A stretch of 64,000 nt of DNA from Physcia stellaris. Lineage: Eukaryota > Ascomycota > Lecanoromycetes > Caliciales > Physciaceae. The notes beneath the pieces were generated by a model. The model was not told where the DNA came from. It saw only the letters and a list, made by a program, of their open reading frames with translations, and made no database searches. Positions 1 to 64,000 of this stretch are shown piece by piece. The position numbers and the translations under genes were made by a program. Location: NCBI GenBank assembly GCA_018902385.1, contig JABSSW010000063.1:1-64000 (forward strand). Direction: 5' to 3'. Every line of letters starts with the position of its first letter. Positions within the stretch are counted from its first letter, which is position 1.

Positions 1-3000
1 ATATTTGATCAAACTGAATATCATATCGATTTTCAATAAATTTCGAATGAATGAAAAAAATGAAAAACTCATCACGTTCGTCACTTTTATAAAATCGTAT
101 AAATATCGAATATTATTCTTTGAATTGATCAATGATTCTGCAAGCTGACAACATTACATGAATGATTTCTTGTTCAATTTTCTGAACGAATTCTGTCAAA
201 TCTATTTGAATGACATACTCATTTACAGCAAATTCAAAAAAGAACATATCGTGCACGTTCGAATCGTTCTGAAAAAACTCAAAAAAATCGATCTACAAAT
301 GAATATTGAGAAATGCGAATTCTTCAAGAAAAAAATGATCTTTTTAGACGTGATATTTTCGATGAATGATCTTCGCATGAATTCAAAAAAAAAAAATACA
401 AATCATAATTGATTGAACACGTTCTATCAATTTCAAAAAATACAAATTTTCGTGAATTTCGTCAATTTCTATCGACGTTTCATTCGTGACTTTTCGAAAA
501 AAATCAAAATTCTCATTCGAATGATCAAGAAACTCGTAAAATTCGAATGAATTACAAAAACAAAAAAGATTTTCAATTTATTTAAAAAAACGATGATCGA
601 AATTTTCATATTTCGTCATTACGATAAAATCAAACAAATCATTTTAAAAATCGATTTTTCAAATTACGTCAATGCGAAAATGCTATCGCAATACGATGAC
701 GAAAAAATTTTACATTTCGTTGTTTTTTACAGTCGAAACATGATTTCAGTCGAATGCAATTATGAAATTTATAACAAAAAATTATTGATCATCATTCGTT
801 GTTTAAAACATTGACGTTCAAAACTCGAAAAAATTGACGAATCGATCAAGATTTTCATCGATCACAAAAATTTAAAAATCTTTATAATTTCGAAAAAGCT
901 AATTTTTCGTCAGACTCGTTGAACAGAAATTTTATCGAAATTCAATATCGTCATTCAATTTCAGTCAGAAACTCAAAACGTTAAAACAGACGTCTTGATT
1001 CGCATGTCGAATTCACGATTTAAAAATGATAACGACGAACGACATCAATATAAAAAGCAAATGTTGTTTATTTTCGAACGATTCGAAATTCATGTCGTCG
1101 AATTTGACGAATCAATTTACGAACGAGTTTTCGTCGTCAACAAAACAAACGACGATTGCAAAACATATCGTGAAACGTTCAATCAAAATTTCATTTTCGT
1201 GAATGAAATCAATTTACGCGATTGTCAAAAAAAAACGATGTTTTATATTACAAAAATCGATTATGAGTGTTCGTCGATGTTTTTTTGTTCGTTGATTTTC
1301 TCAAAAAAATTCATGAATTTTTCGCATCGAATCATTTTGAATTTAATCGCATGAAAAATTTTTTACGTCGTGATTATTATTGATTCAACATGCGCAAAAC
1401 AATTCGTCGATACGTACGTAATTGTCACGAATGTCAACGAATTAAAACTTTCAAAAATCGTAAAAACGAATTACTCATTTTTTGATTATATTTTTGCAAC
1501 GTTGAACGAATATATTCATTGATTTCATCACGAAATTATTTAACGCTCACGATCATAATGTCATTTGCACGATAATCGACAAACTTAGTAAAAAACGTCA
1601 TTATGCATCATGTACAGCGAAGAACGAGAACACGAGTGCTGAAATCACAACAAAAATACTCATTCAATACGTGTTTCGTATTCATGATTTGTTCTTTTTC
1701 ATAACATTTGATCGAAATTTCCAATTCGTGTCTTTCGTATGACAAATTTTCTGCAAAATTTTCGACATCAAATGTAAATTTTTCACGATCTTTCATTCAG
1801 AAACTGATGATCAAATCGAAAAAATCAATCAGAACATCGAAAAACAATTGCGACAATATTGCAACTACATGCAAAACGATTGAAACGTTTGACTATTTAT
1901 AATCGAATTTGCAAACAATAACGCAATTTTTGCATTTATTGAATTGTCATCGTTTTTCGTCAACAAAAATTTTCATTCACGTATGAAGCTTTTCATCGAA
2001 TTTTATCTCGTATGTCACGACAAAAAAACGATTTTTGATCGTTAAAACGAAAAACATCACGAACACAATGCAAAACATTCTCGATTATGTACGAGCTCAC
2101 GTCGAAATAACTCAAAAACGCATGACGACACAAATCAACAAACATCGCAAAATCGTCGAGTACGTCGAAAAAAATTACGTTTTTTGAATCGACGAAACAT
2201 CAAAATCGTTAAATCATTCGACAAACTTGATGACAAAAAGTTTGATTCATACAAAATGCTGAAACGTATTAACAATTTCTATCAGTTTGAATTATCTGAA
2301 ACAATGCGAATTTATGATGTGTTTCATTGTTGACTTTTTGCGCAAAATTTTTGTGATTTTTCGAAAATCAAATCAACGAATCATTCGATCTCGTTGTAAT
2401 CAACGAGAATTTCGAATGAAAAATGAACGACATTTTAAAATTTCGATATCATTACGATCGTTTTCAATATCGTGTCAATTGATCAAATTGATCGCATGAT
2501 CGAATTTGATATTACGTCGATAACGATGAATTCGATAATGTTCGTGACGTGATGAATGATTATCATCGAATTCATTTCATCGTCGCAAATTCGAAATCAT
2601 TCAAAATCATTTTTTTCGTTTTTCAAATCGATGATCAAAATTCATTTGCGAATCGTCGTCGTTCTCGAAAAAAAATCGTCGTTTTGACATTCATTGAAAT
2701 TACGTTCGATTAAAATTTGAAAATCTCAATTGAATTTGAATTCATTTTGATTTCATTCGTTCGTTTCAAAATTTTTTTTTTCAATTTCAAATTTCATTAT
2801 CATCGTTTCGACGTTGTTTACAGTCAAAACTTACGTCGCATAAAGAGTTGAATCGTGTCAAAAACATTTTCAAAAATTGTTGTTCGATTTTATTGAACTG
2901 TGACTTGATGCAACATATTGAGAAAATCAAAAAATAATGATCGTGAAAATTTCGAATTCAAAATTCATTCAAGACAATCGACAACGTTCTCGTCTCGAAT

Positions 3001-3274
3001 CAACGACGAATCGTCGAAACGACGTTCGCGAAAAAAAAAATAGTGTTACGAACATGTCTGACAAATAGACTTGACAAATGTCTGACAAATAAATAGTTGA
3101 TTGATATGAACGAACAGCGAATTATGTTTTAATTCTACGTCGAAATTAGCGTGATTTGAAACTTGACGTCGCACACTGTTTGCAATTTCAACATTTTGTA
3201 TCTATTTGTTTCTGCAGACTTATTGTTTTCGTCTAGCTAGTCAATTGCAGTCAATACAAGCACGACTCATGATA
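1..3274 (+). mobile_element. Ty3/gypsy LTR retrotransposon, family A, copy 1 (3' part, decayed)
   Basis: This is the 3' portion of a Ty3/gypsy (chromovirus-like) element whose 5' part lies outside the window. Visible traces in pol order on the + strand are: reverse transcriptase around 158-412 (a YLNDILIYS block, the family's YxDD signature region), RNase H around 593-814, integrase around 995-1900, a trace of the segment that precedes a chromodomain near 2290-2330, then a purine run at about 3028-3043 and the 3' LTR. The same sequence occurs on the opposite strand at 21735-28399. It is broken in many places and is a fossil. CpC and CpT dinucleotides are scarce, but less so than in the second copy. 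Confidence 0.85.
3044..3274 (+). repeat. 3' LTR of gypsy family A copy 1
   Basis: A 231-bp sequence beginning TGTTACGAACATG and ending CATGATA. It recurs twice in opposite orientation at 21735-21969 and 28165-28399. A purine-rich tract precedes it directly, as expected for a 3' LTR. Confidence 0.85.
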
Positions 3275-4151
3275 ATTTCGTTCGTCGCAACGACGATAAC
3301 GACGACAATTTGTTGTTGAATTTGAACGTTAAAAAACAATATCGTTCATATATTTCGAAAAACGATAATTAACAACAAAATAAATTTTTTTGAATCGTTT
3401 CGTGTGCAACGAATTTTCGAACGAATTTTTGTTTTTCAAAAAAATTCGTTTGTAAAATTCGAAAAAATTCGATTAACAATTTTCAAAAAATCAAATATGA
3501 AACGACGATGATTATGTTAATTATATGACAAATTAATTTTTTTTTTTTTTTTTTTGCGATATTTGTAATTCAATTTTTTGAAACGTTTAATTCAAATTTA
3601 CGATCGAATCAATGTTTTCAAATTTGATCATAAACGCATCATTAAAAATTCGAATTTGAAAAGAAATGACAATCATATTGTGTATAACAATTATTGCGAA
3701 TACATTTCATAACAAAACAATTTTCGAATTCAACAATGATTTATTCAAAACAACAAAACTTTCATAAATCAAAACGACGATCAATTTTTATATTTGTTAC
3801 TTTTTTTTTCTCATTACAGTTTGCAATTTCTATTTTATATCAACGTTCGTGTATTTTCAATTCATCTTTTTCGTCAAATTAAAATTTTTTTTCGCAACAT
3901 GATTACAAAACAATTCGAAACGTTGTTTTTATTTGCGTCGCGCGCAATCTCAAAACATGATTCAAAATTTTTTTATTTTCATTTTTCAACGAATTCGTTT
4001 TTTCGAAAATTTTGAAAATTGTTCGTGCTTTGTTCAGTTCATGACGTTTGATTTGATTTCGTTGCAATTTTGATTGTTTCGATTTCGAACATTCAAACAA
4101 AATAATAATTATTATAATCATTATTTTGTATTGTTGTTTGAAATTTAATTG
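3275..4151. other. AT-rich DNA without a recognisable gene
   Basis: Strongly AT-rich sequence with the same lack of CC/GG and CT/AG dinucleotides as the neighbouring transposons. The open frames are short, in both directions, and show no motif I recognise. It is probably an older mutated repeat into which the LTR element at 4152-6111 inserted. It contains a T-run at about 3539-3555. Confidence 0.5.
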
Positions 4152-4336
4152 TGTCAAAGATCGTGTCTGACTAGAAAATAAACAGATAACAAAACGAAAA
4201 TATTTGATCTAAAAACAAATATGTACAGAAAATCGAATGTCAAAAATAGAAGTGCGCGTCAAGTCACATTAATTTTCATATGAATTTTCGTTGATAAAAT
4301 AAGTTTTCAATCGAGATTTCAAACATGTTCGTAACA
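4152..4336 (-). repeat. LTR of the non-autonomous element (lower-coordinate copy)
   Basis: 185 bp, direct repeat of 5928-6111 with scattered transitions. Outer edge abuts target duplication AATTG. Confidence 0.85.
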
Positions 4337-5489
4337 TTATTTTTTCGTTTTTTTCAAATTTCGTTTCGAAACGAATAATTCATTTTTTTTATCGATCGAC
4401 ATTGCAAAAAATTCATTGACGATAATTCAAATATTTGTCTGATCATGATTGACGTTGAAAATTTCATAACAAATGCGATAAACGTGAAAAAATAAATTCG
4501 AAAACAAAAAATGTGCGAAAAAAAAAAAATAAATATATGCGACGAGAATGAAAATTTTGATCGCGAAAATATTTGCAAATTAATATGATGAAACGATCGA
4601 TATTTCAAAACAAAACGAAAACAAAAGAAAATCGAAACAACAAAACGATATCGATTTCGCGAACGTATGTTGTTTCAAACTTTTCGAATTTGAGCTTTTC
4701 GAATTTTTATTAATCGACGCGTTCTGATTGACTGCAAATTTTGAAATAGAAAAATCATTGACGACGACGAACAAACGATTGCGAAGAAAACGAACTGTTT
4801 TGACTGAATAGCAAATCAATAAATTCGTGTTTTTCAACTTTTCATGTCATTTGCTCTCGTATCGCTGCTGTGATGTAATAGATTTATTTTCATTGATGTT
4901 GATTGCGAAAACGTAAAAAATAAAACGCACGCGCTTTTAACGTCGTTGTAACAAATTCATTGTTCATTGTAACGAATTCATTGAAATCGATGTGCGAATT
5001 CGTTCGTAAAATGTCATTGAAGCAAATTCACTAATCGTTGTAGCGAATTCACTGAATGTCATCGAAATAAGCAAATCGTCAAGCAAAAACGAAACGAAAC
5101 GTAATTCAAAAAATTTTGTTTGATGTTTTGAATGTTGATTTGTTTGTTAAAAAAATGATTTGATGTATATGTGTGATTTTTATTTTTCTCTTTATCAAAC
5201 GATATTTCAACGTTTAAAAAAATGAATATTGTAAAAATCAAATCATGTCAATTGACAAAGAGAAAATCGACTGTTGATTAGATGCTGAAAATTCGAACAA
5301 GAAAATCGACAATTGATTGTCGTTGTAACAAACTCATTGATTGACTGATTTTCAAAACAAAAAAATCAACAATTGATTGTCATTTTCGCAAATTCACGAT
5401 CATTTTCGCTGATTCACGATGCGCATAATGAAAATGAAATGCAATCATCGTTTTCAAAAAAAAAATTTCAAATTGACGATTTTCTTTTG

Positions 5490-5680
5490 ATTCGCGTATT
5501 TTTACGAATGATTCGACGATTTTCTTTTGAACACTCGCGTATTTTTACGAACGATGAAAACTTTGTTTTTATTCGCTTTCTCTACGAGCAATTGACGATT
5601 TTTTTTAATTACTCGCGTATTTTTACGAACATATTTGACGATCTTATTTAATTATTCGCGTATTTCGACGAGCAATTTTT
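5490..5680. repeat. Degenerate minisatellite inside the non-autonomous LTR element
   Basis: The core CGCGTATTTTTACGA recurs four times with variation, separated by segments that resemble TTGACGATTTT. The spacing is irregular, between about 30 and 70 bp. It lies in the internal region of the 4152-6111 element, and a related short repeat (GTAACGAATTCATTG-like) lies at about 4945-5055. Confidence 0.6.
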
Positions 5681-5927
5681 GCAAAATTTGATCGAATGTC
5701 AATTAATTTCGCAAAATTCAAAACGAAAAATCGCTGTGTTGTAAACAATGAATCATCGTCACTGCTGATTGAAAAAATTGCGTTGAAAACGTCATCGTCG
5801 CAAATTGAAAAATTTCGTGTTGAAAATGTAATCGTCACGAATTGAATCGTCGTGTTTCTTTCTATTCGTTGACGATGTTAGCGAGTGTGAAATTTACATC
5901 GCTCGTCACGATGAAAATCAAATATAA

Positions 5928-6111
5928 TGTCAGAAGTCGTGTCTGACTAAAAATAACAGATAACAAAACGAAAATATTTGATCTAAAAAGCAAATATGTA
6001 CAGAAAATCGAATGTCAGAAATAAAAATGCGTGTCAAGTCACGTTAATTTTCATATGAACTTTCGTTGATAAAATAAGTTTTCAATCGAGATTTCAGACA
6101 TGTTCGTAACA
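5928..6111 (-). repeat. LTR of the non-autonomous element (higher-coordinate copy)
   Basis: 184 bp, direct repeat of 4152-4336. Ends GTAACA on the + strand and is followed by AATTG. Confidence 0.85.
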
Positions 6112-6116
6112 AATTG

Positions 6117-7775
6117 AACGAAATGTTTCATTTCGCAATGAAAGCAATGACTTGTTTGTAAATTTCGTGATTTTGACGATACATCGCTTTGAAATTTAAC
6201 GTTTGAATTGAAAACGACAACGTATCGATCGTTTGTTGAAACGTCATGTTCATCGTTGCGAATTTTTTGATCAAAAAATGTTAACGATGTCACAATGATT
6301 CATATTACAATTCACGTTGTGATTTTGAAAATGTTTTGTCAAACGATAATCGAAATTTCGAAATTTGAAATTGTGATAAAAAAAAAAAACGCAAAAAAAT
6401 CGTTATATATGAATCATGAATATTCGTCGAAAATCGAATCATTGCGATGTGTGATTCAATCAAAATTTAATTCGACGTAAAAATTTTGTTGAAATTTTGT
6501 GATTTGAAAAACGATGAATTAGTTTTTTATTGTGTAAAAACATGATTTGTGTATATAAAATTTAATCACGTAATTTGCGTTTAAACATTATTTCGTCAAC
6601 GTTTTGATTTTTACATAATGCATCATTAAACATTTTTTTATCGTCGAAAAATATTTCGATCGAAATTCAAATTCGAAAAATTAATCGAAAATAAAACGAA
6701 TTAATGAATTGCAACGAAAATGATTAATCGATTTGTAACAATTGATTTCGATTCGATTGCAAATTTGAAAAATGATTTTGAAAATGATTTTGAAAATGAT
6801 TTTGAAAATAACGAAACGTGTAATTTTTCGAACGATTTTATGTCAAAAAAATCGTTCAAATGCGTTTTTTGACGTGTTTTTCGAACATTTTTAAATTTTT
6901 TGAAAATTCGAATTCAAAAAAATAAACGAAAAATCAAACGAAATATCGAAATTCAAATTATTTTGAAATTGATTTTTCAATATTGACGAAAATAAAATAT
7001 CGAATTTTAAATTATTTTGAATCAAAAATTTCAATATTGACGAAAACGAAAATACATCGCTTTGTTTGTAATATTCAAACAATTGAATTATTTGTTGTTG
7101 AATCATTGAAAAAAACGAAAAAAATCGTTCAAAAATTTCAAATTCGTTTTATTTCGATTTAAATTTTTGAAAATATCGTTTATTGTATCGAACAATTTTT
7201 GAATTTGCACGTTTTCAAAATATCGATTTTGAAAATCAAAATTATCGTATTTTATAACACGAAAATCAAATTTAAAATACAATTTTTTTGAACGTTTTTT
7301 TGAAAATTTTCGTTTCAATAAAAATTTCATTTCGTTCACGACGAAAAATTTGAACGATATCGACGTTTGCAAATTTCGTCGATTTGTTGATAAAACGTTT
7401 CGAAATTTTTTTTTTTTTCGCGAAATTCGCAAAAAAAAATTTCGATACGAAAACAATGAATTTGAATTTCGATTGTTTTAATATGAATTCATTCAATTAA
7501 ATTGACGATTTTTTTGTGTAACGACGAAAAATTTTCATCAAACGTCGATTGAATCGAATTCGTAAATTTGATAAATTTGATTTTGAAAAACATATTGCGA
7601 ATCACGATTCGAAAATTCAACATCACGAAAATTATACAAAATGAAATTATTACGAATTATTTACATATTGTTATTGAAACGAAATCGAATGACGATAAAA
7701 TTTTTCAAATTTTTCATTCAATTTTGATATGTGATGAAAAATTTTCAATTTCGATTCGCGCGATCGTCAATCTTT
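6117..7775. other. AT-rich DNA, unassigned, ending at a sharp base-composition boundary
   Basis: Continuation of the AT-rich block. It carries a 12-bp tandem repeat (AAAATGATTTTG units, about 6769-6810) and an imperfect duplication of roughly 60 bp at about 6945-7060. Open frames are short and have no recognisable domain. Composition changes abruptly at about 7775-7790 to normal gene-island DNA. Confidence 0.5.
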
Positions 7776-8031
7776 TTTAAAACGACTGTATCTATCTCGG
7801 TTAGAGTAGTACTGTACTCGTACATCATGTATAAGTACCGTACAGCGGCACCTGAAACACTGCCACCTGAGGCTTCGCATATTGTATCTTCGATGTTTGC
7901 CCGGCATGTCGTTGACTCTTTTTCATCATTGCGCTTGTTCATAACATAAAGTATTGTCACAATAGATCTGGTGTTTGCAGCAAGCCTGTACCTCGAGTTA
8001 ACCGTCTTTTTATACTACATTGCCGCCATTC

Positions 8032-9558
8032 ATGGCAGGAGAGTCGAGCGTCAATTTCAGGTACACAATGCGTCATTACAGGTTGCGATTTGCATTTGTT
8101 TTCATGGCCATACTGTCTGTTATACTCATCTATGAGTTTTACGCCCAACCTTTAGGAAACCATCTCAACAATGGTGGCCTTGGGACTTCGAGCAATGATC
8201 TAAAACAGAAGGCCTATGAGGCAGAAGCCAATTTGAATGCCTCGCTGCGTTCTCCTGTTGAAAATTCCAACTTCGCTGCCATGGGAAATCGCATCGCAGC
8301 CTTCGCCAGGCTCAGCGGGGTTCTTGTGCAAGGTTCTTCACTTGACCGAAAACCTCTAGTTAATTCCCTGAGCTACCAGTTCCCATGGTGGAAACTGAAT
8401 GCCGCTCGTTATACTCCTTGGTCACCTTCCCCCACAGCCGAGACAGGCCTCGTCATGTGCGTCGGATCCAAGAACTTTTTGCTCGCCGCCCATCTGGTAC
8501 GAACGCTACGGAATGTCCTCAACTCGTCCTTGCCGATCGAAATTGCCTACGCTGGCGATAATGATCTTCCTGCCTCACGTCAAGCGGATCTCAAGGAACT
8601 CGACTCGAATATCGAGACAGTCAATCTGCTGGATTACTTCGATGATAACAGCGCCGGTCTGCAGACAGGTGGGTACGCAATGAAGCCATTTGCAGCACTT
8701 GCTAGTCGCTTTCGAAAGGTCATTCTTGTCGATGCTGACGTACTCTTCCTTCGTCGACCTGATGAGCTATTTGATGAATACCCTGATTTGCAGGACACGG
8801 GAACGCTGTTCTGGCATGATAGAGCCTACGTCCATGCGGGTGACTTTAGTCGACGTGACTGGGTCAGAAAGATGCTGAATGGAAGACAGCCAAGTGCTCT
8901 ATTAAGCCAGAGCATCTTCTGGCAAGAAGATTTATGGCAAGAGATGGACTCGGGGGTTGTATGTTTTGACAAAAGCAAATCGACAGCGTTCATGGGTCTT
9001 GTCTTTGCCACTTGGATGAACACGAAAGAAATAAGAGAAGGGATTGTGTATAAGGCAGTTCTAGGTCAGTGTTGCAGCCTTTCTATACACAACGGTAGCC
9101 AGACCTTGATCTGAGCTGGGCACTAACTCTGTTTGTCGTGCGCAGGAGATAAAGAAACATACTGGCTTGCCCATGAGCTTGCCTCTTTTCCGTACGGCTA
9201 CGTAACATCCTCTTACGCCGGCGTCCTGGGGAGCGTTGACCCTTCTGCTACAACAGCTCCCTCGAACCGCACTATTTGTAGCGTCCAGATACTTCACGTC
9301 GATGGAAAGCGAAACCTGTTCTGGTTTAACGGTAGCCTGCGAAAGAACAAATCGAACAAAGAGAGTAAAGATTTTGGAACTTTTTCGCATTGGATTGAAG
9401 GCACCAATATATGGCAGACAATGCCGAAATGGCGGTTTGGTGGCGACAACTCGTGGTGTGCTGAAGGGGAGGTCAAAAGCGGCACTGATATCGAGCCCAT
9501 CATTACTGCTATGATCTCCGAGGCAGAAGCCGTGGATACACTTTTTCCAGATACTTGA
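8032..9558 (+). CDS. MNN1-type alpha-1,3-mannosyltransferase (GT71 family), type II Golgi protein
   Basis: Predicted Golgi glycosyltransferase that adds terminal mannose to protein-linked glycans. Model: exons 8032-9064 and 9146-9558 with an 81-bp intron (GTCAGT donor, CTAAC branch, GCAG acceptor), giving 481 aa. I start at the first true ATG (8032); a second ATG at 8068 sits closer to the membrane segment and is an alternative. A short basic N-terminus is followed by one membrane segment at about residues 20-34 and a stem. The catalytic domain then begins with GLVMCVGSKNF and contains the family pattern GGYAMKPFAAL followed by VDADVLFL, whose DAD (residues 234-236) is the metal-binding DxD motif. 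The second exon holds FSHWIEGTNIWQ and WCAEGE, as expected near the C-terminus. It lies only about 250 bp from the mutated AT-rich block but shows no decay itself. Confidence 0.85.
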
Positions 9559-11380
9559 CGAACCAAAGGGGGCCTGACTCAACCCTGAAGGCCGCATCAC
9601 TGTCGAAGCGTTGCTGTGTCTTTGCGGCAGAGGATCCCTTCCAAGTTCCAGAACATAGTGTATCCTGTGGCCAAACCATCCAGCAATGGCGTCAACTGCC
9701 CACTCTTTCCAAAGGACTAGTGAAACTTCAACGCCCCTTCACTGTCGAAGCAGAGGAGCTGAAGTCTGCTCCAGATGCAATCTGCCGAGAATCACCTAGG
9801 TATAGGAGGCTTAAGGCTCGTCGTCTGGTAGCTTTGTGGCCGTCGTCATACTAAGCAAAACCTGGTGTGTGTTACGCCGAAGGCATAAAGGAACGTCTAT
9901 GCAATCACCTCCGCAGAGACTGATGTTCGAGGTGCAGTTTATGCGAGGGTTCACGTCACCATCCCTTGACCCAGTCAACAATTGATTGAAGTGTAGCCAT
10001 AGTTCCCAGAGAACTTTTCATCGCGCTCAAAATGGAGCCACGGCGACAAACAGCCAGGACTAAAGCCTGGTGCTTTTGTATGGAGCACGAAGGACTTCGC
10101 TGCACCAAGTTTTCCGATCAATGCTTCACTGCCAGTCTACGGTCCTGGTCAACCGTGTACGAGGTCATGCTGAAGGGTGGTCGAAACGTAAGTAAATAAT
10201 AGCAGTAGCAAGGTCCTTGACACTATGCTTCCTCAATATTTGTAGCTCTTCCCGGACTGCGTCAATGGTGAGAACTGTTATCCCCCTTGTACCGAAAAAT
10301 AATCTTGATTGGCATTGCGCAGCTGATGAGGACAACGAGATCGAAGCATGAGACGAAGCCCGACTTGAAGAAAAAGTCAACGCCTGCCCGAAGATGCAGA
10401 TCCGATGCCTCTCATGCGTTCTTGTGTTGGCGAATTGGATGAAATGAGTTCAATAATCCAAATGACCGCAACGAGATGACTTCTTCGAAGCCAAAGCAAA
10501 CAATGGAACGTGGAATGCCAGACTTCAATGGTTCTAGATTGTCCTACTTTATCTATCCACTACTATCCACTACAAGCTTTTTAGTGGGAAAGACAAGAAG
10601 TTTGCAGACACTCATTGGATTCTCTATCGTCCCCTACTAGCATATTCTTACTCTAGTAAGAACTAGCCCCGGGGTACGCCTTCAGCCCAGCTTCCAAGAT
10701 GGCTTCCCAGCAGCTAGATACTCAAGCTACCTTAACTCGCATTCCTAGCAAAAGATCGACCGAGCCGGCTCATCAGCCGTCCGCTTGCCGGAAGGCAGAG
10801 ATATCGTCGCAACCAATATCAGAAACAGGCCAGGAGCCATGCCCGGAAATGGGGCAGTGAACGTGCCTAAAATTAGATCAGCAGACTTGAGGGCTCTAGT
10901 CGGCAGTCTCATCCACATAGCAGAGTCATGTGGCGCCTGATCCACGATCGACGTCTCGGTCTGAATCCGGCTCCATATTATTCAACTCTGTTGCGCAGGT
11001 CGATTCCTTGATGTATATAGACGGGCCCCATAAGATTATACTTAGAACGTGCAAGTCCAGCCATTTGAAACCTCTTCGCCATCTTCGAGACCATACTCAG
11101 TCAAGATCTTACGAGCCTAATCTCTTTCGAATACTATAGGCATCAATCATATTCCACACAATGTCGACCTTTCCAGCCAACGTCATTAGCATTCCGGTCT
11201 CTTGATACAATGGTAACAAGCAGAGCTTCTCTCCCTTTGGCACGCCTTCAAAATACGCTACTAGCCAGGCTACCAAGCATGCTCGTAACACGCGCTCCCA
11301 GCCCATCGGCAAAAAAATCGATTCCTATTATATTTTGACATCTCGACCTGCTCGAAAGCTTTAGAAGTCGCATTGCGGAA
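9559..11380. other. Intergenic DNA, no supported gene
   Basis: Normal-composition sequence of about 1.8 kb. The open frames on both strands are at most 99 codons and show no family motif or convincing exon chain. Minus-strand fragments around 10745-11310 look slightly protein-like but are broken by stops in every frame, so a very old pseudogene is possible but not supported. Confidence 0.5.
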
Positions 11381-11682
11381 TCGTGATATCAACGAGGGGT
11401 CGGAAGCTTCGATATGCAACCCGCTTTAGTTTTCTCATCAAAAATATGCACTCCGCTTTGGTTTGTCTTATCAAAGATATGTATCGTGATATCAACGAAA
11501 GGGGGTCGGAAGCTTCGACGTGCACTCCGCTTTAGTTTTCTCATCAAAAATATGCACTCCGCTTTGGTTTGTCTTATCAGAAATATGTATCGTTTGTAGA
11601 GAAGTCGTCTGCAGCATCGTGATATCAACGAGAGGTCGGAAGCTTCGACACGCACCCCGCTTTAGTTTTCTCATCAAAAATT
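11381..11682. repeat. Tandem repeat, about 2.6 copies of a roughly 103-bp unit
   Basis: Units start at 11381, 11484 and 11617, each with TCGTGATATCAACGA, then GGTCGGAAGCTTCGA, then CGCTTTAGTTTTCTCATC. Within a unit the phrase ATGCACTCCGCTTTGG partly repeats the CCGCTTTAG phrase. The second unit carries an extra segment of about 24-30 bp, and the third stops after the first half. It lies about 280 bp upstream of the cysteine-rich gene at 11960. Confidence 0.85.
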
Positions 11683-12304
11683 TGATCCTATCCATTCAGG
11701 GAAAAAGTTGGGTAATTTGATCGTATCATGCAGCACAATATATGCGATATGATATGGGTCTCTTCTTTTTCCTCTATGCTTCTTCGCTGCAACAGCTGGT
11801 TCCACAAATGGAGCTATACATGAAGATCATCTGCAAGGTAGTGAGGGATTTGCGCCTGTACCTAGCTTATGGGAATGTGAGGACAGAAAGTGGGGTATTT
11901 CAAATATATAATTCTTCTGATATCCACTATCTATCTGCTCATCCTTTGTCTTTCTGTCCATGTATCAACAACAGGTTTCGATCTACAATTCTGCTGTGAG
12001 AGTCTTCGCATCTGTTCCTCTTCATGGAGCATTGGTTCTTTCCTTTCTTGAAGCACTTGCTCGACCTCCCATGGTTGTCCGTTCCGAACCCCTCTGCTTG
12101 GAACAGGACACTCCGCAACATGACAAGGGTAAGCTCAAGAAATGCATTTTATCAATCCGATCTGACACGTCTGTAGCTGGATCGAGCTTTTCTCTTTCTC
12201 CTCATGAGCCCCTTGCAGAAAAACCTCTGGATTTGGTCTCCATCGACTCTGCGGACATTGTAACTTCACGACTTGAGTTCACAGCAGTGGACTACAAAGC
12301 TAAA

Positions 12305-12437
12305 TGTTGGAATCGGTATGCCCCAGGGCCTTGGCAACACGTGACTAGGGCAATAGGCCAAATAAGCCACGGTCGCATGTAACTAGAACCCACACACCTA
12401 CATACTTTTTCAATGCAATACGATTCAGACTCCAACA
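12305..12437 (+). repeat. 5' LTR of the gag-only Copia-type element
   Basis: 133 bp with short inverted ends TGTTGGA / TCCAACA. Nearly identical to 13810-13942. Confidence 0.9.
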
Positions 12438-12545
12438 GGTTATGATGTTCGCGCACGCAGAAACTGCACATTAATCAGTCTTATTACATTATATTGTGTC
12501 CGTGATAGTCACGTCAACGCTGTACACGTCGTCGTCGTCGTCGCA

Positions 12546-13526
12546 ATGGCAGAGGTCAAAGCGGTAGACATAGGTGGCCACAAAATTCGTCTACTCACCG
12601 AAGACAATTACAATGATTGGCTGGTGGATATACGAGCCATACTACGTCCACGAAAGCTCTGGAAGTACGCAACCGAGCCCTATACGCCTACCTTCAATCC
12701 AGCAGACCCCAAGAAGCCCACCGATCTGGAAATAATCAGCGCCAAAGCCGAAGAGACTGAGTGGAAGAGCAAGGCCGAAGAAACGGCCGATTACATGACG
12801 CCTACAATAGGCACAAAGATGAAAAACAAGCTCAAGGACGAGCATTTCAACAATAGCTACAAGATGTTATTGAGAATCAAAGAAGAGTTGGAACCCATCG
12901 GCGATGCACAATTTATGAGACTCACGAAGGAGTATTACTCGCTGAATATCAAGGACTACAAAGACATGTCAGAATTTCTGGATAAGGTCAAGCAGTTGGA
13001 GGAACGAATTGATGCTACAAAGGTCAATCTCACTGCCGATAAGCGGACAATTATTTGCCTCATGATGGGATTGGCACACGACAGGGAGTATCGTTCGTTG
13101 ATACAGATTTGGGCCGCCATGCCGAATCTCACGGGCGAGAAAGCGAGAGCCATGCTCATGGAGGAGTATCGTCAACAAGAGCACGTGGAGGAGAGCATCG
13201 ATGCGGCCAGAATCGCGAAATCGAACAACAAGGGGAGTTCGAGATCTGCATGCAAGGATTGCGGTAGGCCACATTCAGGTCTATGCTGGGATATTCATCC
13301 AGAATCGGCCCCTGATTGGCTCAAGGAGAAGAAGAAATGGGAGGAAGCGCAGCGAAATAAGGCCAACACATTGGGTGGCAAAGTCAAGAAGGTTAAATCT
13401 CATACGTTGATTTATACAAGTTCCGACACCGATGGGAGCTATACAGACTCGAATCAGATGGGAGTACTGACTGCCGAGCTCGCTAGCGAAAACAACGGAG
13501 GACCTTCAGGCCAAGAGGGAGCCTGA
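12546..13526 (+). CDS. Copia-type Gag protein of the non-autonomous element
   Basis: A 326-aa open frame beginning MAEVKAVDIGGHKIRLLT. The N-terminal part has the Copia gag pattern: a LxxxNYxxW-like motif (LTEDNYNDWLVDI) and a helical capsid-like domain with SEFLDKVKQLEERID near residue 140. Near residue 236 there is a zinc-knuckle-like cluster C-x2-C-x3-H-x3-C (CKDCGRPHSGLC). The C-terminal tail is short and acidic. The expected role is packaging of element RNA into particles, with help from enzymes encoded elsewhere. The frame looks whole. It is separated from the 5' LTR by about 110 bp and from the 3' LTR by about 280 bp of non-coding DNA with short GAGGCC-rich repeats. Confidence 0.85.
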   Translation: MAEVKAVDIGGHKIRLLTEDNYNDWLVDIRAILRPRKLWKYATEPYTPTFNPADPKKPTDLEIISAKAEETEWKSKAEETADYMTPTIGTKMKNKLKDEHFNNSYKMLLRIKEELEPIGDAQFMRLTKEYYSLNIKDYKDMSEFLDKVKQLEERIDATKVNLTADKRTIICLMMGLAHDREYRSLIQIWAAMPNLTGEKARAMLMEEYRQQEHVEESIDAARIAKSNNKGSSRSACKDCGRPHSGLCWDIHPESAPDWLKEKKKWEEAQRNKANTLGGKVKKVKSHTLIYTSSDTDGSYTDSNQMGVLTAELASENNGGPSGQEGA

Positions 13527-13544
13527 TTGCCTCGGGGTATTTGA

Positions 13545-13800
13545 CCTCAACCTCACATGTAACGGAGGCCAAGATCTCCACCAAACGGCACAGGAAATCG
13601 AGGCCAAGATCTCGTACAACGTAACAGGAAATCGAGGCCCAAGACCTCGTACAAATAGCACAACAAGGGAGGCCCAGGACCTCAACGAAACGGCACGGAT
13701 TCGAGGCCAAAGACCTCACATACAAATGGAAACTCAACACCATGACGTCAGACGATAAAGGGAGCGAATAGGTAGAATCAGGCTTCAAGGCCTCAGGTGC
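13545..13800 (+). repeat. GAGGCCAAGA-type short repeats downstream of gag
   Basis: A phrase like CGAGGCCAAGACCTC with an ACGGCACAGGAAAT-like neighbour recurs at least five times at roughly 40-45 bp spacing between gag and the 3' LTR. It is non-coding and may be part of the packaging or transcript-end region of the element. Confidence 0.6.
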
Positions 13801-13809
13801 AAAAGGGAG

Positions 13810-13942
13810 TGTTAGGAATCGGTATGCCTCAGGGCCTTGGCACACGTGACTAGGGCAATAGGCCAAATAAGCCACGGTCGCATGTAACTAGAACCCACAC
13901 ACCTACATACTTTTTCAATGCAATACGATTCAGACTCCAACA
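13810..13942 (+). repeat. 3' LTR of the gag-only Copia-type element
   Basis: 133 bp, near-identical partner of 12305-12437, followed by the target duplication CTAAA. Confidence 0.9.
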
Positions 13943-14250
13943 CTAAATCGATCGCCTGTGGCTCATCTAGCCCAGCCTGCTGCATTTACAATCCTCCCTT
14001 TTATACATGCATCGATCGTATGTAATTCTTGTATCCGGTTTATTAAATCTCGATAGATTCTAATACGTTCCTAGCTGGTCGGGATCTTAGTAAAGACGGC
14101 CTTCGCAGACTGTGCGCGGCCACCGGGATTGAGGGTCATCAGACTCATCTTTGTTGCTGTGATAAAAGCTTCTTGGGGGTAAGTCATTATCAATATCATA
14201 TGTCACTAGACGTTACTGACGACATACAGTCTAATTGCCACCCTGCATGA

Positions 14251-14809
14251 ATTTGGAGAGGTTGCCTGGGATAACCTTTGCAAACCTGAGAAGCCGAGCT
14301 AATAGCTTTGGCAGGAGGAGAGTCGAGGGGAATTTGAACTAGTAACCGTGGTGGTGGACTGGACTTAAATTGAATAGACGGTAGCGGCCATTATTCTAAG
14401 CACTTTCGTTCAAAGGGGAGGTCCTGATGTTAGTATGTGATTTAAAGTAGCGAAAGTCTCTACCGTTTTCAATTACGAATCAATGCGTTGTTATGGGCTA
14501 CCAGTACGCGCACCCCCTATACCGGTATGCGCACCTCCCTTCCCCGGAGAAGTACCCGGAGCTGCCCCCGGAAGTTGTACGAGCCCAATATTTCATCTCC
14601 GGCCAAAGTTCGATTTCGCCATACAAAACGGACCTTTTTGTTGCAGATTTGTCTGCCATCTGTTTGTCTTTTGCATGTGATCCGGTCAGCAAATCAAATC
14701 GATCAAAACTCAAGATTTTGAAGCATGGTATGACTGCGATATTGGTTGAACAATTTTTTTGCGAACAATTTTTCTTTCAAAATTCTCTACAAGATATCTA
14801 ATCGTTTTT
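14251..14809. other. Edge of the gene island, no supported gene
   Basis: About 560 bp between the cysteine-rich gene and the AT-rich block. It includes a GC-rich stretch at about 14500-14600 with overlapping open frames on both strands, none with a recognisable domain. Composition shifts to AT-rich between about 14700 and 14810. Confidence 0.4.
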
Positions 14810-17800
14810 CGTCTGATATATGATTAGTTGCGTCATCTTTCATGCGTTCGCATTTCGATTGTTAATATACGTGTTAAAAAATTAATTAATGCAATTTTCG
14901 TCGAGTGATTTTCGTCGAATGATAAACAACACATTTTGCAAATTTCATACAAAGACGAAAATAAAATTTGACGATCAAAAATAAATAAAATATCGATTTG
15001 TTTTCGATCATTTCACGATTTACACATTTCGAATTTCATTGCAAATTTCTTTTTCTCAAATATATCGTTTTTGTATTTTTTATTTCGTGATGAATATTAA
15101 ATCAAATCGCAATTATGATACGACGAACAAACGACGACGAATTATAAAAATTATGTCGTTTGCGCATTTAGAATTTTCATACATCGATAAAATTGTTGAA
15201 AAAAATATTCAAAACTCGTCTGAATGATTATGTTTTTTCGAAAAGTTTCGTTTTCGTGAAAATTAATGATGCAAATAAAAAACGAAAACGATATAATTTC
15301 AAATGTCATCGTCATGACGAAAAGTTTCGTGATTACAGAAAAATTGCAAAAAAATCGACAAAAATTCAATATCAAACATAATTTCAATGAATGTTTGCAT
15401 TTTGTAAAATTGATATATTACAAATCGAAACAACATTATGTTTTAAAAATAATGAATTCGAAACATAATCACAAATTGTTTTTCAATTTTTATGATTTGA
15501 CACGTGTTCACAAAACTCGTGATTTTGATTTACAATAAACAAAACAATTAAATCAAAATTTAATCGAAACGAATACGAAATATAAACAAATCAACAAAAT
15601 GTTTCGATGTTACGAGTTTCGACTCAATGCGATAAAATATAAAAATCTTTTATTGAAAATCAAAAAAAACATTTCAAAAGAAATTACGTTGAACTTTGAG
15701 AAAATTAAAAAATCGTGAATTTCACGTTCGAATATCTGAACAATATATTGTTGTTGACAATATACGAATTCATAAAAAAATCGATTTCTTTTGATTTTGC
15801 AACGAAAAACAAATACACATGATTAGAAAATTTGAAAACGAAACAATGATACAAATCGATACAACGTTCAATATCGACAATTTATTGTTTTTTTATTCGT
15901 GTTAATGATAATTACGAATATTAATACGACGTATTTCGTGATTTATTGTTTCGTGACTTTCGAATCGATCGAAATTTTCATGTTTATGTATGATTGTATG
16001 CGAAATTTTTCTTTTACGATGATTGTTTTGATTTTGCTGTTTTTTAAACGATTTCGCTGCAAATTTCATAGTTTCAATAACGAAAAAACGTCGAATAAAA
16101 TCGATTTTACATCAACGAAAAATGAAAATCGAACGTGCGAAAAAATGCATAAAAATCGTTTTTAAAATAGAAATCGAAATGTCGAAAATCGAAAACGATT
16201 GCAAATTTCAATGTTGCATTTGACATGTTGTTCAAACGATCAAAAAACGACTTATTAAAAAAATTATAAAATTGAAACACGCAAAACATACGTTGATCGT
16301 ATTTGAATTTGAATCGAATCATTTATTTTCGAAATTTTGAAAATTAATCGAAAAATCATGTTTTCGACGATGTATTTAAAAAACAAAAATACATTCGATC
16401 GTTTTATGATTTCAAAAACATCAATTCGTGAAAACGTACATTCGTTTCAATCGTAACTTTGAATGCAATTTCAATTAACGAATTGAAAACATTCATTTCG
16501 ATGTTAAAAAAATGACGAATAAACAAACGTTTTCGAATATCGCAACAATTCGAATAGACGAACAAATTTAAAAAAAATCATGATATATGAATTAAAATTA
16601 AATGATCAACGAACGTATTTTTCTAAATCGTTGCAACACGATCGACGATCATTCAAATGCATTGATTTTTATTTTATTCATTATGTTTTGCTGAGAATTT
16701 TCGAGCAATGAATAAAAATCAAAAAATGAATTATTGAAATCGAAAATAACAAAAATATTGCGTTCGTAAAAAATAAATGCGAAAACGAATGCGAAAATTC
16801 GTTGCGTTACGTTTTGTTTTGCAAATGTTGATTATATCGTTGTGTCATTGAAAAAATTTCGATATTTATTTTATTCATGCATTTTCGTTGACTTTTTGAC
16901 GATTTCGAGTATGTTGTTGATTGACAAATGAATTTCAATGTCGATTTCGAAATCGAAAATTATTTTCGAATAATTGTGTTCGAATTTATTAACATCAACA
17001 ACGATAACAACGATGACAATGACGAGAAAAAAATGAAATTGTCGCGTTAATCAATACAATTGCGATTTCGTTTTCGAAATTCGCGAAAAATCGTTACGTT
17101 GTTAAAAATCAAATTTTGTTTGAAAACATTGATATTGATTTTTTTGAAATGCACGAATTCATTAAAAATTTTCACGAACAAAAAAATACGTCAAGAAATT
17201 TGTCGATTTGATGAATATCTTGAATCAACGATGAAAAAAAAAAATCAACAACAAGTTTTTTTTTCAGATTTTTTTTTTTGCAAAACTCAACGAGAATTTG
17301 AAATTCAAAAAAATCGAAAACGTGCGTTGTGTGATTTAAAAATCGTCGTCGAAAACGAAACATTAACACGTAATCGTGTTCGAATTCAAATGAATTTTCA
17401 ACGCAATGAAATTTTACATAAAAATTTAAAAATCAAAAATTGCGAAACGAAAAATTTGCAAACTCAATATCAAACAATAAATGAAAACGAGACAAAAATA
17501 TCGCAAATGCAAACGAATTACGTATTGATCATACAATTGCAAAAAACAAAAAACGAAATATTAAAAAAAAAACGTTCAAATGAAAAACACGTTTGAAATC
17601 GAATTTCAGAAAAAAACGTTTCTTGATTTTTCGTCGATAAATTTTTTTTTTGTTTTCGATAAACGTGTTTTTTGTCAGTAAACGAAAAACGATCAAAAGT
17701 TCGAAAATTTTTCAAAATCAAAACAGATCGATGTTCAAAGTTTTTTCGAATTTTTTTCGAATTTTTTTCTTTTTTGAATTTTTTCTTTTTCGATGCGAAT

Positions 17801-18462
17801 TCTGAAAACGATGACGCAAAATCGTTCAATGACACAAAATCGTTTATTAAACAATATTGAAATCTGAATCAAATCAAAAAACAAAATCAATTTATCAATC
17901 AGATTTTAATCGAAAATTAAAAAACATCGATTTTTATTGTTCAAAACATTCGCAATCGACGCGAAATAATTTCGAAATTCACGAAAAAATCGAATTGCAA
18001 AAATTCGTCGACGAAAAAAAAATAAAAAAAAATCGAAACGAAAAAGTAACGACGAAAAATCAAAAAAAAAAAAAAAAAAATAAAAAGCGTGCGAAAGTCA
18101 TGAAATCTAAAAAAAAATTTATTTCGCAATTAAAAATCATGTTCGCGAATTTCAATTTTTCACAATAAAATAATTAAATAGATAGAATTCACTGTTGCAA
18201 TAAAATCAATTTTTGAACATTTTTCTTTTTTTATCTTGACGTTTACGAATTTTATTGCGTGAAAAAAAATTCAAACACGCGTTGAATTGTGTCAAAAATA
18301 CGTATTTATGAATCAAAACACGAATTAACAATTCAAACACGAAAAAGAAAAATGATATGATCGTCGATGAAAATAAATAATCGAAAATCGAAATCGAAAA
18401 CGACGAGAAAATGTGCGTTCGACAAACGAAACGTAATTTCGTTTGATTTTTATCATCATATT
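14810..18462 (+). mobile_element. Mutator-like (MULE) DNA transposon relic, heavily mutated
   Basis: AT-rich DNA with traces of a MULE transposase on the + strand. The frame at 15266-15538 has an FAR1/WRKY-GCM1-like DNA-binding pattern: a cysteine (NECLHF), then YKSKQHYVLKI, then KHNHKL, matching the C...HxH layout found at the N-terminus of fungal MULE transposases. The next frame, from about 15540, continues with a helical LIxxNTKYKQINKMFR-like segment typical of the region before the catalytic core. Further downstream only fragments are visible, including a lysine-rich, coiled-coil-like stretch at 17060-17596. Many stops occur. No terminal inverted repeats could be fixed, so the limits are approximate. 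Part of the interval may be other repeat DNA. Confidence 0.55.
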
Positions 18463-18658
18463 TGTAAAAATGTAAACATTGCGTGATTAAAATGTGCGAA
18501 TAATAATATTAATTGCTATAATAAATGTTAAACACATAATAAAATTAATTGTTAAAAAACAGAAAAAAATTCGTGAAATTTCGAATATATAAACACGAAA
18601 TGCGACAATTAAATTCGCAATGTTTTAACGTTTGCTTGATCGATTTCGTCTCGTTACA
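18463..18658 (-). repeat. LTR of gypsy family B (3' LTR on the minus strand)
   Basis: 196 bp, paired with 33835-34030. More AT-rich than its partner, which retains more G and C. Confidence 0.85.
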
Positions 18659-21600
18659 ATTGTTTTCTTTTTGAATGATCGATTTTTCGTGTCAAATATC
18701 AATGTTTTTGCAATATATTCATAATGCATCGCAACAACGTTGTTTTGTATATAACATCGTGTTTTCAACGTGTAATTTTGAAACATTGTAATTCAATAAA
18801 TAAAAATAACAATAATAAGGTAATTTAATTTCAAATATCGCGTTTATGTTGTGAAATCGAATCGAAATAAATCGCGTCATGTGTTGATGAATGTTTATTT
18901 CAATTTTTCAATTCATTTTTTGAATTTTTTCTTTTAACATTTTTATTTCATAACATGATAAATATTTCATTTGATTTTTTTGTTTTTGCAATAACAATAA
19001 TTATTGCGACAATGATGTCAACATGATAAATCGTTGTTTGTACAATTATCATATTGCTTTTGCAAATGATAATGTTGTCGCAATGATGTTTCAATGACGA
19101 CGAAATTGATTTTCGAACATCGACAATACAATGCGTGTGTTAACGATGCAATAAATCATAATTTCATTTTTTTTTCGTCGTTGTTTGTTACGTTTCGCAA
19201 AAACACGCAATTTGTTATTTTTGCTGTAAATGTATTGTAAATAGCGATGACGTTGCTGACGCGTATTAAATTGAAAAAATTTTTACGTTCGAATTGTTGA
19301 ATACAATTAATACGACAAACATGTATTCGAATCGCGATGTTCGCGATCGCATTGTAATCAAATTCAATAAACAAACACACACAATTGTTTCATATCAATT
19401 TGACGCGTAACAAAATCAATTCATATATGATGTCAACGTTGCGTTCGAAAATTTCGTTATGATTCAAAACACGTTTGCGTTTTTTTTTGACGAAAACAAA
19501 CGAAACAAATGCGAACTTTGCAACAAAAATTCTCATTATTGTAAAAGAAACAATGTTTTTACAAATTGCAAAACAACGTTTGCATTTTCGTTGTCAAAAA
19601 TAACGACAATTTGAAATTGATTTTTCAACATTGAAAAAATAATAACATACGATTTTTAATGCATAACGTGATTAACATGAAACAAAATAACATGAAAAAA
19701 AAAAAATTCGTTGTTTTTTATTAAAAAATTTTTTTCGCAAATTTGCGTTGATTGTCACGTCAAAATTCGTTGAAAAAAAATATCATTTTGTTTGTTTTTT
19801 TTCGTTTGTTTTTGTTTTTGTTCGAAAAAAATTCGAATTTTTTTGTTTCGTTTTTCGATTTTCGCGTCGTTTTTTTTCGTTTTTGTCTCGTTTGCGTTTG
19901 TTTCGTTTGTTGATTTCGTTACGTTTATATCGCAAACAAATTCGTTTGTTGTTACGTTTGTTTTTGCGTCGATTTCGATTCAACAAAATCACGTAATCAA
20001 TGATAAACAAAATTTCATTAAACGCAACGACAATTAACATGACGCAATCGAAATCGATTTGATTGTTGTGATGTGAATTTTGATTGATAAATTTATTAAC
20101 GCGTTAATTTACATTTTCGTGTTTTTTTTTTCGATTTAATGATCGCATGATTTTGTTTGTTGTTGTGTTTTTTTCGTTAAATGTTGAATTTTGTTTTTTG
20201 TTGTGACGTGTTGTTTTGTTGTTTGTTTGTTGTATACAAATTGTGCATGTAATCAAAAACAATTCATAATATCATTTTATTGTTTGTGTTTTTGCGTCGC
20301 AATTATTGTTATTTTTGTTTTTAAATCGTTCACGTTTTTTCAACTTTAAAGATTGACGTGTTTGTTTTTTTGTTGAAAATTTTTCGTTCGATTTCGTTTT
20401 GAATTTGTTTGTTTTTCGACGTTTCGTAAGTTTTTTAAATTTGCGTAATTCGCGCGCATTTTCGAATTTGACAATTGCGTTTTTCGTATTTTCGAAATGT
20501 TTCATTGATTTTCACGAATTCTCATATGACGATGAATTTATTCATGCAATAAAATATTTAAATTGATTTTTTTAATGCGTTTGTTTAGCATTTGCGATAT
20601 TTTTCGTTTTTTTTTCGTTTTTCATTAATATTGATTGCGATTTTGAATTTGCGTCGTCACGATTATATTAAAAATTCGAATAAAAAAACATGAAACACAA
20701 AATGTATAAATTCATATTGTTTAAACAAATCAAATTCGTAAATTTGCGTATATATTTTTTTGACAATTTCGAAAAAATTCAATTATTTATGATTAATTTT
20801 TTTAAAACGTAATGTGCGTATATTTACATCACGCAACAACATTTTTTTTTTAAATTCAAAGTTTTTCATTATATGATTTTTATTATAATATTTGATTTGT
20901 TGTTCGAAAATCGTTTTTCACAAATTCATTAAATGCGTTCGATTGTTTCGTAACGTTTTTGTTTTGTTTGTTGCAAATGTTGTTTTTTTTTTTTTTGAAA
21001 ATTGTTCACAAAATCGCTGTTTAAAATCGCAACGTATTCAAACAAATTTTTTGAAAAATTTGATCAATGTTTGAATGTTTGTTATTATTATAAACAAATT
21101 GTGTCATGAATAACAATTTTGATCAATTATTTTGTTTGAAATTGTAATACATTCGCAAATAATGTTCGAACACAACATTTTGTTTTTTTGTTTGTTCATT
21201 TGTTTGTGAATGAAAAACAATATTAAATTTACGTTTCGTTTTCAAATTTTAACACAAAATAAATCAAAAATTGTTTATGAAAAAAATTTTGATTCGAAAT
21301 AATGTTACGTATTATTTCATAACGACATACGAATTCTCGTTATAGCAAATTCGCAAAATCTATCGCGTTTAACGTTTTTGTGATTGCTATATACGTTGCG
21401 TATTTCGTCAATTTGTTTATCAATATTAATATCGAGTCGTTAATCTTTTCAATGTAAAAATTTTTAACAAAAAACATATTTGTAATGAAATTCATGATAA
21501 TTGTATCGAATGATTGTTTTTTTTTCGACGAAATTGTTATCATATCGTCATAAAATTTATGTCGATGAATTCGCATTCGTTAACAATTTGAACAAATGCG

Positions 21601-21734
21601 TACATAATTTGTTATTTTTTAATTATGTCAAATCAAAAATATTTGCGTCGCACAACATTTTCGTCGAAAAAATGTTTTTATTGATTTTTACGTTTAAATT
21701 CGATTTCGAGTCGATTAGTCGATTAGTCAAAAAC

Positions 21735-21969
21735 TATCATGAATCGTGCTTGAATAAACGTATTATTGATTAATTAAACGAAAACAATAAGTTTGCAAAA
21801 GTAAATAAATACAAAATGTTGAAATTGCAAACAATGTGCGACGTCAAGTTTCAAATCATGTTAATTTCGACGTAAAATTAAAACATAATTCGTTGTTCGA
21901 TCATATCATATCAATTATCTATTTATCAAATTTATTTGTCAAATCTATTTGTCAAACATGTTTGTAACA
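21735..21969 (-). repeat. 3' LTR of gypsy family A copy 2
   Basis: 235 bp, minus orientation, preceded (minus strand) by a purine run, as in copy 1. Confidence 0.85.
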
Positions 21970-24900
21970 TTAATTTTTTTTTCGCGAACGTTGTTTCGAC
22001 GATTCGTCGTTAATTCGAAACGAAAACGTTGTTAATTGTTTTAAACGAATTCAAAATTCGAAATTTTCACGATCATTATTTAATTTATTTTTTGATTTTT
22101 TCAATATGTTGTATTAATTCATAATTTAATAAAATCGAACAACAATTTTTGAAAATGTTTTTGACATAATTCAATTTTTTATACAACGTAAATTTTGATT
22201 GTAAACAACGTCGAAACGATAATAATAAAATTTGAAATTAAAAAAAAATTTGAAACAAACGAATGAAATCAAAATAAATTCAAATTTTCAAATTTTAATC
22301 GAACGTAATTTCGATGAATGTCAAAACGACATTTTTTTCGAAAACGACGACGATTCGCAAATAAATTTTGATCATCGATTTAAAAAATGAAAAAAATAAT
22401 TTTGAATGATTTCGAATTTGCGACGATAAAATGAATTCGATAATAATCATTTATCACGTCACGAACATTATCGAATTCATCGTTATCGACGTAATATCAA
22501 ATTCGATCATGCGATCAATTTGATCAATTGACGCGATATTGAAAACGATCGTAATGATATCGAAATTTTAAAATATCGTTCATTTTTCATTCGAAATTTT
22601 CGTTGATTACAACGAAATCGAATGATTCGTTGATTTGATTTTCGAAAAAATCACAAAAAATTTTGCGCAAAAATCAACAATGAAACACATCATAAATTCG
22701 CATTGTTTCAAATAATTCAAATTGATAAAAATTGCTCATACGTTTTAATATTTTGTATGAATCAAGTTTTTTGTCATCAAGTTTGTCGAATAATTTAGCG
22801 ATTTTGATGTTTCGTCGATTCAAAAAAACGTAATTTTTTTCGACGTATTCGACGATTTTGCGATGTTTGTTGATTTGTGTCGTCATGCGTTTTTGAATTA
22901 TTTCGACGTGAATTCGTACATAATCGAAAATGTTTTGCATTGTGTTCGTGATGTTTTTCGTTTTAACGATCAAAAATCGTTTTCTTGTCGTGACATACGA
23001 AATAAAATTCGATAAAAAATTCATACGTGAATGAAAATTTTTGTTGACGAAAAACGATGACAATTCAATAAATGCAAAAATCGCGTTATTGTTTGCAAAT
23101 TCGATCATAAATAATCAAACGTTTCAATCGTTTTGCATGTAATTGCAATATTGTCGCAATTGTTTTTCGATGTTTTGATTGATTTTTTCGATTTAATCAT
23201 CAGTTTTTGAATGAAAAATCGTGAAAAACTTACATTTGATGTCGAAAATTTTGCAAAAAACTTGTCATACGAAAAACACGAATTGAAAATTTCGATCAAA
23301 TGTTATGAAAAAAAGCAAATCATGAATACGAAACACGTATTGAATGAATATCTTTGCTATAATTTCAGCATTCGTGTTTTCGTTTTTCGCTGTACAAAAT
23401 GCATAATGACGTTTTTTATTAAATTTGTCGATTATCGTGCAAATGACATTATGATCGTGAACGTCAAATAATTTCGTGATAAAATCAATGAATATATTCG
23501 TTTAACGTTGCAAAAATATAATCAAAAAAATGAATAATTCGTTTTTACGATTTTTGAAAATTTTAATTCGTTGACATTCGTGACAATTACGTACGTATCG
23601 ACGAATTGTTTTGCGCATGTTGAATCAATAATAATCACAACGTAAAAAATTTTTTATGCGATTAAATTCAAAATAATTCGATGCGAAAAATTCATGAATT
23701 TTTTTGAAAAAATCAACGAGCAAAAAAACATCGACGAACATTTATAATCGATTTTTGTAATATAAAACATCGTTTTTTTTTGACAATCGCGTAAATTGAT
23801 TTCATTCACGAAAATGAAATTTTGATTGAATGTTTCACGATATGTTCGATAATCGTCGTTTGTTTTGTTTGCAACGAAAATTCGTTCGTAAATTGATTCG
23901 TCAAATTCGACGACATGAATTTCGAATCGTTTTGAAATAAACAACATTTGTTTTTTATATTGATGTCGTTCGTCGTTATCGTTTTTAAATCGTGAATTCG
24001 ACATGCGAATCAAAACGTCTGTTTTAACGTTTTGAATTTTTGATTGAAACTGAATGACGATATTGAATTTCGATAAAATTTCTGCTCAACGAATTTGACG
24101 AAAAATTAATTTTTTCGAAATTATGAAAATTTTCAAATTTTTGTGATCGATGAAAATCTTGATCGATTCGTCAATGTTTTCGAATTTTGAACGTCAATGT
24201 TTCAAACAACGAATAATAATCAATAATTTTTTGTTATAAATTTCGTAATTGCATTCGATTGAAATCATGTTTCGATTATAAAAAACAACGAAATGCAAAA
24301 TTTTTTCGTCATTGTATTGCGATAACATTTTCGCATTGACGTAATTTGAAAAATCGATTTCTAAAATGATTTGTTTGATTTTATCGTAATGACGAAATAT
24401 AAAAATTTCGATCACGATTTTTTTGAATAAATTAAAAATCTTTTCGACTTTCGTAATTCATTCGAAATTTACGAATTTTTTGATCATGCGAATGAAAATT
24501 TTGATTTTTTCGAAAAATCGCGAATGAAACGTCGATAAAAATTGACGAAATTCACGAAAATCTGAATTTTTTTGAAATTGATAAAACGTGTTCAATCGAT
24601 TATGATTTGCATTTTTTTTTGAATTCATGCGAAAATCATTTATCGAAAATATAACGTTCAAAAAAATCATTTCTTTTTTGAAAAATTCGCATTTCTCAAT
24701 ATTCATTTGTAAATCGATTTTTTTGAATTTTTTCAGCATTGTTCGAACGTGCACGATATGTTTTTTTTTGAATTTGTTGTAAATAAATATGTCATTCAAA
24801 TAAATTTGACAAAATTCGTTCAAAAATTGAACAGAAAATCATTTATGTAATGTTGTCAATTTGCAAAATCGTTGATTAATTCAAAAATAATATTCAATAC

Positions 24901-27900
24901 TTATACGATTTCATAAAAATAACGAACGTGATGAATTTTTCACTTTTTTCATTCATTCGAAATTTATTGAAAATTGATATGATATTCAGTTTGATCAAAT
25001 ATTTGCAATTTTGAATTTTGATCAGAATTTTTTCAATCAAAAAAATGAAATATCGATTGCGTTTCGTAATGTGATTGAATTTACGATAATTCACACACAA
25101 ACGTAATTGATCGTTAAATTTGATCGCAAATAAAACAAATAAAACATATATCGTTTGATTAAATACGATAAATTTTTTTTGCAAATTTTTTCAAATATTT
25201 TTTGAATTTTTTAAATTTGAATTCGAATAAAAAATACATTCGATTGCGAAATAAAAAATTGTTATCGTTCAACAATTCGATTTTATGATCGTATAATTTA
25301 TGAAAAAACAATTTGATAATTTTTTGAAAATCAAATATTTTTGATAAATGACGAAAATATTTTGACATTTTTTTCATTATGCGTTCGAATATCGATTTGA
25401 TTTGTTCGTGTTTTAAAATTTTTTTGATCATGACGACGATTTTTAACGATTCAAAATTCGTTTGTAACGTTTTGAGCGCGAAATCGATTTGATTGATCGT
25501 AATGAAAAAACATTGAACGTTTTGTTTTCGATTTTGACATCGATCAACAAACAAAAAAATTGCATCAATCATTGCGATATTCATCGAATCGTCAAAATTC
25601 AATTTTGAAAATAACGAAAATTTTGATTGTTGTTTTTTCGTTTTTCATCGTTTATTACGTTGATTTTTCAATTTTTTTTTTTGACGAATGTCGTTTTCGT
25701 AACAATCGTAATATCAATTTTTGAATTATTTGATTCGATTGTTGACGATTCGTCGTCGATATCGATTTTTGAATGAATTGAAGCATTCGAAACATTTCGA
25801 ATCGATTATATTTGATTCGTTTTCAACAATAAAAAATAAAAATTTGATTTTGAAACGAAACAAAATAATATATCGAAATTTCATCGTCGTTATATGTTTT
25901 GTATTATTTTTTGCGATAATTTTGCATCGCGACGTCAATTAAATATATTTTATCGACGATTTGATTTGAAAATTTTTAAACGACAAATTTGTATCGTTTG
26001 ATTGAATATGTTGTCGTGATGATTGCATTTGAACGATTTGAAAATCAATTTATCGTAAATCATGTTCAATATAATTTCATGTTTGTTCATTCACGATTTT
26101 TTTAAAATTATCGAATGATTATCGAAATCAATGATTAACAAAAAAACGATCAATTCGAAATGTAATTTTATCGTCAATTTGAAATATATCGCGTGAATTA
26201 TAAAAAAAACATGACGATCGTCGAATTCAATCAATAATTTCGATTTCAATAAAAATACGAATTTCATGTTCAACATGTTGCATACAAATTGCGCGATTTT
26301 TTTATCAATGAACGCATAATCAATTGCATCAATATTTATTAAAATTTTTAATTTATGTTTATTATCGTTGAATGATAACGTACAAATGATGATTAAAAAT
26401 CGTTTAATGAAAAAATCAAACATATTATCATCGTGAATAAAATTTTTTTTTAAACATTTATCAATCGCGTTTTTGACGTGAATCGTCAATTTTTCGAATC
26501 AAATTCGCTCGAATCAATATCGAAATTCAATTGATGCATTTGTAATTTATGTCATTGACGTTTTTGAAATTTATTGACGTTAAAACAAAATTTTCAAATG
26601 TGATCGAATTTTTCACACGTGAAATATTTGTTCGTGACAATCAATTGATCGATAATCGAATCATGTTTATAATCGTTTTTGAATTTGACAAAAAACGTCG
26701 ATATGATTGATTTAACGAACGATATTGCAATCGAAACAACAAACGTCGATTTGAAAATCACGAAAATTGATTTTTGAATTCGAATTCGAATTTTTTTTTT
26801 CGAATGTTGATCAAATCGTTATACATTTGTTGAATGTCATTTTTTCACGCGAACAAAAAAAAATGATGACGAAACGAATTGTTCAAAATTTGTTTTAACG
26901 ACATGATGAATTTGTCAATCAAATTTTTCATCAAAATAAATTGATCGAAATTGATTTGAATATTCAAACGATAAAAATTCGAATAAAAAAATTGAAAATT
27001 TTGAATATCGAACATGATCAGATTTCGATATTTTCGACGTACGTTGCGTTGATAATTTGAATTTTCATAAATGTTTTCGAAAAAAAAAATCATCATCATT
27101 TTATTTTCGAAGTAATTCAAATTGTTATATCGACGAGATTGAATGTGTTTGACGACGTTTTTTTCAATTCAATCAATTATTGTCGTGATTATGAAACGAA
27201 CGATTTCGTATCAATCATTGTTGATCGTGAATTTATCGTGAACGTTGATTTTTCAAATGAATCAATCAAAATTCATATCATTCGTAAATTTATCGAAATT
27301 CGAATGTTTGTTCGAGCGTTTTTTTTTTCGACGATTTGACAAAATTTGTAACAATCGAATCGTTATCAACAGATTTTTTTCGTCATCATCGATATTGTTT
27401 GAATTTTTATTTGAATCGAAATTGAAAACACGTTCAAAACGACGAATTTCATTCAATTTGATCAAATCGTCATATTTAATACGTTTGTCAATGAATTGAT
27501 TTATCATTCGTTTTTTTTTCTTTTTCGAACGTTTTAAATTTGTCGCGTATTTGTTCAAAAATATTATCGATATCGAATAAATTTTTTTTTGAATTTTGAA
27601 CAACTTGACGAATTCGTGAAAATTTTTTAAAACGATCAAATATTTGTTTCGATCGATGCGTAAATCATTGAACACGTTCAAAAAATCGTCGAAATGATGT
27701 TGAATTCAATATTTCAATTGACGAACGATTTTTATGTTCAAAAAATGCGTAATATCGTCATTTTGATTCGACACAACGTTTGATGTAAAAAAAAATTGAC
27801 GAAATTTGTAACGAATCGTGAATTTTTCATCGATTTTTTGAATTTTTTTCAGCATTTGCTCAACGTTTTTTTGAATTTCGTCGATATTCAAATTCGAACG

Positions 27901-28164
27901 AAATGAATTGAATGAAATTGTTTCATGATGATTGCGAATCATTTCGAAAAAAAAAAAAAATAGTCGTCGTTTTGTCGTTTTTTATCGTCGAAAACTTCGT
28001 CGTTTGCGTGTAAATTCGATTTGTAATTACACGATTTTCGTCGTTGATTTCGTCAAAAAAACTTTTCGTCGTTTGTTTTTCACGAAAAATTTGATCGATT
28101 TGAAATTTTATTTTTGAACGTTCGCGTATCACGACGAACGATAAAAATTGAAAATTTATTGTAA

Positions 28165-28399
28165 TATCATGAGTCGTGCTTAAATAAACGTATTATTGAT
28201 TAGCTAAACGAAAACAATAAATTTGCAAAAATAAATAAATACAAAATGTTGAAATTGCAAACAATGTACGACGTCAAATTTCAAATCACGCTAATCTCGA
28301 CGTAGAATTAAAGCATAGTTCGTTGTTCGATCATATCATATCAATTATTTATTCATCAGATTTATTTGTCAGATTTATCTGTCAAACATGTTCGTAACA
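28165..28399 (-). repeat. 5' LTR of gypsy family A copy 2
   Basis: 235 bp, partner of 21735-21969. It keeps more CT/AG sites than the 3' LTR. Confidence 0.85.
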
Positions 28400-28404
28400 G
28401 AAAC

Positions 28405-28990
28405 ATTGTTTTTTCGTAACATTGAGTCAAAAGTGATTGTATTTAAGTCGACTTTGAGTCAATTGAATCAACTTTGAGCAATGAATAACAAGATTTTAAT
28501 CAATTAAGCAAATCATTCACGTATTTAAGTCATTTAATAATCAAAAGCAAATTTTTTTATTTAATTGTTATGTAATGTATGATACACGTATTATATCATA
28601 AATTACATCTTTCTATGTGAAAAATACGTGAAATTTTCAAAAATAAAATTATTTTTTTCATAACGTTGATAACGGCGTCGCTACGCGCTTTCCGTTAGTT
28701 TTTTTTGACTTTTTTGACAACGAACATCAAAAAACGCGAAAACGCTAAACTTAATTGAGGTTTTTTCAATTGATGTCGAATTTCTACAACTGATTTTCGA
28801 CTTTTGACGCTTTATATTGACTTAAATATTTGTTATTGTTGATTAAATGACTCGAAATCGACTTAAATATTGCTAGTCATTTTAATGACTAAAAAGTCGA
28901 CTTATAACGCTTATACAGCTTGCATAACTCGCTTGTACGTTTTATGTCGATAAGCAATGAAACATCGACGTTCGATTTTTGTTTGCGCAA
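28405..28990. repeat. Less-mutated insert with inverted repeats (MITE-like), between family A and the rest of family B
   Basis: This stretch of nearly 600 bp keeps CC, GG, CT and AG dinucleotides that its surroundings have lost. Inverted arms of about 22 bp (28439-28460 and 28849-28870, core ATTTAAGTCGA) flank an interior with short palindromes. A further arm-like copy lies just left of the family A element at about 21692-21712, as if family A had landed inside or next to this sequence. It has no coding capacity. A MITE or other small DNA element is the best guess, but no clear target duplication was found. Confidence 0.45.
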
Positions 28991-30117
28991 AATGTTCAAC
29001 ATTTGAATCGTCATAATTTATACGAAAAATTTTTTGTTTTGTAACGAAATTTTCAAACACATAAATTGCGAAATTACGACGAAACAATTCATTTTTTTCA
29101 ACATTTCATTTCGAAAACTCGTTTTGTTTGTTTGCGTATTTTTGACGTCATTGTTTTTTAACAACAAAAACGTTTTTTTGTTGTAATTTGAATAATCACG
29201 CAATCATTGATTTTCGCAATTTCAAATAAAATTTTTTCGATTTCATAATTTGATGAACTAAAAATCGAAATGCGACAATGTTTAAAATTTTGCAAACACA
29301 TTTATCGAAAATTTTTTTATTCGAAACAATATTTCGAATATTTGTCGTAACAATATTACGCAATCGCGTTGTCGATGTTGCAAATTTGATTGAAAAACAA
29401 ACACACGTTAATCGTTTTGCAAATCAAATTGATAATTTTGATTGCGAAATTTGTTTCGCAAAAAATAAACAAAAATTTATCGTTGTTTTTGTCGTTATCG
29501 TTCGATTTCATAATATCAAATTTTCTCGACGACGCGTTCGTAAAATTCAATTTGTTTTTGCGATATTTTATATTGAAATCAAACACAATTAATTTTTCAA
29601 TTCAACGAATTTGTTTCGTATTGAATTTTTTGATTGTTATAAAATATCGAAAATTGTTGTGATCAAAAATAACGCGAATAAAATGTTTGTTATTTTGCAA
29701 ATAATGTTTTCAATTTTTGAAATCAAACATTATCGCATACAATTTTTTGTCATACGTATTTCAATTAATTTTTGTTTTTTTGAATTTGTAATTGAAAAAC
29801 GCAATAAAATGTTATTGATCGTTTTTGTTTTTTTCATTAAACACATTATTTGTTTCGCGATCAAAAACATTAATTTTCATGCGTAATTTCGTTTTTCAAT
29901 CATAATGCGTAAAAATAAAAACAATCGTGAATTTGATTTTGAACTCGTTGAACGCAATTTTAATTTTTTTGTCATAACAAACAAGTTTGTTCGTGAATTT
30001 TTTCAAAAAAATTCCGTGCAAAACTTCAAAGTTAGATTTAAATCTGATAAAATTGCGAAAATCGATATTTCGCAATTTTTTGATTTCAGCGATTTCGCAT
30101 CTTAATAGCATTTGCAT

Positions 30118-30845
30118 TCAATAAATAAAAATACAAACGAAAACTCGTTTTGAAAACGAAATGAGTTTTATTCAAATAATCAATAATATCGAAAATCGAT
30201 CGAGTGCGCATTGAAAATCGAAATCGCATTGAAACGTTGCAAACATAAAACAAATTTCGAACGCAACAATTTTTGACAACGACGTGAAATTTTCGAAACT
30301 ATTGCGATAAAATCGATTTCGATAATTTTTGAAGCATTGAAATGCATTCATTTTGTTTTACAATCTTGAATATGAATGAAAATTATTTTTGATTGATGTG
30401 CAAACTGCGAAGCAACTGTACAAATCACGAAAAATTGAACGAAATCTTTTCGCAAACATTTCAGTTGACGATTTGACACAAATTTGACAAACATGAAGTT
30501 TTCGAAGTCGCAAAACTATTGCGACAATGAATCGATTTTTATCATTTTTGCAGCGTTAAAATGCGTTCATTTTGTTTTACAATTTGAATTAAACAAATAA
30601 AAATCATATGAAATTGCGATTGATCAACAACGCAAAATGAAAAAACAAAGCGTTTTGAAGTGATTTTGACATATGTTTCGATTGAAAACTTGAATTTTCA
30701 ATTGATGAAAATTATCGACTTTAACAATAACGAAAAACGATTTTTTTCGATTCATTCGCGTCAAGCGAATTTACAGAATATTTTATTATAAGAAGATTCT
30801 ATGAAAAACGATTTTTTTTTTCGCATCACGCGTCAAATTTGTAAA
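30118..30845. repeat. Non-coding interruption between reverse transcriptase and RNase H of family B, with direct repeats
   Basis: In gypsy elements RNase H follows reverse transcriptase directly, but here about 720 bp without coding traces lies between them. The insert holds an imperfect direct repeat of 75-90 bp (about 30287-30363 and 30494-30583), both ending GCRTTCATTTTGTTTTACAAT. It could be a small inserted repeat of unknown type. Confidence 0.45.
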
Positions 30846-33834
30846 TGATGTTACGATTTTCGAAATTTTTTAACAAAACGTTTATAAAATTCAACAAAAT
30901 TTAAAAAAATCATAATATTTTTCATTTTCGAATTCAAATAATCAACGATTGCGTTTATACGCGAACGTTTTATTTGAATATCATTGCGTTCAACAACGAA
31001 ATTTAAAAAATTGATATTTTTTTTGTTGAATTCGCATTTTTTCAATTTGACATACAAACGATAACGTAATAACGTTTTAAACATCAAACGAACATGTTTT
31101 TAATATTGTTGTTCATTTTCGAAATAAATCAATATATCATTCAAATACATCACGCAAAAAACGTCAATGTATAATTTTAATATTTCATTAACATAAAATT
31201 GAAAAATAACAAAAACGTTAACAAAATCGAAAAACATAATTTGATATTCGTATTGTTCATAACGAATACGAAAAGCAATTTTTCATTTATTTTTTGACGA
31301 ATACGAATTTTATAATACGCATTTCGAATGTTTATTTTGATAAAATGTTTAATATTCGCGAAACGTTTTAACGTTTCAAACAACAACGACAATGAATAAT
31401 TGTTTTTGATCGTGATTTCATTGAATTTTCGATAATTCACACATAAACGCAAATTGTTATTTGATTTTTTGACAAACAACACAAATGTTTTCGCAAATGC
31501 GTTGAAAAAACGAATTTATTTTTTCGTCAACGCATTTTCGAAATAATTGCGTATAACAATAAATTCGTCGTGTGACATATTGTATATAAATTCAAAACGC
31601 GATTTTTTGTTTGATTGCAAATCAATAATATATTCGATTTGATTATGCGTATTCAAATTGTTCGACAACGTTTTGAAAAATATTTCGATTATTTTTTTGA
31701 TAACATCAAAAATGTAATCGTTACGATTCATTTGTAACGTATCACAACGAACAACATTTCGTTTTCGATATTGATAATTTTGTGTTAAAAAAACATTTGA
31801 TATGACATTGCGACATAAACACGATCGCGATTCGCAATGACAATCATAATTAAATCAACGAATTTTTTCGCAAAACAAAAATTGATTGAAATTTGTTTGA
31901 ATTTTTCATAATTATTATCACGATATAATTAACGACGATCATGTCAACGAATATCAAAATCGACAACATTCAATCATAAATATTCAAAAATTATGTCGTA
32001 TTTACGCATGTCAATCGTTCAAAAATCAACATTTTGTTTTTTTACATGTTTTTCGTTATTTCGTGTCATGATATGCACGTTTTCATGATGTTCGTACATT
32101 TGAATCACACGATCGTCAACAGTTTTTACATGTTGTTTAGCAATTTCATTGAATTCAAACAATTGCATTTGTTTGACAAAAATTTGTGATATAAAATTCG
32201 TTTCGACATCAAAATCAATCAAACAAATAATTGTTGTATTGTTTGTTTGCGTAACAAATGTTTTGATTGATAACGTGATTATCAAAACACGAAATTTATT
32301 TCGTTTTAAATTTATTTTCAATGTTTCAACGACAAACATCAAATTCGTTTTTTTTTTCGACGATTGATTTTGATTTTGATTGCGTTTTTTTTTGAATTTG
32401 CGCATAATTTTCACACACAAAATCATTTGTTATGTGATTCGATTTGTAACATGAAAAACATGTACGTTTTTCGAATTTTGAAAATGCGAAATTGTGATTT
32501 TGATTTCGATTTTTTTTTTTTTTTGTTGATTTTGTTGCGATTTCGAAAATTGATTTTGATTGTTTTTTTGAACGTTGTCAAATTCAACAAATTTGTTACG
32601 CGAAATTTTTTTGTTTTTATTTTTGTCATCGTCATTGTCATTTTTTTGATTTTTTTGATCATTTTCATTATTTTGTTTTGTTTTCGTAACATTGTTCGAC
32701 GATTTATTTAACGTATTATCGTCGACAAACAATTGTTTCGCAATCAACAAATTGACGATTAATTTGAAATAAAAATCGATTTCATGATTTCGCATTTTTA
32801 CACATTTGATGCGAATGAAAACATGAATTTTGATCAACAATTTTTTTTGTCGTTTTTCGTTCGAAACGTGACGTTTCAATTTGTTTCACAATTTGATTAA
32901 ATATTGATTGAACGCAACAATGTTTTGTCGAAACAATTGTTTGACATTTTCAATGACAATAATCGTGTTCATGACACGAATCATCGAATTGTTAAACAAC
33001 GTCAACAAATAATTTTTATATTGTTTTCATGTTTGTTTTTCAAATTGAACATCAACATAATTACGTTATTGATTTTTTTTTGTCGTTATCAAAAACGACG
33101 TCGATCAACTTGTTTTCATTTTTTTTGTTTGAAAATTAACAAAATCGAAAACGATATATTTTTCGCAATCACGCAATCAATTTTTCAAATTGTTTCAATT
33201 TTCACATTTTTGCGTGTTTGAAATTTTTGATCGTGCGATTCGTTTTTTGATATACGAAAACGAATTTTCATATTGATTATCGTTGTTGCGACGACGACGA
33301 CGATTTCGATCACGTTTCGTTTTTGTCTTGATCAAAAATATTTTAAAATCATTGAATTTTGATTCAATTTTCAACATTTTGATACGCATTTTCATTTGTT
33401 TAAAAATTATGTTTGAATCGACAACAACAAACATAATGATATCGCTATTTGACGACAACGAAACAAAATTGTTTTTTCGTTGTGTTTCATTTTGACTAAA
33501 ATGCGTAACAAATATTGAATTGAAAAATTGATCAACATTTGAAATCAAAAATTCGAAAATTGAAATATATTTAATTGAAACGTCGATATCATTAAAATCG
33601 ACAAAATCATCGTTTTCATCAAAATTTTCGAATCGAACATCATCAAACAATTCAATAATTCGATCGATAAAAAAAAAAACATAAAAAAATTGTTTGATGA
33701 AATGATGTTTGATTGTAATGCAATCGATACGATCGCACGATCACGAATTTGCGAACGAATTTTGCGACGACGAAACGCATTTGTTGAATTAAACATTTTT
33801 AATCGAACAATTTTTGATGTAAAACAATTAAAAT

Positions 33835-34030
33835 TGTAAAAATGTAAACATTGCGTGATTAAAATGTGCGAATAATAATATTAATTGTTATAATAAATGT
33901 TAGACACATAGTAGAACTAATTGCTAAAGAAACAGAAAAAAATTCGTGAAACTTCGAGTATATAAGCACGAGATGCGACAGTTAAATTCGCAATGTCTTA
34001 GCGTTTGTTGATCGATTTCGTCTCGTTACA
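33835..34030 (-). repeat. LTR of gypsy family B (5' LTR on the minus strand)
   Basis: 196 bp with a TATATAA box-like sequence near 33959-33965. It is the better preserved copy. Confidence 0.85.
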
Positions 34031-34345
34031 ATATCAATTTTGCAAAAACGACGACGAAATATATCAAATGAAAATCATGCATATCGAACGCATCAAAGCG
34101 ACGATTAAATATGTTCAATGATTAATAAACATAATACATACATCAGACGAAAGACGATTAAATACTTTGTAAAACACTTTGAAAAGAAAATTGTTCGCAG
34201 AAAAATTGTTGATTGAACGTTCTTCGAATGACGACGAGACGCTTGATTGAAATAAATGACTCGTTGATGACGAAGCAAGTCATTATTCAATTCGAAAGTA
34301 TCGCTACAAATGTCGCAAACGAAATGTCGCAAACGTGAGAGAAAT
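34031..34345 (-). mobile_element. Short remnant with a C2H2-like finger, similar to a motif in gypsy family C
   Basis: The minus-strand frame 34105-34332 opens with MRHFVCDICSDTF and NNDLLRHQR. This is like the FRCRRCRKIFSFNN block in the family C element near 54900. That resemblance, and the AT-rich state, suggest a small LTR-element remnant at the block edge rather than a host gene. It is broken and short. Confidence 0.35.
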
Positions 34346-34398
34346 CTGATAATTTGTTGCAGGTGTCACGAATATCTCAACATCATGTACGTACACTC

Positions 34399-34527
34399 GG
34401 TACAGTCCCCTTTCACAGCGGGTGGTTAGCGTAAAATGCTTGACTTAACTTCAAGAAGTAAGCGTCACAGAAAGAATCCCTGCTGACAGGGATCTAATCC
34501 TTGAGTACTTGAGTAGGGGACTGTACC
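34399..34527. repeat. 129-bp foldback sequence with perfect 13-bp inverted ends
   Basis: GGTACAGTCCCCT at 34399-34411 is inverted exactly as AGGGGACTGTACC at 34515-34527. The interior contains a tRNA-like phrase (GGTGGTTAGCG) and a further small palindrome. It lies just outside the AT-rich block. The size and ends suggest a MITE, but no target duplication is clear. Confidence 0.6.
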
Positions 34528-34529
34528 TC

Positions 34530-36407
34530 CTGAGCCTCCGTAGTCTTATAATGCCAGTCCGCACCGATTGTCGACTGTTTCGCATTATGACGTTTGCTTA
34601 CAAAATCAGCATATGATGCAGGTTGGCTTAATTCGATTGTGAGTCAGGTGGTGAGTCTCATCCAAAACATACAAAGCAACAGCCATCATGCCTTCGCCGT
34701 CTGTAGCGAGCATAGGAAAACTACAACGAACTTGTTCCTTTTCCACGAGGCTCTTGCTGCTTTTCTCGGTCGATCTGACGTCACAGAGAAAGGACCTGAG
34801 AGGAGCAATGACCGCGGCGTTCAATTTTGTCTTGTGGCTTGGTCCATTCCTTCCACTGCAACAAAAGAGCCAAAAAGGCTTTAGTGGAGTACACCTTGTG
34901 TGCAAAGCCACAGACGACTTGAGATAAAGTAGTAGAGTGGCAATGAGCGTCTAGACTATACTACATGAGACTACCGGCCTGGAGTGCTGGGTGAAGCCCC
35001 CCCTTCCAACCCCCTCTCCTTTCTCTCTTTCTTCTTCCCATTGTTCCTAAGCTGAGTATCTCTGATGTTGATGAGAGAGCATCGGGACTGCCTACAAGCA
35101 TTTCAAGATCCAAGACTTCGAGGTGGCCTAAACAGTGCGAACCTGTATACGTATGTATATGATTCAATTAAGCTATCAGTGCAGCATGCAGTGTTCTTTG
35201 TGCTTAAAATTCTAGCCAGCCTATGGCTTAAATTCTAGGCAGCCTATGGCTGCAGAGGTGTCCAGGGCATACGTGAATGCAAAATTTTGGAGACTTTGCT
35301 CCCAAGATGGTTCGCAAGACTGATATAAGCCATGCGACATGGTATACTGCTTCCCCATGCACTGACAGATTCTTAGACTACTCTATGACACCATTTACGC
35401 GACATGCATGATAGAGAAACTGATGCGAAAACATGGAAAGTGGGGCGGCTGTGATCGATAGGCCTTCTCGCTTCATAGTAGATTCGTACCCCGTCGTTTT
35501 TCGCTCGCCATTCTTCATTTCATCCTTGCCTCATCCACTCAATCAGGGAGACTCCACTCCTCCTTCACCGCATAACCTTGTCGCGCTGGTATAGGAGGCA
35601 TTTGATTCCGCAGTCTAATCAGTTGGGCCCCCAAGAGAAGCTCAATTAGTGGTCTACCGGCCGGTCAGGCCCAAAGACCATGGTTTTTATGTATCATAAT
35701 TAAGGAGTATTGGTGGCATCAGCGGTAAGAACAAGACAAAATGACCAACGAATTCCTTCAAGCTCTGTTCCTCCGCCAACGCAGATAGCACAGAGATGCG
35801 GTGTACGCTAGACAATCACCCGAAGTGACTATTAGCAACTCAAAGCTGTCTCTCCGTCGACCCAGGTTGGGTACCTCCATGTCTGAATGGCGCCTGAGCA
35901 GGTGCCAGGCCCTTTCCGCGGTCTTCCTCCTGCGATCGGAGTTTCCCCCTCGAGCTTGGTTTTATGCTTCAAGACTGCGCGTGGGATCCAGCTGCTGTGC
36001 GATTGATGACCTTCCTGTAGTGTACCATTGCAGATGAATGAAATACGTTCTTCACAATTCGTTCCAATCGGCCACATAAAGCAATACAGGCGTGTACGTA
36101 CGATGTCAATGAATAGAGTCGTACGAAGAGAAAGCATGATGATATGAAAAATGTGAAGCATTTGCTGGGTGATCTATGCCACAAACATCCTCACATCGTC
36201 GTGAAATTTTTTTGGTGGCTGTTTCAGATTTACCAATTGATATCTTCAACGAAACTCATGATTGAAGCGTAAGGTTTTCTGCACTTACAAATGACGGATT
36301 TCCACCTAATTATTCTACTTCTAACAGAATCACATTAGGGAAACACCAAGTGACACAAAACCTTCGTGAGTTTAGTAGAAACACCAACGTCGGCCCGTCT
36401 ATAGATG
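34530..36407. other. Intergenic DNA, no supported gene
   Basis: About 1.9 kb of normal composition. Open frames on the two strands overlap without domain signals. A 22-bp direct repeat (AAATTCTAGSCAGCCTATGGCT, two copies near 35206-35252) is present. No tRNA or rRNA was recognised. Confidence 0.5.
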
Positions 36408-37247
36408 CTAGCCCTCGTCTCCACTCATCTTAGCATGCTTGAAGTACTTCATTCCCACCCAGGCCACGACTACCCACACCCACGCCATAACCCCTGTAAG
36501 TATAATGAGACAAGGATAGTACCCCACAATGGGCAGCGTCGGGTCATCTTCCAACTCTGGGGGCGCGTACGGCGTCTCGCCAACATCCCAAGCCCAGCTC
36601 CAGACCTCGAAGCAAGATCCCATGCCCACGACGAAGATGATCCAAGTGACGAAGAGGATGAACCAACCCCAGTAGGCCGTCTCGGCGTAGGAGTGCTCGG
36701 AAGGAGTGGGTAGCGGGAAGGAGGGTGGCAAGGAAGCGAGTGGTGAGCGGTTCGCTGTTTTGGATGGGCGAGGAGCTGGTGGGCGGAGATGGCGAGGGGA
36801 CAGTGGGGGAAAATAGCTATCTCTTTCGGCTACCAGTGTTGAGGGATTGGATGCAGCAGGTGCGAGCGATGTATGGCTATCTGAATTTGGGAGTAGTTCC
36901 CTGTCTATTATCAAGGTAGAGCTGTTCACTGGAGGTTTGGGGGGGCTCCTGATGGTTAAGCTTTCGTTGCTACTCGACGGCGATGAACTTCCGTAGGGAG
37001 GTCGATCGTATCTGACGGGCGAGGCAGGAGATGGCGGAGTGTTATGTATAACAGGCTGCGAAGCTTTTCCGGGACCGAGAAGGGCTGTTTTTCGTAAGGA
37101 ACCTTTTCGCCTTCGAGTTTTGGATTGATGGAGTATTGCTGCCATTGCCCCGGCCACTTTTGTGGGAGCAGACTTTGAAGGCTCGGATTGACCGGATTTC
37201 GGGCCTGAGCTACTTCTGCCACTGCTATTTTGGCCACCGCTTTCCAT
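36408..37247 (-). CDS. Fungal membrane protein of unknown function, two C-terminal membrane segments
   Basis: A 279-aa single-exon frame starting at the first true ATG (37247). The first 190 residues are rich in Ser, Pro and Arg and probably disordered. They include a compact basic phrase, RRRKGSLRKTALLG, near residue 45, which looks like a conserved short motif. Two membrane segments follow (about residues 192-212 and 241-266), both very rich in Trp, with an acidic PPELEDDP loop between them and a short charged tail. I recognise no enzyme motif, so no function is assigned. Composition is normal, and the protein-like bias argues for a real gene. It is divergently arranged with the zinc-transporter gene at 37833. 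Confidence 0.65.
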   Translation of the reverse strand: MESGGQNSSGRSSSGPKSGQSEPSKSAPTKVAGAMAAILHQSKTRRRKGSLRKTALLGPGKASQPVIHNTPPSPASPVRYDRPPYGSSSPSSSNESLTIRSPPKPPVNSSTLIIDRELLPNSDSHTSLAPAASNPSTLVAERDSYFPPLSPRHLRPPAPRPSKTANRSPLASLPPSFPLPTPSEHSYAETAYWGWFILFVTWIIFVVGMGSCFEVWSWAWDVGETPYAPPELEDDPTLPIVGYYPCLIILTGVMAWVWVVVAWVGMKYFKHAKMSGDEG

Positions 37248-37832
37248 GGTTCTGTTGCGATGTGGCTCACTATCTTTCAAGCCTGATGTGCTGATACCGA
37301 TGCCGATTCGTTCTTTGGACGTCCATGCCGTCGCTCAATTATTCGCATGCGTACGGATAGAGGATGAGATTTTACGGTTCAGATAGCTCCAGTACTCGGA
37401 TTTATTAGCCTAGCAGTCGTGCTCACGAACGTCTGTTTACTCCATAATATATGTAGAGTACGTGTACTTGTAAAGTACGGAAATATCACAACTAGTCAAA
37501 CCTCGGAATTTCGGATTTAAGGTTTTATTGAGAGGGTGGAGATTGAGATTGCTCAAGGCTTGCCGACGCTAACGGAACGAGGTCCCGAAACAGTCCTGAA
37601 CAAGCGTCCAAAAGCGTTTGCGATTACCTTAAGGTACCCGTACGGCGGGGAGTCGTCATACGGAGTACTATACCGGGACCTCATACTCTACTACTCCAAG
37701 AATTGTTGCGCTTTGCTGTACGACGAAAGCTTTACCACTCGACTCTATTCATACTCCTAGTTTGTCTCCAAGAAATAGCGACCATGTAAGATATACTAGC
37801 TCTACTCACGGAGATCTACAAACGTGGCTGCG
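37248..37832. other. Divergent intergenic region between the membrane protein and the ZRG17-like gene
   Basis: 585 bp that must hold both promoters. The 74-codon frame at 37536-37760 lacks a domain and is not annotated. Phrases such as TACGGAGTAC and GTACCCGTACGG form short palindromes, but no known factor site can be assigned. Confidence 0.4.
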
Positions 37833-39337
37833 ATGGCGTCTAATCTGCCAATACCGGCGCCGCCGCGAACTCCTACTCCACCCCCTGACGACGAAGAGCA
37901 TGATAATTATTCTGGAATAAGTCTAGATGGATTCACCAATTCCCCTGTCAAGGGCAGCTTCGATCCTTCCTGTCTTTCGCCCATGGATGAAAACTTCCCA
38001 CTCAGCCGCCGTGGCTCAACGCCAGCCTTTCCACCACCATCGTCCGCAAATCCGCTGAGCCCTACAGACACCAATTCGTCCTCACAGTACAGTCCTATGT
38101 CTTTGGACAGTGCCGGTAGTCAGGCCAGCACCTTGACAGAGAATGGCAAAGGCATCTTCAAGTTCCAGCCTACGTCATTGGCGACATCTCCAGTCACCAA
38201 GTCTGTGAGTAGGCCCTTTTTTATCTGGGCTTCAGAACTCGTACATTAACTCACTGGGTACAGAGCGTAGGTCAGCGAAGAGGACACAAATACAAGCACA
38301 GCAGCGTATCCCATCAGATTTTCCTCGAACCCACACCGCGAGCTCCCCTAGCCTTGCCCAACTCCCTTCCTGTCCCCACTTTAAAAGAATGTCGGCAGAG
38401 CATGTCCAGAGAGCAAACATTCCGCTTCCTATGGAGTATCATCCATATGTTTGTCGCAGCGTATACCCTCTGGAGTGCCGAAGGTTCTCTCGCCATGACT
38501 GCATTATCACACCTCATCCTCTTTGACGCTCTCGGTGCTATGTTGTGCGTTGTGGTCGACGTCCTTGGCAATTTTGAAGTCTGGAAGCGATCTTCAATAC
38601 GGCATCCTTTCGGTCTCGAACGGGCTGAAGTCCTCGCTGGCTTTGCTATGTCAGTATTCTTACTATTTATGGGCATGGATCTCATATCCCACAACCTGCA
38701 ACACCTCCTGGAAGGCGTGGGTAAGCATGAGCCACATCATAGTCACGATCACGATCGTGTCTCCTCGGGCGAAGTCGATAGCGCTGCCCTTTTGGCTATA
38801 GTATCAACCGTCGTGTCCGCTTTGGTGTTAGGCAATCATGCGCGCATTGGCAAAGCCATGCGATTCGCATACATGGAATCTCTCCCTTCAATCCTCGCCA
38901 ACCCATCCCACTTCCTCACAATATCGTGCTCGGCAGTGTTGCTCCTTCTTCCGCTGCTATCGATAGGAATGTATCTCTGGCTAGACCGCGCGCTTTCGGG
39001 CACTATCGCCATATCCATGTGTATTCTCGGTTTTCGTCTCGTCAAGGCGTTGGGCTTCATGCTTCTCATGTCCTACAATGGCAACGGAGTAGCAGAAGTC
39101 ATGCGCGACATCGAGTCCGATCCTTCGGTGACCGCCATCGAAGAGGCAAGATTCTGGCAGGTCCACTACGGTCTCTGCATGGCGAATCTGCAGCTGAGGG
39201 TTCGAGGCACCGAAGACGGTATGGCCAGATTATCTGAACGAGTCACGAGCCTTGTAAAAAACAGACTAGGTGGTGGGTATGGAAGTGGAGGCCAGAAGTG
39301 GGAGGTCTCGACACAACTCAACATTGATCGTTTTTAA
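37833..39337 (+). CDS. Cation-diffusion-facilitator family zinc transporter, ZRG17-like
   Basis: Model: exons 37833-38204 and 38264-39337, 481 aa, with a 59-bp intron (GTGAGT donor, phase 0). The first 125 residues are Pro/Ser-rich. The exon 2 start GQRRGHKYKHSSVSHQIF is a block known from fungal ZRG17-type proteins. About six hydrophobic segments follow, with HPFGLERAEVLAGF (a CDF signature) between the second and third and a short His/Asp loop (HEPHHSHDHDH-like). In yeast, Zrg17 works with Msc2 as a heteromer that brings zinc into the ER. The usual metal-site HxxxD in membrane segment 5 is not visible (the region reads SHFLTISCSAV), and segment 2 has DALGAMLC. This fits a partner subunit that does not bind zinc itself. 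The ATG at 37833 is the first in frame. Confidence 0.8.
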
Positions 39338-40403
39338 ACCATTTAGCGAGCATTGCAGATTTGTATTAATGCCAAAGGCCGGGAAGCTATGTTCGATGGA
39401 ACGTGTGAGTCCCAAGGTTTACGAAGGGAAAGAGGGATCTCGTGCATATACATGACATCTACCGCACTTGATAAATATACTTTGAGGAAAAGGCAAGTGT
39501 ATTAGGGGCATTGAAAGACGAAGAACAACTGTCGATGGATCCGGTAAGATCAGTGATGATCCCATCAGCATCAATCCAAGGCAACGAACACTGGGGTTGG
39601 CGCTGCATGTTCGAAAGTGTGTACTTCACTCACTCGACTTGCTTTTCTGAGGCAACCTCAACAACCACGTGACTCGCTTGGCAAAACCCGGACAAAGATT
39701 TCCGCACCAGAAATAGCCGGGAATGCTGCTTTGCAGGAATTACAAGTACACAGGATACTGAAAACTGAGGTGCCATCGAACCCATGGAATGTTTCATTGG
39801 TCATTTTACGCCTAAGACCAATCCCACGCCCGATACCTACGTCACCCAGGCAACTAAATCACGATTAACAGCTAAGGATAGCCAATTGAATACGTCAGGG
39901 AAAAGGTTAGGTGGATGAGAGCCAACAGGACCAGAAAAGTGGCGAGCACTTGTTTCTGGCTGTGCATTGCCTTGAGTACTGTCGAGCTCTATCTCATGGT
40001 CTGTCTGGTGCAGTTTTGCTTCCCAAAGCATCACCACTAACATACTTATTTGAAAAGACCCCGTTACCCCTTTCTAAGCACAAAGCACCGTTCCGAGCAC
40101 AAAGCATATGAATATGACATGAAGAATATATCATCTTCTTGATTTTGTTCTAAGTCAAGTAATCGCAGGTCTGTCGGGGTATACCTTATGAAATCACACC
40201 ACCGGGTCAAGGGATACTTCAAGGATCGAGCGATGTGGAACAAGTTTTAAGAAGGATTAAGCTGGCACCATGTGGTTGAAAAAATCATCTTATAGCTGAC
40301 CGTATGGACCATTTCTACACACAGGTCCAAAACATGATTACTTCGCAAATCAAAGCATGTGGCCAGGAAGCATTAATCCTGTTATTGCTTAGCGAGACAT
40401 CGT
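39338..40403. other. Intergenic DNA, no supported gene
   Basis: About 1.1 kb. Short overlapping open frames, no domain, no RNA gene seen. It holds the 3' ends of the convergent genes on either side. Confidence 0.5.
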
Positions 40404-41190
40404 TCATTGCATGTTACTAGGATCATCTTCCTCGTTGTCCTCGTCGTCTCTGTCCTTCGCCAAACCCCCATTGGAATCATCCTGAGCCTCTGTTGATGGT
40501 ACCTCTGAATTTGGCGGCGGTGCTATTTCATTCAAGAGCATCTCGAAACGTCGTTGGCTTTCCTCTCTCTGTAAGGCCGTTAACCAAAGCCAAACATGCT
40601 GAAGCAACGGAACATTGAAGACGTACCTCGCGTTCAGGCATGATTGCTTTGCCACTGGCAAGATACCACTCGCTCTGCGCCTCGTTCATAGCGTTCTGAG
40701 CAGTGTGCCAAGTGTCGAGAGCTGTCTGTCTCTGTCCATGATTCATTTATGAGGAGGCCAGAAGATAAAAAGTTGTGTGGGGGTTGAATGGCTGATTACT
40801 CACCGACCGAAGCAGCTCAATCCTCCTATTTGCTACCTCAGCCAGCTGTATATCAACATCACGCTGGCTTGGGCCTCCAGCCCGCTCACTCCCAATGGGT
40901 AAGGGTTGCCGAAGTTTCTGCTCTTCGCTATCTAATAAGCTGAGCTATCGGCTTGTCTGTGATCAGCATACAAGCAAGTCAGAACCATACGGCAGAAGTT
41001 ATACCTCTCGCGTCGAAGTCTCGGCCTGGTTATGACTCTCCTTCATTGTAGCATTTTCCTTTTGGATCTGTTCTTCGAAAAGTTTCATCTTTTCTTTAAG
41101 CTCCACTAGTTCGTGTGCTGCGTTACTCTCCTTTTCCTGCGCATCCCGAGCTTCTTTGAGCTTATGAGCCCTCTCATTAGGGCCGACCAT
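40404..41190 (-). CDS. Hypothetical coiled-coil protein, four exons
   Basis: Four short exons join with consistent phase 0 at every junction: 41190-41005, 40944-40804, 40731-40627 and 40568-40404, giving 198 aa. Intron donors are GTATAA, GTGAGT and GTACGT, and acceptors end TAG, CAG and CAG. The N-terminal half is strongly helical and charged (KEARDAQEKES, ELKEKMKLFEEQ) and predicts a coiled coil. A second helix-rich part (DVDIQLAEVANRRIELL and QNAMNEAQSEWYLASGK) follows, and the tail is very acidic (DRDDEDNEEDD). No enzyme motif is present. It could be a structural or adaptor protein. I do not recognise a family. Confidence 0.6.
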
Positions 41191-43373
41191 TCTTGTTTTG
41201 ATATGAAAGGCCTTTAGTATGGTCTCGAGATATATCGAAATTGAGGAGAAGCAAATATAAAATATAGATAATGTGACTCCCCTTCTAAAGCAAACCGCGA
41301 AATGAAAGAACCTCCAATGTGTGTTGTATTATTGGCCAGGTCGATGAAGTTGAGATTAAGCTTGTGTCAAAGAGGATATGGTGATATATATATGTGTCAG
41401 CTAAAGATGAGTGTCTGAAATCCTTGATGAAAGAGTCATTCACGGTGATCACAATTGACAACACGATCAGATGGAAAAGAATACCGTACTTGCCAAAATC
41501 CATCAACGAAATTTGTTTCAGATTATGATAACTCATTGATGACCTGTGACAAGGGTCGGTAAAGTAGATGCAACAAGCCAAAACTGGAAATACCCTGATT
41601 TAATGGACTTGACTATTCTCAGAGTCTTTCATCGGAATCTTCTCTTCATTGATAACATTGTTATATACCTATCCACAAAGCAGATATTTTGTGGAAAAGA
41701 AGTTTTCTTACTGGCTGGGATTCTCGACACTAGTGCTCCTGAAGACCTGAGGCTCATATAAGTCATTTGAAGTGTAGACAGAGATGTAAACTATGAAGTG
41801 CTGCATCAAGCACTGATCGCAGGTACCTTTCTACTTCGTCGAAGTCTAATCTCGTAGATGTCACATATCACAGTTTGGAGATCAACATCTGGAATGGAGA
41901 GCTTTTCTTGACCTATATCATCTCTCAATATGATATTCTGCTAGCTCCGAATTTACTAATATTATATGTTTCAATCAATGAAGATCATTCAGACCACATC
42001 GCTGGTTCATACTCAATTTAGTCACAATTACTATGAGCTCACTTTGAACGTCTCTCACTCAAAGTAGGTAAATTGATGGGCCTTCCTAAAATTGGGATGG
42101 TTGGAAGTCTCGTCGAAGCTTTTCGTGTGTTGAATCTTTTCTTCAATCCCCTTCTCTCCTACCTTACTGGAGAGAAAGGCTTTTCCAATCCCATGAATGA
42201 TGTTCAGCTTGAGTTTCGTTACCATCTCAGAGAATGAATTTCAATGGGAAACGTCAACAGCTGGCTTAGCTTTGTTGTGGGTCTTGGAGCTGTGATAGTA
42301 CCCAGCACATCATGCTTTGCCAACGTCAATGGCGCCATTATACTGTGCAATGTCGTGGTGGCTGCTTTGGCCACTTTTGAAAACGATATTATCTGGGATT
42401 CTCCTTTCCTTGGCCCAAACGCCAGTCGGGATTCCATTTGGAAGCCAAAAAACTCAATGACGGCCAGTTTGCAACAGCGGTAATATTTTACAAAGTCTGG
42501 CTCTGAGCCTGTGGGAAACTCAAGGGGCATTCAGAGCGAAGCCCCAGGGGTGGAGCACTGAGCTTCCGTGCAAAGTTCTTTTGATGTTTTCAGATTAGAC
42601 AGCAATGGAGGAGGTTTTCAATGGAGGAGGTTTCAATCCAGACTAGTATTGTGCACAAGTGATATGTATTGAAGGAAAAGTCTTGGACCTCTATCGCATA
42701 TATAACATTTTTTTGGATCTAAGCAATGTAACCTAAGGACTAGGATGACGAAGCATCGGGAGCCGTGAACGGATTCGAAATCCCGAAGTGTCAGAGCCAG
42801 GAGATTCAAAACGCTCGTGCATTAAATGAGGAACCAGGTCGCAAATTCAAGGATGATGAGGAGGCAGAGTATACCATGAATCGACGCTCTTCAGTACTAA
42901 GTAGCAATCTGTATGATATATTACTGCCTTTAAGCCGACTAGGGGCTTCTCAAGATATCCTACATATACAGTTACTTGTATTCAACAATTCGTGATATGC
43001 CTTTCCCATGTTAGCTCCCTTCCCTATAAGGTCAACCGGTCTAGCCCTACCTTAGCTATACGTCTCCAATCGTACAATCATGCTGCCGCGCGGGCCTTTT
43101 CCATGTTGTCCATTGCCTAAATTAGGTTCCAGATCGATAAATAGTCATCTCGCACAAGCCCCAGGGCAGAGTCCAACCGTCCAGAATTACCCAGGTCTGC
43201 TTTTTAGCATTGTCTGAGGCAATTTGCCTTTCCGAAGGGAGCCTTTGTAATCTATACTAACCTCTTTCATTGCGGCCAGGCCTGCTTCTAGACCGAAGTT
43301 TGCTGCGGATCCTCGAAATTCCTACTCGTTGAGTAATGGCACACGCCTTGAGTAGTGAGTCTTCCTGCTTAGA
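41191..43373. other. Intergenic DNA, no supported gene
   Basis: About 2.2 kb with only small open frames. At 42219-42530 both strands are open over the same stretch, which prevents a choice and has no family support. Composition is normal. A short minus-strand open stretch just beyond the MIP1 stop (43321 downward) is discussed in the findings. Confidence 0.45.
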
Positions 43374-46300
43374 TCACACCCAGTTCAGATGAGCCGTGTA
43401 TTCGGAATTTTTCGAAGGGATTAGCTTTTTAAAGAAGTTTTGCTGTTTGTTATTCGCTTGATCCCAGCGGAATGAGGTCTGAGGCTGAAAATCATAAGGC
43501 ACATCGAGAAGTCTCGGCTCCTGAGGCTGAGCGCACTTTGGAATAGTCTCTTTCCTCCTCGATGGCTTCTTCGGTGGGTTTGTATCCTTAGATGACGTTG
43601 TAGGGTTCTTGTTACCTGCATCTCTCATAATTTGGTTTAGCTCTTTGACATCACTGGCAATCTGTGCTTTAAGAAAATCGATGCTTGTATTCTCTTCCAA
43701 GCATGACATCACAGTCGGACGTGCCGAATAGCTATATTCTTTGAGTGATATAGGGTCCTTCGGGATGGTTGCTGGGTCGAGGAATGCAGTCGAGCCTTTT
43801 GCAAGCAATTGGTTGATGTCCAAACTCTCTCCGTGTGGAATCTTGTCTGGATGACTGGGAGTAACACAGTCCATATCGACCTCTTTTCTAAGCACGTGAT
43901 CGATATCAACGGCACTAAAGAAAGCGCAAGACTGAGGCAAGTCGTCAATGCCCATTTGCTGCGAGAACATGGCTCGTGTCCATATATTGGCCACCTGCAA
44001 CGCCATAGCAGCCTTGTACTTGTCATCATCTGCGACAAGGTATCGTATTTCGTCATGGACAGTGATCGCAAGGCGGGCGGTGAGATTATACCGACGAATA
44101 AGGTAGTCCATAGATGTAATTAACAAATGAAGGTAATCAACACCAGAAGATTGTATTGCCCAATTGATCCGAGAAGTCATGAAGCCACCCTTGTTGATGT
44201 AACGTCGCATCAGCGCTTCAGTAATACCAGCGCCCAGCACAGGCGTTCGAGGTCGTTCTTGCTCGGCAAAATCCTCAAGACGATTGAACACGAAAGATTC
44301 TGTTCCCCCACGGAAGAAAGACCGTTTGTTGAGTGCCTTTCGAGTAGTTTTAGTACCTTTCGTCTCCTGGTATAGTCTTGTAGCTATTTCATGAGTCTCC
44401 TTATCCGACAGATTCGGGTTGAATTGTCGAAGAAGAGTAGAAGCAAACTTAAGTCCGGCACCATATATTCTACCGTAGTTGAAGACCTTGGCATCGTTGC
44501 GCGAAATACCCAAGATCTTCGCAGTCTTCGAATGCAAGTCTGTTCCTGCAGCTTTAGTTCCTTCCAAAGTCATGAATCCGATAGCGTTACCACCGTGAAG
44601 CTGAAATTGTGCATCCCCTACTAAGCTTGCGATCCAGAGCTCCTCGGAGTCGACGTCAGCGCCAACAAAACAGTATCCTGGAGGTGCCTTAATCATTGAT
44701 TTCAATTCTGACCCGACTCGATTGGCTTTGGCGTTGCTGGCTGTAAGCCATGTGTTCTCCACGGCTCTACGAGTGATCGTACCCATGGGAATAACTTGGG
44801 GAAGAATGAAGCCCTGGTCTTGGATCGAAGATCCTTGTCGAGCACCAACAGTATGGGCCGGATAAACTACCATTTGCGATCGTATTCGATCACGGGCGCT
44901 GATCCAGTACGAACAAGAGGCGTTCATGTCCAAGGCTTCTTTAGCATACGTGTACTCGGAAGATAATGTGCCGTTCTCAAAGTACTGTAGGTACCCTTTA
45001 GCTAACGGTGTAGCAACTCGTGCCTGCGGACCGTCCTTGTGAGGAAGCTTGAAATACCGGTGCTTCGCGTCATCGCGGATGCTCAGGTTCTTCTCATCGG
45101 TCACATCACAGTTCACAACCGACTTCTCGACATACATAAAAGCCGAGTCAAGAGGTACCTTGAAGGTCCAGCCATACTTATCTGACCAAACCACTGGGTA
45201 GCCATCCCAAGAAAGGCGGAGCAGCAATGGTGCAATCCGTGTACGAACAGTAAGAGATAATTCCTCTGCGCTACTCGTAGCAAATAGGTCCTTGTACCAC
45301 TGCGGCATACCAGGCTTCTTTTGTCTAGCAGCTGGCCGAGGTGGATCTCCTTTCTTCTTTGCCTTCACCAATCTAATCTCCTGACCAGACCAGTCAAGCT
45401 GAGAGAGCCACGGGTCATTCTTGTATTTTGACTGGTCGTCTTTCAGCGCAAGCGTTCTGTTGGCTAGCTCCCTCAGTCTCTCTTCGACAGCTTCCGACAA
45501 TCGAACATAGGTCGCTTCGGCATTTTCTATGTACGATTCCCAGGATTTATCAACCGGAAGGATCACAGATGACAAATGGCGTAATGCACTAAAACTCACG
45601 GGATGGGGACACACTTCGAGGAATCCGGTGAAGACCTTTTTGAACACACTATGAGTGACTGCGACGTCGGCGGCACAGTAGTCTAGCAACTCGTCTAGTT
45701 TTCCTCGAACCCCTTCTCGATTGAGCTCGCCAAAGGCATCCCGTTGAGCCTTGTCGATGGTCACATTGCAATGGAATTTTGCAACATCGCGCAGAGAATT
45801 GATTGAACTTCGGCCAACCCACAGCTCTTCCTCTTCTTCAGAAAGTATTCTGTTTTCCAACAATGACGCCAGTTCTACAGAGTCGCTCTCACCCGCTAGT
45901 TTCTCTCTTAAATTGCGGTTCTTCTGATGCTTCATCCATGTTGGTCGCTGTCGAGAACACATCCCGTTCACCGCCACATGTAGGGACATTGTGTCGAGGA
46001 AGAAATTCTTTGACTGAGTAACATCGTATTCCTCAGCAATTCGTGCCCGGTCATAGCCAATGTTGTGTCCAATAATGATGCGCGCATGATCCGGCTCTCC
46101 CAGAGGTACAAGATGCCTGTCGGTGTCGGATTCTCCCATCAGCCATGGTGAAAGCCAAGCATACCAAGCCGTCTTGCTCGCAGCGCATGCCATTACCGCG
46201 AATGAGCTTTCTTTCCACATCACTTCCGTATCGAAGGTAAGCATTTCCTCCTGCGGCGCCTGCACCGGAAGGCTGGTACCATCCGGCAAGTATTTTGTCC

Positions 46301-46856
46301 ATCCACTGCGCTTTTCCCATTTCCGTGGCGGACGAGGAAGCTCTGCCTTTATATACTCCTGCGCATAGGTAAGGTAAGGTTCAGAGGCGTCTCGGCCAAG
46401 CCTATAGAAGTGTTCATCCAATGTAGAGCCATGGAGGATCGGCAGATCACAGCCAATGGGCGCTGTGTTTTCTTGGTTCTTGCCTAATAGCTGATGCTTC
46501 TCCAAATGGATTTTACTCAAATCGATCAGTTGTCGTGGAGGGGTCGCCGGCTGCCTTGAGAAGACTTGTGGGTGAACATGACTACTGAGTTGCTGAACCC
46601 CTATCTCGTTGAAGCGGGCCTTTGATGGAACTACAAGCCTTTGATTAGATCAACACACCAGGACATTATCGTCGAAGTTACCTGCTAGTGTGCTACCCAG
46701 GCTTCTTTCTCGTCCACCTCTTGGTTGGTCTGCCTGCACTACGTACCGGCGCGGCGTACGAGTAGCCAGACAGCTGACTCGCGATAAATGGCATGGGGAG
46801 TTCCGCACTGCAGGAGAGCCAAGGCGAACATTTAGTGCCGGTGCAGAGCAGAGCAT
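43374..46856 (-). CDS. MIP1: Mitochondrial DNA polymerase gamma (family A), MIP1
   Basis: Replicates and proofreads mitochondrial DNA. Model: exon 1 46856-46682, intron 46681-46631 (51 bp), exon 2 46630-43374, 1143 aa. Exon 1 encodes an Arg-rich, acid-poor presequence of about 58 residues, as expected for mitochondrial import, and exon 2 opens with RFNEIGVQQLS. Proofreading exonuclease motifs are present: I FDTEVMW (near residue 192), II IGHNIGYDR, III DYCAADVAVTHS. Polymerase motifs follow: A VGADVDSEELW, B RNDAKVFNYGRIYG, C TVHDEIRYL (near residue 916). A C-terminal extension of about 225 residues follows motif C, as in fungal enzymes. All catalytic acids seen are intact. It is divergent from the RING ligase gene across 373 bp. 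Confidence 0.95.
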
Positions 46857-47229
46857 GCTCACTTTTGGAACAAGGATCAACTCATACCGCCGCGAATCTC
46901 CACTATCCTGAGGGAAAACACGAGAAGCAACGATGCAGTGGCGATTGTTCGCGTGGCGTCGGCTCTCCTTTTCCAGGCTTTGACTTAAACCCGACCAAGT
47001 CCGACGACGGGAGCATGACGAGCATGAGTAGCTGCTGCAGGTACTTTGTGTTTCCCTCCACTACTCTATTCGATTTCTCTCCTCTACAACTGTGCGACTA
47101 TTACTACCATCAGGTTAATTAGTAGAAACAGGTCACAAGGTTTGAGCATCTCTACTACGGAGTCAGCTCGTGTTGTGATCATATCTGCCTCCTGAAGATA
47201 TTGGATTGACACGACACCCGCATCAAAGA
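46857..47229. promoter_or_regulatory. Divergent promoter region between MIP1 and the SLX8-like gene
   Basis: 373 bp between two opposite start codons, so both promoters must lie here. Pyrimidine-rich stretches at about 47050-47100 precede the + strand gene. No specific factor site can be named. Confidence 0.4.
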
Positions 47230-48372
47230 ATGGAGGAATCCGGCGATTCTCAAGAGTTTTCGGATGATTCCTCTTCCTCTTCCTCTTCCGATGACTACTC
47301 TTCATCATCACAAGACTTCGATCCCGACTCTGTCAACCACACTTCAAGGAGGCACTTACCGCCTCCAGTCCCAAGTAGACCGAACCTCTCCTTACCACAA
47401 CGCCCATCGATATCCTCCATAAGTGAAACAACACCTACATCACGCCCTCATCACAACCATCGTGAACGGTCTCCCCCACCCTCATTTTCCCGCAATCTAC
47501 CCCTACCGAGACAACCTTCTCAGTTCGATCTTCCCAATTTCCCTCTGCCAACAGCACTTACAGAGAATGCTTCATTACCGTATACCTCCGGAATAGATCA
47601 CCCAGCCTCCATATTCGATCTACCACCTGGCTGGAGTGACTGGGATGGTGTGATATCCCCAACTTCTCGGCCCGCGTCAAGAGTTTCATGGGCCTCAAAC
47701 GAAAGCTGGCACCTCCCATTTTCTCGCAACGAAAACGATTTCGTAGATCTTACCGACGATCACGCAGACTCTGAAATGCCTCCTGCTAGAAACAAACGTG
47801 GACTCTCACGGACAGCGTCTTCGGCGATGTCTTCAAGCAGAGCCGCCGATGGCTCGAATAAGCGGAGGAAGACGGATGGCGGGGGCGGGAAATATGCTCA
47901 GTTGAAGGCCGAAGACTCCGATATTGAGGAAGTAGATCTAAGGGATGTTGATGAGGATGATGATGGACTATCCAAAGCCGCCCAAAAACAGCAAGAGATG
48001 GCTATTAAGGCCCAGCAAGGAGCGGCGGGCGATAAGCCCCTCAAGCTGTCGAGTCTACAATGCATCATCTGTCTCGAGCATATGACGGATGTGACGGCCA
48101 CCAGTTGTGGTTAGTATTTCAGATTTCTGCAGAGAAGGTGAAGCTAATGTACATAAAAACCAGGCCATCTCTTCTGTCACGGCTGTCTCATGGAAGCATT
48201 GATTGCAGGTGAACAGCAAGAGGTCGAACCCGGCAAATTCAATTCCCGATGCCCGGTGTGTCGAAAGAAGGTGAACCGCCCCAAACCTGGCGCCCAGAAG
48301 TCGGAGATCATACCGCTGGAATTGAAATTTTCCACCAAAATCAAAAAGCTCGAGGTTTCAATCACGGACTGA
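47230..48372 (+). CDS. RING-finger E3 ubiquitin ligase, SLX8-like (probable SUMO-targeted ligase)
   Basis: Model: exons 47230-48109 and 48164-48372, 362 aa, with a 54-bp intron (GTTAGT donor, GCTAATG branch, CCAG acceptor) that splits the RING domain. The first 270 residues are disordered and Ser/Pro-rich. They contain candidate SUMO-interacting motifs: FVDLTDD (residues 171-177) and, near residue 235, DIEEVDLRD. The C-terminal RING begins at C278: CIICLEHM...SCGHLFCHGC...RCPVCRKKV, a C3HC4 arrangement with all zinc ligands present. Yeast Slx8 and its kin add ubiquitin to sumoylated nuclear proteins during DNA repair. The combination of SIM-like acidic motifs and a C-terminal RING supports that assignment, but plain RING ligases of other kinds are possible. 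It shares its promoter region with MIP1. Confidence 0.75.
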
Positions 48373-48755
48373 TCAACGCACTCTCGGTTCTATGGTACAT
48401 CTGTTTCGGAAGGTCCGAGCATTCGGTTAGCGCTGGGAAGAAGGACTCCTGCATCAGCATAGCGATGATACCCCAATTGCTTTGAAATTGAATGGGCCTA
48501 GCTATACTCTGCAGCCCGAGTATGATGAAACGACCTAGCAAGCGTACAGCAACCCACACAAATCAGTGCCATCGGTGAGTCTCACAGTACAGCGGCAAAG
48601 CCCCAGCCATTTCTGCTGTACACGCTGCATCCGTCAACTACAAGTATCAGACGTGACTGTAGAGATCGACTCCAGAACGTCGACACTAAGCCCACCTTAC
48701 TTTCAGCGCAGCCCACACATACTGCGCCCTGGATGTCACCTCCGTTCCATCGATT
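48373..48755. other. Convergent intergenic region
   Basis: 383 bp between the 3' ends of the SLX8-like and CofD-like genes. No gene is supported, and it should hold both transcript ends. Confidence 0.5.
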
Positions 48756-50463
48756 CTATGCCTCAAGCGTATTCCTCCTACTCCTCACGCCGGGCTCTCT
48801 TTTCCCTAGTATTGCCCCCAGCGCCTGACTTAACCCCTTCCCATCGTAGGTCATCCCGCCATACTCGCCCTTTCGCCCATATAGCCTCACACATTCAATA
48901 CCCCAGCCAGCTAAGACCTCCCGATCAACCACCGGCACCCCCTCTCCCTCGAGATGTATCAGATGCGTGACATATCGCCTTACTGTGACCCCCTCGAGTC
49001 CCTTCCCTTCCTCTGCCATCGAGTAGAAATTCCCACGGCTCTCCTCCCCAGCCCTTACAATCGCCGCAATGAAATCTGATGCTCGGAACCCATCCGTCTC
49101 ACGATCAAGACTCCCATTCAGGATCAGTATCTTGAACCTCGTCTTCGCTACCGCGTCGCCGACTCCGCGTAGGATTATAGAGGGAATGATGCTCGTATAT
49201 AAGCTCCCGATGCTATAGACCACGGCTTCAGCTGTGTTAAGCGCGGACAATACGCGCGCATTAGGATGCGGCCGCATCTCGTGGCCGTAGGGGTTGATAT
49301 ACCATAGCCTTTCGATCCTCGCAGGCAGGGGGGGGCTCCCTTCATGAGTCTTGGAAAAAGCGATGCTAGCGCCGCGAAGGGTGGGAAGAGTTGACGGCGG
49401 ATTTGCGTCTTCTTCCTGCCGATGTCCATCAAGTTCGGGATCAGGTGTCGTGTTACTAGATATATTATTGAGAGCAGTAGGTTCACTAGGATGGCTAATG
49501 GCGTTTTGGCCCGTGATTGTCGTACCATCTGCTAAGCCAGCCGAGATATGATGCGTAAAGTTACTGACAATAGCCGGAAGTACCGCAGTGCGCGATTCAT
49601 CCACTCCTCCCATGATTGCTAACAGATAGATGGCGGACTCGAAGCTTCCGGAGAAGAGGCGTGCACCGGTGAGGAAGAGGTTTCCGATTGAGGCAGATTC
49701 GAAGCTGAATGTAGAGGTGGGCGGGCGGGCCCGTTTCAGGATTTCGAGGTGGAGGTGGGAGAGGATAGAGCGGATTAAGAGCGCTTGTGCGGTTGGTATG
49801 GGCGTCCAGAGGCAGGAGGTACCAGTCAGGAGAGTGATAAAGTCAGACTCAGCAAGCGAGGGGGATGAGGGAAGGCGGTGGTTGAAAAGGGTGCGGATAG
49901 GGGCGTGAGTTGGGGGAATAAGGCGGACGAGACGGCCTGTTGAGACGATTGATCAGACTCCTATCTTTATCACCCTTTGTGCAAGGCAAAGGGTCAAAAA
50001 AGGATTGCAGGTGGAAGAAGTTCGCAAGGGGAAATCTCCCTCACAGCCTCATGGAGCAATAGACACTATAGCTTCTTCTTCTTCTTCCCGCAGGTCTGAT
50101 GACATTACGGTTAAAGGATATAAGGCCCGGACTTGCACAAAAACAGTGACTTCACACAGACCTCCAGACAATACATTCCAGAATGTATGCTTGGTTTGCG
50201 GATTCAATACTAGGGGCACTAAACTTACTCCTAATATCACCAATACCTGGCCCTCCAAATACCCTGATAAGCTCGCTGGAAGAGCCTCCGTTGTCACTGA
50301 TAGGTATGACATATGTTAACGAGCAAGAATTCTTCTCCATAACCTCGTTAAATACATCGACCAGACTGTTGGCAGCGCTGCCGCCGGAAAACACAACAAG
50401 CCTGCGTGTTGATTGGGATGCCAGCGGACGCTTCTCAACATTCAACGTGGGGAAGAGAGACAT
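48756..50463 (-). CDS. CofD/UPF0052 family protein (YvcK-like, yeast YNL011C-like)
   Basis: Model: exon 1 50463-50229, intron 50228-49937 (292 bp), exon 2 49936-48756, 471 aa. The protein opens with RLVVFSGGSAANSL, a nucleotide-binding-like loop of the family, then ISDNGGSSSELIRVFGGPGIGDIRS, joined exactly at the intron to RLVRLIP. Exon 2 continues with SASIGNLFLTGARL (the GN-FLTG block), a family-specific insertion, then ERLWYINPYGHEMRPHPNA and VVYSIGSLYTSIIPSIILRGVG. These are the conserved blocks of the CofD-like fold, related to bacterial YvcK/GlmR. In archaea and actinobacteria CofD makes coenzyme F420, but fungi lack that route and the fungal role is not known to me. The intron is several times longer than others here. 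Confidence 0.85.
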
Positions 50464-50864
50464 TATTCAAAAAACAAACAAGGACGAATGAGAATCGGCA
50501 CAGAGGAATGAAAAGAAAAGTCTTCACTTCCCAGAAACTGAAAACTCCGAGATACATGGTTACATCTTGGGCGTGTGGAGGTGGTGTTGGCGACGCAATT
50601 CTTTCCGTACTGTTACAGATGGTACTACTCTTGTTTAGGTTCTAGTCGTGGAGGCTTTCGAAAGAGCATGGCCTTACATTGTCACAAAACAAGAGAAAAG
50701 GAACTGCTCATTCGTCCCGTCAGCGTTGAGAAAATTGTGTAGGGCAAGGGTTGGGCGTCTGTCACTGGTGGTCTCCTAGGCCGGTAGGCCCTTGGACGGT
50801 AAGGTAAGTACATAATGTAACTACCAATCTCTCACCCTCGGAAGTAAATAACAAGATATGTGGG
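50464..50864. other. Upstream region of the CofD-like gene, up to the piggyBac end
   Basis: About 400 bp of normal composition that must contain the promoter of the minus-strand CofD-like gene. The transposon end lies 400 bp from its start codon. Confidence 0.45.
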
Positions 50865-50935
50865 TATCCCATGCACGGGCAAAACTGGCACGTAAGGCTT
50901 GGCACCCCCTATCGAAATCGTCTGATATTGAAAAT
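50865..50935. repeat. Left terminal inverted repeat of the piggyBac-type transposon
   Basis: Imperfect inverted match to 60445-60517. The outermost 16 bases are identical, then TGGCACGTAAGGCTTGGCA against TGGCACGTAAGTCTTGGCA after a short indel. Confidence 0.8.
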
Positions 50936-50939
50936 TACC

Positions 50940-52414
50940 CTATATTACTCGCAAATGCTCATTAAAACAACGCTCATTGTTACATAACGATATATCGCAA
51001 AGTCTGCATTCATATACGATTCTAGAATTTCGTCGTCGTCGTTGATTACGTATCAAACTGTTACAAGAAAGTTTCTGTAACGACTTCGTTACTCGTTTTG
51101 TTTTAATCGCTTTGCATTGAGCTTGACTGCACATCTTACAATACTTGTCTTTGTTATCAAGTTTCTGTATAGTTTCATGCTCCCATACGAAAGTCTTATA
51201 GACGATTTCGGTCAAGAAGATATTAATATCTGATTTAGAATTTCTCGGCTTCGTTATTCGTTCAGAATGCTCGAAAAGGTTCGTAATGAGATCGTTTCTG
51301 AAAGCTTTGTGAGCACTATCTTGTCTTAGCTTCGCGTATGATCGTTTTTCTGTTGTATTGACGATTTTATGACTGTTTGTGATCGTTGTATTCAATAAAA
51401 AATGTCAAAACGATTTTCACGTTTTGTTACAAATTCTTTGAATATCGTAATAATTTCGTAATTGATTCGTTACGTTCATTTCGTTCATGTAATGATTGTA
51501 TAAATCAATAGATTTCGATATAAACAGCGTTTTGATCGATTCATTATCAAAAACGATTTTCGAAATTTTCGCATTAATAATCGTTTTTGCAAATTTTCGA
51601 CGTTTTCTTTCAACGTATTGTCGTTTCGTATCGATTGATGTCATGAAAAATATCACTTGTTGATCTTTTCAAGCGAATTGCAATACGTTGACATCGTTAA
51701 TTATTTTTTCGTACATGATATTTCATTCAATTTGAGTTTCATGTTTCAATTTCAAATCAGAAAGTGTCGAATTCAAATCTCGATTCGATTCTGAACGTTT
51801 TTTTTGAATTTCGATATTTGTTTTGACTTCTAACTTCTCTCGTTTCGTTTTGAAAATGCGTACAGTATCAGCGACTTCAAAATCAATACGTTTACACGTG
51901 ACAATTACATCGATCGATGTAAACAAGTTGTCAATTCATACAACGCAACTGAAATCGTTCGAAATATTTTCTTGTTGTAATAAATCGAATACAACGACTT
52001 GCGTCTTGAAATAATCTCATTTTTGATGTAAATCGTATTTAAATTCACAGAATTCTCGTCATCTTTGACATGATACAGTCAATTCAATACATAATCATCG
52101 TTGATCAATATTCATATTTTGTAATCTTTCGATTCTGACTTGAAAAATATGTGAATCGTAATAGAAAATCGATTCATGAAGCGTTGTATGATTTCGTCGA
52201 CAATTAAATGCGTATCAATATTTCAATATTGCTTGAAAGCAATACGCAAATGCTCAAAAAACTCGTTTATTTTTTGAAATACGTTTTGATGTATTGTATT
52301 AACTGAAGCAAGACGAAAAAAACGATTAATTTGCTGTCAACGCTTCAAAAATATATGTAATGAAACGAACGAATGTAAAGATTTCGTGAACTTTCTATTT
52401 CAGAAATTCTCAAT
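50940..52414 (-). pseudogene. piggyBac-like transposase, C-terminal part (decayed)
   Basis: Minus-strand fragments of a DDE_Tnp_1_7-type transposase. 51723-51926 (FTSIDVI...ADTVR) matches the region after the first catalytic acid. 51417-51656 contains VERKRRKFAKT and YNHYMNEMNVTNQLRNYY, the PGBD pattern YNxxMxGVDxxDQxRxYY. 50940-51395 ends with a Cys/His finger (CKMC...YECRLCDISLCNNERCFNEH), the zinc-binding tail of piggyBac proteins. It is interrupted by stops and frameshifts, probably from repeat-directed C-to-T change. The N-terminal part lies beyond the nested gypsy element at 59992-60371. Confidence 0.75.
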
Positions 52415-52617
52415 TGCTAGAAGCGGAGCAGGTCGGAGGTCAGAAGCACATCGAAGAGAAATTTGATCAGACGTGTTTGTCTGCTGCTGATACAGAAGGC
52501 CGTGAGACAAAAACGAAGAAGATTTCTTTTTTGTATGTAATTATGAGTTTATAAACCGGAACTTTTTCGACAATTAGAAATTCAATCTTTTACATTTTCA
52601 CATATTTGTTTTTTGCA
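52415..52617 (+). repeat. 5' LTR of gypsy family C
   Basis: 203 bp starting TGCTAGAAGC and ending TTTTGCA. It differs from the 3' LTR by about 29 transitions and one single-base indel. Confidence 0.9.
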
Positions 52618-55600
52618 ATTTGATAACATCATCGCTACATCAGTTTTTTGCATTCACATCATTGACTGTGAATAGCAAACATCATTCAAACAATCAAGCT
52701 TGTTTTTGCTCGCTAGTCAGTCTCTCATTTGTTGTTTTTATTTTGTTTCGCTTTCGCTGTCGCTATCTTGATGCTGATGTAAATCTCATCTGACAAGTCA
52801 CTCATTAATTCTCAATTTGTTTTTTGTAAAAATAGCTCGTTTGTCGAAAACTTTCGTTGAAAAAAGACTATTACAGCAAGTCAGCTGTATTCTCTTGTTA
52901 TTATTGACTAGAAAAGCAATCACAGACATTTTTTTACATTCGGCATTCTGATTTCGATATCACTTGAAATCGCTCAGCTTGCGTGATTTTTGTACGACTT
53001 CATTCAGATTGATCACGATTTTCTCTCATTGTTTAGTGACGAGAATCGTCGTACGATTCAGATTTTTATTGCCAGAAACTTCAAATTTTTTAAAATTCGA
53101 GTCAGCGATTCAGCTTATTCATCACAGTGACGTGACGTTATCGACTTTTTCGAATCGTTTTAAATCAGTTTCGTCTCGATATCGAACAATTCAGACGATC
53201 GGAAATTTTTCGTAGTTTCTTAGTCAAATCTGAGTTCACATTTAGCTCAGAATTCAGTGATTCAAGTTTTTCGATAGATCAGTCGAGAATTTCTATTCGA
53301 CAAACTTTTCTTGTTCAGCCTAGTGCTTTCATCCGAAATAGATTTCGACGAAATAGTAATTCAGAAATTCACGGTTATTCGTCACGAGTTTCAAGTTTTT
53401 CGTCAATTATCACGTTCGGAATTTCGATCGGATTTGATTCTGCGTTTGACTTCAACTCAATCGATATTCGTGTCATCTCAGCCGAAAAAATCATCTATAA
53501 TCGCTCAATTGGTTTCACTATGGTCAATCAAATTGATTCGGTTATTCAAGTCGCTATAACTGCAACTGTCACTGTCGTCGTGAATCAAGTTTCAGCCGAT
53601 TTTGCAGTTCAGATTCAACGATTTCAGCAAAACAACGACGGCGAGCGTGCCGATCGTCGCGAGCGACGAGAACAATTTTCTGATTTCGATTTTCCAGATG
53701 ATGCTGCTGCTGACGAGACTAGCTATGAAAAATCGATCTTGAAAAACTCGAAAGACATTGATTATTTTGATTTTCGACGACTGAATGATAAAAACACGAA
53801 AGTCATCGTCAATATAGATCGTCATATTTATTACAAGAACGTGTTCGTTTTCACCGATCGGCTCAAAGATTTCGAAAAGAATTTATTTGATCATCGAGTT
53901 CGTGAACTCATAGTCGAACGCATGCGTGACGACGCTTTTATCTGACAGACACTGAAGCTAAACGACATTGAAAAGAACATGTATCGTGACGCTATTATAG
54001 ATCAGTGATGTAGAGATCTAATTCGACGTTTCAAAAACGTGGCTTTCAGATTCTCAAGAATTTGCAAATTGAACGATACATTATGTCAAATGTTCGTACG
54101 AACAAAACGTTCAGAACATACGTGCAGGACATCATGCGTCATGCTAGAATCGTCGAATTTAATTTTATTTACAATCAGCTGATCATGATTTGAAATAATC
54201 TAAATTTCGATTTCAAAATGCAGATATTTGAGCCAACAATGATTATCACTTTTATTTCGTTTTTTGATGTTTTGAATGTCAAAGTTGATGTTTGACATGA
54301 AATGATTATGATCAGACGATTTTCTCAACATTTTGTCGACGTCAATGCTGACAAACGTCAAATCAATAAGCAAAATCAAAAGCGACAAAACGATTATCAA
54401 CAGCAATTCTCTGACGTCGACGGTTTTCAATTTTTTTATTTTTATTCATTTTACGCGTATTCAGACGGCTGATCGTCGTTTGATTACACGTCATATCAGT
54501 TCAAGAATTCTGCTTATCAAAATCAGAAATTTCAGTATCAGTTTTCAAACGCTTCAAGAGCATTCTCTGTCGCATTTGTTTTGTCAGTTGATTGTCAATC
54601 GCTTCAGTTAATCTTCGAAAACGCGTTCGATTCGAAATTCAAGAATCAATCTTCACGACGACAGACAAGCGAAAAAGAATTCGATAATCGTGAAGAATTT
54701 GGCAATCGAGATGACAAGGCTCGAGTCTATGTCGTCGACGAAAATGAAAAAAAAAAAAATTTGCTGAAAGTTTCCGTGATGGAAAAGATTTTCACGAGAA
54801 ACAAAAGCATGGAGAATACTATACGACGAACGAGAATTTGAACTATTACAATTCGGAAAACTATCAAAAAAACGAGATTTTCGTCAATTTCACGATGATC
54901 AAATCATCTTTATTTCGCTGTCGTCGATGTAGAAAGATTTTTTCATTTAACAACGTTTTGCACGTTCACTTGCGCATCGAATGTGAGATTTTGAACTCTG
55001 CAACGGAATCGAAATCTCAAAAGACTGAAATTTATTTTGTCGAAAACGTAATTTTCTTTTCATTCATCAAAGCTATGAAAGAGTCAGAATCGATAACATC
55101 GATTTCAGTCACGATTTTCATTCTTATTCATTTCAACGTCGATTTCTTCGGTGATGTTGACTCCGGATATGATTTTCGTGATTGAAATTATGTTAAGATT
55201 AAAGTTTCGCTGTCGTCAGAAATTATGTCAGAAAATGTTTGCTTGAATATCGGTGTTGACGTTTCGCTAATCGATCGAACTTTTTCAAGACTCAAGTTTC
55301 AGATACATTCATCCGAACGATGATTTCGTCGCTCAAAATTCGAAAACTAAATATCAATCGGCATGAAATTTGAAAATACGTCATATGCGATATTCGTATG
55401 TCAGACATCAAAGATGGCAAAACGATCATATCAGTGTTTCGTCGCGAAATTCATTTTGTCGATAATCTGAAAGCAAATATGCTCATAAACAATGACATCA
55501 CTGATTTCGAAAGTTTTGACATTAATATGACTAAACGCGAGACAATTATTGAAAACATTGAAATAGTCATTTTTCTGAAAGTTCGCTCTCTCAAATCAGC

Positions 55601-58600
55601 GATTCACAAGTCAATTTATCTGAAGAAAATTATCATCGTATTATCGCATGTCGCGATCGTTATTTCAGTTCATCACGCTGACTTGTCAGTCACACGAGAT
55701 TTCTTATTTGAGTCAGACGATGAACTAAATTTTATTATGTATGTTCATCTCGTCGACTCAGATATCAAGTGTGTAATGATGCGTAACGATAAAGATCAGC
55801 CGGTCAAAATTCTCAGAAATTATCGACTAAATCGAATATCTGAAATCGATTACTCAAATGCTTTTCATTTTGACAGTTACGTTGACGATAATTTGACGCA
55901 TTTGACAGTCAAAAGTTTAAAGTCACACATCGTGACGAATGATTCAAAAACTCATTTTCGCGTGCGTTGTAATTTACGTTGTTGTCGTCGACGTCGAAAC
56001 TGATAATTTTCCGATTACGTTCGTCTCGTCGTCGCTAGTCATTCTGTCAGAATTTTCTTACTTGTCACAAGTTTTCGTATCTGAGAAATCTTTCGCAGAC
56101 GAAACCGTTTTGTCAAACGATATCACTGTTTACAATTTCGAGGTCAACGATTTTTTCGCTAAAATTGTAGAAGAATTTTCGGTTTTATGACACGATACTG
56201 GCTTTGCGGAATTATCACAAGAAAACTGAATGCGAATATTTTTGAAATTCGACTGAAAATGCAAGATTTCTGGCAAGGCTAAAATCTATCTTCTAGAAGT
56301 CAGAAATCGCGAGCTGATAAATCGTATTTTCGACGATTTTCACAAAGTTGACAAGATGATTTGAATCAATCAATTCACGCTCTTTTTTATTCAGTTTTTT
56401 GCGTCTGGAAAATCGACGAAAACGGCGAACGTAAAAGTCGTGCAATAATAGATATTCGAAAACTAAACGTCATCATTCAGTCGGATGCTTATTCGCTGCT
56501 TTTGCAATTTGATATTATAGTCGTCGTACGAGATTGCAAGTACATTTCAGTCATCGATTGTTCAGCGTTTTTTTATCAGTGACGCGTTCATTCGGATGAT
56601 CGACATAAATTCACAGTAGTTAGTCATCGTGATCAGGAAAGTTTCAACGTAGCGATTATGGAATATAAAAATTCGTCGATTCATGTACAAAGACAAATCG
56701 ATCGTTTTTTTCGCAAGCTTCGCAAGTTTGTCAGAGTTTATGTCGATGATATTGTGATATTTTCGCGTATCAAGATCGAACACGAAACACATTTGCGAAA
56801 TGTTTTCAAAATATTTATCGAAAACAATATTTCGATCAAGTCAACTAAGACATTTCTGAATTATTCATTTGTGTCACTGTTAGATCAGAAGATTGATTCG
56901 CTAGATTTGATCACGTCAAAAGAGAAGTTGCGAACGATTTCGAAATTTCGTTTTTTTCGCACGTTTCATCAGTTGAAAACATATTTCGACTTAATCGAAT
57001 GATTACGCGATTACATTTCATATTACGCGAGAGTTTTCAAGTCTTTTCAAGACAGAAAGACGAAGTTGTTTCGAAATGAATCAACTGCTGAAAACGTTCG
57101 CAAGGCGTATTCATCAAAAACGCGAATTCAACATCTCACGATTTTCGAGCGGATTTTTTTGACGCGTTACAAGTTATTCTGACAAAATTTTTTTATTTGA
57201 TACATTCAGATATCAAACGTCAGCTTTTCATTGATTTGAATGTCAGCAAAAAATTTGACTTTGAAATTATGCTGTATTATGTCAAAGAAGTTTATCTTAG
57301 CGATAGTCAGCAGTTAGGTAAATATTTTTCACGTCACGTCATAGAATCGATTTTATTTTTAGTCGTCTCGTCATCGATGCAGAATCGAGATATTGATCAA
57401 CGAAGCTCGAGATAGCCGAAATAGTTTGAATTTTCAAAAAGATTAGACATATTGTTGAGGTTTCGTCTGACAAAATCATAATGTACACTGATCACGGTTT
57501 TGCTTTGAGCATAATCAGTCAGATCACGATGACGACTATCTCGACAAATAAATTTAATTTACGATTTGTAAAAATCTCGAATTACATTCAACGCTTCAAT
57601 CTGAATATTCGACATAAGTTTGACAAACAGCATATCGTTTTCGACGCGTTTTCTCGTTTGATCAGCGACAATATCAACGCGTCGATCGATCGACACGTCA
57701 GTGATGAAAAGCTCGACGCTCTTTTTATCGTTTCGCTAATAGAAATCGATGAAGTCTTTCGTAAACGCATTGTAAAAAATTACAAAACGGATCTAAACTG
57801 GCAAAAGATAATTAACATATTGAATATTGATGGCGAGAGCGCCACAAAGCTTTCTTTCTATAAAAAAGAAAATGAATTCATTTTTCGCTCGAAGTTCACA
57901 ATCGACGATCACGTTTACGAGTCTCATCGTCTTTGCATCTTTCATTCAGTGATACAGAATATTTTACAGCTGATTCATGACGACGATCATTTTGATTACG
58001 CTAAATGCTTCGAACAGATATCGGCTTCATACTATATTCGCGATTTATTTCGCTACTTTCGTGACTATTTGAAGACTGTTCGGATTGCCAGATATATCAA
58101 ACTAAAAACACGCTTTTTATGAATCAATGCAATCTATCTTTTTCACCGATATTTTTTCATATTATTATCATAGACTTCATCTTGGTCTTGTCTGTGACAT
58201 TTGAAAAATTAAACACGACGATATCGATCACATGCAAATACACGAAGCGATTTATTTTCATAATCGACAAGAAAATCTGATCGGCTGACGAATGAGGTAT
58301 AGTTTTGATCGATAAACTCGATATAGCGAACTGAGATATTTCAAAAATCATCATCTTTGACAGAGATCGAAAATTCTTATCCGATATGTGAACGGAAATA
58401 TTCAAGAAACTTGATGTTCGTTTGTTATATTCGACTGTTTATCATTCGCAAATCGATGACCAGTCCGAAAAAATCAATCAGATGATTGAAATAATTTTTC
58501 GGTTTCATCTGACTAAAATGACTAATCCTGATGATTGACTTAAAGTTTTATTTAAGATGCAACGACATTTCAACAATTTCACGTTTGTCATTACTGACAA

Positions 58601-59787
58601 AACTTTCAATGAGATTTCATATGACTTCATCTCGATTCAATTTATGAACGTTTTTCGGCAGCTCGCCGTTATCGATTTCATTGACGAGTTGAAACAGTCT
58701 TTCGAGTTGATCGCTAACAGTCGAAAGTCTTTCGCAAACGCTTCATTTTCGATCGTCATTCGCACACGCTTTGAGATTGCTGATGTCATCGCATTTGCTC
58801 AGATGATTAGTAAATATTATTACGACAAAAAACATCAGTCACTATTCATGAAGATTGATGATTACGCTTTTATTCGATTACATCATGGTTACAATATCTC
58901 GTCGACGGAAGTTTTAGGTTCAAAATTGAGTCAGCAATACATCGATTTCTTCAAAATTCTCGAAAAGATTGATAATCTGATTTACAAGCTGAAATTTTCG
59001 GAACACTGACGTATTCATTCAGTTTTTTTGTCGTTCAGCTAGAGTCGGCTTTTTTATTTTTCGAAAACCTCTTTGATCGGTCACGGTCAGATCATTCAGG
59101 CTTCGTACATGTCGAAAGCGATATCAAGCTGATCAAATCGTGAGAAATTGACAGACTTATCAACAAACGTGAGATCAAGCGTCGAGAAAGCGAATATCTG
59201 ATTAGATGAAAAGACTATGAGTCGCAGTACGATGAATGGCGAAATCTATCAAAACTAAAAGATCTTCAGAATTTCGTCAAAAATTATGAAGACGTTTTAC
59301 AATTCATTTTGTTTTTGTCTGAACGGCTTCAATTACAGACTATTTCGCCGTCGGTACAGAAATCAAAAATCAAATCGAACAAATTCAGAAAAGTTATCAA
59401 CGACGATATTAGTTCGGCTGATCAGCAAAAGTCTGCTGCAAAGTCAACAATACTCGCCGATCAGAAGCTAGTCGTCGTTGTTAAAAAGTTTTTCGCTGAT
59501 TTTACGTTTTTCAACAATCAATTTGTCACATTCGCGTCATTGATGTCACCAAGTCAGAAGTTCGCCGTTGTGATCAGAAAATTTTTCGCACAATTTTTAC
59601 TTCGTCGCTGACTCCGAACATCATCTCGCCGGCTTTCGTCGTCGCTGCGCTTTCCGCTGATCAGCTAGTTCGCCGCTCTTCGCGCTTGCATGGTTAGGAC
59701 TGGTATGAATATCGATATGAGATTACGATGCATAATATTGACAAATATGGCGTCGAGGCGCTGCCAGCTTATTTGATTAGGGCAGAC

Positions 59788-59991
59788 TGCTAAAAGCGAA
59801 ACAGGTCGGAGGCCAGAAGCACATCGGAGAGAAGTCTGGTCAGACGTGCCTGCCTGCTGCTGGTACAGAAGGCTCGTGAGGCAGAAGCGGAAAAGATTTC
59901 TTTCTTGTATGTAACTATGAGCTTATAAGCCGGAACTTCTCCGGCAATTAGGAATTCAGTCTTTTACATTTTCACATACTTGTTCCTTGCA
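59788..59991 (+). repeat. 3' LTR of gypsy family C, close to unmutated
   Basis: 204 bp retaining CC and GG dinucleotides (GGAGGCCAGAAG, CCTGCCTGCTGCTGG) that are lost in the 5' LTR. Confidence 0.9.
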
Positions 59992-60371
59992 TCAATACAC
60001 GTTTCAGAATGTAAGCTCATGTATAGTCAGATAGTTATATAAGCTCGTAATTCTTTTACAGTGATAAAAAATCAAATACGAGCGTATGATTTTTTCTCGT
60101 CGTCAAGATCAACAGATTTCGCGTATTGATTGATGTAATTGATCAATTTTTGAAGAATTTTTTCAATGAAAAACAAGCTAAATATATCATACGATGTACG
60201 TGATATATGTTGAGATAATTTATCAAGATCATGTTGTAAATCGTTTTTTATTTTGAGCGGTTTGAACTGTGACATGAGCCAAGACTGAAAAAGAGATTGT
60301 TTGAGCTGTTTCGTGACCGTAGGCTGATCATTTACGTGATCTGCGTCATTCGATACACGGTTTCGACCCAT
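59992..60371 (-). pseudogene. piggyBac-like transposase, N-terminal part
   Basis: Starts with a true ATG at 60371 (MGRNRVSNDADHVNDQP) and reads about 99 codons. It contains RTSYDIFSLFFIEKILQKLI and YINQYAKS, which correspond to the conserved start of the piggyBac transposase domain. The coding region is cut by the gypsy insertion at 59991/59992 and resumes on the far side at 52414. Confidence 0.75.
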
Positions 60372-60444
60372 ATTGTATTGTATACAAAAAATAACGAGAA
60401 TTGAAGAGGTATTGAAGATGTAATGTGGATGTAAAGTAGGTAGA

Positions 60445-60517
60445 AAACGCGTCGTCTGATGTTTTCGGTGGGGTACGCGAATGCCAAGACTTACGTGCCA
60501 CGCCCGTGCATGGGATA
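60445..60517. repeat. Right terminal inverted repeat of the piggyBac-type transposon
   Basis: Inverted counterpart of 50865-50935, ending GCCCGTGCATGGGATA. Confidence 0.8.
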
Positions 60518-60742
60518 GTCAGTAAGTGAACATGGTGGGAAAAGCAACCACCAGGCGCGTTTATTTACCGTCGGATCTATCTGCTTCACAACAGAGGCTA
60601 TAAAGGAAGAACAGTCCAGTGAGGCGATGAACTCTTCCAACTCGCTTTTACCACCCGTGGAGGCGTCAAATGTTCAATCAAAAAGTAGCAAAGACGCGAT
60701 CGTTGCTGTCCAATCACCACCATACAGCAGGTGATGAAAGAT
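60518..60742. other. Intergenic DNA downstream of TEL1
   Basis: 225 bp of normal composition between the right end of the piggyBac transposon and the TEL1 stop codon. It should contain the TEL1 transcript end. Confidence 0.5.
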
Positions 60743-63700
60743 CTAGGCATAAGCAGCCCAGCCACAAAACAGCAGCGCTAAGTTCCGCTCATCAGTCGCC
60801 TGCTGAATGAGCTCGTTCACAGTTGCGACAACACTCAAACTTTTGCTCAATTTCTTCGCCACAACCGTCAAAGCTCTATCGGCCTCTCCTGGTTCGCTAT
60901 CCCCTCTCTTGCCAAAGTCATCACCAGGGTCCTCGCCCTTCACGGGCGGCGCCTCCGTTTGTGCCTCTTGCATTTTCTTCAAGCGCAGCGGACTCAGAGA
61001 CCAAGAGTATAAAGGATCGTATCGTAGGACGTCTAGAATAGTCATGATGCTGTACGATTCATTCCGTAAAGCTTCGAGCGTGAATTCGCAGCACCTACGG
61101 AAAACGCCCTCGGTCTTGGTGATTCCCATCCCGTCTACAACATCCCGGGTAAGACGGAAAGGGACAACCTCCGGCACCGGCAGTACACGCCCTTGTTCGA
61201 ACGCTATGCCTAGGTCAATATGTACAACTTCGCCAGTCTTTTCGTCTAAGAGGATATTGTGTCCGTGGCGGTCCCCCAGGCCCAGTATGTATCCAAGGAT
61301 CGAGATGGCAGCGGTCGATCGCGTATAGGCCAAGCGTTTCTCAAACCAATCATCTGGATCTTCGAAGCGCTCCATGAAGAAATATCTCAATACCGGGTGG
61401 AAGTGGTCGATGACAGAGCGAAATGCCTTGATGCGCTGCTCCGCACTCTTCGATTGAGCATCGGCAATATGCTTGCGGCAAATGTTTCCCTTCAAGTCCT
61501 TCGGAAAATGCCGGTTATGTGCGGGCATGAGGTAGTCATGGAGAGGGACAGTGTTTGGCACAAACTCAATAATTCCCGAATTTGCAGTCAGGGGAAGGAC
61601 TCTGTATGTGCGGATTCCTAAGTTACGTTGCCGTGTGGATCGTTGTGAACGGAGGAGATTGCTCACTTGAGCAAAGACCTGCTCCATGATCGAATCCTGG
61701 CGAAGGTCGTCATTACCGCCCTTGAACTAATTTACGTTCAGCATACTGTTCAATCTCCGAGTACCATCACATACCAGCTGCTTGTACTTCTGCCCATCAG
61801 TACCGATCGCTGTTGCGATTTTCGGCATGCTGATTCCTGAAGCTACGGTGAACTCAGGCTGCCATCTCGCTATCATTGGTATACTGCTGTAATCACAGTC
61901 TGCCCGCAACTCTATACTCATAGTAGGTGGAGGGATCTTTCCCTTGAAGTTCCCCTGATTGTTGACGTCCTGCTCAAGCTTATGCCCGGAACTAACTTTC
62001 CGAAGTGCAATTCTAGCGCCTGGCTTGCCCTTGACATCATCTAGCTTTTCGCTCGCAAATCTGTGGAAGCTAATGTTGGTGTTGTGTATGGCCAGCCAGA
62101 TCGGTCCTGCGGACTTCGACTCTTTCAATGAGCTGATGACCTTTCCAGCAGCCGCACTTCGTGATAAAGTGACATCGTCCTTTCCTTTGGATTTATTCCC
62201 AGTAAAGATCTGGTACATACCATGCCATGGATGGTCGATGCATATCCGCAAAACAAGTGCAAAGAGGAGGCTCTGGAACTCGTCAGTTGAGTCTAACAGT
62301 CGTGAAGACCATTGATTCATCAAGGTGGCAAACTTCCTACTTCCTACTTTGGTTATGTGTTTTGCAACTGCTGTGTTAGCGACATTGCTGTTCCAGTTCT
62401 CCAACCACAACGCAGAGAACCGCAGGGCATCTTGATCGAATTTGTCACAAGCCTTGAGACAAAGCAAATAGTTCTCCAGGCTTTGACGGAGGAATGCTTG
62501 CCGGCTGTCATGCAAGCGCTGAAATTCACGATCGTCTAGATCGAGCCATTGTTTTGCTTTATTTCGATGGGTTGTCAGGTTGGCTCTTTCTTTTCCCTGC
62601 GAAGCTGCGGATTTGATCATCCTATCAAGATCATGGACTTCTGCCTCTTTTTGCTCACGGAGTTTCCCCATGCGACGATAATCTTCAAGGGTGTCCGGAT
62701 TTTGCAATTGCTGATCACAAAAGGAAGCGAATTGATGGTAAACCTTACCGGCTTCGTCGCCCTCAGAAACACCGTTAAGCTCTTTGATGGCCGGTGCAAG
62801 GTATCGATTGATAATCTCGTCCGGCTTTTCGAGTCTAGCTTCGGATATGTGATGGCCCTGTGTATGGTCTTAGCAATATGACTAATAGAATTGTCATCGG
62901 TGTTAGAGTCACCAATTTAGCAAGCACTTCTGGTTTTCCGACATGAATCGACTGCGCTTTTGGATGCATACTCGACTGCAGTTCCTGGAGCATTCGAATT
63001 GACGTCGACATCTCGCCTTGATCCCAAAGCACTTGAGCGCTCTCAAAACTAACTGCAGCTAGGATATCAACGCCGGCAGCTTGGCATGACTGTGAAAGAC
63101 TTGTTAGATGTGTCACTGATGTCAAGGCATTTTGGAATGCTGCATGTTCTCTGCTCATTCTTGATGACGCCAACAAGACTTGGCTCTCGAGGAGTTTGGC
63201 ATCGTGCTGTGAAATCTTGAGAATGTTCTGAAGCCGCGCACTCTTACTCAATGAGCTGAACATCGACTCGCGGCACGAGATTATGTCGCTAATGCGATCG
63301 AAACTGTGTAGTATTAGTGGTCATCATGAATCACAGCTGAATAAAGAGAGTTACCTCCCGATACGCATCCATTCACCCCTCGCTTCAAATTTAGCCCATA
63401 CTTCGTATAATTCAGTGCTGCTCTCTGAAGAGAATATCTCGTCTGCTTCTGATAGTATAGCTAGCACGGCAAGCGTTTTGTGAGCTGCAGAGGTTGCATC
63501 GCCTCCAGCCAGTAGTATTGCCATGACATCACCGACTCCAGAGTTGATGGCGGAGGACGCTGAGTCAAAGTCCACAGCGCTGTTGATGCCTTGCAGCGCC
63601 TTGAAAACAGTGCTGGACCCACTGGAGTGTGACGTCGGAACCGGAACATCCCATTGTTCCAGCTTTCTGGCCGTGTTCAACATTGACTCGGGAGCTGTAT

Positions 63701-64000
63701 GCCCAGACTCCGCCATCTTGCTAAGCATAGACTGTGATAATCCATGAAAGTCCAAACTGTTCAATACAGTAATCATGCTTGCGTAGTCCCCGGGTGGGGT
63801 TTCCTTAGCAAGTCTTATTTGGCTGTCAAAGTAGGCGCCTCGGAATGAAAGACTCTTGAAACCAGCTTGCTCGTACTCTAAGCGAGTCATTAGTGAAGCA
63901 AGACTAGATGGCTGCTGCACACCATAAAAGGAGTCTTGCTCATCGACGTTTTGATAAATTTCTAGCAAGAGGTCCGTTGGCTCATCAAATTTAACACCTG
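60743..64000 (-). CDS. TEL1: Serine/threonine protein kinase TEL1 (ATM orthologue), C-terminal part
   Basis: A PI3K-like kinase that senses double-strand breaks and short telomeres. Only the C-terminal ~1030 residues lie in the window. The gene runs off the edge at 64000 in an open frame. Exons: beyond 64000 to 63355, 63303-62913, 62857-61775 and 61726-60743, with introns of 51, 55 and 48 bp, all in phase. The first two exons and part of the third are FAT-domain helices ([17 protein letters not shown]). The kinase domain follows: [12 protein letters not shown], catalytic loop [13 protein letters not shown] and DLGIAFEQG. The protein ends with a FATC domain: [21 protein letters not shown] then AYA. 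All catalytic motifs are intact. The piggyBac transposon ends 225 bp downstream of the stop codon. Confidence 0.95.

What the first reader, a model, noticed from the sequence alone, without database searches (positions are those of the whole stretch)
14810..34030. RIP-like mutation with a CpC/CpT (C before pyrimidine) target instead of CpA
The AT-rich blocks are not simply poor in C. In 15001-15180, counting both strands, I tallied 19 CpA, 13 CpG, 3 CpT and 0 CpC. CC/GG are nearly absent over many kilobases while CGA, TCG, CAA and TTG stay frequent, and TpT/ApA runs dominate. Classical RIP removes CpA and leaves TpA, and deamination of methylated CpG would remove CpG. Neither happened. The sequence itself shows C-to-T change at CpY on both strands. 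Which enzyme does this, and whether it is a relative of RID/DIM-2, is inference. I do not know of a well-described fungus with this target.
Basis: partly seen in the sequence, partly recalled or inferred. Interest (0 to 1): 0.9.

Follow-up and report, generated by a model that had tools for sequence, protein, structure and literature searches.

The report
Transposon hypermutation at CpC and CpT
In this stretch of what looks like a fungal genome, the transposons have lost almost every C that stands before a C or T while C before A or G is kept, the opposite of the usual fungal transposon-mutating defence, so standard tests for that defence would miss it.

Summary
In 14810-34030 both strands hold 5 CpC (o/e 0.01) and 262 CpT (0.14) against 2375 CpA (1.28) and 2354 CpG (3.63); gene islands are normal. 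Blocks 1-7785 and, half-way, 50912-60405 show the same. The large block is a nest of transposons. In four LTR pairs in mutated DNA, 67 of 105 CpY sites differ between copies but only 7 of 180 CpR sites; two of the pairs differ at 42 of 401 aligned bases, all CpY transitions. CpY-only mutation of gene-island DNA nearly reproduces the large block (L1 distance 0.10, from 0.64). Order: CpC > CpT >> CpA > CpG; the 5' base hardly matters. Classical RIP indices read negative. Best reading: a RIP-like defence with a switched target, probably a RID- or DIM-2-like methyltransferase reading a 3' pyrimidine. Enzyme, repeat trigger and timing are inferred; no whole genome was held. CpT-leaning RIP is in print. 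I saw no published CpC-first, CpA-sparing case in passages of 15 papers (10 searches, open-access library only).

The parts
14838..33900 (.). Saturated block (core of the finding); includes a less mutated patch at 28291-28954
   Evidence: Segmentation: C kept before C 0.001-0.002 and before T 0.023-0.030 in its saturated stretches
14692..14837 (.). Half-mutated left edge; the inverted repeat starts at 14749, so the edge reaches 57 b outside it
33903..34383 (.). Half-mutated right edge; the inverted repeat ends at 34210, so the edge reaches 173 b outside it
1..7785 (.). Second block, mostly saturated, with half-mutated patches 4-371, 3043-3266 and 5858-6097
50912..60405 (.). Third block, mostly half-mutated (a natural intermediate); normal patch 59608-59952 and saturated patch 51376-51757
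   Evidence: In 51760-59605 C is kept at 0.070 before C and 0.250 before T
14749..14826 (+). Left arm of an inverted repeat that encloses the large block
   Evidence: 84% match to 34132-34210 reversed; 12 differences: 10 CpT, 1 CpA, 1 transversion
34132..34210 (-). Right arm of the same inverted repeat
18462..18660 (.). LTR of the middle element, left copy
   Evidence: 13 of 13 differences from 33834-34032 are CpT transitions
33834..34032 (.). LTR of the middle element, right copy; target duplication ATATT (18458-18462) and ATATC (34031-34035)
21735..21984 (-). LTR of the inner Ty3/gypsy element, one copy
   Evidence: 24 differences from 28165-28416: 16 CpT, 3 CpA, 2 CpG, 3 transversions
28165..28416 (-). 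LTR of the inner Ty3/gypsy element, other copy
23657..25210 (-). Reverse transcriptase / RNase H frame of the inner element, open with TGA read as Trp; 0 Pro, 0 Gly, 0 TGG, 12 TGA
   Evidence: RT_RNaseH E 2.2e-18; codon counts
26461..27981 (-). 507-codon frame of the inner element (place of gag; no Pfam match); 10 TGA, 0 Pro, 0 Gly, 0 TGG
1..3278 (+). Partial second copy of the inner element, inverted relative to 21731-25002
   Evidence: 91.4% over 3296 columns; 248 differences: 122 CpT, 1 CpC, 64 CpA, 33 CpG, 1 beside a gap, 27 transversions
2..1540 (+). RT / RNase H frame of that copy, open with TGA read as Trp; 7 TGA, 0 TGG, 0 Pro, 0 Gly
   Evidence: RT_RNaseH E 2.7e-20, RVT_1 1.2e-10; Ty3 structures E about 1e-25
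4152..6111 (.). Short LTR element with LTRs 4152-4336 and 5928-6111 and AATTG target duplication
   Evidence: 12 differences: 9 CpT, 2 CpG, 1 transversion; flanks
52415..59991 (+). Half-mutated Ty3/gypsy element, LTRs 52415-52617 and 59788-59991, exact TCAAT target duplication
   Evidence: 29 of 29 LTR differences are CpY transitions; RVT_1 at 56283-57314 and RT_RNaseH at 57322-58170; flanks
12305..13942 (+). Unmutated Copia-type element (gag frame 12387-13526) in a gene island, CTAAA target duplication: internal control
   Evidence: Retrotran_gag_2 E 7.8e-07; one LTR substitution, CpC/TpC; 15 Pro, 18 Gly, 7 TGG codons; flanks
7786..14689 (.). Gene island with normal dinucleotides
34396..50909 (.). 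Gene island with normal dinucleotides (polymerase gamma 43374-46649 and others)
60406..63998 (.). Gene island with normal dinucleotides (PI3/PI4-kinase with FATC domain)

Best explanation
Shown: transposons in this window underwent C-to-T hypermutation on both strands wherever C was followed by a pyrimidine, CpC about twice as fast as CpT, CpA only weakly (seen in the most mutated copy), CpG not above background, with sharp borders near the element ends. Inferred: this is a RIP-like genome defence of a fungus, in which a cytosine methyltransferase of the RID/Masc1 or DIM-2 kind acts on duplicated DNA and its target rule has switched from CpA to CpY. The modified or directly deaminated C then becomes T. 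Repeated rounds drive the elements to saturation: in the large block CpC is practically gone, and with it almost every Pro and Gly codon and every Trp TGG codon (Trp becomes the TGA stop), while CAA and CGN codons survive.
For: CC+GG 5 against 651 +/- 20 in shuffles. CpA and CpG kept, gene islands normal. Four LTR pairs: 67 of 105 CpY sites discordant against 7 of 180 CpR sites, p 1.5e-29; two of the pairs have 42 differences, all CpY transitions, in 401 aligned bases. The middle element's target duplication is ATATC before A and ATATT before T. CpY-only mutation of gene-island DNA gives L1 distance 0.097 to the block, against 0.760 for CpA and 0.635 for CpG. Little 5' effect. Borders 57 and 173 b outside the inverted repeats. 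Copies exist in the window for the inner element. In print, DIM-2 prefers CpT (PMC13297926) and RID-bearing species show CpA or CpT signatures (PMC4352252).
Against: No genome, so no RID or DIM-2 gene was seen and no repeat trigger tested. Three of four repeat-block LTR or copy comparisons of older elements also carry CpA, CpG and transversion differences, so not all change there is CpY. The Copia element in a gene island is not mutated. No strand-run pattern was found in the half-mutated block. Known RIP prefers CpA in most fungi.
Confidence: 0.7

Rival explanations
1. Slow decay: transposon heterochromatin carries 5-methylcytosine mainly at CpY, and spontaneous deamination removed it over a long time. 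No active mutator.
For: DIM-2 methylates outside CG with a CpT preference (PMC13297926). The half-mutated and saturated blocks could be steps of a clock.
Against: In the 52415/59788 LTR pair, 25 of 52 CpY of the better kept copy are lost while the rest of the 203 aligned bases show no difference; by hand that puts CpY at least some 30 times above other sites. The 18462/33834 pair has 13 CpT and nothing else.
Confidence: 0.12
2. The damaged base is G, not C: G after a purine is altered (for example alkylated) in transposons and read as A. This gives the same strand-symmetric spectrum, like the temozolomide signature SBS11.
For: CpC/CpT C-to-T equals GpG/ApG G-to-A; sequence alone cannot tell them apart. 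That SBS11 has this CpC/CpT preference is recalled; one search showed only a paper listing with the starts of abstracts.
Against: Chemical damage would not stop at transposon borders or spare the gene islands. No targeted G-alkylating system in fungi is known to me (recalled, not searched).
Confidence: 0.04
3. A cytosine deaminase of the APOBEC/AID kind, or ultraviolet damage, hit the transposons.
For: All give C-to-T.
Against: These read the 5' neighbour (recalled: TpC, CpC or WRC; UV also hits TpC). Here C after T but before A or G is kept at 0.81-1.25 of gene-island level in the three blocks, and the 3' base decides.
Confidence: 0.03
5. Ordinary: AT-biased drift, foreign DNA of odd composition, codon bias, or a sequencing or assembly artefact.
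For: The blocks are AT-rich, and no reads were available to check the assembly.
Against: CC+GG is 5 against 651 +/- 20 in shuffles of the same bases. The loss is on both strands and independent of frame. The younger copies differ only at CpY. Neighbouring genes and the Copia element keep normal codons.
Confidence: 0.02

Closest known systems
Repeat-induced point mutation (RIP) of Neurospora crassa and relatives
   Same: C-to-T on both strands, transposon DNA, saturating, sharp borders, AT-rich blocks between gene islands
   Different: N. crassa order is CpA > CpT > CpG > CpC (PMC5496416); here CpC > CpT >> CpA > CpG. RIP indices read negative here
CpT-leaning RIP (Magnaporthe oryzae, Botrytis cinerea T4, Colletotrichum truncatum, Anisogramma anomala)
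   Same: CpT is a main target (PMC4352252; PMC6180176; PMC10998396)
   Different: Those also show a CpA signature, or CpA depletion with raised TpA; CpC is not named as a main target in the passages read
Stagonospora nodorum short rDNA repeats; Monacrosporium haptotylum repeats
   Same: High CpT-to-TpT without CpA-to-TpA in the first (PMC2621366); no CpA decrease in the second (PMC3828140)
   Different: The first are described as presumably not RIP-affected; the second has raised TpA (TpA/ApT 1.12). CpC is not named as a main target in either passage
CpG-type mutation of basidiomycete transposons (Microbotryum TpCpG; Rhizoctonia solani CpG)
   Same: C-to-T bias linked to repeats
   Different: Target is CpG, which is fully kept here (o/e 3.63). 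R. solani Table 2 however lists CpC as the most frequent class
DIM-2 cytosine methylation of Neurospora
   Same: Non-CG with a CpT preference, directed by HP1/H3K9me3 (PMC13297926)
   Different: It is methylation, not mutation, and no CpC preference is stated in the passages read
Alkylation signature SBS11 of temozolomide
   Same: C-to-T at CpC and CpT (recalled)
   Different: Genome-wide chemical damage, not confined to transposons

Membership tests
RIP | C:G to T:A transitions on both strands | tested here: met
   Four LTR pairs: 74 of 78 differences are transitions, C/T and G/A both present
RIP | Confined to transposon or repeated DNA, with sharp borders | tested here: met
   Segments and element ends agree within 57-173 b in the large block; gene islands normal. 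Copy number in the genome is unknown, and the unmutated Copia element is an exception in the window
RIP | CpA as preferred target (most species) | tested here: not met
   CpA o/e 1.28, TpA 0.43; LTR pairs 3 of 104 CpA discordant against 54 of 86 CpT and 13 of 19 CpC
RIP | Index thresholds: TpA/ApT >= 0.89 and (CpA+TpG)/(ApC+GpT) <= 1.03 | tested here: not met
   0.41-0.49 and 1.20-1.30 in the three blocks; thresholds as quoted in PMC3828140
RIP | Triggered by duplicated sequence above a length and identity threshold | not testable with these tools
   No genome held; within the window only the inner element has a second long copy
RIP | RID (Masc1-class) gene required; premeiotic timing | not testable with these tools
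CpG methylation decay, including Pucciniomycotina TpCpG | Loss of CpG or TpCpG | tested here: not met
   CpG o/e 3.63; TCG kept at 1.02-1.25 of gene islands
APOBEC/AID deaminase or UV damage | Dependence on the 5' base, TpC hit whatever follows (recalled) | tested here: not met
Alkylation signature SBS11 | C-to-T at CpC and CpT (recalled), spread over the genome | tested here: inconclusive
   The spectrum fits but the confinement to transposon blocks does not; the signature itself is recalled

The most novel reading that the evidence does not exclude
A fungal lineage has a repeat-directed mutator that is not CpA-type RIP: it recognises C before a pyrimidine (equally, G after a purine) with CpC first, and leaves CpA nearly and CpG wholly standing, because of a re-specified RID/DIM-2 enzyme or a different enzyme altogether. 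Transposon frames then lose nearly all Pro, Gly and TGG codons but gain stops only at Trp. Such genomes would be scored as RIP-free by the usual indices.
Probability: 0.7. Interest if true: 0.88.

Novelty: new variant of a known kind. Interest (0 to 1): 0.8.

Why it matters
Why RIP picks CpA is unexplained as far as I know (recalled). A natural system with nearly the reverse order would let the target rule be mapped by comparing enzymes. The kingdom-wide survey PMC12543289 concludes that RIP-like defences share a preference for CpA (section 9 read); if this window is RIP-like it is a counter-example. Indices based on TpA and CpA read negative here, so some fungi called RIP-free may not be. The rule also changes the cost to coding sequence: in a test gene, full CpY conversion adds 22 stops and removes every Pro and Gly codon, while full CpA conversion adds 69 stops.

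Tried and rejected
Other sources of the same elements: the search for related loci in viral contigs with the block-M reverse transcriptase, the Copia gag, the ATR-like kinase and polymerase gamma, and a 21-base Copia LTR pattern, found no relative. Own-genome search was impossible. tRNA and Rfam scans found nothing. I guessed a piggyBac transposase at 50940-52298 from recalled resemblance; Pfam gave only zf-Tnp_2 at E = 2.5, so it is not claimed. Of ten degraded frames, four reached a Pfam cut-off, one (58005-59039, SH3_Tf2-1) fell just under it and five had no match; one of the four also drew a sub-cut-off chance match (Interferon). Of ten (three of them repeats), none reached a cut-off and eight had no match at all. 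Of ten gene-island frames, two had no match. Strand runs of mutation in block M were looked for and not found.

Repeat pairs: 12 were found and 9 analysed. Pooled: the four LTR pairs in mutated DNA. Not pooled: the 3.3 kb pair; the third LTR copy (252b: 35 differences, 18 CpT, 8 CpA, 1 beside a gap, 8 transversions); the inverted repeat pair (12: 10 CpT, 1 CpA, 1 transversion); the Copia pair (1 CpC); and the gene-island tandem repeat (11: 3 CpC, 2 CpT, 4 CpG, 2 transversions; no CpY bias). Three short pairs were left out. Gap columns were set aside in all.

A mistake put right: the context strings printed for the five CC/GG in the block came from a wrong offset, and I noted a Copia LTR copy at 28670 (note).

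Papers: 10 searches, nine on RIP and one (49) on alkylation. 15 papers opened: passages only for 13; PMC7493409 held none of the terms asked for; PMC12543289 outline with abstract and sections 9-11. PMC4981457 and PMC3897900 appeared in listings and were not read. Clutterbuck 2011, a survey of RIP in ascomycetes, was seen only in a reference list and never looked up.

Full report
What was checked. Over 14810-34030 both strands together hold CC 5, CT 262, CA 2375, CG 2354 and TA 2262, with observed/expected 0.01, 0.14, 1.28, 3.63 and 0.43. Shuffling the same bases 300 times gives CC+GG 651 +/- 20 (lowest 593) against 5 seen, and CT+AG 1845 +/- 33 (lowest 1771) against 262. Windows above 40% GC show CC 0.94, CT 1.07, CA 1.10, CG 0.87. 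The same signature fills 1-7785 (mostly saturated) and 50912-60405 (mostly half-way, with a normal patch 59608-59952 over part of the right LTR) (three states with hand-set values).

What the DNA is. The GC-normal islands carry ordinary eukaryotic genes: polymerase gamma, a PI3/PI4-kinase with FATC domain (and a sub-cut-off ATR-type repeat match next to it), PIG-Y, cation efflux, CofD-like and Mannosyl_trans3. With gypsy and copia elements and a mosaic of AT-rich blocks this looks like a filamentous ascomycete, but no call names the species and this is inference. The large block is a nest. Inverted repeats at 14749-14826 and 34132-34210 enclose an LTR element (18462-34032), which encloses a Ty3/gypsy element (21735-28416) with RT and RNase H matches. 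A second, partial copy of the inner element is at 1-3278, next to a short LTR element at 4152-6111. A half-mutated gypsy element with an exact TCAAT target duplication lies at 52415-59991.

Direct evidence for the change and its rule. The two LTRs of an element are identical when it inserts (general knowledge), so their differences are later mutations. In the 52415/59788 pair 29 of 29 differences are transitions at CpY (13 CpC, 16 CpT), with 42 shared CpR sites unchanged; in the 18462/33834 pair 13 of 13 are CpT. Over the four LTR pairs in mutated DNA there are 78 differences: 13 CpC, 54 CpT, 3 CpA, 4 CpG, 4 transversions. That is 67 of 105 CpY sites against 7 of 180 CpR sites, p 1.5e-29. All 4 transversions and all 7 CpR changes fall in the two other, older-looking pairs. 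The target duplication of the middle element reads ATATC on the right, where A follows, and ATATT on the left, where the LTR's T follows: one ancestral C, two contexts, two fates (assuming C was ancestral). The older 3.3 kb pair shows the same rule with more background: 98 of 113 CpT, 44 of 396 CpA and 13 of 405 CpG of the less mutated copy read T in the other, and in reverse 22 of 37, 10 of 362 and 10 of 402. The lopsided CpA counts (44 against 10) point to a weak CpA component in the more mutated copy; CpG (13 against 10) looks like background.

Order of preference. In the better kept LTR of the 52415/59788 pair, 12 of 18 CpC and 13 of 34 CpT are lost in the partner, and no CpR. The stretch 51760-59605 as a whole keeps C at 0.070 before C and 0.250 before T, against 0.445 and 0.498 in gene island 34396-50909. 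Hence CpC is hit about twice as fast as CpT. The 5' base has little effect: for 5' A, G and T, retention before A is 0.81-1.05 and before G 1.02-1.49 of gene islands in the three blocks, while before C it is 0.00-0.25 and before T 0.05-0.65 (5' C omitted, since it is itself a target).

Model test. Mutating gene-island DNA in a script by CpY alone gives GC 0.239 and an L1 distance of 0.097 to the large block and 0.153 to the left block, against 0.635 and 0.579 unmutated. For the large block the others give 0.760 (CpA), 0.635 (CpG), 0.579 (CpA+CpT) and 0.398 (any C, one partial round). Full CpY conversion does not fit the half-mutated block (0.384, unmutated 0.398), as expected; a coarse grid fit on 12,000 gene-island bases gives it CpC 0.5, CpT 0.1, CpA 0, CpG 0 per round. 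The same fit gives CpG 0 in all three blocks and CpA 0.03 in the large block, 0 in the other two. The model assumes that the elements once had gene-island composition. The high CpG ratio is therefore passive: it is what remains.

Effect on genes. Reading TGA as Trp opens frames of up to 513, 518 and 433 codons in the three blocks, where the standard code gives at most 143, 181 and 269. In six transposon-block frames there are 48 TGA, 0 TAA and 1 TAG, five of the frames having been chosen free of TAA and TAG. In the three frames of the saturated blocks Pro, Gly and TGG codons number 0, while CAA (15, 18, 23) and CGN (22, 28, 42) remain; the three frames of the half-mutated block still hold a few (1 Pro, 3 Gly, 3 TGG in all). 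In the Ty3 comparison (4ol8) 2 of the 3 Trp of the aligned stretch match Trp read from TGA and the third matches Ile. In the polymerase gamma frame full CpY conversion would add 22 stops against 69 for CpA. This mutator breaks proteins more by substitution than by stop codons.

How it probably works. Confinement to the blocks that hold the transposons, borders 57 and 173 b outside the inverted repeats of the large block, action on both strands and, in the two youngest-looking LTR pairs, 42 CpY changes with no other in 401 aligned bases all argue for an active, repeat-directed process like RIP. A rule read from the 3' base is what a DNA cytosine methyltransferase would give; DIM-2 of Neurospora already leans to CpT (PMC13297926). 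I therefore favour a re-specified RID- or DIM-2-like route. This enzyme step is inference. Slow methyl-C decay, G-side damage with an SBS11-like spectrum, deaminases of the APOBEC kind, UV and exhausted CpA-type RIP are weighed as rivals.

Against what is known. The N. crassa order is CpA > CpT > CpG > CpC; T. reesei has CpA and CpG about equal, then CpT > CpC (PMC5496416, passage; a sign is missing in the text held). M. oryzae and B. cinerea T4 lean to CpT with CpA second (PMC4352252). C. truncatum Copia families are CpT-dominant in alignments but with (CpA+TpG)/(ApC+GpT) of 0.09-0.12 and TpA/ApT of 1.64-1.67 (PMC6180176), and a survey of RIP-capable fungi likewise found CpT-to-TpT dominant in alignments (PMC7882544, one passage). 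Here CpA is intact, so exhaustion cannot explain the CpY bias. Two nearer cases: S. nodorum short rDNA repeats show CpT-to-TpT without CpA-to-TpA but are called presumably not RIP-affected (PMC2621366), and M. haptotylum repeats show no CpA decrease though TpA is raised (PMC3828140). The kingdom-wide k-mer survey states a shared CpA preference (PMC12543289). R. solani is argued to be CpG, though its Table 2 lists CpC as the most frequent class (PMC4014442). None of the passages I read reports CpC-first with CpA spared; the library is open-access only, and the searches are listed in Tried and rejected.

Limits. One window, no genome, no species name, no reads. Whether the whole genome shows this, whether repeats are the trigger, and whether the process is still active are open. 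The unmutated Copia element (12305-13942), with one LTR substitution, a CpC/TpC, could be too new, too short or too rare to be hit; taken alone it speaks against an all-embracing process.

Noticed in passing
12305-13942: Short Copia-type element (gag frame, no pol seen) with near-identical 133-b LTRs and CTAAA target duplication, unmutated, inside a gene island.
   Followed up: partly
14749-34210: Inverted repeats of about 79 b enclose the whole nest; flanks GGTTG and GATTG may be a target duplication with one G-after-purine change. Outer element not identified.
   Followed up: partly
28291-28954: Less mutated patch inside the saturated block, just outside the inner element's LTR; it holds 3 of the block's 5 CC/GG.
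   Followed up: no
51760-59600: In 13 of 16 half-kilobase bins of the half-mutated element G of RpR is kept more often than C of YpY; strand bias of the process or ancestral composition, not resolved.
   Followed up: no
11380-11684: Imperfect tandem repeat in a gene island with no CpY bias among its differences.
   Followed up: partly
50940-52298, minus strand: Frame that reminded me of a fungal piggyBac-type transposase (recalled); Pfam gave only zf-Tnp_2 at E = 2.5.
   Followed up: partly
PMC4014442, Table 2: The R. solani AG8 table lists CpC as the most frequent changed dinucleotide (every 214 b, CpG every 370 b) although the text argues for CpG; worth rechecking in that genome.
   Followed up: no
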